A DNA stretch of 64,000 bases. It comes from Pomacea canaliculata (taxonomy: Eukaryota > Mollusca > Gastropoda > Architaenioglossa > Ampullariidae). A program made the translations under genes and the position numbers. The DNA lies in contig NC_037596.1 in assembly GCF_003073045.1 (NCBI RefSeq), positions 12,273,950 to 12,337,949 of the forward strand, written 5' to 3'. A model generated the notes under the pieces. The model did not search any database, was not told where the DNA came from, and was given only the letters and a program-made list of their open reading frames with translations. Below are positions 1 to 64,000 of this stretch, in pieces (the stretch's first letter is position 1; every line of letters begins with the position of its first letter).

Positions 1-418
1 AAAATCCAAGTTATTATTATTAAGTATTAATTACCACTAGAGTTTATTTCTTTTAAATAACTTGACTTTGCCCTCCATGTAGGATATAGATGAAGAATAT
101 TGTCCACACTGCCTCTCCATCATTTTCAGCATCTGTAGGAAATAACACAGAAACAATAATTTACAAGGTGAGACCTAAATAAGACTAAGCTCTTTTTGAA
201 AGGAAACGAAAGACAAGACTTATTATACCTTTAATTGTGTTTTTTTTTTTATTTTTAGTACAGTGTTGAAATTAAGTGAATTCTTAAGAGTGGTGATTTA
301 CCATAGTAATACTATTTAAGACAGTATATATATACTATTTTGCGTAGGAAAAGTTTTGGAAACAGCTTATCACAACTTACATCTGCTGTTACATTAGGGT
401 ATTTCCTACCTCAATGTT
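1..418. other. Unassigned AT-rich flank
   Basis: I see no gene, RNA or repeat boundary here. It has short A and T runs and a polypyrimidine stretch near 238-256 that could belong to an intron upstream of the exon-like reading frame that follows. Confidence 0.4.
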
Positions 419-463
419 TTGTGCCAAGATATTTTTTCTTTCTATCTGACCTCGGCTATCGAA

Positions 464-676
464 AGCTGTTGCTTGGCAGACGATGACCAGTCTGAGATTA
501 AGCCCGAAGACAGGTTGACCGGTTCTCCGGAAGACTTTTCACTGGCTTTTGAGATGAGAAGAGAGATGAACATCTCACTGATATTTGTAATCACTGTGCC
601 GGAATGGAGAGACAGCCTGTCTGGAAGCGATAAGCACTCGTCTCTAAAGATAATGAAGGAGCTTAAGCTCTTGTGA
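464..676 (+). CDS. Possible terminal exon of an unidentified gene
   Basis: An open frame here has non-repetitive, mixed-composition coding character unlike the AT-rich flanks and ends in a TGA at 674-676. It could start at a splice acceptor near 477 (TTGGCAG). The protein is acidic at first (DDDQSEIKPEDR) and then has a hydrophobic strand leading to IFVITVPEWRD. That short string recalls the V-x-x-PEWRD strand of PCIF1-type methyltransferases, but one strand cannot support a family call. Homology to the receptor genes was not seen. It may be the last exon of a plus-strand gene entering from the left, or a retrotransposed fragment. Unidentified, low confidence. Confidence 0.3.
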   Translation, partial: SCCLADDDQSEIKPEDRLTGSPEDFSLAFEMRREMNISLIFVITVPEWRDSLSGSDKHSSLKIMKELKLL

Positions 677-2079
677 CAGAACTGTGTAATTCTACTCTTT
701 GGACATTCCCTTTTGAGTCAGTAAATAGGCCTGAGCTGCTTTTACTAGAAGTTTATTCTACTTCATTTTTAATTTATGTATGACTAAAACACCGTTACGT
801 TTGATTGACTGAAAAATTAACTAATCAGAGCCAATCAAACTTCCTTACTGAAAATAACCCAAGCGTCATACCCCGCAATAAATTTTATTAGAATCATTTT
901 TTTCAGTCACGTGATAGCGGATTTTCTCTGTTTGACTGTAGCAGGACCTACATGCAGCTTGTATCATGTCATCACCGTAAAAGGGAAGTGAAACTACACA
1001 CATGATGAGGAGGAAATTACACAGATTGTGACAGGAAACTTAAGGTCAGAGCTACTTCCACCTCTAGCAATACCTTGCACCAAATGGCCTGAGTGATGAT
1101 GAGTCTGTTAGGCAAACTGTCTCTGACTAATGTCAGTAAAAAGGAAAAACAAACACAAAATTAAAAACCAATAACTTAAGTGTCGTATTTGAAATAGCTT
1201 CGTGTAGGATTCAAAGGGGTTCGTCTCGAAAAAAATATTTTCATTAACTTGTAGGATTGTTTATACATTGAAACTTTTAGGATGGTAGGAATTTCCGTTT
1301 AGGTGGACGACTTTTATATTCCTATGATTAGTCATTTGCATAGACAAAATTATTTTCCCCGTACTGTCAATTAATCTGAGAAGAACTATGAATTACGAGG
1401 TTTGCACAAAAATAAGACATAATCCAAACAAAAGCCCTAAAATGATTTGTAATGATGTTCGTGATACCAGTCCTTCTCCACCACTAGTCAAGATCATCAG
1501 CCCAACAGACCCATTTCTTTCTTTGGACAAAAAATAATATAAAACCTGCTCTTATTTACGAGTAAACACGGTAGCATACAAATACTGGCCCTATGGGATG
1601 GGACTGTAAACAATTACAAGTTAAGGGAAGGTAGGTCTTTCTTGAAACTCGTTGCCTGATGAGAAGAAAACAGCTTTTTGTGGTAAAGTATTCCTGGAGG
1701 AGATGTGGCCTGGTGAAGCGCCAAAAACCTGACGGGGAGTGGAGGCAAATCACCATATGTGGGTTATTGTGTGCATCGCTTCTTCCGAGAAATTCTCAGT
1801 TTTGTGAAAACCGCCAACATGATGGCCACATCTGGTCAGGATTATTAAGGGATCAGTGCGTGGGCTGGGATATCTGTGAACCTTAGTCACAAATACTTTC
1901 CTGGTGTGTGTGTGACTGTGTGTTGCTTTGTGTTTGGTGCGTGTGCTGGCGTATTTATTCCGTGTGTTTAAATATACCACCATGCATTACAGCAATAAAT
2001 AAACAGGGTCGAAAGAATGTACATTCCATAAAGTTATAAATTAAATTCACGCTGGAACATGAACAAAAACAATAAGGAT
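677..2079. other. Intergenic, no gene recognised
   Basis: Short open frames on both strands around 1556-1983 overlap each other and have no splice signals or recognisable motif. I treat the stretch as non-coding. Confidence 0.4.
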
Positions 2080-3560
2080 TATAGGTATCGGATGCTTTAA
2101 TGTGGTTTAAAGTTAAAATAATAATTCTAAATCTGTATCTTTATTCACTGGGATTTGCGATGGATACTTCCCACAAAGCAACAATTAAATACCATTGCTC
2201 TTGTTCTCTATTAACTTACATATCATCTTTAATAATAATAACAATAATAATAAAGCAGCGCATTTTGCTGTTGGACAAGGGCTGGAGGAAGAAGCAGACG
2301 ATCAGCTGCTGGAAGTATGTACACAAGAGACTTGTCTGAAGGCCAGCCGTGATCGATTCAAAGATAGTCTCTGTGCAACCCGTTACAGACGAGGATATAT
2401 AACGGGATCTGGCAGTTTGCCCAGTAAACAACTGCCTCTTGTAAGGTCAACGTGTCCTAGACGGGATCTGAATACAAGACAGCCAGCCTGACCACTTAAC
2501 CTTGTAGTCACTCGTTCGCCGCAGTCGTAGAGGATAAATGATGAAAGCAGCTGTTGAAGTTCTGGTCATTAGAAAATATCATCTGCAAACCAGATATGTC
2601 TAAAAAGAAGAAAGTGACAGTAATCAAATCAAAAGATAAAATATAATCAGTAAATGTAAATTTTCGAGTTATTTTATGAAAGTAAAGAGCTTTTGCGTTG
2701 TTGGCGTATAGTCAAAGAGGATGTCAACAAGTGTGTACAAAAGCAGTCACGTGACGTGAGCTGTAGCACGTGTGGTCACATGCTGCACAGTCATTACAGG
2801 GTTACGAGGTACATGTGGAGGTTTTCATGAGATAAATTAAAAAAAACTGATGCAAAAATCTATGGCTACGAATTATATACATCAGCCGTTGGGCGACATC
2901 TGGAAAACTCTATTGATCACCTCAACCTGGTATCAAATATGTAAACAAAGTAAACACAGAGAGATGCTTAATGTTACACGATGTACAGTTGATGTGAGTT
3001 AAGATTGTAAATAACATGACTAGGGTAGAGGATGTGGATACCACATGTTTGATTCTGGATATTTTCCAGCACAGACTAAATAGAAAGCTGATGTAGGAAT
3101 CCATTTCAGTTTTGCTTTCGATTTGTGTCGTCTGCATGACATGTAGTCACAAACCTGTGGCTGACCATCAGCAGTGTAAATACTCAATGTTGAGTAATAA
3201 GGCAGGGACAAAAGCTTTAGTGCACATACTTTAGTCATAAATAATTATTGAGAATCAAAATATGCTCCATAGAACTTGAACATTTTTGCTAGAAAATTTG
3301 ATGAGATTTTTGGATATTTAGCCATTTCTGACATGTTGTTAGAGTGAGTGTACTTTTGTGTAAGTTGTTAGCGCGTATATGAATGCTTGTTAGGGATAAA
3401 TAAATGGAGAGACAGATGAGACGGAAAGAGAAATACGCACGAGGTGTTAAATCCTTACAATCAGGACACACTTCTTCAAGGATTCCTGTAATCTTAACAC
3501 TTGCAATCCTAGTATCATATTATCTTAGTTTAATAAGGAAAGCATTAGTCGTGCCTTTAG
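2080..3560. repeat. Tandem unit 1 of an old large duplication
   Basis: This block is repeated as the stretch 3850-8760. Matching landmarks in order: ATGCTTTAATGTG at 2092 and 3869; an (AAT)n tract followed by an AACGCATTTT/GCGCATTTT word; the CACGTG cluster (2747 and 4538); CATACTTTAGTCATAA, which the second unit carries split around a LINE; and a purine-rich GAGAGA tract followed by a word like AGGATTCNTGTAA near 3478 and 8698. Divergence is high, so the duplication is older than that of the receptor cassettes. No coding capacity was seen in either unit. Confidence 0.65.
2747..2789. promoter_or_regulatory. Clustered CACGTG E-boxes, unit 1
   Basis: The sequence has TCACGTGACGTG, then GCACGTGTGG and GTCACATG within 43 bases. 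The same cluster with the same order is kept in the second tandem unit at 4538-4586 although the surroundings have diverged. CACGTG is the core site of bHLH-ZIP factors. A regulatory role is inference. Confidence 0.3.
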
Positions 3561-4537
3561 AGCTCTAAGGATTTGTCTTATACACTAATGTCTAATGTGA
3601 AGACATCGTTTAGCCATTTAGAAACAAGTAATTTATCACGTGTCTGTTTTTGTGTTGTGAGTGTGTAAATAATTATAAGGTGCAAGTGATGCCTGTTAAA
3701 TGTGGGTGTTAATGTACCTAAGGTGTATTGTGGGTGTTTGAGCCCACTTTCAGTAGTGGGACAAAATGCCCTACACATCTTCTATAAAGGTTTATAAAGC
3801 CATAAGTTAAAGTGGACTCGGTACCTGACACACCCTGAACAAAAGCAATGAGGAATATATAATTCAGATGCTTTAATGTGATTTGATGTTTCAAAAAGAA
3901 TTCTAAACCCTGTATCTTTATTCACAGGGAGCTGCGATCAACAAGTACGTCCAGCCAAGCAACACATTTCATTCTGCTTGTTCCCTTTTGACTTACATAT
4001 GCATCTATACAATAATAATAAATCAACGCATTTTATAGCTTAACAAACGTTGAAGAGGGGAGAAAACGATAAGAAATTCAGACCACCAGCTACTGGATAT
4101 ATGTACACAAGAGACTTGTATGAATTTTATCAGCACAAGGCTCAATGATGGCCACTGTGTGAATCTTTAGAGGCAAGGATGTAGCAGGGCCTGGCAGTCA
4201 GCCCACCACACAGCTGCTTCTTGTAGATAGAGGACAACTTGTCCTACACAGGATCCGAATACAAGAAGCCCACTCTACACTGAACTTGTGTTTAATCTTG
4301 TAGTTCCTGTTTGCTGTAGTATAACAGAAGAAATGTTGTAAGCAGCTGTTGAAGTGATGGTCATTATAAAAAATAATCTGTAAACGAAATATGTTTCACT
4401 ATAAGTAAAAGAAAAAAAATGTTATAATAATCGAAACATAAAAAAAGAATAAGATCAGTTTATGTAAAGTGTGAATGTAAATGGCCATAGTGAGGTTGGA
4501 GAATAGTCAGACAAAATCTCAATAACAATCAACATGT

Positions 4538-4586
4538 GTCACGTGACGTGCCGTGAACTGCAGCACGTGTGGGTCACATGTTGCAC
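4538..4586. promoter_or_regulatory. Clustered CACGTG E-boxes, unit 2
   Basis: Counterpart of the cluster at 2747-2789: GTCACGTGACGTG followed by GCACGTGTGGGTCACATG. Kept between two diverged tandem units. Confidence 0.3.
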
Positions 4587-5024
4587 AATCACTAATGAGG
4601 TATATGTGGAGGGTTTTCTGAGAGAAACTACAAAGCTCATACGAAAATCCATTCCTACGAACTATTTACAACAGCCGTTGAGCGACATATGGAAATTGCT
4701 ATTAATCAGCAGAACCGTGTATCAAATATGTACACTGAGTAAAAAATAGAGATGTATAATGTAACAAGATGTACACTTTATGCGAATAAGGATCGTAAAT
4801 AACATGAGCAGATTAGTCAGGTATTGTAATATGGAGACAAGGCTTGATTGTGGATATTTTCCAGAGGAGACCATGATGTAGGAATCCATTCCAGTATTTG
4901 GCAAGATTTGTGTCCAATGCATGACGTGTAGTCACGAACTTTTGACTGATCATCAGCAGTGTAAATATACAACGATGACTAATGTGGGAATGGCAAGTGT
5001 TTTAGTGGACATACTTAAGGACTT

Positions 5025-6060
5025 ATGGTAGCAAAACAGAATAGAAGCAACATGCCGGATCGGTCGAGGCCCGGATCACCAACGACCGCGCACCCCTCTG
5101 GTGGTCTCCAGGGAGGGGGCGACAAGTGTGATACTGGAACCAAGTCTACACCCAAGTCTACAATTAAGCTGCCTACACAAGGGACTACTTTCGGAACATG
5201 GAATGTTCGCACACTCTTTCAATGCGGCAAAGTGAAAGAACTCACACACGAGTTACAGCGTTACCGCTGGGACATAGTGGGACTTGCGGAAGTCCGATGG
5301 ACTGGTTTCGGGGAGTCAACTACAGATGAAGGCCACAAGCTCTGGTTCAGCGGAGACGAAATCAAGCATGAACGTGGTGTCGCTTTCATTGTCAGGAAGG
5401 AGGTGGCTGGAACTGTCATCAGCTGCACTCCAGTCTCTAGCAGACTTATCTCCATCCGAATCTCTGCTCGACCGCACAACATCACCATTATACAAGTGTA
5501 CGCCCCAACATCAGAACACGAAGATGAAGAGGTTGAGGAATTCTACGAGGAGCTGGACAACATCATCAAGGAAACTCCGAAGAAAGACATCTTGCTTGTC
5601 CTTGGCGACTGGAATGCTACGATCGGCCCTGACGCTTACCAACAATGGGCAGGAACAGTCGGCAAGTTTGGCCTGGGCAACACCAACGCAAGAGGCCTAC
5701 GGCTACTAGAATTCGCTCAGAGTCACCGTCTCACCATTGCCAATACCCTCCACCCGCACAAGAAGTCAAGAACTGTAACGTGGCATTCGCCGGGAGGTCT
5801 GGTCCATAACCAGATTGACTTCATCTTGCTGCCTCAGCGTTTCAAATCAAGCATCAACAAAGCACAAACGAGGTCCTTTCCTGGCGCTGACATAGGCAGC
5901 GACCACAACCTCGTCCTCACTAGCCTCAAGTTGAAACTGAAGTTGAGACGTGACAACAATAAGAGCCCTCGCATCCGATTCAACCTTGAGAAGCTCAAAG
6001 ATCCGGACACAGAGAGGATCTTCCAGGCCCAGGTGGGGGGCAAATTTGCAGCCCTGCGAC
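5025..6060 (+). pseudogene. RTE LINE endonuclease domain (APE-like)
   Basis: The first stretch reads from an ATG at 5025 and is intact to about 6045. APE-type endonuclease motifs occur in order: GTWNVRTL (residues 57-64), LAEVRWTG, VYAPTSEHE, LGDWNATIG, NQIDFILL and SDHNLV. These are the catalytic Asn, Glu, Asp-Asn and Asp-His positions of the family, which nicks target DNA to prime reverse transcription. The frame then shifts by +1 near 6045, where the sense continues in a different frame (KEVLLSTADEVLG). The few residues before the proline/glycine-rich segment are a short leader. Related animal proteins are often labelled craniofacial development protein 2-like by automated annotation. Confidence 0.85.
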
Positions 6061-7375
6061 ATAGACGCCCTTGCTGGAAGTATCAAAGAGGTGCTACTCT
6101 CTACTGCAGACGAAGTGCTGGGGAAGCAGAGGAAGCGCAAACAACCCTGGGTGACAGACGACATCCTTGATCTTTGCGACGAAAGGAGAGCCTTGAAGAG
6201 AGGGAGAGGTCGAGACCCGACGTCAGCAGACAAGTACAGACTTGTCAACCAGCAGATCAGAACAAGGATGAAGGAGGCAAAAGAAGATTGGATCGAAGAC
6301 CAGTGTTTGCAGCGTGGAAATAGGCATGGCAAGCGGAGACAGCAAGAAGGCATATGAAACACTGAAGGCCCTCACCAAGACTCAGCAGCGACCAGCCACA
6401 GTCATCGAAGACAGCGCCGGACAGCTCCTTACGGAAAACGCTGCTGTACTAAGTCGTTGGACTGAATATTGCCAAGACTTGTACAACTACAAGATCGAGC
6501 CAGACACCAGCATTCTCCAGCATCACCAGACTGGGACAAGAGAGGCTGAAGACCTGCCAGTCCTCACTGATGAGGTGAGAGAAGCTATGCACAGTCTGAA
6601 GGGAGGAAAGTCACCTGGTGTGGACAACGTACCTGCTGAGCTGCTGAAGCATGGAGGAGACGCAACAACCAAGGCCTTCACCACACTGTGTCAAAAGATA
6701 TGGGAAGAAAAGAAATGGCCAAAAGAATGGGCTCAGTCTATCATCATCCCACTCCCTAAGAAAGGGAACCTGAGGCAGTGCCAGAACTACAGAACCATCA
6801 GTCTGATAAGTCACCCAAGCAAAGTAATGCTCAGAATCATCCTCAACCGCTTAAAACCTATTGCAGAGGAACTGCTGGCAGAAGAACAGGCTGGCTTCAG
6901 GGCTGGAAGAAGCACGGTAGAACAGATCTTTAACTGCCGTGTTATGATAGAAAAACACCTGGAGCATCAACGTGAACTATACCATAACTTCATCGATTTC
7001 AAAAAAGCTTTTGATCGTGTCTGGCACGATGGACTCTGGCAGGTCATGAGATCATTCAACATAGAGGAGGGACTGATCCAGATGGTAGCAGCACTCTACA
7101 AGAACGCCTCCAGCGCGGTACTACTCAACAACCAACTAGGCGAGTTCTTCGCGATGACGATCGGGGTCCGTCAAGGGTGCCTACTCTCTCCCATCCTTTT
7201 TAACATCTTCCTTGAAAAAATCATGCAAGACACCTCCACAACCACCTTACCTCAATCTCCATTGGTGGCAGACCCCTGTGCAACCTCCGCTTTGCAGATG
7301 ACATTGACCTCATGGCAGGCAGTAACAACGAACTTCAGGATTTGACGGACAGACTCTCCAGGCGAGCGGGGCCTA
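6041..7375 (+). pseudogene. RTE LINE reverse transcriptase domain, frameshifted
   Basis: The linker (WVTDDILDLCDERRALK) is read in one frame to about 6330 and the RT in another to about 7245. RT motifs in order: FRAGRSTVEQIF, FIDFKKAFDRVWHDGLW, GVRQGCLLSPILFNIFLE. The catalytic box FADDIDLMAGS is intact at 7291-7323 but lies in a further shifted frame, so no single protein includes both FIDFKKAFD and FADD. The family makes a cDNA copy at the nicked target. These frame changes mark a dead copy. Confidence 0.85.
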
Positions 7376-8090
7376 TGGCATGGAAATAAGCTCAGAAAAA
7401 AGCAAAGTAATGATTATTTCCACCACCGACAGCAGCAGCAACATCGTCATGAACGGCCAGAAACTGGAGGAGGTCAACAGCTTCAAGTATTTGGGTGCCA
7501 CCCTGACTAGAGATGGTTGCTGTACAGCAGAGATCCGTATCAGGATTGGTATGGCAACATCCCGCAATGTCCAGGCTGGATAGGATCTGGCGAAGCAACT
7601 CAATCAGCTTCAGTACCAAGCACAGGCTGTACAAGTCCCTCGTAGTGTCAATCCTACTCTACGGCTGCGAGACTTGGACGCTGCTTGCCGCAACGGAAAA
7701 GAAGCTCCAGGCCTTTGAAACAAGTGCTTGAGAAAGCTGCTCCGCATCTCGTACCGCGAACACAAGACCAACGCATACGTACGGAGCACCGTAACCTCCC
7801 TCGTGGGCCCACATGAGCCCCTTCTGGCAACAGTGAAGCGGCGCAAGCTCGCCTGGTTCGGTCACGTCACCCGCCACAACACCCTGTCCAAGACGATCCT
7901 ACAAGGAACCCTCGAAGGGAGCCGTCGTCGTGGTCGTCCGAGGAAAAGCTGGGTCACCAACATTAAAGAATGGACCGAACGCGAGATGCCAGACCTGCTC
8001 TCATCTGCTCAAGACAGGACCGGGTGGAAAATTCTGTCTGTTGCTGCTGCCGGACGGTCCCCCCTACGCCCGGACCGGGCATGGGACTGA
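7376..8090 (+). pseudogene. RTE LINE C-terminal region, frameshifted
   Basis: After the catalytic box the frame changes near 7375, 7560 and 7725. Recognisable pieces are MEISSEKSKVM, SFKYLGATLTRDG, a thumb-like LYGCETWTL segment, WFGHVTRH and the basic SRRRGRPRKSW stretch. This order is typical of endonuclease/RT LINE proteins. The last piece reads to a TGA at 8088-8090, just before the short 3' tail repeat. Confidence 0.8.
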
Positions 8091-8100
8091 CCTGACCTGA

Positions 8101-8948
8101 CTTTAGCCATAAGTACTCATTGTGCCCAAAACTATGCTCACTAGAATTAAAGCAAGCAAGAACATTCTATCATTTATTATACATATATGTATATAATTGT
8201 CTACTTGTATTACACATTATCAACTGACTGACAGAAACTCGACACATGATACATTGAATACCTTGGGTCATGAGATAGTTCACTCCGGATATGAACAGCT
8301 TGTGCACTTGGCTGGAGTGAATTACAATTTTTGGTAAATGCTTATCTCCCTTAGTGCTACACTATTAATTAATGTCAAGAGTTAGCTCATTACAGAATTT
8401 GGACCATGACACGACACGTACTGACAATGTCCAAGTTCACTCTTGTGATTCTAGCTTAGTAATCGAAACCCAGTTGCAAGAAAGGAGCGGGAAAAACTTG
8501 AACTGTGGACAAATTTAACATTTTGACTTGTGTTTGTGTGCGTGTACTTCCTTCGTTACATGTATAAAGCTGCAACTACATATGTGTATGCTCGCTTGTT
8601 TGACAGACATAAGCAAAAAAGCTGGAGAGATAAATGAGAAAGAGAGGGAACACAGAGAGAGATAATACAAACAAAATATACAACCAGGACATATTGAAGG
8701 ATTCTTGTAACCATTACACTTTACATTCATTAAATCCTGTTAATGTGAGATTAATAGAGAAGGTATTGGAGGTTCTTTTACTGCTGTAATCGTGCGGAGT
8801 GTAATCAGACCCTAATCTGTTTTGTACTAGTAATTGGGATTGTTGTTTTCTAAGCACAAGGTAAACAAAAACAAAATATTTATCACGACTATTTTATCGT
8901 GAAGTCCTCTTTCCTTTCCATCCCGTTCATTATTTAGTAATACCTCCT
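8101..8948. other. 3' flank of receptor A1
   Basis: It holds the tail of the second tandem unit and sequence downstream of the A1 stop codon. On the minus strand a possible AATAAA lies near 8171-8176, but I cannot tell whether it is used. No coding sequence was recognised. Confidence 0.35.
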
Positions 8949-9137
8949 TTACTCTTTCTTTGGTCTGTTTATTTTCTGTTGGTAGCTTCGGGGCGGGGGG
9001 ACGATGGCGGTATCTTTGATGTCGGCGTATTCAGTTTTTGTTGTGGAGCCGATGATGTCCTTGGGAGAACTTGTGGTTGTAAAGTCTAGGTCTCCGTAAA
9101 TTAGTCCATCAGCGTTTCTACTTCCGGATGGCTTCTC
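8949..9137 (-). CDS. A1 exon 10: ITIM/ITSM tail and stop
   Basis: The acceptor is TAACAG at 9138-9143 and the exon starts in phase 0. It encodes 62 residues and a TAA at 8951-8949. LIYGDL fits the ITIM consensus (S/I/V/L-x-Y-x-x-L/I/V) and TEYADI fits the ITSM consensus (T-x-Y-x-x-V/I). The tyrosines are 23 residues apart. A Pro-rich VPPPR and a third Tyr (SYQQKI) follow. The matching B1 exon is decayed. Confidence 0.85.
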   Translation of the reverse strand, partial: EKPSGSRNADGLIYGDLDFTTTSSPKDIIGSTTKTEYADIKDTAIVPPPRSYQQKINRPKKE

Positions 9138-12100
9138 CTGTTACATGAATATAAATCAAATAATTCGTTATCGTAAAATCCATATTTCTCTGCCCGACTG
9201 AATAACAATGGTTGACTACAAAAAGAGATGAAGCACAGATATTTGTCCTAGTGACAAGTATCTAAATTAATACAAATAGATGTATGCCCGATGTAAGGGA
9301 ATGCATGCGTGAAGAAGTGAAGGTGTGAGCGAGGATAAGTAAATAGTGGGTAAGTAGACGTATGAATATTGAGTGAAACTGAGTGAAAACAGCGTAGCGC
9401 TCATAAATAGTCCACCACTACATTTACAATTTTAGCCAGATTTCAATCGTCGATGAACTCGATGAACTAACCAATTTTCATTGGAGACTTCATATTATTC
9501 TATTCCCACTCCCTGTTGTTTTTCAGTAAGTGGAATGTGCTGTGGTACTTAACCAAGAGAGGGTCAATTATGGGAGTAGCATCTTTTGGACTCATTGCCA
9601 ATGCCAGCGTCCTTTCCCATTTCAAGAAATCACTATTTTGAGATGCATTTAGGGTTTTCACTTAATGTCATGTATTCTCAGAAATACTCATTCTCTGTTA
9701 AATATAAATAAAAATACTTGAAGAGCACTCCTCGTGTTCTGCAGAAAGTTTTGCTCACAAGGAAGTTAAATATTCCTTCAATTCTTGCAGCAAGAAGAGA
9801 TGAGTGAGTCACTGTTTCAATTTTGTGCGAGTAAAGGTTAAAGTCTAAGTAGTGTCTTGATGGCGGCTTTGACTACGACTTCGAAATGAAACGAACGTTA
9901 CAACGCTTAATGTTAGGGATATACTTCATTAAACCCTGACCAAAAGTCCTGATAGAAAGCTAATCATGCCCGAGACCTCATAATCTCATTCGCAATGGAA
10001 TTCACTGCATGCTCACCACTGACATCGTTGTTTGGGCTTCATCGCTGACTTTGGCAAGAGGTGCCTTGCATTCTGCAAAACATTAAAATAAATGCTGAAA
10101 TATATATTATAATACAGCAAGCATCACTTAAATAACTCCTCAACTTCTACAAATGATTTTGGCCATTCTAGAATGCCATATCTATATTCTGTATTTATTT
10201 ATTATTTACTGGCCATGTCAGGTTCGATCGTTAGCATTTTCAAACACAGCTATGAACAGAAAGAAGAATGAAGACAATGATGATGTTGATGATGATGACA
10301 TTGATGTGTCGTTTTATTACATACAAAATAGCGAATACACTCTGAACTCTTAAACCCTCATTGGCCATGATCCTAGTCTAAACACGGATTATCAAGTGTT
10401 GACGCTAGGAAATATTTCCTGGTTCCTTCTTTAAATCAAGCTGAGTTGGTGGCAAGTGCAAGTGGCTGTTGCACAGAACAGACTCTTATTTCACAGAAGA
10501 AAACAAGAAAGTTGTTCACCATGAAGCCGTTATTCAAAAGTCAACTATGTCCTTACTGTCTCTCTGTCAACCCGTCTGTTACCTCGTCCGCCTGCACACT
10601 GCTTCATTCATTCATTTTCCCGCCCAGTAGCACGTGCACCCGTCCGTCCGTCTTTTTTTCTTTTTTATTGGCTCTGACATTATTCGCTCTAATATTTGAC
10701 ACTAACCTTTTTTTGCTCTCTTCTTTTCTTTGCGAACGTCTCTTGCCGAAACATAGGTGTCGCCTTGTGAGTCATCAGCTCCAACTGACAACCAAAAAGA
10801 GTTTTTCTTATTGTAATATTATATGTTACCTTATTTCTGCTTCAAGCTCATTGAGCTAGACTGGTAAAGCGGAAAACCAGACTATTAACGTTTGTCAAGT
10901 TTAATACAAAGTTTGAAATGAACATTGTTCTGCTTGTCTCACCTTGTTTTTTCAATCGTTTTTTCTCTCGAACCTCAGGTGCAGACACGTAGGTATTCTC
11001 TTCTGCTCCCAATGATGCGTTACCTGAGAAATAGCCAAAAAAAATCCCATGAGATCCGACCATGCTTTTGTCATTGTCAACAGACAAAGAATTTCTTTAC
11101 TGCTACTATAACCCCTTTCTTAAGTTTTTATTTTTCTGTGTCGTTTTCCTTCCACCCATGCTTTTATCCACGGAGTCCCGCATGTTTATCTGAGACTGAA
11201 TATACATATATCTGAAAAAGAAGGTTTGTGGCTTAATATAGACATGTCAGAATTGTTAATGAAAGAAAGGCCAAACACAACAGAGATATGTCAAAGAAAG
11301 CAAGGGCACTGTGGCTTAAGGTAGACATGTTCATTACTTTTTTACTAACAACAACAAAGGCAATAAAGGAGGACCAGCTATGATTATTATCTATATTCTT
11401 TTTATAGATGAAAGGCTTTTCTTCCAAGATATCCTATGCATTCATTTGAAAGTTACATCAAACTGATTCATTAAAGTCCTACTGAAGCCAAAGTGACAAT
11501 AAATATCCTATGATAGCTTACGAGAAATATTATGAACATCAGCAGCAGTGACTCGTGTCTGCGCGTGCTGTGAGCGTGGAGGGCGAGCTGGCATCTCCGA
11601 CATGGTCAGTGGAGAAAGAGGGTCTCGTGTATGAGGACTGCTCGTGTGGATGGCGTGGTTGTTGTTGTTAACAGCTCCACTCGTTTCATACACATCATTG
11701 ACAATCATACCTACAGAGAAAAGGGATATTCTGTTTTAAAAGAATAAATATCCTGCAGACTGAAAGAAGTCCTAAGAACGATTGTAGCTTTGTAAGATTA
11801 GGAAATAATTCTACTTCTGTCTTAAAACTCTCTTTTTTTCTTTTTTCTTTTATTTAAGAAAACAATACAAAAAACAAAATTTAAAATAAAAAATATGGAC
11901 TAAATTAATGTAATAAAGATAGTCCTGATAATATAGTTTGTAATCACTTACTTGAACAACTTCCTCGTCGATTTTCATTTGATCTATCGTTTCCAACTGT
12001 ATGTCTACAGTTTGATTAAAAAGAAATTATATGGTCAAAGAGTACAAATATAGATATTGCTTTTAATAAAAAAAAGGTTTTTCCTATTAATTGCATAAGA

Positions 12101-15100
12101 TTTAGAGATGAACTGTAAATTTTATTATTAATATTAATATTAGCAATTAATCAAAGATGTCTACAACTTTGAATGACACATAACAAAGACTTATTTACAA
12201 ACGTTTTGTGTAATCTTAATCAGATTAAAAAGCATTTTATTGAATTCCGTTCAGGATGCCATCTTTTTCCGAAATAATAATATTAGTACTCAAAACTGAT
12301 AATCAGCACATTATTCTGTATACTATGTGAATTATATGATGTGTACTTCATCTATAAATAAATCTTTGTGATCATTTTTATAATTCGCAGTTCACAAGCA
12401 TGTGGGTTTAGAATACAAGTGAACCCAGCAATAATAGTAAAAGATTATTTATGGCATAAAATTTATGGCGTTTTTCATTTGTCTCTCCCCGTAGGTAGAA
12501 GAGGAAGGAAGCACCTCATGCTAATTAAGGTATTACGCATGCGTGGAAAATGACAATATTGCTTGAATGTCCGAAGGAAATCGATAAAAGTCTTTTTAAA
12601 GATTTAAATGAGATGGAGATACTTTACAGAAACTCGTTTTACAAACCTTATAAACAAATCAAGACGGTCAGTCGAATCATAGTGCCTTTACCTAGGGGAT
12701 AGTGCGTTAGGGGATGATCTACCTGTCCACATGTACCTGTCCAGCCAGACAATGGGCAAGCAAGAAAGTCATGCAGCAGATAGAAGCTATCGGGAGCATT
12801 CATTAATTCAGCAATCATTCAAGTAAGTCCTTATGTCGTGAATGAGTGTATAAAGTCATAAAAAATACATACCTATTTGTCTCCACTGATCCTGTTGGCC
12901 ACATTCCATTGGAAACACAAACGCAAAGCAATATCAGAATAAAACTAAACACAATCAGGTCTCTTAATCGATAAACAATTTATATATGAAATTAAATTAT
13001 CTACTAAAGATCTGAGAACAAGAGCAGTACAATTGTGAATAATGTGGAACAGATCATACAATAATCCCAAAATAAAATACCTTTATACGGCCTTTGTACC
13101 ATATGCCTGTATGCAAAAGGCAGAACCTAAACACCACCTTGGGACTTTTTAATACCATTTCTAATATCTAGACGGAAAGTTTCATTTAGGTTAACAATAC
13201 ATTCTGTAAGTCAACCTTTCTCGGGTTTCTAAGGATCTGTCACATCCGACCCAAACTGTAAGCTTCTGACACCAAAAGTCTCGCATCTGTTTTTGTGTTG
13301 TCTTGGTTGGATAAATGCAACCCTCTATTTTTAAACTTCTCTAACTGCCAACTGCACAACCTTCAAAAATGCCGTTTGTATTCTCCTCAAAAGGGGAAAA
13401 GCGGATAATACCACACCCTCCTCCTCGAGCTTCATTGGTTGCATTGATTACAATATTTGCCCACTATACTGCCATCGTCTTCACGGTCTTGCCTCAAGAA
13501 TACCTTGGTAAGTAATGACTAACCGAGTCTACTAGTGTTTCCTTCCTCTCTGTGCCACCCATCAGACGGGAGAAGTTCGTCGACCGCCTTCAAAAAATTG
13601 CTTTAAAAATGTTTTTTTTTTCTATCTTAGCCTGAAGGAATAATAGATGTGATGTTAATATGTTTATAACAGCAGGCGGTTAATAGTTTTAGGAAGACTG
13701 GATTCTATATTCCATCCTAACGATCAATCATTAAGACTGTAACATCTTGCAGATCGAAACCTATTTCTATTGGTTTGCTCTTAAAGAGCGAAAAAAATTT
13801 CTTCTTTCTTCTAGGGTGGAGCTAGTGACTGATGACCCATCGAAGCCAATGAAATTAAATTAGAAAACTTCATAACACAACATAAATTAGAACAGCTCAG
13901 GGAAGAATTAGGCAGTCAAGGGCCACACATGCACACAAGGACGTCTAAGTGAACCTTTAAGGTAATTGTCATCTATCAACCGGACACAAAGTAATTTTTT
14001 TCTATTCCTCATCTTATGACCTTTAATCAGTCTAAAGGTCTTGGGTAGAGTAGTCTTGGTTTAACCAGACCTAAGTCCCTGAACTTAATGAAGGATGAAG
14101 GATGTACAAATGAAACCTGTTATCAGGGTGAAATGGTTTCTGGTTTTTCCTAAATTAATGAGGTAAGTAATTATTATCTAAACTCGAATCCAAAAATATA
14201 TGTTAATCATTGTTCGTGTTGGTGAAAACTTTAGAGTAACGCTTCTCACTGCAAGTGTTCTTATTCTTAGTAGTTATAAATAGACATTTTGAACAACATA
14301 TGATAACCAATCTTCTGGACAGTTAGCATTTGTGAAAGTGGTAAGCTATTTTTAAGATAATATCTGTCAATGTCGTCTTTGCAGTTATCATCGTCGTTAG
14401 CGTAATCATCACCATAAAATCAATCATATATTGTAGTTTAAAACCATTAATAACGGTTTAGACGTGTTTTACATATAGTAGTTCTGTGTAATCAATGTGT
14501 CTAGAATACAGAAAAATACCCGAGTTTCACCATCTGGTAAATTGGACTGTGTTACTTTTTTGGAAAAAATATTATTGAAATTAGACACAAATAACATCGC
14601 GATGTTTGAAGAGAAAGAGAGAGACAGCAATAACTTTTTTTCCTACCACTACTTTTAAAAAGTCTTACCATATCTCTTCTCTGTGACCTTTTTAATTGCA
14701 AGAGAACCAGCAACAGTGATCAAAACAACAGCAGCCACAATGCCGCACACGAGTATGATGTTTATTGTCTTCTCTGAAGTTAATGCTGGCGATTGCTCTA
14801 GCGCTGAAACAACAAAATAATTATATTTCCTGATGTGAACAATCTTCGTGTACATTGTCATTAATAGCTTACAAGTAGGTTTTATTCAATGTTCATACAT
14901 CACATCACACTATATTATGCCAATGTGATCGTAGTAAAAAGACACAAAAATAAAACAGAAATAACTACCCACCTCGAGTTAATAGAAAACTACAGTAAAT
15001 ATGAAAATACAGCGTTTATCATCTTTCAAAAAATGATGGTGATGATGATGATAATGGTGATGATTGATGATGATTGATGATTGATTGATGATGGATGGAT

Positions 15101-18100
15101 GGATGATGATTGATAAATGATGATTGATAAATGATTGATGATGATGATGATGATAAAATATTATTATTTAGAAAATACAAGAATAGCATACTGAACCAAA
15201 AACGTTTATATTGCAAGTTTGTTCTAACACTTTTAAGAAAAGGATGTCTTACGAATACTTGAAACAGATTACGCATTTGGTTCTTTATATATATCCTTTG
15301 GTGCTTCCAGAATGCCATAGATTGTACTATTTAGAAAAAAATGGACATTTCCTACCACCACACAACACAAACGCACATTTTCACCACTAATAAATAAGAA
15401 GTGAAATCCATTTTTTTGGGATGATACCAATGTGTTCTTGACTGTGGACATATCGTTGCAGTCAAAAGTGTATACACTCGTATGATTTTATTTTGCACTT
15501 TGGGGTTTTGTATATAGCATTGCTCAAGTACCATTTCTGGTATCATTATATATAGCAGTGGTTATGTTTTTGCTTATAGTTGCTAACTGTGCCTCTTAAC
15601 CGCCCACATCACGAAATTGCACGACAAAGCAAATATACAAGTATAATTTTATTACACGTCTAAAATCTATTTCGGGAACTTAAACAACTGGCCACAAATT
15701 ATCCATTCAGTAATTAATATTTTTTAAAAACTGTGATTACTTGACTTATCTGATACAATGACAGTTGTGTTGGAAGAACCCCAGTCATTGCTTAGTGTCA
15801 ATGTCCAGTTTCCATGGAAACTGTCATCTCTCTCGAGCTGAAGACTCAGGACTAGGTCAGGTGGATCCCCAGTAAGGATGCAGTTCACTTCCTTCGTGTT
15901 GTTATGTTGTAAAGTGAGAGATGTCAAGAGGCATCTATTGACTGCTGTGGTGTGAGCCTTGACACCAAACTTTACAGTGTCAACTCCAGGATCAACAGTT
16001 TTCGTTGACTTGTCAACAAACTGAGGACGACCTGGGGCAATTAAAAGAAGAAACTTTCTTAGAAGTTAGGTTCCTACGTATTTTAAGCATAATGAAATGT
16101 GTGCCAAAAGTATGAACCAATAAGGATCGTTTCATTCTAAAATGTGTTTAAGGTGTAAGCTTTTCTTAAAAACAAAAATTCATTTTAACATTAAAATCTT
16201 TGTTGCCCCCCAAAAATCTATTAAACATATTTGCAGTTTTTGTTAGCAGTTTTTTCTGAAGTTTTAAGTCTAATGTATTGAAAGTATTCTTGATATTGTA
16301 AAATCACGTCTTTCAATAATTTTCTTGGTGAGAATATTACTTACCAATAATAGTGATCTTCAAGCACATCTCTTAAAATTTCTTTCCATGTTTACTGATT
16401 ACATAAAATATTAACTAGAAAATTTTGATAATTATCACATCACACAGGCACCACGTTCGTATACTTTCATTAAATTTAAACAACGATCGTTTTACATAGG
16501 GCGGTCCCTGCCCAAAGTGACAATATAATTATAGACATTAGTCAACAAAGAACGACAAATATTAAATAAACAAATATCGAAACAGGCCACACTTTTATCG
16601 CAACGGTCATACCACACTATTGCAGCTCACTAGCATGTTTTCTGTGTTTGCAAATCTTGTCACCTCTCTGCCTCCTTGCATAAACACACTGTTTTGCTGA
16701 AGGTTTAGACATTTTAAGCAACTCCTAAGTAGGGCGTATGTCTACCCTGGAAATCTCTTGGTGATAAACTCTGTGATCATATAGTCCCTTGGAGTCCAGC
16801 TTTTTTTAATTTTTACAAAAAAAAAAACAAACCAACGGCCATACAGTTTACAGTTTAGAGAAAGAAATTCACACTCAGTAATAAACACAGACACAAAACA
16901 AAAAACCAGAACCTCGCAATAAGAACAAAATCTAACACACACACAAAGGCATGCCCTCTTCAAAACCATGTTCACAAGCTTTGCACATAAACGGGATCGC
17001 ACACGCTTGCATGCCCATATGAAGGAGCAAATAAAAGTATCACATTAATGTGTAAGATACGTGTAAACATTGAAGTTTGTTTACTTACACTTGACGAGGA
17101 TTGTCACGGACATATTATGTTGCGACCCGTTGCCTTCACACCTGACGACTGGCCAGTCATCTTCACACCGGGCAGTAAGAGAGTAGCTAAGTTGTCCTTC
17201 AGAACTAGAGGCATTCAGATTATCTCCATGTTTATCCAGCAAATAGAAGACACCTGGGGGATTGCCCTTCTCAAATAAGCAGGAAACATTGACCACCTGG
17301 CCCTCATCGATGATGACATTATCGCGCCCGTCCACAGTCAGATTCTTGACATTGGGTGGGTCTGCACACACACGAACACTACAGAGGGAAAAATAATAAC
17401 ACAGCAATATGTTGTGATCATTTATGCCTCCTTTTATCTGTTTAATAAATGTCAGATGCATGGAATTTTCGCCAACGACACACCTTGTCTAGATTCTTAT
17501 AAGTGTAAAACTGTTTGGGTGATTTCTATGACGATTTACTATTACAGGTAATGTTTTGATAATGTGTCGATGTATGTACTATTTGTTGTGTAGTTTCGTG
17601 TTACTTGTACTTTTGATTAATTATTGTTAATTTAGAAATGAATGTCAAATGCGTCTTAAGCACTGTAACGAAAGCATGTATATAAATGTGATGCACAAAT
17701 GACAGGTTTCATAAGCATTACTCATAACAACAGTCCACACAATGCTAGCTCATCTTCAAACTTCCCTACTTGTCTTTGTCTCCAGAATCACGACATCCTT
17801 GGGTCTCATTGCTCGATTCTTCTTTGCATTTTTTTATTTATCTTTCGTTAGTTATGTTTCATTAGTCATATATGCTGTTGCTTTACTTTCCATCCTTCGT
17901 ATGTCGTTCATGTCTCGTTCTTGGCTAAAGCAATAAAAGCACTCTGCTTATAAGCGTGGGTGCTATATAAGTCAAATGTTGTTTATTCTTCTTCTTTATT
18001 AATAAATCAGTAGTAGTAGTATTAATCGTTCACATACTAGTGACAAGGAATAGTATAAAATCAAAAGCTGAAACATAAGACGTAAAACTAACAGAATTTA

Positions 18101-21100
18101 TATGGATATGAAAACTAAGAGCACGAATCTAGATATAAATTATTTTAGATTTTAAATACATAGACTTTCATAAAAAGGATAAACAATACCTCAAAAACAA
18201 CGCAGACAATAACAACGCTCACAAACCTAAAACACATCTGAAATAAAATGCTCTTTTTTCTCTCTAGCATCTGACTAATGAGTCTCTGGTTATCTACGTC
18301 TTCCTAAATGTTGTAAGCTTTAATAGCAGACGGTAAATAGTCCATGGAGGTGCAATGCGATTAAAGGATCATCTTTTTTGTTAAGAAAACTAAATTTTAA
18401 ATAAAAAATTACAAAATAACTTCCTGACGAAGATAAAAACATACGAAATGATACAAGCACATGTAAATATCAAAGCCAGCCTTACAATATAATTCAGCAA
18501 GGCACAGTACCAGTATGTAGGACAAGACAACAGAAGAGAAGGTAAGAAAATTTCCATAAGTGGACTAGCCTTTCACTCAGTGCATTGCAGAAGAACTCAC
18601 GAAGTTGGTGTAAGTTGTAAGTAATATTATTAAATGAAAACTAATAGGGTCAAATTTATGTACAAAGAATCATTTGTTTTCTTAGCCAAATAGTTTCAAA
18701 AATGTGTTCAAATATGAATTAAAGTTGTCTTTTAATGTATGTTTATTATTTAACTGTTTAAGACTTTTCCGAAAAAAATGTCTTTTTTCAGATTATTTTA
18801 GTAATAAATATACAAGTGCGCCTGTTTGTGTGCGCTAGTGAGTTGTAGTTGCAATGACATTTGTATAAATAATTAGTAGTATCCAGACTAGCAGAATTAA
18901 CAGAACAACCGACTGTCCTTGTTAACCTTTAAAATAGAAAGTACTTTAAGTGATATTGAACATTACACTTAATACATTACAAATATAGAGTATATACCAA
19001 TCAAACATATGTATATAATTCTTATTACTGCTTCTTTGTACTTACTGAAAGTCGCACTAATATAAAAACATTTTAAACAATGTAGTCAAACTTTTATTAT
19101 TACTTACACAACACCTCAACACGTATCAGTCGGGTAGGTTTGGGAAGTTCACCTCTGCCAGTGGAGACTATCATCGCACTCAGTGACCTGGTGACGACCT
19201 GAGAGATGTAGATGTCTAAAGCCACCACAGAGCTGCTCACGTGTCGTTGCTCCCAGTAGCAGGTGACTCCTTTCTCTTGACTCAAGTTCTCGCTGATAAA
19301 GTCTCTTTTGTAAGCAAATATACATGGATTACTCAAAGAGTTTCCTTCACAAACCTGATAGTCAGCGTAAAAAGTGTCTGTAACATCAGGACTTGCCGTA
19401 ACGTTGATGGTGTAGTTGATATTGATAGAACTATTTTCTTCTTTACTCAGGCTTTCACTAAAGTTAGAAAACTGACCTGAAAGAATGAAAACGTTTCAAA
19501 AAATGTAAAAATTTGGAAAGAATATCTGGAATGTTTTAGTGAATGTAAAGGGGTAAATTTTTAAAAGATTTTTGTGTGCGAATTCCCCAAAATCGAAACA
19601 GCAGGGATGACAAAACAGTTTCGCAGCAGGCTATTAAAGGAAAAATTGGCGCCTGTGTATATGAAGGAATATTGTCATCAAGCGTCAGTTCCCGGAGTTT
19701 AAATGAAAGGCAAGTTATAAAGCATTGGTAGCAGTGACTTGGGTCATGGAGATCAAGCCATGCATGTATGTCCGTGACTTTTGCGTTATGACTATGTCAA
19801 TGACCAGTCAATGCTGGTATATAACTTTAAGCTTTTCCTCCCTAGTTTTTACCCCGATTGGTACCTAACCTTTACTGATAATGTTTTTTTTCGTATGAAG
19901 TCATGTATTTCAAACGCATATCCAGCCTCGTGCGCTAATTGCCATTGTTCGATGACATTTAATGGTTGTCTCTTCAACTGTTCTTCAGTGTGTAAGAGAT
20001 TTGTTCCACTTTTATTATTTCTTTATTCTTGGACGACGCAGAGCATAAAGTAGGGAAACGCACGCTGAAACTATTACGCAAGTTATATTGTAATTGTGTC
20101 CTTTTCCAATAATAAACAATTTTACATTTCGCAAAATCTTTTGCATCGTATGCCTATAGAGATTATGTAATACAGAGGCTGTGGAATAGCCATAAAGGAG
20201 TAGATATATTTTAATTAAAAATATAAACACTGTAAAGAAAATCATGACTTCACCTTTTGAAGACCAAGAAACAGATTTGTCTCATGATTTTAAATGGAAC
20301 AAAAATTTGATTGAAACAAACTTAGAGCAGCAAATTTGTATAAGGCATATATGTCCCTACAGACCACAAGAGAACTTGAGTGTTGCTTCTTATCCTTCGT
20401 TTATTTTCGATAGCTGCAACAATAAATGCTCAACGAAATCAAGAATCAAATGTCTTTGAGATATTTCTAAAATCCTTCGATTTTGCTGGTTTGATAGCTT
20501 TTGTTGTTGATCAAAATGAATTGTACATGTAGCACAAGGGGATTCCTTTCCAAATTAATGCTCAAGAAACATAATCTATTCATTCTTGGGAATAAATTTT
20601 GTAATGGGATATCATGTGGTTCTTCCCTTAACAAACTGCTGGTCCACCGAACCGGATCTTCATTGTCATATGTTTCTGATGTGATACTTAGGAAACGCTT
20701 TGAAATGATAATGAATACCTTACACTTTCCAAACAAATTCTGAAGATGCTTTTCCTAGAACAGATCCCAACTTTGATAGGGCTTTCCAAATTCGGCCTCC
20801 GATCACTTATTAAATCAATGCTTTCAAAATGCACGACACCCAAGCAAACAACACTTAGCTAATTAAGACATGATAAAACTCAAACAACATCATTAAGGTA
20901 TACATAAAAAAACAAAGCAATAAAGGTATGGTGAAGGTGTGATTCGAAGACCAGGTACCTCTATCAGTTGCGATTATAGACAGGGAAAAAAAACTGAAAT
21001 TGAATATGGACGTGGGAAGAGAGAGGTTGCTATGCTTACTAAACTACTTGAGAATTCGTGTTGTAAAGTTACTATTAATAATTTCTTCAATATGCATTTG

Positions 21101-22180
21101 CTTCAAAGAAAGTCACAGGAAAAGAAAATATACTTGTGCATTCTGATAGGAAATACATGCCGAGAAATCTCAAGAAAGACAATGATATGAAAAGTGGAGA
21201 AAGCCTCATGTTGTCACCAAAGGATGTTACCTGATTTAAGTGGATGGACAACAGATCAGTTGTGCCTTGTCCTGAAATTGTCGTTGCCTACAACAAACTT
21301 GTGGTGAGGTAGACATCATAGATAAGAAAATGATTACATATAAAGTTGATCGAAGGTGAAAGGGGAAGTACTACTGTCGAATATTTTTCGATTTGTTAGA
21401 CATAGCGGTGAACAACGCTCACTGTATTTTACGCAGATGAATCAGAAATTCAATCCTAAATAAAAGGAGATAGCTTGAGTACAGACAAATGATAGCAAGA
21501 GCAGAGCGCTCATTAGAAATTACACAATCAGGAAGAGAAGTATTTCATCAGAACCTGTTTGTAGCAGCAGCAAGATCATTTCACCCTCATGACCTAAGCA
21601 CGAGTTGGTCAAAGAAGAAAAGCGCAAAAAGTCAATGTGCAAAGGACAAAATCGAAAACAGGACTAACAATGTGTGGGATGTATGCCATGTTCATGTGTC
21701 CTACACAACATCGTGGAACTGTTTTAAGAAGTACCATTCATATATTACATTACAGGCATAAAAGATGGATCTTTGTTCTCATCACTGTCCTATCATTTAT
21801 GATGTTCCATAACAACAGTGCAATGTCTCATCACTGTTTAGATAAATAATATTGACAGAAACCATACCGCACATTATTACCGATAATAATGATAACAATA
21901 ATTATAATAACGATAGAGAAATATTGACAACAATAATAATAAATACAAAATATGTAAATCGCATACTCACACACTTAATGTCTTGAACTAAGTAAATTAT
22001 CTTTTATAAGATTAACTGCTTTAATGATTAGCAAAATTTTCTTTATTAGAACCTGTAATGAAAAAATTTGGAAGGAAGATTAGAAAGTAATAGTCACTAC
22101 TTACATGTCAGCAAAAGCACTCCTTTCGTCAGCGTGAGAAGAACCACAAATGTACAGGAAACCTTTATAAGCGTGTTCAT
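8949..22180 (-). CDS. Receptor A1: Ig-like membrane receptor with ITIM and ITSM
   Basis: Ten exons on the minus strand: 22180-22105, 19476-19108, 17361-17089, 16031-15741, 14803-14669, 12891-12873, 12004-11952, 11710-11522, 10072-10017, 9137-8949. All introns are GT..AG and phases chain without error (1,1,1,1,1,2,1,1,0), giving 1650 bases and about 549 residues. Layout: signal peptide (1-25), Ig-like module D1 (26-148), Ig domains (149-239 and 240-336), one membrane helix (about 350-373) and a tail of about 170 residues with an ITIM (Tyr501) and an ITSM (Tyr524). In vertebrate receptors such motifs, when phosphorylated, recruit SH2 phosphatases or adaptors and damp or switch signals. The ligand is unknown. 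It sits head to head with A2 and has paralogue B1. I know no named orthologue; a recognition role is inference. Confidence 0.85.
10017..10072 (-). CDS. A1 exon 9, cytoplasmic
   Basis: A 56-base exon with acceptor TTTTGCAG and donor GTG|GTGAGC. It begins in phase 1 and ends in phase 0, exactly what is needed to join exon 8 to exon 10. It encodes a short hydrophilic segment (QCKAPLAKVSDEAQTTMSV). A homologous but stop-containing segment lies at 40782-40840 in cassette B. Confidence 0.75.
10073..11521. other. A1 intron 8
   Basis: AT-rich intron with pyrimidine-rich tracts near 10640-10740. Open frames here on the plus strand (for example 10446-10859) are low-complexity and lack coding features. 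No gene seen. Confidence 0.5.
11522..11710 (-). CDS. A1 exon 8, cytoplasmic
   Basis: A 189-base phase 1 to phase 1 exon, acceptor TTCTCTGTAG, donor CTC|GTAAGC. It encodes a Ser/Thr/Pro/Asn-rich segment with a tyrosine in NDVYETSGAV and four consecutive Asn. The tyrosine is not in an ITIM frame but could be an SH2 site. No clear counterpart was found in B1, where the equivalent region is shortened. Confidence 0.75.
11952..12004 (-). CDS. A1 exon 7, cytoplasmic
   Basis: A 53-base exon, phase 2 to phase 1, acceptor CTGTAG, donor CAA|GTAAGT. It encodes a basic, Asn-rich piece (HTVGNDRSNENRRGSCS). B1 has a 53-base exon at the same place (46302-46354), which supports the border choice. Confidence 0.7.
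12873..12891 (-). CDS. A1 exon 6, micro-exon
   Basis: A 19-base exon between CCAACAG and TAG|GTATGT, phase 1 to phase 2, encoding GSVETN plus a split Arg. Alone it would be unconvincing, but B1 has a 13-base micro-exon at the same position with the same phases (47118-47130), and only this exon lets exon 7 be read open. Confidence 0.6.
12892..14668. other. A1 intron 5
   Basis: Non-coding as far as I can see. A pyrimidine-rich, slightly GC-richer piece at 13370-13600 could be an old repeat, but I cannot define its borders. Confidence 0.4.
14669..14803 (-). CDS. A1 exon 5: stalk and transmembrane helix
   Basis: A 135-base phase 1 to phase 1 exon. A short Ser/Glu-rich juxtamembrane stretch is followed by a hydrophobic run (INIILVCGIVAAVVLITV, continuing to AI) and a basic stop-transfer KKVTEKRY, giving a type I topology with the tail inside. 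B1 has the homologous exon at 47638-47766. Confidence 0.88.
15030..15165. repeat. GATGAT/GATTGA microsatellite in A1 intron 4
   Basis: Irregular array of TGATGATGATGA, TGATTGATGA and GGATGGATGGAT units, in the intron between the membrane exon and the second Ig exon. Not present at the equivalent place in B1. Confidence 0.8.
15741..16031 (-). CDS. A1 exon 4: membrane-proximal Ig domain
   Basis: A 291-base phase 1 to phase 1 exon encoding about 97 residues. It shows an Ig-like pattern: a Cys in VNCILTGDPPDL, a WTLTLSNDWGSS motif near the last strands, and an earlier Cys in NRCLLTSL. It is well conserved with B1 exon 4 (48363-48656), including the start RPQFVDKSTK and the end SNDWGSSN. One exon per domain with phase 1 borders is normal for extracellular Ig modules. 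Confidence 0.85.
16032..17088. other. A1 intron 3
   Basis: AT-rich intron. The open frame at 16742-17002 on the minus strand is intronic, sits beside an A-run and lacks domain features. No gene. Confidence 0.5.
17089..17361 (-). CDS. A1 exon 3: middle Ig domain
   Basis: A 273-base phase 1 to phase 1 exon (91 residues). The junction with exon 2 reads VLYPP, the usual start of Ig domains. The B-strand Cys is in VNVSCLFEKG and the F-strand Cys in PVVRCEGNGSQ, with another Cys in TARCEDD. Several N-glycosylation sequons occur. B1 exon 3 has the same length and about 85 percent identical residues by eye. The acceptor GTGTGCAG at 17362 was chosen over an upstream CTGTAG because the paralogue keeps only this one. 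Confidence 0.88.
17362..19107. other. A1 intron 2
   Basis: Intron with one SINE/LINE-like tail near 17880-17995 (GTGCTATATAAGTCAAATG followed by TTCTTCTTTATTAATAA). Otherwise nothing recognised. Confidence 0.5.
19108..19476 (-). CDS. A1 exon 2: N-terminal Ig-like module D1
   Basis: A 369-base phase 1 to phase 1 exon, about 123 residues. It has sequons at NSSINI and NYT/NVT, Cys residues in YQVCEGNS, SNPCIF and VTCYWEQR, and a strand-rich second half ending at RLIRVEVL. I call it Ig-like from context and Cys spacing; it is not a textbook V domain. Flanks are almost identical to B1, but residues after CEGNSL and up to GVTC differ strongly and by a three-residue indel, so this may be a binding loop. 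Confidence 0.85.
20244..21920 (+). mobile_element. Decayed piggyBac transposon in A1 intron 1
   Basis: Plus-strand transposase remains read in several frames: an acidic N-terminus from 20244; MGYHVV / LTNCWSTEPDL; RFEMIMNTLHFPN; RQGKKTEIEYGRG; SCCKVTINNFF; WMDNRSVVPCP; then VDIID and KMITYKVDRR; and a C-terminal Cys-rich zinc-binding piece around 21640-21740 (CHVHVSYTTSWNCF). This order is that of piggyBac transposases. Stops and shifts make it dead. B1 intron 1 is 610 bases against 2.6 kb here, and alignment breaks at AAAGAAARTCATGA near 20235-20247, so the insertion post-dates the cassette duplication. TTAA-flanked ends were not identified. Confidence 0.75.
22105..22180 (-). CDS. A1 exon 1: signal peptide
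   Basis: ATG at 22180-22178. It encodes MNTLIKVSCTFVVLLTLTKG and then VLLLT, a classic signal peptide with a Lys, a hydrophobic core and small residues near the end. Donor ACAT|GTAAGT in phase 1. B1 has the homologous exon (52155-52227) with a different but equally hydrophobic sequence. Confidence 0.88.
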
Positions 22181-22380
22181 TGCGAAGTTCTTATTAAGGT
22201 CTAGTTATTGTACACCACTGTCAGTGAAGTTATAACCGGAAAATTATCTCAGGATGCCAAAGATCTCCCACAGATTTAGCTATCATAATTTTCAGTTTCC
22301 GTGTATATTTTATTGCAGAATAATCACATTCTGGTCATTGTAGACTAAGAATCTACGAGCTATAAAATATTCTGTACTGT
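22181..22380 (-). promoter_or_regulatory. Putative A1 promoter with ISRE-like motif
   Basis: Upstream of the A1 ATG the sequence is similar to the B1 upstream region (AAGTTATAACCGGAA, then the motif). On the minus strand GAAACTGAAA (plus 22290-22299) fits the IRF/ISRE core GAAANNGAAA. It lies 110 bases upstream of the ATG, the same distance as in B1. A TATA-like AAAATATACAC adjoins it. Motif and spacing are seen; function is inference. Confidence 0.4.
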
Positions 22381-24570
22381 ACTTCTTTTATTCTAAGAAT
22401 GTAAGAACACTGTTACAAGACAGATAAAGAGAAATAGAATGCGTGGTCTCTATGCTTCTTTGCACCGTCAGATACACAATCTTTTTTTTCTTTGCTTCAT
22501 ACATATTTTTACTATATTTGCTCTAGTTCTACAGGCTAGAATGATTTTTTCGAGTAGTGAACAGATTAAGTAGACAGCCTTTCTGTAAGTATCGAAGTAG
22601 GTTGTTTTTGATTATGGCCTCGTCAGTCATTTTAGATTATAATTGATTCCTACAATTTTTTTATTATTACTATTTATAGTGAATTGAAACACCTTAATGT
22701 CAGGGTTATAATTGTTTACAGTTTTACATACATATCCTACGATGTTTACCTATAACGCATTATCTAAACATCGTGTTTACCTAGTGGCTTCTGAAGATCT
22801 TGCAACTTTCACATCAAAGTAATTGTTTCCATCACTAGATCGTTCAGTAGAGCTAAATTTCAAGTTATGTTAGTCCTCACTCGCATTTTCTGTCACATAG
22901 GTTGACTAGTCATACTTTCAATGATAAGAGAACCAGTGAAACAGAAAGAGGTTAGAAACGAGGAAGGATACGCCTAATTATAGGGGAAAGCCTGTTCTAA
23001 CATTTGAGAGATCAAGTAAAAGTTGACTTAATTTTAGTAGTCATATATAATAATGAAAAAGTATGATTTATATGCCGTATAATCACACTCACGAAAAAAT
23101 ATGCTTTCAATGCTGTGCATATGTACATGATGGACAACAAATATATGTCTAATTAGTACTTCCATATACTTTTTAAAACTGTATTTTTCTGTACTAATAA
23201 GCTTATTATATGTTCCATAACGAGTTATTTCAGCAGCATTGCAACTTTTCGCTATGCTTTTCAATATCAACGATATTACAGAAGACGAACTATTTATAAA
23301 GCCAAGCTCGTATTTTGTGTGTGTTCCGTCATTGGTTCTGCTCTTCTAATAGACGAGAAATTTCCTCTCGATTAAAGGTGCGCTGCTCATGGGAATTACA
23401 GATTAAATGAAGCAGACGCTTTAAGAAGGACCTACTATTCAGATGGTTTTTTGGGGTTGGGGGGGGGTGGTTTGGTTTTTTTATGAGCCAGCAATCAAGG
23501 CAGCCAGCCTTGTAAATACATGTCACATACAGAGAAAGTACAGTGAACTCAGGACAGCCAACCCTCATTGTGTTGGTGACAGGCGATACCGTTGCGCCAC
23601 CGGGATGCCCAGATGGGCTTAGGCTTTATTGTATAGACTGGAATATTTCGGTACAGCTGTTGGTACAGGCTTTGAAGAACTATTTCACATCTATACATGC
23701 ATATAACTTATTTTCGCTTTTTTATGTTATTACTAGGTAGTTATTACTAGGTAGTATAAATATTACATTGGTTCTGCATTTCTCGTAGAAGAGAATATTT
23801 TATGGAAAGGTTTGCTGCCAACGGGAATTACCGATTAAATTAGGTAGAAACTTATGAAAGGTCGGCTTAGGCTTTATTTTATAGACTAAGGCGATGGCCA
23901 GCGAAAAGGTAAGTGACACAGGCTTTTAAGGATAATTTCACATACTTCTACCGTGTTATCTTTTAGTAACATCATTCTTTGTATGCTGTATATACTTAAA
24001 TCTTTTTGTTTGCTATAATTATAGTAGTTTCGATAATGTGTAGTAAAATTCATGTTCTGAGCTAAAAGGATTCATAGCTGACGACTCTCTCTTACTCTCA
24101 CAGTCTGTTTATGTATTAGTCTTATTTTATATAGTCCCATATTTTTGTGCCATTTATTAAATGTCAACCTAATTAAATGTAATATGTATTTCAGTTACGA
24201 CACAAGGTGTGTTGCCATTAAAACATATTTATATTATTTTAATAGCTATTTTTTGGAATAATACTTATTATATACTTACAAACTTTTATTAATGTTATCT
24301 GCACAAAGAGAAGATGTTTACTTTGATGAAATGAGACATTTACATATGTGCGCTAGAATAGTGTATACCATGTTAACAGTAATTTAATTTACCATGTTAA
24401 AAGTCACACAGTTTAATGATGACTGAAACCATTCATTTTAGCAAATTATTTTTTAATGTTTGTTAGACTTTTACAACGTTAATAAAGTTCTCTTTCCCTT
24501 ATGAGTTTGTATTTTGTATACTCCCTTACAACTAGGGATGCTATTGAATAAATTTAATGCACCCAACAGC
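22381..24570. other. Intergenic region of cassette A with repeated modules
   Basis: No exon was recognised. It contains two copies of a module with GGTTCTGC, GGGAATTAC..GATTAAAT and CTTAGGCTTTATTNTATAGACT landmarks (about 23330-23660, interrupted by a SINE, and 23765-23900). Cassette B has four such modules. Confidence 0.5.
23447..23609 (-). mobile_element. tRNA-derived SINE-like insertion
   Basis: The 163-base insert is flanked by a perfect 7-base target duplication, CAGATGG (23440-23446 and 23610-23616), and interrupts an intergenic module whose other copies read through. On the minus strand it starts GGTGGCGCAACGGTATCGCC, which resembles a tRNA A box (TGGCGCAACGG). A related copy lies near 37800-37985. 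The plus-strand left end is a T/G-rich tract. The call as SINE is from the A box, size and duplication. Confidence 0.65.
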
Positions 24571-24574
24571 CTGT

Positions 24575-24660
24575 AACCAGTCATCAGCTATCGTGAACAG
24601 AGAAGAAGACCTCACCACGCTGACACGTGACTAGCCCTATCACCGACTACAAGCTGGAGG
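24575..24660 (+). other. Possible 5' exon of A2 (non-coding)
   Basis: The segment CAGTCATCAGCTATCGTGAA through GAAGACCTCACCACGCTGA is strongly conserved in cassette B (54950-55033) and both end at a good donor (GAGG|GTAAGA, AAGG|GTAAGA). In B it has an ATG that would join the next exon in phase 1, but in A that ATG is replaced and all frames have stops. It could be a 5' UTR exon, or A2 may have lost its start. Confidence 0.4.
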
Positions 24661-26641
24661 GTAAGAAAACAACTCTTTTAACCATTCTAGTTTGGTACAT
24701 CCCACCGGCTATGTCAAACTTTCTGTGAGGGTGATATGAGGCTAACCGCCCGCACTTCTCATGACTATTTTTGTGTTTGTGAAACAAGAAAGGGGAAAGA
24801 CGATTAAAATTCACTGTCACTGGCAATCGCTCAACTTCCCAGAGAGACACGGCAACTTTGGGGGAGTGGAGGCTGCCTCGTTTTAGAAAGGTCCGCTATT
24901 CGTATTTTTGTGCTTTTCGGATTTTTTGTGTGTTCAATTTTTCATGTTTTTAAATCATCTTGGACAATATCTGGCCCCAAGAGGTAGCGTTTGATATATA
25001 TATATAAAACAAGGTTAGGTCGCTCGTTCCCAGAGACAGCGGCATATTGTGTAATAAATAACTAGCACATTTGTATAGCTCCTTTTTCCAGCATCATACT
25101 CAAGGTACTTTACATATAGGCATGCAGGCATAACATATTAATTTATACATATATCAATAAAATACTATTAATTAATACATCATATTTAAAGAAGAAGTAA
25201 AAATTGTTATTGCTAGGTGCCATGAAACAGGCATTACCCTTTTCTTCCGTGATCCAACATGATAGGATCCAGCAGGCCCGGCATGAAGAGGGCGAGCAAA
25301 TCGCAAAAACTAAGTATTAGATGGATGTGGAAGACATGCTACTGACAGCAAGTCTGATATAAAACTTGCCGACATGTCACTGCGATGTAGGCAGTGGCTA
25401 GGTTCTGTTGTAAAACACAATGGCCTGGTTTATGGACCAGATAATATCACCAATCTTTCAATAAACTCTCCAGACAAACACATTCATCTCAAGAACAGTG
25501 CCATTTAGTGTACATCTATCCCAGAGTGGAGGTATCAGTGTTGGTTTGCTTCTAATTGATTGTTTGAACGGTTAAGATAATGTGTGGGGGTGCGTGAAAG
25601 ATAATATATTTGGATTCTGGAACATTAGTCCCAAAAGACTGTTGGTACACTGGAACAAGAATACCTAGTGACTGAAGTTAAGAATATTATCCGATTAGTC
25701 ATCAGTGAAAGCTATGTTGTGCAGGACTGCTTTATTAATTTTATGTTTGATCTTCAACCAAGAAATAGAACTTTCTTCAAGACTGTGTTTAAAATTAGAT
25801 ATTGGTAAGGATTGATTGGTGTATTTTTATTAGTTGCTGTAGTTTAAATTTAATAAAATGATGCAGGAGCAAAGAAGGGAAATAATCAAAGCTTCATGTT
25901 CCAGTTCCGAATTCCTTTGTTCTTCCCCCTCACTTGCATCCATACCTGCTTTCAAGGAATGTTTGTTTCCTCCGTCCCGACTTACTAATTTTTGGACAGA
26001 GGTGTAAATTAATAACTCTGATTTTTTCTTTATAGTATTGGTGTATTTTTCTCCTAATGTTTCCCAAGGTAATATGTGAGACATTGCTGACATCAATCCC
26101 ATCTACTCAGAGCGCAGTAAGCATCATCACCTGACAGGTCAAACCCAGGTGACTCAACATAAGCTGAATCTTCACAAGACTTGTGATTGGATGTCTGTCG
26201 ACTGAAAAGTTGCATTCTTTGTATACATAGGTTAGCCTTTCTTCGAAACCTTTGTAATTTATTTTGATATTTGACATGGCCATTTTTGTTTTTACATATT
26301 TAACAAATCTTTTTATCACATATCGAAAATGCTTAAGTCTCCCTTTACCTAAACATACGACACTGATTAGCCATCAAGGTTGAAGTACACCTACCATTGG
26401 TTTTAAAAAAAGATTTTATTGTTTTAGTAAATTTGGATGAAATGCTCAGCTTAATGTGTAGTTTCATTAAGATCCTTTCTTCGAATAAAACGACATTATA
26501 AAAACAGATTTACCTTTAAGCATCAAACTGATTTTTGGAAAGTGCTATTTTTATCTTATCAGAAAAACTATTATTATAAAATTAAAAGCCAATTTACAAG
26601 TAATATTCATATTATATTTTTTGTGTTTGTGTATATTGCAG
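24661..26641. other. Possible A2 intron 1
   Basis: It holds a tail of an interspersed repeat near 25055-25110 (CTAGCACATTTGTATAGCTC, common in invertebrate LINE/SINE tails) and unassigned sequence. The matching interval in cassette B carries different inserts. No convincing signal-peptide exon was found. Confidence 0.4.
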
Positions 26642-26770
26642 CTATTTCCACCATGAGCTGTGAAGTTAGGAACGAAAAGTGTCCGTTTCAAATACAATGC
26701 TTATTTCCCACTAATGCTGATGATAAACGACCTTTTACTCTTTACTTTTATTCTTCCCAGGGAAGTCAAG
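26642..26770 (+). CDS. A2 exon: first half of Ig-like domain
   Basis: A 129-base phase 1 to phase 1 exon after TATATTGCAG, donor CAAG|GTAAGG. It encodes MSCEVRNEKCPFQIQCLF and FTLYFYSSQG. An in-frame ATG with good context (CCACCATGA, at 26653) is kept in B2. Upstream in-frame sequence in A would also read as a hydrophobic stretch (FFVFVYIAA) from an ATG at 26542; it is kept open in B2 for a short distance but without an ATG, so I take it as the polypyrimidine tract of an intron. Confidence 0.75.
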
Positions 26771-29700
26771 GTAAGGAATTGGAGAGCCATATCCCTCACT
26801 GTCCATCTATCCGATCCTCATCCATGTTATATAAACTACTAAAATAAGTTATTTTTAATTAGGTCAATGCTTTTTTGTTGGCCCATAGCTTTCACAAGAA
26901 AATTCCTCTTAAATGAGACATTAAAATGAGTAACAAACTAATACAACAAAAGCTAAATAAAACATATATCTATCTTCAGTTTGTAATTTCTTCTTCTGGG
27001 GCGGAGGATGACAGTTTCACTCCAAATCTTTCGGTGTCTTTTAATTAATAGTCAGCTTACCATTAAAGTGTCAAGTCGTTCCTCGTTATCTGCTCTTCTG
27101 CTATCTCATCATTTTCATCTAGTATCAGGGAGTCTGAGACCCCAGATTCCGTATGTCCAAACCTAGCTAAATAATTCAAGACTATGCAAACTGTAAGCTC
27201 ATTGTTTGGTATTGGAGAGAAATAAAGTGAAATTATTCAAGGTGTTTGAAACATCCGTATGATGGTCGGACTTGATTGGATAACAGCGGGGTCTCTGTCT
27301 CCCAGACCAGTATCTTGTGTAAAACTCAGACATCAGGGAAATGTTATACACCTTTTTGAAAAGTCTCAAATTGAAGATTGTAGTATAAATTTTGTTTTCA
27401 TCTACTTGATAAACAATCTATACTGTCTAAATTATTCGTAAACCATCTAAACCCTTTTTAATTAACATTTTTACATTTTTACACAGAACGAGTACTTGGC
27501 TGTGCGTACAACGGAAACCATACATGCTTTCACAAAAATGGATTCGAGATCACACATAAAGGTTTTAACGATGCCACCATCACAGTTCCTGACACATTTG
27601 CAACAAGCAATGGTTCATTTGTTTGCAAGAAAGGATACATTGATACGTTTAAAAATTGTTCGTACCATCCTTCAGGTAAGATTTTCTCGAGTTGTAAAAT
27701 ATGGTTTTGGAACACAAGGCTGCAACGTTAAATGGCTAACAGACTAACATGTCAAATGTTAAATGAAGTTTAAAGCTCCTGGCTCATTTTGTAACAAATT
27801 ACTCAATTTTAATTATTTGTTTTGAGAGAATTCAATATAGATCAAAACCTTTTCGTGAGGTTTAAACAGATCTGCAGGGAGTTCGGTGAATTTTTCATAT
27901 TTGATACAGTCAGCTTGTAAGTTCTTTAAAATCGTAAAACGTAGGGTACCCAGACCATAAAATAGAAAAAGATGTAAACAAAGAACAGAATACAAAAATA
28001 CTCTAAAGAATTTATAGAAAAAGAGTAGGATGTTTTGCTGTAAAAGGGTAACTTCTTACACAGCGATGATGGATTTTATAATTTTTATATTTTTAATTCT
28101 TTTACATACATTGTAATGAATCGATGTTGATACTTACATTTAAAATACTATTAATGCTTGCAGAAAAAGGAAAACAAAAAAAGAGAAAAATCCTCAAGTG
28201 TGAAGCGTGATTACCCATCACGAACAACAGATATTACCAAATATTAGTGGCTATGAAAATATAATTTTACAGTGCGGGAATTAAATATAAACAAGAAAAA
28301 AGAACGAATTGTAATACAATCAGAAAAAATGCGTACTGCCATCGTAGTACACATTCAAACTACCTTTCCTATCTACAGCACACCTGATAGCCATGGAACT
28401 AGGCTTTTGCCAACAGTGAAGTGATCTCCATTGCTATGATGGTTATCATTCTGAGTTCCCTAACTACACCCCATGATCTTTTGATAACAAGATAATAATC
28501 TTGTAGTTCTCAGGACCTAATATGAAATATGCAGGGTGAAATATAAAATGTGTTACACGTGAAAGCCCAGCCTTTGTTATGTGGCCCCTTTGTAAGATCT
28601 GATATATATCGGACTGCAAGAGAACTTTACTACGTGGTCAATTAACGTCTGTTCTCTAAAAGCAAAAGTATTAACTATGCGGATACAAAAAACGGAAGAA
28701 GCATACATAATGTTATTTTTTCAGTTGTATACCATTGTATTGAAACCAGTTTTCCCATTAAGTTTAATACCCGGATCTAGTATTATGCATTGCTCATTTT
28801 TTTTCAGAAATCTGCAATACTATTAGCAGCACTGAGTCTGGAATCGGTCTTGAGACGACTACAAAAGGTAGGTACATATTAATAAAATAAATGTCTTAGT
28901 CTCTTGATGGTTTATCAAACACTGCCAAGACAACAAAGTTCTTTCTTAAAAGCATGACTTCATTATCTGGAAGGCTTTTTAAACTTTAGCTCTGCTCTGC
29001 TTTAGCTCTTCTTGCTCTTTTCAAAGAAATATTTCTTTTATAAATACATGTACAAGGAAACAGATTAAGCACCAGTCACCATTAAACAGATAAAGAGGTA
29101 GATGACATAACATACTTTATATGTTTATGCGCATGAGACAATGTTTACTCATCTGTAACTGTGTTCTGCTGTGTCACATCACCGCCTCATCTTCATGCTT
29201 TGGTTTTTTTTTTCACTTGACTGGGACTTCCTGTGCAGTGCACTATGGTAATGGGGAAGCTCGTTGTACTAGTAGACTGTTATTACTGTACAACACCTTG
29301 AGTCCTGCTGATGTTGGAGGAACGCGCTATATAAATGTGCTTCTTCTTATTATTATTTTGTTATCAACATACTGTGTACATATACAAGTGTGTACAAAGT
29401 AACAAGGAACACATTTTTATTCTGCCCCTTCCTCTTGTTCTCTCCCCTATACCCTATACTCTCCTTAGGTCAATTGTGTGTGCTAACAGTGTGCACAAAC
29501 GTGATTAAAAAAACTATGTATGAACAAGATAACAAATTCATGTAAAGTTTTACATATGTTTGATTTAATAAAATCCTGACTGCTTATGTATACCGGTCAC
29601 CGTGCACCACTTTTTTTCATTCTCTAGGAAAATACCTCCCGATCATAGGTAATGATTTCTGTTTTCTCAAATGGTGCTCTAACTTTATGTTGTTTAGGAC

Positions 29701-32700
29701 ATGTAAAGTCAGAGCACGCACTCACATACACACACGTCCACACACACATGTTTATACAAAATAGGCAGGTGATGGTCAGTAGTCAATACGTTGATGTGTT
29801 CACAGTGGAGACGCATGTGATACACCTCAAACTGATGTAGATGAACTTTGCTGTCTCTCTCTCTCCTCACTAATATTCACGCGCTTAAAATACAGTTGGA
29901 AGGCAACCGGTATTGAAGTGCACCACATACAAATTGAGGATATTGGTTATTTTTAATTATATGCTACAGTGAGTGAAATGTCTGAAACTTGTATTCTTAC
30001 CAGTATTGCGACGTTACCCACCTTTTTCCTTTTCTAAATCTGTCTTTATGCATTGATAGTAAAAAAGATTATAACTAATGACAATAGCTAGGGCTGATAT
30101 CGACAGGAAGCTAAGAGCCGTGAAAAATGATTGAAAGAGCTTACTTACTAGAATGTAATAAATGCACGTCCTACCTTTCTGCATTAAGTAAATAGAAGAT
30201 GTTACCTGTCTTTAGTGCGTGTAGGTTTCTTTTGTGTATTAGAAAGTACAAAAAAGAATTATATGAGGAAAAGAGAGATGGAGATGTGAGTGGCTGTAAT
30301 TAGAAAGAAAATAGCAAAGCCTGAAACATTAGGAGCCCTAACTAGCCTTTTTCACTATACAAACGTGAATACATATAAATATTCAAGCTTCTCTTTAAGT
30401 TTGTTCATAGTTTCCTTATTTCCAGAAACAAAGTGTAAACTATAAGGTGTATAATTTTTGTTTTCAACCTTAAGGCACCCTGACTTCTTACTTTTATTCA
30501 ATTATTACCTTATTCATTTTAAGTATTTTTACAATTATGTAACTGTGAACTAAACTGCGTATATTTGTAATATAGAACTATAAACAGAACAGCATCAAAG
30601 TCGTGAATATTTACGAAGAATCCACGGGATTTTGAACTGCTAGAAGCAGTCCGATACAAGTAATTCAAACATTTTAATGTGGTAAACAAAGAGGGTGATA
30701 CAATGTAAATACCCTTTCAGATGACTGTAAAAGTCAAACGAAGATTGCCAATTGCTACAAATTACTATATAGTTGTATTATTATCCATCAAACTAAACCA
30801 GAACTAAATGTATTAGTTATAAGGAGGGTTTTTTGGTGTAAAATCAATTTTTTTTTTGAAAAATGACTAGCGGGCAATTAATTTTGGTGACTCAAATCAA
30901 TAAAGCCTAGTCTGCACTTTCGGTAGGCTTGGATTGGATTGTCAGTATTAATGATTGTTACTTTTGCAGTTATTGAGCATTTTAGGTACCGTTCCATAAA
31001 TTAAGATGCTGCATGGTATTTAAGAGAAAGAAGATAAGAGAAAGTAGACACCCTACTCGTTCTATTGGGCGCTTAGGCATTAAAAACTTTTTGAAAATAG
31101 TTGTGCTAACCCATTCTTCCGTTTAAATTAAAACGCATTGTATTGTTTTGTTTATTTATGTATTATTACTTGTGCATAATAGTTTTTTTTCATTAAAGAG
31201 ATAATGCAGCTAATTTAGCATTGCATGTTTCAATCACTGACATTTGCTTCAAATTTTAGGTGTTGACTTCACTTTAACCACTGAACAGGTCGGAAATAAA
31301 GGCAAGTAGTTCTAGTAATAATAATAATAACAATAACAATAATGGGTATTTGTAATGCGCAGCACCACGACCAAGGTAGATCGCACTCAAACATGTAACA
31401 TGTTACGTATTGAAGTAACAAAACAAACATTAGCATTGCCTACCCGAATAGAAAAAGCAGTGACGGTTAAACTCTGGTTCTCCTATTTGAAAAAAATTAA
31501 AGCTTTTGCTTTTCCCTCATTTTATTTTCTCTTGTGGATCATGCATTATCAAATATCAGAAATAGGGTCTTGGATGCTCTGGATAGCTGCGAGTGCCTGA
31601 GAAGGAGAACATCAGGTGTACAGCTGAGTGTCAACAGCAAAGGATTGATCAGATATTTAGTGAGATTAAATTAGAGTAGTTAGTGGATTATGGACATGAT
31701 AAAGAGTATGGGACCAAGTACAGAACCTTTGGGGACCCATGAGCGTATAGAGACTGGTGAAGACACGCAGCCATGCACTATAACTGAGTTTTATCTGAGA
31801 GATATTTGACTGAAATCGGTCAAGTGTGAACCTGAGATGCCATAGAGAATAATTAGTCTATGAATGAGAGTAGTGTGGTCTATACTGTCAAAGAAATTAG
31901 ACAGGTCTAAGATGGGGAGAAATGAGATGTCACCTCTATTAAGAACTGACAAAATGTCGTTTGTCACCTTGGGCAGGGCAGTCTCAGTGCTATGAAAAAG
32001 GCGATAAGTGGATTGTGATGGAGAAGCAAATTTTCAGAGTTAAGATAGCATAAAAATTGCTTGAGAACTACTTTCGCGAATATTTCGAAAAAAAATGTCG
32101 TTTTAGACTAGGTGGTAATTGTTTCACTAAGGCTGTTTTGAAGGTAGTTGAGAAGATGCCAGAGGACAAGCTATCATTTACTATTTCTGTGAGGGCAGAA
32201 AGTAGGACGTGAAGGTAGTCTACCAGTAATAGGGTTGGATTTGGGTCCAGGGGACAAGTTGTGGATTTTGAATGGAGTAGGATGGTCCTAAGCTCACTTT
32301 GCGAGATTTGATGAAAGGAAGAAAAAGATAACTTTAGCCTTGTCAGATTGTCGACGTGGGCAGCAGAGCTGAAGGGTGCACAGGCAGTTGATCATGTTTA
32401 AGCCAACTGTGAGCTTAGGAGCTGTTGCCAATGGTATTGCGAAATGTATTAATGATGACCTTGTGCTGAAACGCTTTTTAAAAATAATTAGTCAGCATAG
32501 TGATGAACAACACATTACTACAGAGGTTTAAAAACCCGAACCGTAGATTTAACCAGTTAAAAGGTAAATAAAATTAGATAGGCAAATACTTTCATGCCTG
32601 CATTCAGTTTTGAATACCACATTAGGTTATTTGAAGGAAACTTTAAAACAAAATGGATACTCTATCTAGATGATTTAATTTAGCAACTTGTTAAACTAAG

Positions 32701-35577
32701 AAAAAAATCCAAAGTACTTGCTTTTTACTGTTATAAACTTTACAAAGGAGATCTACAAAGGATGTGTTTATAGTCATTTGTCACAAGTACATGTACAGTA
32801 AACAATAAAAAGAGCTATTTAGAGGCCTTTTTCATTCCAGAGGTCTTTAAGAAAATGTTTTGGTTTTTTGGTTTGTTTTTGATGTGTGAGATTTTCTTCT
32901 GGAGCTCTAACTTTTATGGTGATATGTGTTTCTGTTCTTTCAGATGTCAGTCCTGCAGTTCTTGCTGGTGTGATTCTAGGATTAATCACCGTCATTGCGC
33001 TTATCATCGTCATCGTCTGTCTGCTGCTCAGGAAATACAGACCTAAGAGTACGACTGCATTTTCCTCACTTGATATTATGAAATCACAGTTTAAATGAAA
33101 ACACGAGTAAAAAATTGGTTTCTTTATGATCGGGTTAATTTCCTTTTTAAATAATAGTTTCCTAAACATGAGTAGATAATTATTCTTAATTTTCAATATG
33201 TCTTGGAACATCAGCATTCTCACCTGCCACTAGAAAAGCATTGAAATACCTGCTAAGCAGGAGAGTTTAGTTCGGTACAAGTAGTATTTTTAACAGGGAG
33301 TCAGTTAAGCAAATCTCTCATGTCTTCAAGTAAAATAAACATCGCCACGATTGTGTTAAAGAAGCGATTTTGCGCCAGAAAATAAAAAGGCTGATTTTGA
33401 AATACAACTTTACAGATTAGAAGCTTTAATTAAACACAAAAATAAATAAATACAAAGGTATAAAAACCGAATTCACTCGAGAAAGTAGTAAAAAAAGCAG
33501 AGATCTGATCTGTGTTTACATCTTTGAACAAACATAATCCAGTGGCATTTGTAGTCAGCAGCCAGTGTCTTTAGGTAATGACAGTAAGTACAAACTCCAT
33601 CTGAATGTTGAAGAGAACATCCAGCAACATTACATAGTGTGCTGGTCTGTTTTCTTTTACCACTGATTGCATACTTTTTTCTTTAAATTCAGTGTTTTCA
33701 GAGGAAATTTGAGCAATACTAACCTTTTGTTACTTCCTATTTTCTCGACTAATCTAAAAATGCATAAGATAACACTATTAATATACTTACCAAGTCTTTT
33801 CGTCCTAAACTACCACTACAATATTTTTTCTGATACTTTACTGTCTATTTTCATTGATTTTCTCCGACGGCTTGGGCTAATTCTTAATATGGTTAAAAAC
33901 TATGCACATATGATTTCTTAATTGAACTAAATTTGAAATAAAATATTAGAAAAAAGCATATTTCTTTTTGAAGCTTTAGCAGTCAGATCATGCGAAAAAA
34001 TATAGTCTTCAAGTAGTCATACATTAGTAACTAATGTATGTATTGTATTTTGAAACAAAATTTCATATTAAAAAAAATTTGTTTTAGGTTATGGGCGTTC
34101 CAAGAAATCTCCAATGTAAGTTGAATGCTTTCGAGTCTCGTTAACTGTAATCTATGTGACATGACCACAATAAAATCTCGTTTTTATTTTTTTCATTTAA
34201 TCTATGTGACAAGACCACAATGAAAATGAGATTTTACTGTAATTGGATACTTGTATGCCACTCAGTAAAAAATCCTCTGTATCAGACAGTTTTTCATTAG
34301 TGTCCTGATCAATTGACTAAAGAGTGACGGGACCCTGTACTTGACTACAATAGTATTTTATTTTAAATGAAAAAAAAAAGACTTACAGAAAATGGTACAA
34401 AGGCGACATGTAAAATAGCATTTCATGTGAGCAAATCAGTGAAGTACAACCAATCTCAAGATGTCTAACAATGTCTATCAACCCAGTTCTCCTAACAAGA
34501 GAACTTTTTTCTCCTCTCTAAACTCATATTCTAACCGAATGGCTAATAAAAGTGTGAAGCAACAGAAGAAGTCCCGATCAAGATGGGACAGTGCCAAAGT
34601 TATTTATCCAGGTGCTTAACACCATATAAATGTTATATCTATACCCTTGAGGCAGTACTCTGTACACTCACTCAATCATTCCAATGCACATAAATCATAA
34701 CATATCATTTTTGACTAGCTCTGAAACATGTACAGTAACCACACATCTTGCTTTGTTTAGATACACCGTTGCTACACCAGTCATCGTTAGCGACGAATAC
34801 AACAAAGTCTTTCTTTGGAAAGAAAACAACCATGTAAACCAACTGACGACTGACCCTGCATCACCTAGCTTCAATGGAGGCATTGTGGAAACAAAGGACC
34901 TGCTCCACTGGTATGGAAAAACACTGTTCACAATTGGTTTAAACATATTGTAAAGAATTTGAATAATGAACAAAAGGGTTACCTACCTTGTCGTAAATTG
35001 TCCGTAAATAACGCGTAACTATGGAGATACAATACCTCTGTGGTGTGCTTCCTTGCGTGCAAGAGCACATCAGTATGTGTGTATTAGAATATATTGATGA
35101 ATGCAGGTGAATATTTCTTGATATTATCTATTCTCTAGGGACGTAAGAGTGAGAATATAAAAAGACTGTACTCTTCAGATGATAGTATCAACGACGATCT
35201 CGGTTGTCAGCAATCTGAAAATACAATCTAAATAATTGTTGGCATTATAAACAACTTGCAAAGTTATAGGTGCTCACCACCGTAGAAAGCAGACCGTTTC
35301 TCATCACAGCGAATATCCAGTTTTTGTTTCTCTCTTTGTTCTCAGCACTAAACTGTTCTCAAACTAAGCTCATTTTTTGTACTCACACTGCACCTTTGCC
35401 ATCTTCTTGTTTTCTTTCTTGTCCATAAGATCTTAAGATCTATTGATTTTGTTTTTAAATTGTTTCGTTTTTTATAGGGATGACGAACTAACCATCAATG
35501 CGCCGACGGCAAACGCCGACCAGGAGCACACATCTACTGACAACGAGAACAATGGCGATTCTTGGTGGAAATTGTGA
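26642..35577 (+). CDS. Receptor A2: single Ig-like domain membrane protein
   Basis: Eight exons on the plus strand: 26642-26770, 27487-27675, 28808-28867, 31260-31301, 32944-33048, 34088-34115, 34761-34910, 35478-35577. Phases chain (1,1,1,1,1,2,2,stop), giving about 267 residues plus an unresolved N-terminus. One Ig-like domain is split over the first two exons (Cys in IQCLF and FVCKKG), then a Ser/Thr-rich stalk, a membrane helix with a basic stop-transfer, and an acidic tail with tyrosines (IYTVA, DEYNKVF) that do not fit the ITIM consensus. One donor is GC. It is head to head with A1, and B2 is its paralogue. The start is open: no signal exon is certain. Binding partner unknown; A1 is an obvious candidate to test. 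Confidence 0.75.
27487..27675 (+). CDS. A2 exon: second half of Ig-like domain
   Basis: A 189-base phase 1 to phase 1 exon. It has LGCAYNGNHTCF, ATITVPDTFATSNGSFVCKK, and KNCSYHPS. The pattern TVP..G.FVC is that of E and F strands of an Ig fold. B2 has the same length with about 75 percent identity by eye. Confidence 0.8.
28808..28867 (+). CDS. A2 exon: Ser/Thr stalk
   Basis: A 60-base phase 1 to phase 1 exon encoding ICNTISSTESGIGLETTTK. Rich in Ser/Thr as in O-glycosylated stalks. B2 has the same exon at 59927-59986. Confidence 0.75.
29130..29360 (+). repeat. SINE/LINE-like interspersed element, A2 intron
   Basis: It ends ACGCGCTATATAAATGTGC followed by a TTCTTATTATTATT tail. Homologues: 60240-60490 (cassette B, shared by descent) and 38470-38605, with looser tails at 17880-17995 and 46545-46690. 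The (ATT)n tail after a GCTATATAAAT word is typical of many invertebrate retroposons. Confidence 0.5.
30885..31125. repeat. Highly conserved intronic block, cassette A
   Basis: About 230 bases nearly identical to 61860-62080 in cassette B, well above the similarity of neighbouring intron sequence. It includes GATGCTGCATGGTATTTAAG and GAGAAAGTAGACACCCTACT. No reading frame is shared through it. It may be functional, a recent repeat copy or a conversion tract. Confidence 0.55.
31260..31301 (+). CDS. A2 exon: extra stalk segment with GC donor
   Basis: A 42-base phase 1 to phase 1 exon after CAAATTTTAG, encoding GVDFTLTTEQVGNK. The donor is AAAG|GCAAGT, the consensus form of the rare GC-AG introns. 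Skipping it would also keep frame. In B2 the same position reads TTTTAGTGATTGACTAATT and the exon is lost. Confidence 0.5.
31550..32300 (-). mobile_element. CR1/L2-type LINE reverse transcriptase fragment
   Basis: Minus-strand RT remains in order: VNDSLSSGIFSTTFKTALV, STETALPKVTNDIL, LDLSNFFDSIDHTTLIHRL, LYGISGS, GSVLGPILFIM, SFAVDTQLYT and IQSIQDPISD. The catalytic FADD is FAVD, and stops occur, so it is inactive. The order and wording match CR1/L2-like RTs. It lies in the A2 intron before the membrane exon. The same fragment is in cassette B (62243 onwards), so it inserted before the duplication. Confidence 0.8.
32944..33048 (+). CDS. A2 exon: transmembrane helix
   Basis: A 105-base phase 1 to phase 1 exon after TTCTTTCAG. 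DVSPAV leads into VLAGVILGLITVIALIIVIV and CLLL, then RKYRPK: one helix of about 23-25 residues and a basic stop-transfer. The B2 copy would lie roughly 1 kb beyond the right edge of the window. Confidence 0.85.
34088..34115 (+). CDS. A2 small cytoplasmic exon
   Basis: A 28-base exon after TTTTAG, donor AAT|GTAAGT, phase 1 to phase 2. It encodes YGRSKKSP. Accepted because it changes the phase exactly as the following exon requires. Confidence 0.55.
34149..34238. repeat. Short direct repeat in A2 intron
   Basis: AATCTATGTGACATGACCAC and AATCTATGTGACAAGACCAC stand about 50 bases apart, each followed by AATRAAA. A small local duplication. Confidence 0.7.
34761..34910 (+). CDS. A2 exon: cytoplasmic tail
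   Basis: A 150-base phase 2 to phase 2 exon after TTTGTTTAG, donor CACTG|GTATGG. It encodes YTVATPVIVSDEYNKVFLWK and FNGGIVETKDLLH. Tyrosines are present, but the residue two before each is not S/T/I/V/L, so no ITIM or ITSM is called. Confidence 0.7.
35478..35577 (+). CDS. A2 last exon, acidic C-terminus
   Basis: A 100-base exon after TTTTTATAG in phase 2, ending in TGA at 35575-35577. It encodes WDDELTINAPTANADQEHTS and ends GDSWWKL. The open frame stops right where GC-richer, repeat-like sequence starts. Confidence 0.7.
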
Positions 35578-35599
35578 TGAAATGAAGGCGGCTGTAGAG

Positions 35600-36690
35600 G
35601 GATGGTGTTACCATCCGAGGGGAAAGGGGTCTCTTTAGCTGGCTCGCTCCGCCCGCTTTCGCCCTCACACTCAGTCACCCGCCCGTTCACACGTCCGCAC
35701 GCGTAACGACTAATAGCCACTCTCACCCACGTGCGCAAACACACAACTGACAAGACAGTTGTACAGATTATATAATTATAATTGAAACAAAAAAGCAAAT
35801 TAGGTTGACGTGAAAACAGTTACAGAAGAATGGATTTAGAGATAATTTGATCTTACGTCAGTATGTGCATATATGTCCGGACACACGATCCGCCTCTGAC
35901 CCACAGTTCACAGTTTTAGAATATAGTGGGTCCTCCTCGAACACGAACTGTCCTTGTTCGTTGAAGATTACCGCTCACCTACCTTGTCCTTTGTTTCCTG
36001 AAGATGAGTGCAGCTGGCTGCATGCACCTTATCTTCTAGATGATTTCTTGCCACTGTCCCACCACAGTTGCCCCAGGCAAAGGATGCAGCGACGATGCTC
36101 GGAGTAGAGATGTCTTGTATGCTGAACGTTGTTTCCTGAAGATGGGTGCAGCTGCCTGCATGCACCTGGTCTTCTGGTTGATTTCTTGCCACTGCTCCAC
36201 CGCAGTTGCCCCAGGCAATAGATGCAGCGACGATACACGTAGCAGAGGTGACTTGTATGCTGGTCTGTAGGTGACCACACTGGACCGGTGGCACGGTGGG
36301 GTCTGCCAGCCGCTGCCTCGCACGTCTTGCTGCCGGACACAGTTAACTCCCCGCTTGTCCAGGGGAAAAATCAGCCTCTTGGTTACAGTGCACACCCTCC
36401 TCTCTTTATAACCACAAATGCCAGCAGGTAGTGATACGTTCTGACTGAACGGGCTTCCCTGTTTCAGACCTGCTGCCTGCGACTGAATAACACTCAGAGA
36501 CGACGTCTCTGCTGGAACACGAGGGAAAAAGCCCCGACTACACATCTACCCTAAATTATATACTAAGAGGACACGTGACTACTCGCCACTCAATCTACCA
36601 GGTCCTGACGCTATCGCTCTAACACTAAAACAACTACTGACTGCGCTATTCTCAGGTACCTGTGACATCTACCGTTCCTTTCTCTCACGA
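35600..36690. repeat. GC-rich insert, possibly a solo LTR
   Basis: This stretch is clearly richer in GC than its surroundings. On the minus strand it begins near 36666 with TGTCACAGG, has a TATA-like GGTTATAAAG near 36405, and ends near 35610 with GGTAACA, a TG..CA layout that would fit a long terminal repeat of about 1 kb. No 5-base target duplication is visible and no internal retroelement gene is beside it, so this is a guess. Long minus-strand open frames here (36036-36545) follow the GC bias and the tandem repeat. Confidence 0.3.
35993..36265. repeat. Tandem repeat, two 138-base copies
   Basis: Two head-to-tail copies start GTTTCCTGAAGATGRGTGCA at 35993 and 36131. Both have GCATGCACCT, GATTTCTTGCCACTG and GTTGCCCCAGGCAA. 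They differ at scattered bases, so the duplication is not very recent. Confidence 0.85.
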
Positions 36691-37799
36691 TCGGCCACAT
36701 CAACCTCTGACTTCCGCGACCCTCAGTCGGATTCTCTCATTCAGCCGGTATATAAAAAAGTAATTCGAAGGTGGGGGGAGGGAAAGTAAATAACACATAA
36801 GCAAACGGGATATTTTGTTTCTATCATAATTTAGGAACGCCTTTCTATCTTTCGCCACTTTTCCTTCTGATTTGAAGAACTGGATGATCTGAATAATTAG
36901 GCCAGAAAGACTTTTTAAGAGATTATGTTGTAAAAAGTAATGCAGATAGCAGAGAGGTATTTTGATGCTTAATTTTCCCGGTGATAAAGTAAGTGATATA
37001 TGAGAGGCTAACGGATGAATATATTTTATCCAAAGAAAAAATTGTGTAACACAACAGTAATGGGGGAAAGACGGTACACCTAGTCTCTTGAACAACGTTT
37101 TCTGTCATGATATCAGTTCTTCTTTACAAAGAAACTGAAGCTATCCTGATTACTTCCTACTGCGTGTATCTAGTCACTGTTTACAACCTCTAGAGAGCTT
37201 TTTATAGATTGCAAATATGCATCATTAAGTTGTTGCAAGATTTTATTGCATATGTAAATATTTGAAATCTTAATTTTTAGCATGGTACAGACGACTGTAT
37301 CCGTCACATGATTGTTTCTCTGCCGTTTTAAGCCTGACTTTATCGCCTGATATGTGTACTTGATATGTTTGAGAGAACAGACTTCCTACTTTATCTCTCA
37401 TACAATATCTTATACAGACTCTTGACCAGAGTAGTGTGCGGGCAATATACATGGTACGCTGGTGATGAGGTTAATCTTTAAGAAAAGTGGGAATCGTCTG
37501 GTTTACTGTGTGCCCCAGCTAAGAGAGTGACTGTGATAAGAATCCCTCATGTCTTCTGGGTTAAGTATATTCCAATTACTTCCCTTAACACATTTTTCCT
37601 AGAATTTCTTATGTTTATGCTTCCCCAAATCCAACCCCTCGTCCATGGTCGTGGGAGGTGAAAATGGTCAGAGTAAAGATTTTTATCCGAAATGAACGGC
37701 TAACGGGGCTCTGGTGAAAGTTCTCCTGGCCTAGAAATCCAGGACTGGATCTCAAAATGCTCAAATAACAAACAGGAGAGATGTACTAACATAGGGGAT

Positions 37800-37985
37800 G
37801 AGGATTGGCGTCTTCCACCGAGCCAGCATCTAAAGCTAAATGAGGGCAAGGCTGCCAGTCCTGTAAACAGATGCCACATACAAAGAGAGAACAGTGTTAT
37901 CGAGACGAGAACTTAACCCAGAGCAGCCAGCCCTGAATGCATTGGTGACAGGCGCTAACCCTTGTATATCGAGACAGCCCTATAC
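37800..37985 (-). repeat. Second copy of the SINE-like family
   Basis: Homologous to the insert at 23447-23609: CAGCCAGCCNT, AGATGCCACATACAAAGAGAG and TTGGTGACAGGCGCTAACCC. On the minus strand GGGTTAGCGCCTGTCACC resembles a tRNA head, and GGGTTAAGTTCTCG could be a degenerate B box. Confidence 0.5.
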
Positions 37986-38469
37986 CAGTGACAACACCTT
38001 ATCCTACATTTAATGTAGCACATGCTTTTATAATATCAGATATACCAATTATTTAGTCAGTACTATAAGATAAATATAATTTCTTTTGTGGTGAAATTTT
38101 TAAAAGTTGTAAAATTTGTGCTAGGTTTTTGTAGTCTTTTTCTTCACAATGCAATTTATTTTCACTTTGTATTCCGTCAGTTACTGGCACAGCGTAAAAC
38201 TCCAACTAACTTTTTTTCACAATACTGACATGTACAACGCTCACAATCATACATATAAATAGCTGGAGATTTAAACAACATACAAACACACAAATATCAT
38301 AGTATACACATAAGATAATAGAACCTACGAACAGGGCAATCTAATACAATATAAAGTTTTATTACAAATAGTACCGTAATAATACCAATTTCCCAAAAGA
38401 AGTTTGTGTGTTATTGCTAACACCTTGTATTTTACAGTAATGTATCTTTGTGGTTTGTTTCCTTGTTAG

Positions 38470-38605
38470 ACTGACTTCATCTTCTTCTACAGTGTGTAAT
38501 GTGTACAGTCTTTTTATGGGGAAGCGCTCTGTACAAGTGAACTCTCATGATTGTACAATATTGGTTAATACTGGCTAAAGGTGCTATACAAATGCAATTT
38601 ATTGC
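38470..38605 (+). repeat. SINE/LINE-like tail copy
   Basis: GGGGAAGCGCTCTGTACAAG and GTGCTATACAAATGCAATTTA match the elements in the A2 and B2 introns (29130-29360 and 60240-60490). Confidence 0.5.
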
Positions 38606-39191
38606 ATTAAATATAACACATGTTTTTATTACCCATATATTCTACAGCATGAAGCTTAGTGATTAAGTGTGCTATATGTATCATAGTGTTTTACTATTAG
38701 CTCGTGTATTAATGTTATAACTTCAGTTAGCATAGAAAGGAAAACCGTTTTGCTTGAAATGCTGTAGATATGTGTGTTGGAATGGGATGGAGAAGGTCAT
38801 TCATGTTTGGTTTTTATGCATGTATGTATATGCCAAAATAACCATACATATACGAATGTATAATGTTTTTAAATATTATATAGATAATAGATCACAGAAT
38901 CAAACACATCCATGATGATTTAAAATCATCTGTATTCAGATATAATACAACAAAAGGAATTATTAAAAGACGAATGAATTCATATTTCGATTCTGATTTA
39001 GATAATGTGTGATCAACACGCAACTCAGAATAAATTCTATACAGAAACGATTAATAAAGATGGTAGAAGTCTAAGACTAAGTCTAAGAAAAAAATGCCAG
39101 CTATTTTATAATATACTAAGGAATAATGGTAAGCAATACAATTGTGAATCCTTTTGAAAATCTTTTTACGAGATTTGTAATGTTGAATCAC

Positions 39192-39310
39192 ATCTCATGG
39201 GTATTAGGTATTCCCTGAATCCTTGGATAGACCTTATGTTCTCAATGTTGACACCTAAAAGGTGCATCCTTGGTTCACAAAAACACGGGGGCTTGGAATG
39301 ATTTAGCCCA
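39192..39310 (-). repeat. Dispersed segment shared with a hAT MITE
   Basis: On the minus strand this matches 62757-62860 over about 105 bases with roughly ten differences (AAATCATTCCAAG, GAACCAAGGATG, CTTTTAGGTGTCAACAT, GAACATAAGGTC). The 62.8 kb copy lies inside a composite hAT MITE, so this may be an internal fragment of the same family. Confidence 0.6.
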
Positions 39311-40339
39311 TTAATATTAAGTTTGTCTACTTTTGGCTTACTCTGATTGTCTTAAGTGTGGTTTTGTATGTCATCGTGATGGTGTCATAGCATTCTGAGT
39401 GAAAGGGGAGATTGATTAACAGTAGGCACAGGTGAATGTATTCCGTGCAAGAAAATGTAGATAAATTGAAGACATGTACATTTTGTAGATATCAACAGCA
39501 TTTGCTTAAGTTTTTAAAATGTTCAACATAATTACAATCTGCAAATTTGTTCTGGAAATTAGTACAGGATACGATTGTATACCTGCTTTTCTCGTAATAA
39601 ATGTCAGCCAAAAGCCACAAAAAAAAATCTCGAAATAAAATTCTGAAAAATCTTATGCACATTTTGTTATAAAGTTTGTATAATGTCTGAAAACGCTAGG
39701 CCGTGTGAGAGAAGATGACAAATACTCTTTTGCCTCTGCATTACTTTAATAGAGGGAGTACACTTTGTGTCCACACACCCTGTAAATGAAACCACAACTA
39801 CATCTAGTTTGATGCCATGTACTCTCCCTGTTAAAGAAATACAGAGGTGTAATAAAAAAAAAGTAAAGAAACATATAAACATACAAGACCGAAAATTAAT
39901 GTTACTCTGAAAATCAACTCGTAAGATATGTTCCACATGCCACCATGTCAGGTTGTGTTTTAAAGCTAAGCAATAAATTCTGGTATAGTTCTAGCATTAA
40001 ACTTTCAACATAAAAAACAATGGGCCTGTACTCAGATCATCTTCATTTGTCCTTTTGCATGTACCAGATCTTACACTTATATAACAGTTCCTTCACCATT
40101 CACAAACATTTCTTCAACAGTCAGACCTCAAACAGTGAAATGCTCTTCGACATTTGCTTTCAATTTATAAATTGCTCATTACAACAAAGCAGTAATCACG
40201 ACCATTGGTCTCGGCATCAACCTCTCATTGCCTTATAGCTCGTCTGTAACAGGCTGTACAGTGGCTCGGAAAATCTTTTCCCTCAAGAAAATTATAGAAT
40301 ATATTAGAATATTTTGTTTTTATTCCAGTGGCTCGGGCG

Positions 40340-40407
40340 AACTCGTGATTGTTTAACTAGGTCTGAGTTGATCAGTCCATCAACATCCCATTACAGAATG
40401 GTGTCTC
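40340..40407 (-). pseudogene. B1 remnant of the ITIM exon
   Basis: On the minus strand, after TTTAACAG, the sequence GAGACACCATTCTGTAATGG aligns with the start of A1 exon 10, and GATGGACTGATCAACTCAGA aligns with the segment encoding DGLIYGD in A1. One base is missing near 40392, which creates a TGA at 40374-40372, and the ITIM tyrosine codon TAC is AAC (40369-40367). The ITSM part is not recognisable. Thus B1 has lost the ITIM/ITSM exon. Confidence 0.7.
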
Positions 40408-40781
40408 CTGTTAAACATAACATAAACGGTAATGTACACAATTTACATCCCTGTGTACTGCCAGTGTCACTGCCTGTCAAACAATCCATTCTGTTCCCAC
40501 AACCGCACACTAACATACATACGCGCACTCACACACACACACACAAACACACATTCACGGTATTGTTTGCCAAGACATTCATACTAATGAAGCTTAGTTT
40601 TGAGTCCGTTAGATGAGCAACTCTAATGTAATTAATAAAGGTTCTTACTATGACCATACTTCTGAGGCTTGGGTTTCATAAGTGTTATCTGTGTCCAGCA
40701 ATCGTACTGTAGGGCTAATCATGTCCGAGACTTATTAATCTTATCCGCTATGTATTAGGTGTAGACTCGCCAGTGACTCAC

Positions 40782-40840
40782 CAGCTTCTCCAACAGTTCT
40801 ACAAGCAGTCCTCTTCACCATGAACCTTGTCCAAAGGCCC
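40782..40840 (-). pseudogene. B1 remnant of exon 9, with stop
   Basis: A 59-base segment between CGCTCAG and GCTG|GTGAGT aligns with A1 exon 9, and the intron beyond it is similar too (CTAATCATGYCCGAGAC near 40713 and 9960). The length keeps the A1 phase change, but in the inherited phase it hits a TGA after about eight codons. Either this is now the B1 C-terminus or it is not used. Confidence 0.55.
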
Positions 40841-41679
40841 CTGAGCGAATGTTAACTCAAGGAAGCAGACTTTTCCGGATTTCTTCTTGCAAACAGTAGT
40901 CTCTCTGTTGGTGATGGAAGTAAAGTTTGATTACATTGACCAGGCTTCTATTTTGCTAGAGGAACAGTCAGCCAGTTTAAGCCTCTCTCAGTAAAAAGTA
41001 AACACTTTCTGTCTGTATTTCTAAGAGAGTTAGTAGACAACACACTATCTACTTGCTGTTTTCTTATGTTACTGGTGCTCAACCTTTTCTCACCCGAGGG
41101 GCGAATTGGACATGATAGAAAATATCGCTGGCCAGAACTTTGCAGTTTTGTCCAGAATCATGACGAAGTTAAAACTGAAATTTTGTTGTGTCTGGTTAAA
41201 GAGTGGGCCCTTGGTTGGGCGTCCGTCTAATTCTGTCGTTTTCTTATGACTATTCTAAATCTAGGTCTCTTATATGTATATAATACTAAATCTAGGTATC
41301 TTATACATATATACATTTTATTCCTTATACCATCTTCCATTTGTCTGTCAAGCAGCTCCCTCTTTCCCTGGTTACCTAATTCATTCTTCTGTCCACTCCT
41401 GCATACTTCTTCTCCAGGGCTCCGGTGCATAGGCGGTCTTAACTTTTCGTCTTAAGATGCCTTGCTTAACTCGCTTTTCGTCTTGGCTAAGTTCGCGGTC
41501 TCAATCCTGTTGCATGAGCGATCTCAGCCCCTTGCTTAGCTGAGAAACGGGTCAGGTCAGCGCGGCGGTCGAGGTCGGCGATATAAATAAATTCGTCCGG
41601 GGAGCGGCCTTGCCAACCGTATATTCCACCAATGAAAACTGCGCTACAGCGATGGTGCCGAGCCGCGAAATTCGTCTGC

Positions 41680-43140
41680 ACACCATGGCTGAAACGAAGG
41701 AGAGATGTGCGACAGCGAACTATTAGTCTTAATCGAGGAGGTTACCAGGGAGAAGAAGAGGCTTTACCAGAAAAAGAAAAAGATGAAATAAGAAAGAAAT
41801 AAAACAATTTAAAATCTTCCACAATTTCATCTCGCAGTCGTCAAAAACATCCACCAACGGGCGGGGGCAAACACCAGAAACACCCGTTATGAATGGAGAA
41901 AGTGATAAATATTTTAGATGATTGCAGACAACTGATGGACGGCATAAACATCGAAGGTTAGTCATTTTGTTTACCTGTGTAGACTTATTTTTTCACGTCT
42001 GTGTCATCCGCAGAAAAAGATCTAGATACCGAGAGAATGCAAATGCAAAGCCGATAGTCGGCACACAACAGCCGGTTTAGAAAATAAATATTTCCATCCG
42101 AAATACATTTATTTAAAATGACTAGGTACATTTCTCATTTAGTTTTTGTGACAGGTGGTGAATCATTTACACTGGTTCCTCAAGAAGTCTTTTATGATAG
42201 GGGAGAGTAATAAAATAATATTGACATATGTAGGAGGTGCAATATGTGTACTTATGTAGAACACCCCAGTTCCATCTTCTAATTCAATAATGGAAATGCT
42301 TTTGTTAGAAGTATATGCAGATGTATTATTTTCTTGCATAACAAGCAAGAAGGAATTGAACATTTCAGATGATGTTTTCAAATGGGAAATTTTAAAAATG
42401 TACTTTATATCACATAGATATTCCTGATGGTAAGTTTGAACAAAACATAAAATATTAAGGAAAAGCGCCAATGTTTTTTGTACATTACTTCCAAAGCTGG
42501 CTTAAAATTATAAATTATTTAATTCAAGTGCCAAACATAGACTATGACATAATTTGGGAGGTGTACATAGCAGGTTTGTCTGTACATCCACAGTCAATTT
42601 GGACATTTAACCAGTTTTAACTACAAGTCTAATACATGTTACAGTACCAGTGTTCTACAGTTTAGATTCCAGTAGACACTGATCAGCTTCTGAGTGACAT
42701 GGATGTGCAGTGTCAACATTCTTTACCAGTTGCATGTTATAAAGTTCTGAAATAGCTATACCTGGGTCCAGTGAAAAGTGCTAAATATTAACTCTAAAGA
42801 GAAAAACATGTCCTTCACAATCTTACCAGCAGCATGTAGTAAATATCAACATTACTGCTTTTTATAGTTACTTTGCATCACAAAGAATAACAAGCAAGAT
42901 AACAAGCAGGTGATGTACCAAGCAGCCAGTATTCCATCCGTCAACTGAGTCATCTGAAGAAAACAAAATACCTGATGATACAAAAGAATCCATAACAAAG
43001 ATTAAAGAAAGAAAAACTTTGTATCTCCTGGACAGTGAACTTGATCGTGTTAAAAAAGAATCGCAATTGATGGAAATCAAAATAAATCTGGCACAGGCCG
43101 AGGTAACAAATATTACATGGAAAAACAGATGGAAAATGAA
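41680..43140 (+). pseudogene. Harbinger Myb/SANT-like accessory protein, decayed
   Basis: Starts near ATGGCTGAAACGAAGGAGAG (41684). Recognisable parts are PPTGGGKHQKHP with MEKVINILDD (41850-41920), matching the TGGGPPP..EEKVLEIL stretch after the Myb-like fold, and a helical C-terminus LLDSELDRVKKESQLMEIKI and NLAQAEV (43030-43110). In the family this nuclear protein binds the element ends and brings in the transposase. Stops and a long unmatched middle show decay. Confidence 0.65.
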
Positions 43141-43224
43141 TTGGTAATGCCGGCTGCTCAAAGTGTTGACCAACTGGTTGAGGCGGATGCTGCTATTCAG
43201 CCAAAGTCCAATTGAATAATAAAT

Positions 43225-43739
43225 GTTGTGACCATTCAGTTAGAAATTATGACAGCACTATGGAACACCTGATGATTTTTGCTGCTTTGGCAGGGATGTA
43301 TCTGATGTCACACAGTATATTCTGGAGCACTGGATATTAAAGGGGAGGAGTTTATGTTTTTCTAAACCATGATGCAAACAAAAGGGTGCAATATATTACA
43401 ACATGGAGTAAAGACACATACTAACCAGCCCACAAGCAAAACTTGTGCATTTTAACCCTGACAAAGCAAAGACAGTATTTACCGTAGTTGTTCCTGAAGA
43501 AAATGGAATCAATTTTTGAGAACATCATTGGTTCTCTTAATGGTGTCACTTGTTGAGCTGTGGGCACAGTTGAACTTTTCCTTGGCTCTAGTGTCTGCAT
43601 TTTAAAAAAAGGGGATACTAAGCCAATCAGTCAGCGGGTAGCTACTGTCTCCCATATTCATCCCATGTCAATGCCAAAAGTGTCAGCCACTACAACTTGC
43701 ATTATGCCTTGTTGCATAAAATTGTAATGCCACCATCGC
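43225..43739 (-). pseudogene. Harbinger transposase, C-terminal exon, decayed
   Basis: On the minus strand, after an acceptor TTTTGCAG at 43740: MVALQFYAT, VVADTFGID, then GDSSYPLTDWLS (family GDSGYPL..WL), AKEKFNCAHSSTSDTIKRTN and DVLKN, and YIPAKAAKIIRCSIVL. These follow the order of Harbinger DDE transposases, but the segment before GDS is deleted and frames shift, so the catalytic set is incomplete. Confidence 0.75.
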
Positions 43740-44429
43740 CTGCAAAAGAGATAGGAAACATTATTGACCTCAATGATTTATATATTTTAGTACTCACATC
43801 TCAACAAAACTGTCCATTTTTAGTTAAAAAGGACGATGTGAACATTAACCTATTATGATTATTTACCTCTTGAGCCACATGCTTCCAACTTGAGACATAC
43901 TGCAAGGAACTGCCTGTCAAATTGATAAACATGTATTAAATCAAACTATATCGGAGTTTCTGGGTGCTCTGCTACTTTATTCTGTGTTGTTTTACTTAAA
44001 TACAATGACATCAATTTTTTTTAATAATGTTAATGTTAATAATACTCTAAAACAATACTTGGAGCACAGTGGATGGGCCAGAATTGTGCCTCTGCTCATA
44101 TGAGCCAAGTATAGCAAACTGTGAATTTTCTTGGATTATTGCTGTCACCAGAGTGAAAGTAGAAAATTTTCATTACTTTTATTGCAAAGTTCAAGTTTTA
44201 TCCTTTCCAAAAATGTATTGGTTTTGTGGTCTCATGTTTACCTGAGAGCAGCAATAATAACAACAAACATCACCCACTGTCGTCAACACCATCTTAAGTT
44301 ATACGCCATTGTTTTGTTATGTGATTATATTTTGAAGTCATGCTAACATTATTAAATATTTTTAACGTAATGCTGTCAATTACACTTATTAATTATATAT
44401 TTATATAGTGGTGGTGACTATAGTCTTAC

Positions 44430-44590
44430 CTGCAGCAAAGGCGGAATAGAGTCTTTTCGTTGAAAATGATGGTCGAAATCATTTTCCACTGTTATGTTCG
44501 CTCGACGGAATCGAAAACGATGAAACAAATCGACGTCATACATTTCAAATGGATTTGATGGATCGCTGAAGTAGTGAAAAATCTGTATCT
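44430..44590 (-). pseudogene. Harbinger transposase, N-terminal exon
   Basis: Minus-strand frame encoding NPFEMYDVDLFHRFRFRR, ANITVENDFD and IPPLLQ, ending at a donor CAG|GTAAGA (44429). It matches the FxxRFRFxK start of Harbinger transposases. The next exon begins at 43739. Confidence 0.65.
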
Positions 44591-44867
44591 GTCAATGGTA
44601 TACACAGAGCAACTCAGTAAACAACACGATGAAGCGCCACTGTTACTACGAAAGCCGCCGAGCGGTCATGCGTAAGCAGCGTGTCGCGGCTAAGCAAGGA
44701 GTTAAGCCTGGTGGGGACCAGTCTTAAATTTTAAGACTAAGACCGCTTGCTTAGCGAGTTGAGATCGCCCATGCACCGCGCTTAACAGGCGTCTTAGGTT
44801 AAGACAGCGTGCTTGGCTTAACTGCGGTCTTAACTCGAGTTAAGACCGCCTATGCACCGGAGCCCAG

Positions 44868-45571
44868 TTCATTATTTCTTCTGTCGGGTAGGTAAGGCCA
44901 CTAATGTATGTATTATGTCATATATAACATTAGCCAAACTGTTTTATACTACCACAAGATGGAATTAGGTGAATGAAATTTAGTGTTGAAAAATAGATGC
45001 AGTAAAGATGAGAAATATTTGCCTGATGAAATTCACATAAAACCATTTTAATATTTAAAATTTGTATCGTCTTTTTGTTAGTATTTGAAATAGCAAAATC
45101 TTTATCATTTGACTGCAAAAAAGCTGAAAGCCTCTGGTATCATACGGTTGAACACCCGATTGTCACGACTGCAGTGAGAACGGAAACTCCGTGGGTCACA
45201 ACCTCACCTCGGGGTACGATCTCTATGCCACTCTGCCCTCCAGCTTTGTTTCACGGATGTCTCGTTTCCTTCTCCGTAATCGTCTCTCTCACTTTGTACA
45301 ATAAATTGCTTTGTGTTGAGGTCATTTCCTAACAGCAATCCAACCAGTAAACCAAGGAAACCATGCTGACAGGAAACCTATATATGTATTTCTGTTCCAA
45401 GAAATTTAACACGTTTATTAGTTAATTATTACTTATTATTATTAACACGTTTAAGTTAATTTTTTTAATGAAAACATGTGTTTAAAAAATTAAATTCAGA
45501 ACTTCATTAATAAGTCTAAATTTCAATCATGCTTAAAATAGATATATGTCATGAAAGTTGACTGTACTTAC
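44868..45571. other. B1 3' intron, unassigned
   Basis: A minus-strand GC-richer stretch at 45130-45310 could be a changed form of A1 exon 8 (CTCACTGCAGTCGTGAC versus GAGTCACTGCTGCTG), but no frame with good borders could be fixed. Confidence 0.3.
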
Positions 45572-45637
45572 CAAGGAATTCTGTCGTTGGTGCATTTCGT
45601 TCCTCATACCATGGACGCGTACACACATCCAATATGT
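45572..45637 (-). CDS. B1 possible exon 8
   Basis: A 66-base segment with a good donor (CCTTG|GTAAGT) and open phase 1 to phase 1 reading (RPWYEERNAPTTEFL). The acceptor CCGACAG has no clear pyrimidine tract and similarity to A1 exon 8 is weak, so border and use are uncertain. Confidence 0.3.
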
Positions 45638-48600
45638 CTGTCGGTGTTCATACCATGCGGCGACTGATAAACTTAGTAAACGCGCTTGCGAAACAGTGAC
45701 AGTTTAGCTTCTGTTTCTTAAACTCAGAAGCACATAAGTCTTACATTATTACATTAAAATGTTAAAAAAAACCGACAGTTATTTTAACATGAACTCCTCT
45801 GCTGTCGCACTTTAGACGCATAAAGCAAGTCGGATAACCGATTCTCCGCCATTTCTTCCCCCTAATTTTATCTAAGTCAGAAAATCAAATTGGAGCTGGT
45901 GACTTCATTTTTTTCAATATCACAAGCTAAAATAGAAAATTATAGTAAAATATTACAATAAGGATTACCTTTTATTTATTAATACAAAAATAAAAAGCTA
46001 AATTTAAAAAAATGAACTTAACCACTGTTTTAAGAGTTGTTGAATTACACATACGCGTTTGAGGATGACGGATACTAGGACACGAGCATCATTTGCATAT
46101 CACATGGTATCGGAGTTGGCTGGAAACAGAGATTTCAGCTGAGACGACTCGGATAGTCTAGCTCAGACTATCAAACTAGGTTCACCCCTTTCTGTTCACT
46201 ATATTTTTTAATTAAAAATAGTGAAAACGATTAAAAAAATAAAGCTGATAAAAAACTAATAAAAAGTTAATCAAAATATTATGTTTACAAAAATAACTTA
46301 CTTGGTGAGTTTCCTCTTACATTTTCGTACGGATATCTGCTCCCATCTGTAGGCCTAAATATTAATATAAGATAATTATGTGTATAGACAATAAAACCAT
46401 GCGCTGTCAAACAGGGCAAAAACTCTATAGTTCTATGACTAGACTTGTAAAATGGACAGGAACATGTGCAGCCTTGATCACAGTTTTTCAAATAATATGA
46501 GCACATTGTAGCAGCTTCTTGCTAGATATCACAATATTATCTGGCATTCTCTGGGTATTGCATGATATTTTGCGTGCGTCCGTGTCTGTTGTTGTTTGTT
46601 TGGGATTTTCTGTAAAGGTCCATGAGTCTGTCCATAGGACCTGGATAATGCGCGATACAGATTTGCTGTATTATTATTATTATTAAGAACATTGCAATAA
46701 TCCAATACATGACTCTTGCAAAGCATTTAGCATGCAGTACTTATGGTTTTATGGGTTGGAAAGGAAATGGTGACAAGTGCAACATGCTTCAAACAATATT
46801 TCAAACTCATTGGACATTTGGCAAAGGATGCTGCCTTCTAGAATTTTTGCGTTTTAATAAAGAGTGTAAAATGAAAGTGAAGAAATAACCGTGAACCCAC
46901 ATATTAAGAATTTGTTAAGGCCGCAAGCAGCAAACATCTGACTCAGTCACTAGATTCCTCTCATCAAACCGTCGTGAGATATTCATTCAGACTCCAATTA
47001 ATATCTTTCCATTCATTCACATCTAGTGAAGTAGCGGGTAGAGCGTGCAAAGTTCTATATGTACTTTTATTTGATTATTGATGGAGAAAAGTACTGGCAG
47101 GCATAAGTTGCACTTACCGAGTTCTTTCTGCTGGAAAAAAATTTAAAGAGAATCCAAAACACAGAAATCAGCGTAAATTTATACATTGTTAGTGAATGAA
47201 GCACACAACTCTTAGAGTCGAAAAATGCAAAATATATTAAAAAAGACTTTCTAAAATAGTTGACAATGGTATTATGTCAGCATTGAAGACAGATTATTCA
47301 ATTACAAAATGTAGGAAATTGGAAATTAACTTGGAAAAGGATTTAAAACTATGCTTCCAAATTTTTTTCAGTAGTTACCTCTGTAAGTCGCAGAGCTTCC
47401 AGGACTGCAAATGTATTATTTTGAATTAAAGATAAAATATTGGATCACATTCGCCACTTGGACTCCAAGGCTACATTCAGACACTCTCTCCAAAACATGT
47501 CTGTTCACAAAGTACTATCCCTGAATTACTATCCTTAACTCCGTGGTAGTACTGTTCGTCATGCTAACTGCCATCTATCGACTCCGTCTTACACTGTTTA
47601 TAGTATCTACATCCCTTTATACCTTCATCCATCTTACCATGTCTCCTCTCTTTGAACTTTCTAATGGCAAAAGTAGTAACTACAGCAATCAAAACAACAG
47701 TCACCACTATGCCGTACACGAGTTCAATGTTTATTGTTTTCCCTGAAGCTGGCGATCTCCCTGGCGCTGAAACAACAAAAAATTATATTTTCTAATATTC
47801 ACAGAACTTCTTTTTAGTTTAAATTGTAACTGGTAGTTCAACAGAACCATTGAAGTTAGTGTTAGTACATCAGACTATATTTTGTCAGTGTGAATGTACT
47901 AAAAATATAATATATATATATATATATCGGCTTCTGTGCTTCCGGAATTCCATATGTTATACTACTTAAAACATGCACAATATTTCCCCATGTAGTCAGG
48001 GTTAGTTAAATCCAGTGATTCGTGATGATACGAATGTATTCTTGAATGTGAACATATCGGTGAAGTCAAGAATGTACTTGCACACGTATACTTTAATTTG
48101 ACATTTTGGGTTTTTGTATTTAGTATTGTTCGGATACAATCACTGGTATTAGTATAATTAGCAGTAATTATGTCCTTAAAGTTGCTAACTCTGCCTTTTA
48201 ACATTTCATATCACTAAATATCACAGGACAGAAGAAATGCACTTGTATTCTTTGACTATATGTAAAAAATACTTTTCTTACTTATGTCCATAACAAATTT
48301 TGTGAACTTAAACAAGTGGCCAAAAATCATCCTTCAAGTTATGTTTTTAATGGTTCGCTTACTTGATCCATTTAAGGCAAAAAAGATTGGGTTGGAAGAA
48401 CCCCAGTCATTGCTGAGAGTCAATGTCCAGCTTCCACATAAACTGTCCTCTTCCTTCTCAAGCGGAAGACTCAGGACGAGGTCAGGTGGATGACCAGTGA
48501 GAGTGCAGTTCACTTCCCTCTCGGTGTAATGTTTTATAGAAACTGATGTCAAGAGACATCCTTTGACTGCTGTGGTGTGAGCCTTGACACCAAAGGTTAC

Positions 48601-51600
48601 AGTGTCAACAGCAGGATCAACAATTTTTGTTGACTTGTCAACAAACTGAGGACGACCTGGGACGATTGAAAAAAACATGTTCTTAAAAGTTAGGTAGTTA
48701 CTTATTTTAAACAGACCAAAATATGTGAAAACTAAGAATCAATAAGATCGTTTAATTATAAAAAGTTTCAACGGTGTAAGCATTTCAAAAATCCTTTTTA
48801 ACATTTTGGATAAATTAAATTCTATCACGAAAATATATAGTTTTGGTCAGCAGTTTTGTTCTGAACTTTCAAGTTAATTGCAGTTAAGCCATTTTTCATA
48901 TTATAGAAACGTCTTTACATAATATTTTTGTGCAAAATATGGCTTTGTATGTGAGTACTTTCTTTAATAATATACATAATTTTTGGGTTTATTTCTTAGA
49001 CCTTTTTTCCATTTATACTGATGTCATAAAGATGACCAAGAATTTGTTATGACCTTACTAAATTTAGTAAATTTATTGCCATTATCTTGCTTACATCCAT
49101 GCAGCAAGGTTAATAATATGGCATTACCTGAGAATGTAACAAGCTTTCTTCGTCAACTCAGTTATTGTAGTTGTTTGTCTTTATGATATACAGCATAGGT
49201 GCCAGAAAAATCCTGATTAATGTTTTTAGTAATATCAGTATCAAATAACTACTATTTCCAAAACTTTCTGCCCTGTTTCTATGACAACTCCACTGTAAAA
49301 ACCCTCGTCACATAATCCGCAAAACCAACTGATGTGCCAGTTTAGAAAGTTTTATACCTACACGAGATTTCGCAAGCTAAGTGATTATATAAACAAGCAG
49401 GGAGAATATTACATTAATGTGTAAGATACGTGTAAACACTGTAAGTTTGTTTACTTACACTTGACGAGTATTGCCATGGACAAATTCTGTTGCGACCCGT
49501 TGCCTTCACACCTGACGACTGGCCAGTCATCTTCACACCGGGCAGTAAGAGAGGAGCTAAGGCGTCCTTCAGAACTAGAGGAATTCAGCTTCGTTCCATG
49601 TTTATCGAGCAAATAAAAGACACCTGGAGGATTGCCCTTCTCAAAGAAGCAGGAAATATTGACCACCTGGCCTTCATCAATGATGACATTATCGCCCCCA
49701 TCCACAGTCAGACTCTTGACTTTGGGTGGGTCTGCACACATACACACACGAAGGAAAGAATAGAAGGGGAATAAAATAACACGAAAATATTGTGTGTGCA
49801 TGTGTTTCTAATGTATGTAAGCTCCATCACCTACTCACCTAGTCTATGTAAGAATATGTATATGTATATAATTGATTTGAAGATTATTGTGACAATGTAT
49901 AAATGTTTGTTAGTATATTTGCCTTCTTCTGTCATATTCTTTTGCAGTGTGTGTATGTGTGTGCGCGTTGTTTCTGTGTGGGTGTGATTTTATTTCTCGA
50001 TAAGTTTTCGCCAAAAAACATTCTTCGTGCTAAAAGCTCTACTAATTACGATATATTAATAAAAGTCATGAAAAAATATTGCCATGGGATAGTACAGAAA
50101 TAAAAGCGAAAACGCAAAGACCAGTAAAACTAACGGTATTTTTATAGACAAGACATCTAAGTGCAAGGATATAGATTGCTATAGATTTCAGTTTTAAATA
50201 TCTAAAGTTTCAGAAGAAGGTTAAAAAATAACACTGAACTTTGCCCTCCAAAGTGAGTATATGGCAACAACGCTCACAAAGCTATAAAACTGAAACATTT
50301 GCAACAAAATAATCTCTTTTCACTCGAGTGTCTAACGTCTGTCTTCTTATCTTCCTATATGCGGATAGAGACTTGAAAAAATAGCCATGAAGGTGTAATG
50401 CAGTTTAGGATTATTTTTGTGTTATCAATACCACATCATAAATACAAGAGTAGAAAATACCCCCTGACGAAGATAAAACCAAGTTAAAGTGATACAAGCA
50501 CATGTAAATGTCATTGCAGCATTACAATAAATATCATCAATGAACAGTAGCAGAAGGTAAAAGAAGACAACAAGAAACAAGGGTAGAAATACTCTATGAG
50601 TGGACTGGCTTCTCATTCAATTCATCGCAGAACAGACAAAATTGGCGAAGGTTGTTAGTGACATCGTCACGTGACCACTAATAGTGACAAATGTATGTGC
50701 AAAGTGTTTCTGTATGTGTTTCTTTACTCACAGGGTTTCGAAAATATATTGTAATGTAACTAAAGTGGCACTTTAACGAATAATTAATATTCTCTAACAA
50801 TTTGTTAAGACTTTTTTTGAAAAAAACATTTTAATTCTTCTACTGTCTAAAATTGGTTAAGTAATAAATGTGCTGGTGCCTATGTCTTTGTGTTCTTTCT
50901 TAGGTTGTAATTGCTATTTAAGGGTCATCGTCTTCTGTACAAAAATGAAAGTATCCAGAATAGAAAAACTTGCATGATAACCGTCTGTTCTCCTTAAACT
51001 ATAAAAAAGAGAGTACTCCCAGTGATACTGAATATTTGATCTGGTTAAACCACAAATTAACATTACTGCTCCTCGAAAGTATCATTTGTACATAGTGATA
51101 GTCGAACTTATGTACACATATTTTTAAAGACTTTTCTGTACATGAATATTTGAAATTATTACTTACACAACACCTCAACGCGTATCAGTCTGGTAGGTTT
51201 GGGTAGCCCACCTCTGCCAGTTGAGAGTATCATCGCACTCAGTGACCTGGTGACGACCTGAGAGATGTAGATGTCTAAAGCCACCACAGAGCTGCTCACG
51301 TGTCGTTGTTCCCAGTAGCAGGTGACTCCTGTCCTCCCACTCAACTCCTTCTTAAACTCGCTGCTAAAGTCTTTGTCGTAAATAAATACACATGTAGTTC
51401 TCAAAGAGTTTCCTTCACAAACCGTATAATCAGCGCTAAACGTGTCTGTAACATCAGGACTTGTCGTAACGTTGATGGTGTAGTTGATATTGATAGAACT
51501 ATTTTCTTCTTTACTCAGGCTTTCGGTAAAGTTAAAAAACCCACCTTAAAAAGATAAATCTAAAGATTAGATTCCAAAAGAATATCTGGAATGTTCAAAT

Positions 51601-52227
51601 GCATATCTAGCCTCTTGCACTAAATTCCTAATTGGTCGCTAGGCACAGATAATCTCCCCAACTGCTCGCCAGTGTAAGAGATTTATGACTGATAAAAATA
51701 GAGTATAAAGTAATGATAAGCTGACATTTCTAAGCATTTTGAGTAAAGCCTTTCCTCAGGTAACTTGATTTACGCATTTTATTATGCCCTTTTACAAAGA
51801 TATATAGTTTGACATTTCGGAAAATCTTTTGGATTGTATGCATTAGGAGATACATAATACAGATAGCTGTTATAATAGTCATACAGAGTGAATGCATTTA
51901 AGTTAAATATGTGAACACTACAAAGAAAGTCATGAAATTAAATAACCTTAGTAATTATTCGTGTCATACTTTAATTCACTCTTATTATTTTAATCACTAT
52001 AAATAAATTTTCTAATTCTTTGCTTAATTTTATATCTATACGTGTTGCTTTAAGCATATTATCTTTGATAAGATTAATTGCTTTAATTATCAGCAACTTT
52101 CACTATAAGAACATTATAAAAATGAACCTACAAACATAATGAGTCACTACTTACATGACATCAACAGCGCTCCTTTCATCAGCATGAAAAGAATCACAAA
52201 CGCACAGGAAATCTTAGAAGTTTTCAT
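45572..52227 (-). CDS. Receptor B1: paralogue of A1, ITIM tail lost
   Basis: Minus-strand exons: 52227-52155, 51544-51167, 49731-49459, 48656-48363, 47766-47638, 47130-47118, 46354-46302, and perhaps 45637-45572. Exon order, phases and most lengths match A1: signal peptide, D1, two Ig domains, membrane helix, micro-exon, 53-base exon. The ectodomain is intact and well conserved. The tail keeps one tyrosine motif, YPYENV, whose YENV fits the pYxN form bound by Grb2-type SH2 domains. The 3' exons that in A1 encode the ITIM and ITSM are decayed (40340-40840), with a Harbinger-like element inserted between. B1 may be a decoy, an activating or a dying receptor. It is head to head with B2. Confidence 0.75.
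46302..46354 (-). CDS. B1 exon 7, cytoplasmic with YENV
   Basis: A 53-base exon, phase 2 to phase 1, acceptor ATATTTAG, donor CCAA|GTAAGT. It encodes PTDGSRYPYENVRGNSP. The acceptor was chosen because it equals A1 exon 7 in length and phase; a second AG eight bases downstream would break the phase. Confidence 0.6.
46545..46690 (+). repeat. SINE-like tail in B1 intron
   Basis: GACCTGGATAATGCGCGATA followed by CAGATTTGCTG and an ATTATTATTATTATT tail, similar in design to the repeats at 29130 and 38470. Confidence 0.4.
47118..47130 (-). CDS. B1 exon 6, micro-exon
   Basis: A 13-base exon after TTTTTCCAG, donor CTCG|GTAAGT, phase 1 to phase 2, encoding AERT plus a split Arg. Two codons shorter than the A1 micro-exon. 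Confidence 0.5.
47638..47766 (-). CDS. B1 exon 5: transmembrane helix
   Basis: A 129-base phase 1 to phase 1 exon: short Pro/Ser/Gly stalk, hydrophobic IELVYGIVVTVVLIAVVTTF, then RKFKERRH as basic stop-transfer. Homologous to A1 exon 5 with two codons fewer. Confidence 0.85.
48363..48656 (-). CDS. B1 exon 4: membrane-proximal Ig domain
   Basis: A 294-base phase 1 to phase 1 exon. RPQFVDKSTKIVDP at the start, CTLTGHPPDLVLSLP and WTLTLSNDWGSSN near the end. One codon longer than in A1. Confidence 0.85.
49459..49731 (-). CDS. B1 exon 3: middle Ig domain
   Basis: A 273-base phase 1 to phase 1 exon, same length as A1 exon 3. VVNISCFFEKGNPPGVFYLL and WPVVRCEGNGSQ carry the Ig cysteines. About 14 of 91 residues differ from A1 by eye. 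Confidence 0.88.
49732..51166. other. B1 intron 2
   Basis: Alignable to A1 intron 2 in parts (for example the CCTGACGAAGATAAAA word at 50462 and 18422). No gene seen. Confidence 0.5.
51167..51544 (-). CDS. B1 exon 2: N-terminal Ig-like module D1
   Basis: A 378-base phase 1 to phase 1 exon, three codons longer than in A1. The flanks YTINVTTSPDVTDTF and VTCYWEQRHVSSSVVALDIY are nearly the same as in A1, but the stretch between CEGNSL and GVTC reads RTTCVFIYDKDFSSEFKKEL plus SGRT and differs at most positions. Confidence 0.85.
52155..52227 (-). CDS. B1 exon 1: signal peptide
   Basis: ATG at 52227-52225, encoding MKTSKISCAFVILFMLMKGA and then LLMS, donor TCAT|GTAAGT in phase 1. One codon shorter than A1. 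Confidence 0.88.
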
Positions 52228-52440
52228 GGCAAAGTTTTCAGTAAGGTCTAGTTGCTGTACTCAACTGTCAATGAAGTTATAACCGGAATATTATCACAGG
52301 ATGGAAACGTTCGCCCAATCATCCAGTCATTATGAGTTTCAGTTTCCGCGTATATTTATCTGCAGGTTCAGCACATTCTGTCTGGGTTTCACATCCTAGT
52401 CATTGAATGCGAATCTACCAGTGGGAACATAACGGTGAGT
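52228..52440 (-). promoter_or_regulatory. Putative B1 promoter with ISRE-like motif
   Basis: Similar to the A1 upstream region. GAAACTGAAA on the minus strand (plus 52337-52346) is again 110 bases upstream of the ATG. A third copy of this promoter-like piece lies at 53500-53610. Confidence 0.4.
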
Positions 52441-54940
52441 GGGAAACTCATGTTCATGCAATAAATAATATGCAAAACCAAAATTGCGTAAAACTAAAAA
52501 TAGTCGTAAAATAACGCTCAGAAAGTCATGATGAAAGGAGCGCTGCTAACGGTAATTAACAATTAAATACAACAGAGGCTTACGGCGCACTGACTATTCA
52601 AATGGGCCTAGGCTTTATTTTATAGACTAGAAGATATTAGTATACAGATAGTGCTGTACAAACGCTTATGCAGGCTTTTAAGAACAATTTTACATCCATA
52701 CTTGAATCTAACTTACTTTCCTCAGTACGTTATTATTTTGTATTATAAATATTACACTGGTTCTGCTCTTCTTGTAGGAAGACATTTTCTATGGATTAAA
52801 GGTTTTGTTAATGGTAATAACCGAATAAAGTAAAAGCTAACGAAAGAAGGACTTAGGCTTTATCTCATAAACTAAAAGACGGCGCTACAAAGGATATCTC
52901 TACTTTAAATATTTGAAATTGAAATTTTTAAGTGTATTTATTTCATTAAAATTCATTTGCTTGATTTATAACTGCTTAATTAATTCCTTTACTTTTTCTC
53001 CTTTTTAAGTATTATGCATTCATCTTTATCATAAACTGCCTCCATTTGGTGTACATATAAGAGTAATTGTTAGTGCATGATAATGTCTCCTGTGTTTATA
53101 CACAATAACACAAAATATCTTTTAATGAAAAGGAAAGTTTTAATCTTCTGTGTTTATCATTTTTTCATGTTGAAGTGGAACTGCAGAGAGTATTTGTGAT
53201 TTGCTAAACATTTAAATTAGGTTTAAAATATTTGTTAAATGTTTTATAAATGTTTAAGTAAGAACAACTATTTAATGTTCCAAAAAGTTTTACATAAAAA
53301 TGTATATAAATGGTTTAAAAATATTAGAATGCAAACATTACTAAAACACTACTTTGATGGGCATAATAAATATTTAAAAAACAGTTGCTGCAAACATTTT
53401 GCAAACATCTCGCAAGAAAAAATTTTAAACGTTTATAAAAATGTTTAAATGCTATCTGGGCTTATTGGCACCCTGTAGGACTGACCTGTAGATATTATTT
53501 CAAATGCATATCCAGCCATCATAAGTTTCAGTTTCCGGGTATATTTTATTGAGGAATAATCACATTATGTCTGTTTTATATTAGGGTCGTTGCAGAATAA
53601 CAATCTACCAGCAGTAAAGTGTGCTTTAGGGGGATATTAAAGTTGAGGGGGAAACTAATGTTCACTTAATCATATATATATGAAATAAAAGGAATACGTA
53701 AAAATAAAAATAGTGGTGTGATTGATATGTCGTAGAATCACGCTCATTTAGGAACATGCTGTCAGTGTTGTGTGTTTTGTGTTTATGAAAACATCTTTCT
53801 AGTTAATTAGCAGTTTTCCAATACTTTTCAAACTATAAGTTCATGATATGTCCACAACGTGTTATGTCATTGTAGCTGCCATTATTATACACAGTCACAG
53901 AGTGTAAAGATCAAGAATGTGAGGTTGTGAGTCATACATGCAGCGGTTCGCTTCTCGTGGGGATTACAGAAGAACCGACTATTCAGATGAGCTTAAGCTT
54001 TATTTTGTGGAGTAGAACATGCGGTACAAACGCTGACTGATAAGTCTTTTAAGGATAATATAACAATCATACAGGCCTACCACTTAAATTCAATTTTTAT
54101 TATGCTATTATTTAGTATTATAATATTACATTCGTTCTGCTCTTCTTGTACAAGAGAACATGTCTATAATTTAAAGATTTAGTGCTAACGGAAATTACCG
54201 ATTAAATGAAGTAGAAGCTTACCAAGAACCGACAATCCAGATGGGCTTAGGCTTTATTTTATAGACTAGAAGAGAGCGTGACAAAAGGTAACTGATACCG
54301 GCATTTTAAGAACAATTTCACATAGTATAGTATTTTATTATTTAATAATGTCAATGTTACCCTTTGTATGGTATGTACTTAAATCTGTTCATTTGCTAGT
54401 CTTTTCAGTAATGTGCAGTGAAACTCATGTTTTGAGCTAAATAGAATTTATTGCTGATGACTCAATCTCCTACTCTCTCACAGTCTTTATAATTATTATT
54501 GTCTTATTTTTATGTATTCTTGTCACCATCAAAACTCATGTTAAAGAAATATGATAAGTACTTCAATAATCACACAAGGTGTGTTGCAACCGAAAGATTT
54601 TTGTATTATTTTAATAAATTCTTTTTGGAATCATACTTCTGATATACCGGTAAAACTTTATCAGTGATATCTGCACAAAGATGGGAGGTTTACATTAATG
54701 AAATGAGCCATTTACATATTTGCGTTCAAATGCCATGCTATAATTAACACGGTGTTTAATGATCAAAACGATTCATTTTAACAGATTATTTTGTTAGCTT
54801 TGTTAGACTTTTACAACATTAATTTGATGTTTTCTTTAGCTTTTTGACTTTGCATTTTCATGTTCCCTGTTGAACACACACACACCTACACTTTCTTTGT
54901 CTTACAACTGGTGATGCTACTGAAACAAATATTCAGCCAA
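52441..54940. other. Intergenic region of cassette B, expanded modules
   Basis: No gene was recognised. Four copies of the intergenic module (near 52530-52640, 52757-52875, 53935-54015, 54130-54260) each carry a CTTAGGCTTTATTTTATAGAC-like end. A copy of the promoter-like piece with TTTCAGTTTC lies at 53500-53610. Confidence 0.5.
53215..53455. repeat. AT-rich element with repeated AAATGTTTATAAA words
   Basis: Many direct and inverted copies of TTTATAAATGTTT-like words, with imperfect inverted ends (TTTGTTAAATGTTTTATAAA and TTTATAAAAATGTTTAAATG). Probably a palindromic MITE. No target duplication defined. Confidence 0.4.
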
Positions 54941-54944
54941 GTGC

Positions 54945-55033
54945 TTTTAACCAGTCAGCAGCAATCGTGAACAGAGAGGAAGACCTCACCACGCTGAACA
55001 TGACTATCGTTAGCCTCGCCTACAAGTTGAAGG
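54945..55033 (+). other. Possible 5' exon of B2
   Basis: Counterpart of 24575-24660. It has an ATG at 55000 that reads MTIVSLAYKLK to the donor AAGG|GTAAGA in phase 1, matching the next exon. The peptide is too short and polar for a signal peptide. A 5' UTR exon or a coding first exon are both possible. Confidence 0.4.
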
Positions 55034-57009
55034 GTAAGAAGACTACTCATTTGACAAATGATAATGATCAACTTTATTTGTCCCAGTGAGCAATTTGAAC
55101 ATGGGAAGGTGCTATAGCCCATTTGGGTACGTTCACCTGCTTTCTATGACACACTCTCTGTGTCCAGCCATCAGATGCCAGGTCATCTGCCACAGACCTC
55201 ATTCACACCTGCTTTGATGTCAGAAGTGCACGGTTGGCTGGCTTTCGCCCTTCAATCCCCTTCATTTAAATCAAATGTCGGATAAATGCCTGTGCACAGG
55301 GTTATTTTATTTACGTGAGGTTTTTTTGTTTTTTGTTTTTTGTTTTGTTTTGTTTTTTTATTTTTATTTTTTTTGTTGTAGACAATTTTAGTTAAGGGTT
55401 TAAGGGTTTAATTGTGGGCCCTTTTAGTGTCCCACATAACAATCCTAAATAATGATAGCTTAACATAAATAACTAGTATTAGTGTTGCAGTAACAAGGTA
55501 ATTAAGCTATTGACTGCTTTTTGTCCTCCAAGCATGTTTTAATGTCAGCATTTTGCATGATAAACCCTTTGCGCTTTTCTTGAGAAATGTCTGCTACAAC
55601 TCTCTGTCGGTTTCGAATTTTTTTTTAATAAAAATCTGGGGAACGTTAATAACAGTTGTTAACGATGGATAAAAAAGCAGTATTCATTCTTCATTCTTCC
55701 AAATCAATTAACTGGTATCTGTTATGGTGATCCCCCTTTACTGGTCGACGGGAGGAACAAATTGATGCGACAGTTGACAAAGAGCACCATCCACGTGAGG
55801 GCAAAGAAGCATTGCATGAAAAGACCAGGGCATTCCTTCACATTTTCAAGCCACTTTTTCGATCATGGCATTAACCTCCATAATAGGCGACACTGTTTCA
55901 CGGATGCAGTTTGAGATTCCTGGCTGCTTAGTTCCTTCAAGTATACAAGTACAAAGTCGTTAGTTCTACTTTCTCTGTAAGAGATTCATAGCAGCCCCCT
56001 TAGGCACTTGCTCTTGAATTCCTGCATTATTCTGTATATATCAGGAATGTCTCAAATATGTGCAGCGGGATTTTAAAAAATAGTAAGCTTTAACCCTAAG
56101 ACCTTCATTCTACAATTTGGTATACAAATCGTTTTATTGAAGTATTAGACACCAGAAAAAAATAATAAAACGTTGTGACGAAAATCAGTAGCTGCTCGAC
56201 GACAAGACAGATAATATATCTTTCATACAGTACTGATATATTAAAACTAATAAAAATGGTTGAAGAGCAAAGAAGAGAAATAATTAAGCTACATGTTTCA
56301 CTTTTAAATATTTTTGTCTTCCTTCTCAATAGATCCATAATTGACACTCAGTTTCTTTCTCCTCCATCCCGACTTACTTATTTTTGAACAAAGATGTCAG
56401 TTACTAACTCTGACTTTCCATTTATTGTCTTTTCTTCCGATGTTTTCGAAGGTCATATATGAGACGATCCTAGCATCAATCCCGTCTGCTCAGAGTGAAG
56501 TTAGCATCATCATCTGACAGGTCAAACTCAGGTGACTCATCACCATCTGAAGCTTCAAACACTGTCTTGTAACTGGTTGTCCGTTGTCTGACAGGTATAA
56601 CTCTTTTAATTAATACACAATTAAGTCTTACCTCACAACCTTTGTAATTTATAATATTTGACGTGGAGATAGCTGTTTGTCCATATTTTTCAAATGTTTT
56701 TATCATACATCAGAAATGTCTAAGTCTTCTTTTACCTAAACATACGACGCTAATTAACCATTAAGGCTGAAGTACAAGCGCAATTAATTTTTTGATAAAA
56801 AGATTTTACTGTAATTGTAATTTTTTATAAATTTCTCAGCTTAATGTGTGGCCTCATAAAATGGCTAGTGAAAGATTTGCCTCTTAATATCAAACTGATC
56901 TTTGGAAAGTATTTCATCTTTTCTGAAAAATAATATTATTATGATGAAATTAAAAGCCAATTTACAAGTAATATCCATAACAAACTTTTTGTGTTTGTAT
57001 ATATTGCAG
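55034..57009. other. Possible B2 intron 1
   Basis: It includes a GC-richer insert at about 55065-55300 and a T/G-rich run at 55320-55380 that are absent from cassette A, then AT-rich sequence alignable to 25800-26640. No exon found. Confidence 0.4.
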
Positions 57010-57135
57010 GCATTACCACCATGAGCTGTGAAATTAAGAACGAGAAGTGTCCGTTTCAAATACAATGCTTATTTCCCACGGCTGCTGATAAACGACCTTT
57101 TACTCTTTACTTTTATTCTCCCCAGGGACGTCAAG
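57010..57135 (+). CDS. B2 exon: first half of Ig-like domain
   Basis: A 126-base exon after TATATTGCAG, donor CAAG|GTAAGG. MSCEIKNEKCPFQIQCLFPT and RPFTLYFYSPQG are nearly the same as A2. Confidence 0.75.
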
Positions 57136-59986
57136 GTAAGGAATTTGAGAGCCTTGTGCTTCACTGACCATATATGTAATCTTCATCCATGCTTATTAAA
57201 AGAAGAAAGATCAATTAGATCAATACTTTTGATTTCTACGAATAGCTGTAAAACAAATTCTTCTTATAGAGATGAGAAAAAATCCTATAATTAAAGACCT
57301 TCCCAAAATGCTGACAGATATTGCGATCACTTCGTTCACAACATTTATTAATGCCTGGAACACAAAACAACAGCTGGAAAAATACAAATTGAAAGATTGC
57401 TATTGTACTAGTTGTCTGCGCAAATCAGTCTATACTCTACAGTTTGTACTCAGAAATGTGTGATAAAGACTTGCGGGCAGAGCGTGGATTGGATCACAAG
57501 ACATGACGTAGCACGTTAATCACTAAACGTTAATAAGTTATTTTAATTCATATTTTTACTTTTAACTTCTTCCGCAGAACGAGTGCTTGTCTGTGCGTAC
57601 AACGGACACCATGGATGCTATAACAAAAACGGCTTCGAGGCCACACATGAAGGTTATAACAGTGTCACCATCACAGTTCCTGACACATTTGCAACAACCA
57701 AAGGCTCATTTGGCTGCCAGAAAGGAGACATTCCTATGGTTAAAAATTGTTTGTACAATCCTCAAGGTAAGATTTTCTCAAGTTGTAAAATATTGTTTTG
57801 GAACACAGTACTGCAACTTTAAGTGGCTAACAGACTAACACATCAAATGCTAAATAAAGCTTAAAGCTCCTGACAAGTTATTGAAAAATAAATCTATCAG
57901 AAGTTTGTAACAAAATAAGTCCTTAATTTTAATTATTTGTTTTGACAGAATTCAATATAGACCAAAACTTATGCCGGGAATTCGGGAAATTTTTTCCCGT
58001 TTGATACGGTCAGCTTGCATGTGCTTTAAAATCGTAGCACTCAGCGTAACAAAACCATGAAATAAATGAAATTTAAACACAGAACAGAACTCTGATATTC
58101 CATAAAGAATTTCTTGAAAAGAGTAAGATGTTTTAGTGTAAAAATGAGTAAATGTAACATTTTTTGCTATTGTTAATAGTTTTTAGCAGGGTTGTCCATG
58201 GGACATATTTTTCTATCCCATCCCATCCCATGGCAATTTATGCCTGTCCCATCCCATCCCATCCCATGGGACGTTTCCCGTGGTAATAACATTCCTATGG
58301 ACAACACTGCGCATTGCACTCATGTTAACAAAGTCATGGCATAATGAAACTGGAATAAAAAAGTATTTTCCTGTGCTTAAAAAGTCTGACAATGCAAATT
58401 TCAGCGTAAATTTATTTTACAATATCACGTATCGTGGGAAATACAAATGTGTGCTGTCCCATCCCATCCCATCCTATGGGACGTTTCCCATGGGATTCCC
58501 ATGGGATTCCCATTCATATGGACAACACTGGTTTTTAGTCTACAGACAGAAAATATAGTGCTTAATTTTGTTGCTTAAAGTGTTAAATACAAATTTAGTG
58601 AACTATTTACGTTGAATTGTACATTTAACAATAGTTTATGTTGCTGATAAAATTATCAACTGACACTACACATAGTCAAGGTTAGCCATCAGGCCGAAGA
58701 ATATTTAATCCCATACGAGATGAATGTGAGAGTAACATCCCAGGCTCTACCTTGTGATTTGTAATGTTCACACATTCTGATGAACCTTTAGTGGCAACAT
58801 GCATTTTACACATTTAAAATTATAAATTTCTAAAAGCTGCATTTCTAAGTCTAATGCCCTAGGCATAATTGTGGCAGTGTTATCTAAAGAGACTAAAATT
58901 AACTAACGGCGAGCTTTCTTTGAAGTATCTGATATTACTTCCTTCGCTTTGAACTATAATAGTTATCTTTATCTTGTAATTTTTCTTAAAATCATAGATC
59001 AAAAAACTTTCTTGCGCTTGTTGGCCCGTCTATAAATTAAGCATTCCATGAAAAGAATTATGGTAACCTTATTTAAGAAATGGTTCTTTAAATGTTTCTT
59101 AGCTCTAAAGCTTATAGTTTACTTTTAATGTTAAGTTTTAAACTTTTCTTTAAAATGCAAAAGCTTTCTTTTAAATTCCCAATTCTTGTCAAATATCTGC
59201 ACCCAAGAGCGTCTCGACCTGACATTGCCTAAAGTTCTCTCTTTATGAGGTAACAACTATCACTATTTTGCAACAAACAATGGGTATTTTTTCACTGGAC
59301 TAGATTCCGTAGTCAGCTGTCTAAATACGGAAAATTCGTAGCGGGATGCAAGTCTGTGTTGTGTATCTCACCTTTTATTTGCAAGTGGCTTTGCGTATAT
59401 ATTAGAAGGTCTGTGATGACCTTTCCTATCGGGTGGGGACATCTATCCGTATCTACAGTACACACTGATAGCAATGGAACTACGCTCTTGCTCACAATGT
59501 TTTTGATGTTTTGTGATGTGATCTCCAGTGCTATGATGGTTATTAGGGTGAGTTTCATAGCGACACCCCTGCAACTTTCAATAACAAGATAATATTTTGT
59601 ACTTCTCAGGACCTAATATGAAATAGGCAGGGTGTTATAAATATGAAGGGTGTTACATGTGAAAGCCCACCCTTTGTCATGTTGCCTCTAATTTCCTTAG
59701 TAAGATCTGGTACACATCGGACTGCAAGTCCGTTAACAGGAGAACTTTACTACATGGTCATGCCATGTCTGTTCTCTAATAGCAAAAGCATTAACTATGC
59801 AGATATAAAGTACAGAACAAGCATACACAATTACATTTTTTTTTATAGTTTTATACCATTATGTTAAAACCAGTTTTCACTTTCAATGCCAGGATGTAGT
59901 ATTATGTATTATTCAATTATTTTCAGGAATCTGCGATAATATTAGCAGCACTGAATCTGGAACCGCTCTTGAGACGGCTACAGAAG
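57010..59986 (+). CDS. Receptor B2 (partial): paralogue of A2
   Basis: Exons in view: 57010-57135, 57578-57766, 59927-59986, all phase 1 to phase 1. They match the A2 Ig-like domain halves and the stalk exon; the first is one codon shorter. Ig-pattern residues are kept (CPFQIQCLF, VCAYNGHHGC, SVTITVPDTFATTKGSFGCQ). The A2 extra stalk exon is lost here. The membrane and tail exons should lie beyond 64000, because the window ends inside the CR1 fragment that in A2 precedes them. Head to head with B1. N-terminus unresolved, as in A2. Confidence 0.75.
57578..57766 (+). CDS. B2 exon: second half of Ig-like domain
   Basis: A 189-base exon after TTCCGCAG, donor CTCAAG|GTAAGA in phase 1. It encodes ERVLVCAYNGHHGCYNKNGF and ITVPDTFATTKGSFGCQKGD. 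Confidence 0.8.
58188..58530. mobile_element. hAT-type MITE in B2 intron
   Basis: 343 bases with perfect 8-base duplications GTTTTTAG on both sides (58180-58187 and 58531-58538). Ends are CAGGGTTGTCCATGGGACA and the inverse CAGTGTTGTCCATATGAATG. It is packed with TCCCATCCCATCCCATGG repeats. An inner ...ATGGACAACACTG at about 58296-58308 is a second copy of the end, so the element is partly duplicated. Not seen in the A2 intron. Termini and 8-base duplication fit hAT. Confidence 0.85.
59927..59986 (+). CDS. B2 exon: Ser/Thr stalk
   Basis: A 60-base exon after TTTTCAG, donor GAAG|GTAGGT, encoding ICDNISSTESGTALETATE. Equivalent to A2 28808-28867. Confidence 0.75.
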
Positions 59987-60239
59987 GTAGGTATATTTCT
60001 TATGTCTATTGATGGTTTATCCAACACTGCCAAGACAACGAGTTCTTTCTTCACAGCATGACTTCATTATCTGGAAGACTGTTTAAACAATCCAGCTCTG
60101 CTTACACCTTCTTGCTCTTTTCAAAGAAACATTTCTTGAATTATTAAATACATGTACAAGTAAACAGATTAAGCACCATTCACCATTAAACAGATAAATA
60201 GATTGATCGCATCACAGTCTTTATATGTTTATGCGTATT

Positions 60240-60490
60240 AGACGATGTTTACTCATTTGTAACCATGTTCTGCTGTGTCACATCACCGCCTCATCTTCGT
60301 GCTTTGGTTTTCACTAGACTGGGAGTTTGTCTTGCTGTGCAGTGCACTGTGCTTGTCTTTTTAACGGGGAAGCTCGCTGTACAAGTAGACTGTTATTACT
60401 GTACAACACCTTGAGTCCTGCTGATGTCGGAGGAACATGCTATATTAATACACATTATCATCATCATCATCATCATCATTATTATTTTAC
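60240..60490 (+). repeat. SINE/LINE-like interspersed element, B2 intron
   Basis: Homologue of 29130-29360, ending AACATGCTATATTAATACAC and an ATCATCATC / ATTATTATT tail. Present in both cassettes at the same place, so it predates the duplication. Confidence 0.55.
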
Positions 60491-61859
60491 CATCAACATA
60501 CTATATACATATACAAGTGTGTGCAAAGGGACAAGCTCAAAATTAACTGTTCATTAAAAACTGTTCACTACGGTGTAAAACAATACCATAAACAGACATA
60601 GTGTACTGTAGAGTCAAATTAGAATTGTTATTATGACAATTTGTGTGATAAGCTAAAAACACATTTCTCTTGCTCTCTCCCCTATACCCAATACTTTCTT
60701 TACATCATTTATGTGAGTTAACAGTGTGCACAAACATAATAAAAACTTCTAGGTGTGAACACAAGAAAACAAATTAATGTAAAGTATTAAATATGTTTGA
60801 TTTAATAAAATCCTGACTGCTCATGCATACCTGTCACCGTGCACCTGTTCTCTTCATTTTCTATCAAAATACCTCCCAATAATACTTAATAATATTATTA
60901 AATGCATCAATCTGATTTTTGTTTTTGACAAGAACAATGTTTATTCATTTCAAGTTCATATGCAGTTATCAAAGTGTGATTCCTGGAGGAGTAACTTGTG
61001 CTAGCATCATATTTCCTGTGCAACCCTGTGTGAAATTCTTTTTTCTTTCAATTACACCTGCCTAATTTGTTTTGGATTACCTAATAAGTGACTGTTCATG
61101 CAGGATTTAGATGTAAAATTTTTTGTTTCATTTTGATCTCTTATTATTAGTTTAAATTTTTTTCTATCTCGTACACTTATTTTTTATGATTTTTTGAAAT
61201 TGGTAAATTTCCATGCGGACGAGGGGAATGTGTCCTCGTTAAACCCTGCCGTGGAGAAAGAGTTAAAGATTTCTGTTTTTTTAATGGTGCTTAAGCTTAC
61301 AGTTGTTTAGGAGATTTCAAGTTAGAGCAGGCACGCACATACACACACGCCCACACAAACAAGCATGAAATTATCAGCACTTTTTGATACAAAAACATGC
61401 AGGTGATAGTCATTAGTCAATGCTTTGACGTTCCTGTGTAAATTCATGTGATAGACCTAAAACTGACATTGATGGAAATCTCTCTCTCACTTTCTTTACT
61501 TTTATTCAATTCTTACCTTATTCATCTTAAGTATTTTTACAATTATATAACTGTGAACTAAACTGCGTATATTTATAATACAGAACAATAAACATAACAG
61601 CATCAAAGGCTTAATCATGTGAATAGATACAGTCCTAAACAAATCATTTAAACATTTTAATGTCGTAGTTGTCGAGGGTAATACTATGTTAATACCCTTT
61701 CATATGACCATAAAAGTAGAACAAAGATTGCCAATTGCTACAAATAACTATAAAGTTGTATTACTATTCATTATTCTAAATCAGAATATAATGTATTAGT
61801 TAGAAGGAAGGGGTTTTGTATAAAAAGTTATCAATTAAAAAAAATGACTAGCAGGCAAT

Positions 61860-62085
61860 TTGGTGACTCAAACCAACAAAGCCTGGTCTGCACTTATGGT
61901 AGGCTTGGACTGGATTGTCAGTATTAATGATTGTTACTTTTGCAGTTATTGCGCATTTTATGTACCGTTCCATAAATTAAGATGCTGCATGGTATTTAAG
62001 AGAAAGAAGATAAGAGAAAGTAGACACCCTACTCGTTCTCTTGGGCATTTAGGCATTAAAAATGTTTGAAAATAGTTGTGCTAAT
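61860..62085. repeat. Highly conserved intronic block, cassette B
   Basis: Counterpart of 30885-31125, nearly identical over about 220 bases. See the finding on this block. Confidence 0.55.
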
Positions 62086-62242
62086 CTATTTTTTCGATGA
62101 AATTAAAAAGCATTCTATTGTGTTTTATGACTATTGGGCATAATAAATGTTTTTTTCATTCAAGAGATAATACAACTAAGTTAACATATCTTTTCAACCT
62201 ATAACATTTGCTTCTAATTTTAGTGATTGACTAATTGTCTAA

Positions 62243-62363
62243 TATCAGAAATATGGTCGTGAATGCTCTGGATAGCTGTGTGCCTGAGAAGGAGAAGAGC
62301 TGGTATACAGCTGAGTGTTGTCAGCAAAGGACTGGTCAGATAGAGAGTGAGATTGAATTAGAG
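62243..62363 (-). mobile_element. CR1/L2 LINE fragment, 3' part, cassette B
   Basis: Aligns with 31550-31672 of cassette A (minus-strand RT end). Interrupted on its right by the hAT MITE at 62364 and resumes at 63103. Confidence 0.7.
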
Positions 62364-63102
62364 CAGGGATGCACAACCTACGGCCCGCGAAACTTCTGCC
62401 CATAGTGCAGGAAATCGGCATGTTAGTAATAAAAGAAGACCTTAAAAAAACGAAAAAAAGGAAGAAGAAGTATTTATCCCCACGTAGGGGCGTCTCTCAA
62501 TCTTTTTTTCGATGGACGAACATTTCGATTCAGTGCTCCGACTTGGTGTCTCTACGATGCAGTCGGACATTCAGAAGTTGATTTCGGGAAAACAACTTCA
62601 AATATCCCACTAATTACTATATAATTAATGGTAAGTACAAGTTATTTCTAATAAAAATGTATTTTTTTTTCGTATTTTTGCGGTGAAGCGGCCCGTGACA
62701 CGAATGTCGGAAATATATATGGCCCCCAGGCCCAAAAAGGTTGGGCATCACTGGGTTAAATCATTCCAAGGCCCCATGTTTTTGCGAACCAAGGATGTAC
62801 CTTTTAGGTGTCAACATGGAGAACATAAGGTCGATCCAAGGATCCAGGGAATACCTAATACCCAGTGCTCCGACTTGGTGTCTCTACGATGAGGCCGGAC
62901 ATTCAGAAGTTGGTTTCGGGTAAACAACTTGCAATATCCCATTAATTACTACATAATTAATGGTAAGTACAACTTGTTTCTAATAAAAAATGGTATCTGC
63001 TCTATATTTTTTTCCTTTTTGTATTTTTGCGGTGAAGTGGCCCGCGACACGGCTGTCCGAAATGGATATGGCCCGCAGGCCGAAAAAGGTTGGGCATCAC
63101 TG
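62364..63102. mobile_element. hAT-type composite MITE inserted in the CR1 fragment
   Basis: 739 bases with perfect 8-base duplications AATTAGAG (62356-62363 and 63103-63110). Ends are CAGGGATGCACAACCTACGG and the inverse CAGTGATGCCCAACCTTTTT. Cassette A keeps the empty site (AAATTAGAGTAGTTAGTGG near 31666). Inside, a segment of roughly 210 bases (GTGCTCCGACTTGGTGTCTC to the GGCATCACTG end) occurs twice, near 62540-62753 and 62863-63102, with a 105-base piece between them that also lies at 39192-39310. Confidence 0.88.
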
Positions 63103-63339
63103 AATTAGAGTATTAAGCGGTTTCATGTACATGATAAAGAGGATGGGACCAAGTACAGAACCTTTGGGGACCCCTGAGCGTATAGAGGTTGGTGGAGACA
63201 CGCAGCCATCAACTATCACTGAGAGATATGACTGAAACCAGTCAAGTGGGGATCTGAGATGCCATAGAGAGTATTGAGTCTGTGAGTACTGAGTCTATGA
63301 GTGAGATTATTAAGGACTATAGTACCAAAGGCAGTAGAC
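63103..63339 (-). mobile_element. CR1/L2 LINE fragment, continuation
   Basis: Aligns with 31665-31895 of cassette A, including the GSVLGPILF part of the RT on the minus strand. It is broken again at 63340 by a TIR element and touches the window edge after 63988 (TGTCTAACATGG). Confidence 0.75.
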
Positions 63340-63988
63340 AGCCCTGCGTACCGTAACGCGGGCGCTCACTCACGCTCTAGAGAGCCTGTGATACCCTTCG
63401 CCCACCGTGGGCGCCTGTTAAAATGGCGGCTGACAGCGAAGTAGAGAATATAATTTTGTTTATGGGCATATTTGACAACGACGACGAATTAATAGAAGCA
63501 ATCTATTGCAGCGCCAAACAATATACTTTTAGTTGCATTCATTTGGGAACTAAAAGAGGAAAAAGTCCATGAGAATTAAAGATTATGTGGAAAGAACAAT
63601 GCGGTAGTCAAGCATATCACGTAAAAACAAACGACGAGTAGACTTTCTGTTGTTGTCGTCCCGATTCGAAGTTTCAAGGTCGAAGGCAAATTCATCTACC
63701 ATCTCTAGAAAAACATGACGATGAAATCTGAACTTTAAATATCCTTCTTTGTCGTTGCATATATCTATCTATTGCAAAATACTTATTTATTAGAAGATCC
63801 ACCGTGAATATCATCTACACGTCTAAATTTTACAACCATGGCGGCCATCTTTGCGCCCGTGGCGTAGTACCTCTCAAGCAAGTACGCGTGCGCCCGCGTG
63901 CGCTCACTCAACTTTCGCTGCGGTACGGCCCGCCCGTCGTAGGCGCCCGCGTGCGCACGCGTGCGCCCGCGTTGCGGTACGCAGGGCT
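63340..63988. mobile_element. GC-rich TIR element with a 49-residue frame
   Basis: 649 bases with inverted ends AGCCCTGCGTACCGTAACGC continuing GGGCGC (left) and AGCCCTGCGTACCGCAACGC continuing GGGCGC (right, inverted). The ends hold dense GCGCCCGCGTGCGC runs. It is absent at the matching point of the CR1 fragment in cassette A (near 31895). A target duplication could not be fixed. Superfamily unknown; short TIR element of PIF/Harbinger or related type is a guess. Confidence 0.75.
63424..63573 (+). CDS. Short frame inside the TIR element
   Basis: ATG with good context (AAAATGGCGG) followed by 49 codons: MAADSEVENIILFMGIFDND, then DELIEAIYC. Acidic and helical. It looks like the N-terminus of a transposase left in a deletion derivative. 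The rest of the gene is missing. Confidence 0.35.
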
Positions 63989-64000
63989 TGTCTAACATGG

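Follow-up and report, generated by a model that had tools for sequence, protein, structure and literature searches.

Paired on/off immunoglobulin (Ig) receptors with ITIM/ITSM tails are mostly known from vertebrates. Tyrosine-motif Ig receptors as such are already known from invertebrates, namely oyster, Botryllus and Hydractinia, and oyster IgIT proteins bear ITIMs. In the part of the oyster literature that was available, CgIgIT, CgIgIT2 and CgSiglec-1 of Crassostrea gigas are described as inhibitory Ig proteins, with IgIT-mediated inhibition in haemocytes. According to excerpts of PMC12065747, FcoR and FF of Botryllus form multigene groups of type I Ig receptors that have an ITIM or hemITAM in the tail, each gene lying beside a cognate partner gene, and the candidate allorecognition receptors Alr of Hydractinia bear ITIM/ITAM motifs. 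Large linked families are described for vertebrates, with at least 75 XFL in Xenopus and more than 100 CHIR in chicken, and activating-type transmembrane segments (TMs) of Xenopus bear NxxR (excerpts of PMC2413239); an LRR receptor with an ITIM is reported from amphioxus (partial text of PMC8211107). For apple snails themselves, the accessible sections of an immunity review (PMC9178244) mention an Ig-SRCR lectin and CREPs and no ITIM receptor.

Here we describe a window of 64,000 nucleotides (C7:12273950-12337949) of the 440-Mb Pomacea canaliculata genome, lying on C7, a chromosome-scale contig of 30.9 Mb. It contains the A-type receptor genes A1 and A2 and their head-to-head neighbours B1 and B2. 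With a probability of about two in three, we assign A1 to a very large family of paired Ig receptors located on C7, as one of its long-tailed members of inhibitory type, which probably acts via an SHP-2-type phosphatase; the snail appears to own a paired on/off receptor complex in which dozens of members carry a two-tyrosine tail. If true, this circuit logic would exist beyond the chordates, having either arisen or persisted there, and mollusc activation thresholds set by receptor balance become directly testable in an invasive, parasite-transmitting snail.

The oyster proteins resemble the snail A family as mollusc Ig proteins called inhibitory in the text available; CgIgIT2 differs from A1 by five Ig domains and a motif called ITAM, CgSiglec-1 by two I-set domains, and the accessible review text on the oyster receptors holds no description of an ITIM plus ITSM pair or of a large linked family. 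Botryllus FcoR/FF, compared by description from partial text, share adjoining partner genes with the snail A/B head-to-head pairs, but FcoR differs in its ectodomain (V-type Ig, sushi, two C2 Ig), in being chordate and in its allorecognition genetics, and Hydractinia Alr, as outlined in the same excerpts, is like the snail tails in its ITIM-type motifs and unlike them in being cnidarian. The vertebrate KIR, LILR, FcRL, SIRP and Siglec families and PD-1 offer the likeness of an Ig ectodomain, an ITIM followed by an ITSM, long- and short-tailed relatives and large linked families. Gastropod VIgL proteins (FREP, CREP) are similar to A1 in having divergent Ig domains that software detects poorly, but they combine Ig with a lectin domain (partial text of PMC9334734), whereas A1 has a TM and a tyrosine tail and no lectin domain and is therefore not a VIgL. 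In the mainly non-subscription literature covered, including parts of PMC11999971, PMC5877582, PMC7066927, PMC3610157 and PMC12066663, we found no description of the Pomacea A family, nor, in the texts accessible, an earlier description of a conserved ITIM plus ITSM exon over some 30 linked invertebrate Ig receptors that are accompanied by relatives lacking the tail, by a decayed tail and by partner genes in divergent orientation.

Gene anatomy of A1 and its tyrosine motifs

A1 comprises a signal-peptide exon, three Ig exons, a TM exon, the cytoplasmic exons C1-C4 and a last exon, all on the minus strand (Table 1). All nine junctions of the splice model are GT/AG, with phase 1 in eight and phase 0 in the last, and the product, a type I protein of 578 aa with one TM, has no internal stops. 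The NCBI protein P0001 (LOC112569090 isoform X2, C7) is identical to the model from the end of Ig1 to the stop; it is without the first exon and most of Ig1, and its 24 additional residues fit two microexons of 19 and 53 nt. The 53-nt exon was initially omitted from A1 because alone it breaks the frame, which is kept once it is paired with the 19-nt microexon as in the NCBI isoform. Adding both microexons makes the last exon number 12 and not, as counted in the first-pass annotation, exon 10. That this is a receptor tail exon behind a membrane helix and near the C-terminus, as proposed there, is borne out at the sequence level by the in-frame splice phase and the NCBI model. The exon reads as a single open frame, EKPSGSRNADGLIYGDLDFTTTSSPKDIIGSTTKTEYADIKDTAIVPPPRSYQQKINRPKKE followed by the stop, directly after ..AACAG. 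Upstream of it, at 10707-11023 on the minus strand, two tandem cytoplasmic exons code a repeated TYVSAxxVRxEKKR-like module, with similar modules in P0021, P0022 and P0020, and these are possible further phosphotyrosine sites. Just downstream of the last exon, at 5019-8090 on the plus strand, long frames resemble, by eye, a LINE endonuclease/reverse transcriptase.

Table 1. Coordinates within the window of the A1, A2, B1 and B2 features
Feature	Position	Strand	Basis
A1 signal-peptide exon	22105..22180	-	splice model; P0004-P0006 start similarly
A1 Ig domain 1 exon (V-like in A2 model)	19108..19476	-	splice model; A2 predicted structure
A1 Ig domain 2 exon	17089..17361	-	splice model; 150 listed relatives on C7
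A1 Ig domain 3 exon	15741..16031	-	splice model; fold from A2 counterpart
A1 transmembrane exon	14669..14803	-	splice model; hydropathy maximum 2.86
A1 microexon 1 of NCBI isoform X2, 19 nt	12873..12891	-	by eye, matched to P0001
A1 microexon 2 of NCBI isoform X2, 53 nt	11952..12004	-	by eye, matched to P0001
A1 cytoplasmic exon C1 (MIVNDVYETSG..)	11522..11710	-	splice model; P0001
A1 cytoplasmic exon C2, ENTYVSAPEVREKKR module	10943..11023	-	splice model; P0001
A1 cytoplasmic exon C3, GDTYVSARDVRKEKKR module	10707..10784	-	splice model; P0001
A1 cytoplasmic exon C4	10017..10072	-	splice sites and phase; P0001
A1 last exon, ITIM LIYGDL, ITSM TEYADI and stop	8949..9137	-	translation; same end in NCBI protein P0001
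B1 ectodomain exon a	26642..26770	+	AG/GT, phase 1, by eye
B1 ectodomain exon b	27487..27675	+	by eye; 21/22 genome matches on C7
B1 transmembrane and short tail, no ITIM	32944..33098	+	by eye
A2 signal-peptide exon (LOC112568070)	52155..52227	-	by eye, matched to P0006
A2 Ig domain 1 exon	51167..51544	-	exon reading
A2 Ig domain 2 exon	49459..49731	-	exon reading
A2 Ig domain 3 exon	48363..48656	-	exon reading
A2 transmembrane exon (NIELV)	47638..47766	-	exon reading
Relic of ITIM/ITSM exon behind A2: stop and frame loss	40331..40426	-	local alignment, three-frame reading
B2 ectodomain exon b, head-to-head with A2	57577..57768	+	genome matching

LIYGDL fits the ITIM consensus [SILV]xYxx[ILV] and TEYADI the ITSM consensus TxYxx[VI]; their tyrosines are residues 530 and 553 of the A1 model, so that translation confirms the two exact matches 23 residues apart that had been noted in the last exon. 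The vertebrate inhibitory-type arrangement likewise recognized there, with Ig domains, a TM and an ITIM followed by an ITSM near the C-terminus, is found in A1 as predicted from its exons. The tyrosines of PECAM-1 are 23 apart, as in A1, and human PD-1 contains YGELDF and TEYATI, strings that occur in several of the snail paralogues. PD-1, however, has a single IgV ectodomain as compared with three Ig exons in A1 and three domains in the A2 model, which argues against A1 being a PD-1 orthologue. A reading as ITAM was rejected, since the 19 residues between the two YxxL/I motifs of A1 exceed the ITAM spacing of 6-12 residues.

When the residues of the 205-aa A1 tail were shuffled, an ITIM followed by an ITSM within 60 residues arose in 0.32% of 20,000 cases. 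Reading the stop-free stretches of the window in six frames gave four such pairs, A1's included (seven with a looser pattern), and the corresponding counts in 40 Markov windows averaged 0.95 and reached 4 at most, so that the regular expression by itself is modest and not decisive evidence, and motif counting was rejected as sole proof. The same four places would suit the view that the motifs are a product of chance, or the gene a dead one whose tail exon stands outside any working receptor. We consider this highly improbable given the in-frame splice model, its agreement with the NCBI model, the lack of internal stops in A1, and motif columns kept in 30 paralogues despite near-saturated synonymous divergence. 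The initial judgement that the pair is unlikely to be chance is hence weak for the motifs by themselves and becomes strong once the paralogues are added.

Conservation, loss and pairing across the C7 family

The 62-aa A1 tail exon has 38 matches in the genome at E values up to 10, 37 of them on C7. Thirty were aligned, the eight left out having E values of 0.3 to 8.7; as all tail exons were found by similarity to motif-containing queries, badly decayed copies such as that of A2 are absent from the aligned set. Tyr 14, Tyr 37 and the leucines at ITIM positions -2 and +3 are invariant in all 30 aligned exons. Glycine at ITIM +1 and phenylalanine at ITIM +5 are each present in 28 and threonine at ITSM -2 in 27, while ITSM +3 is occupied by I in 27 rows, by L in two and by N in one. 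The tyrosine codons are mixed (22 TAC and 8 TAT for the ITIM, 17 TAC and 13 TAT for the ITSM), and the 12 motif codons have a pN/pS of 0.21 over all pairs, versus 0.65 for the other 39, with synonymous sites near saturation in both (pS 0.73 and 0.68, respectively). That the motif columns are kept at such divergence is strong evidence for the tail. A strict ITIM is present in 30/30 aligned exons and a strict ITSM in 24/30, counting TEYTDI of L031 as strict; the remaining sites read TEYAAL (L018 and L019), NHYAQI (L026), MEYAAI (L028), TQYAQN (L030) and VNYETI (L033). The two tyrosines are 23 residues apart in 27 rows, 24 in two and 22 in one. Five of the eight weaker places were read as well, with an ITIM in all five and an ITSM in three (both motifs in L054, L086 and L091, the ITIM only in L065 and L066). 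L086 and L091, located at 27.1-27.5 Mb, combine LIYSSL with TEYVSI or TEYISI.

The first-pass annotation had made conservation of the tyrosines in orthologues a touchstone: both are retained in every aligned paralogous exon, and no orthologue from another species was found. All named protein matches (20, 3 and 23) are from Pomacea canaliculata, in searches of which two scored only the candidates sharing most words, and relatives elsewhere are possible.

The pattern of constraint also bears on another reading, by which YGDL and YADI, which both satisfy YxxPhi, are endocytic or sorting signals whose likeness to an ITIM and an ITSM is incidental. Such signals are not known to need the conserved flanking positions found here (ITIM -2, +1 and +5, ITSM -2), and the spacing of the tyrosines stays within 22-24 residues in all 30 rows; we therefore regard the sorting-signal reading as improbable.

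A same-strand Ig2 exon is found within 10 kb upstream of 28 of the 37 C7 tail exons, corresponding to 28 of the 32 inside clusters, a cut-off that was set after the distances were known; 32 random in-cluster positions give a mean of 6.1 and a maximum of 15 in 2000 trials, and the control sides give 5/37 (downstream) and 2/37 (opposite strand). Among annotated proteins, P0001, P0002, P0021, P0022, P0025 and P0030 combine an A1-like ectodomain, a hydrophobic TM and an ITIM/ITSM tail, the designation Ig resting on similarity to A1 in P0022, P0025 and P0030, in which Pfam reports no Ig domain. The tail is also present in the partial or unusual models P0033 and P0035. P0023, the NCBI model of the gene in L069, stops short of a tail exon located about 0.8 kb beyond its end, a point against the exon being used by all members. 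At 22.3 Mb, L068 (C7:22295201-22305200) holds a distant receptor that by eye is multi-Ig and FN3-like, with the related tail LIYADL..VNYETI, from which the tail exon may derive or to which it may be a cousin.

Matching of the A1 Ig2 exon, in which 150 of 165 candidates were scored, gave 150 listed matches at about 148 places, two exons being split into two pieces each, and every listed match is on C7. These are exons and not proven genes, and five contain a stop. Most are distributed over 11.2-13.3, 14.9-15.8 and 17.1-18.5 Mb; two others are found at 21.7 Mb. Tail-bearing members are a minority of this family, and no tail exon was found in the Ig2-rich C7 stretches at 13.0-13.3 and 17-18.5 Mb. 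Of the ten closest TM exons, three are in genes with C1-C3 tail exons (A1, L010 and P0002, with NIILV, NIILV and NIKLV at the TM edge) and seven in genes for which none was found; the latter read NIELV in five cases, NIELA in one and NIQLA in one, placing E (6/7) or Q (1/7) at the TM edge. These seven may share one ancestor and hence do not represent seven independent events. Short-tailed vertebrate paired receptors engage an ITAM adaptor through a charged TM residue. This residue is basic in activating receptors, as in the NxxR of Xenopus activating-type TMs (excerpts of PMC2413239), whereas in the snail it is acidic or polar, which is a point against the reading preferred here. Some annotated relatives, for example P0009, end after Ig3 without a TM, so that soluble forms are possible.

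Behind the TM exon of A2, a relic of the tail exon aligns with a local score of 34, compared with a mean of 9.7 and a maximum of 18 in 500 shuffles; no other placement that was tried across the 13 kb scored higher. In the matching frame it reads a stop and then DGLINSDL, with Asn where A1 has the ITIM tyrosine. The Ig exons of A2 are free of stops, with pN/pS of 0.57 to 0.79 relative to A1, so that the ectodomain is not obviously dead, but the tail is. As read from the genomic exons, A2 is a short-tailed relative that has lost its tail exon. A perfect inverted repeat of 28 bases (41417-41444 and 44838-44865) bounds about 3.4 kb between the A2 TM exon and the relic; 41417-44865 resembles a DNA transposon insertion, which may have helped to part the tail from A2.

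B1 (26.6-33.1 kb, plus strand), head-to-head with A1, encodes a small cysteine-rich ectodomain, for which Pfam gave no match over threshold, followed by a TM and a short tail that lacks an ITIM; B2, at about 56.9-57.8 kb on the plus strand, is likewise a small receptor gene. Across C7, 14 of the 21 matches to B exon b have an A-type Ig2 exon in head-to-head orientation no more than 16 kb away and six have one tail-to-tail, the cut-off having been set after the distances were known; all 11 exon b matches with E below 1e-6 are in the head-to-head arrangement with an A-type Ig2 exon. Between 11.19 and 13.29 Mb, 13/17 are head-to-head versus a random mean of 4.8 and a maximum of 12 in 2000 trials, a control made imperfect by the local strand bias of Ig2 exons.

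Ig fold, a tandem-SH2 phosphatase gene and the sign of the signal

Fold evidence for A1 comes via A2, whose predicted structure has three Ig domains with a V-like domain 1. The ten best structural matches to it comprise nine neural adhesion proteins (IgLON, DIP) and titin, a composition that counts against an inhibitory-immune reading. Pfam gave no match over threshold for A1, neither to an Ig nor to a lectin domain, and weak Ig matches in 13 of 25 relatives; a family profile found one weak match among PDB sequences, the adhesion protein SYG-2 (E 0.014). Neither PD-1 nor any other vertebrate immune receptor was matched in protein searches of limited sensitivity, and for a vertebrate counterpart of the tail PDB and Pfam yielded chance-level matches only, making convergence on SH2 specificity the simplest account. 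Rfam had no match in the window.

A candidate effector is encoded in the genome. The 46 SH2 matches include a group at C2:35208148-35210311, behind which PTP exons lie on the same strand at 35215646-35217598. An SHP-2/corkscrew gene, which codes for a tandem-SH2 phosphatase, is arranged in this way; among the matches listed, PTP exons within 100 kb were seen for no other group of SH2 matches. SHP-2/corkscrew is often a positive regulator, and corkscrew acts positively in fly RTK signalling. It is thus conceivable that the tyrosine pair recruits SHP-2 or another SH2 protein to a receptor of adhesion or growth type in neural or epithelial cells, with SHP-2 promoting the signal. The predominance of IgLON and DIP in the structural matches would agree with this, as would a second structural comparison that IgLON also leads, the SHP-2-type gene being the only one found beside PTP exons among the matches listed, and the further tyrosine modules of the tails, e.g. 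NDVYETS and TYVSA. The common Ig fold reveals no function, however, and the approximately 150 copies on C7, the tail loss in close relatives and the A/B pairing look more like immune paired receptors; we consider the adhesion or growth reading unlikely, though less so than that of a sorting signal.

For A1 as an inhibitory-type receptor, which we prefer, the following course can be proposed. Three extracellular Ig domains, the outermost V-like, would bind a putative ligand, presumably on haemocytes expressing the receptor. Once engaged, the receptor would be phosphorylated by a Src-family kinase at Y530 of the ITIM and Y553 of the ITSM, whose near-constant spacing of 23 residues would fit tandem-SH2 docking. 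The SHP-2/corkscrew-type phosphatase encoded on C2 could then be recruited and weaken activating signals close by. The weakest step is the sign of the signal, because SHP-2 can act positively. Tail-less relatives such as A2 may compete with A1 or serve as activating partners, and the B gene lying head-to-head may be a co-expressed partner.

On a wider view, for which we see even odds, C7 would contain what the leukocyte receptor complex is in vertebrates and the FF/FcoR locus in Botryllus, here in a protostome: 150 or more Ig receptors, in round numbers, evolving by birth and death, partly in divergent A/B pairs, about 30 of which carry a PD-1-like ITIM-ITSM exon of fixed geometry that others lost or never had, with recognition of self, pathogen or parasite read as a balance of inhibitory and non-inhibitory members. 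Further dense I-set clusters are located elsewhere in the genome, at C1:14.38-14.63 Mb and C11:0.53-0.56 Mb.
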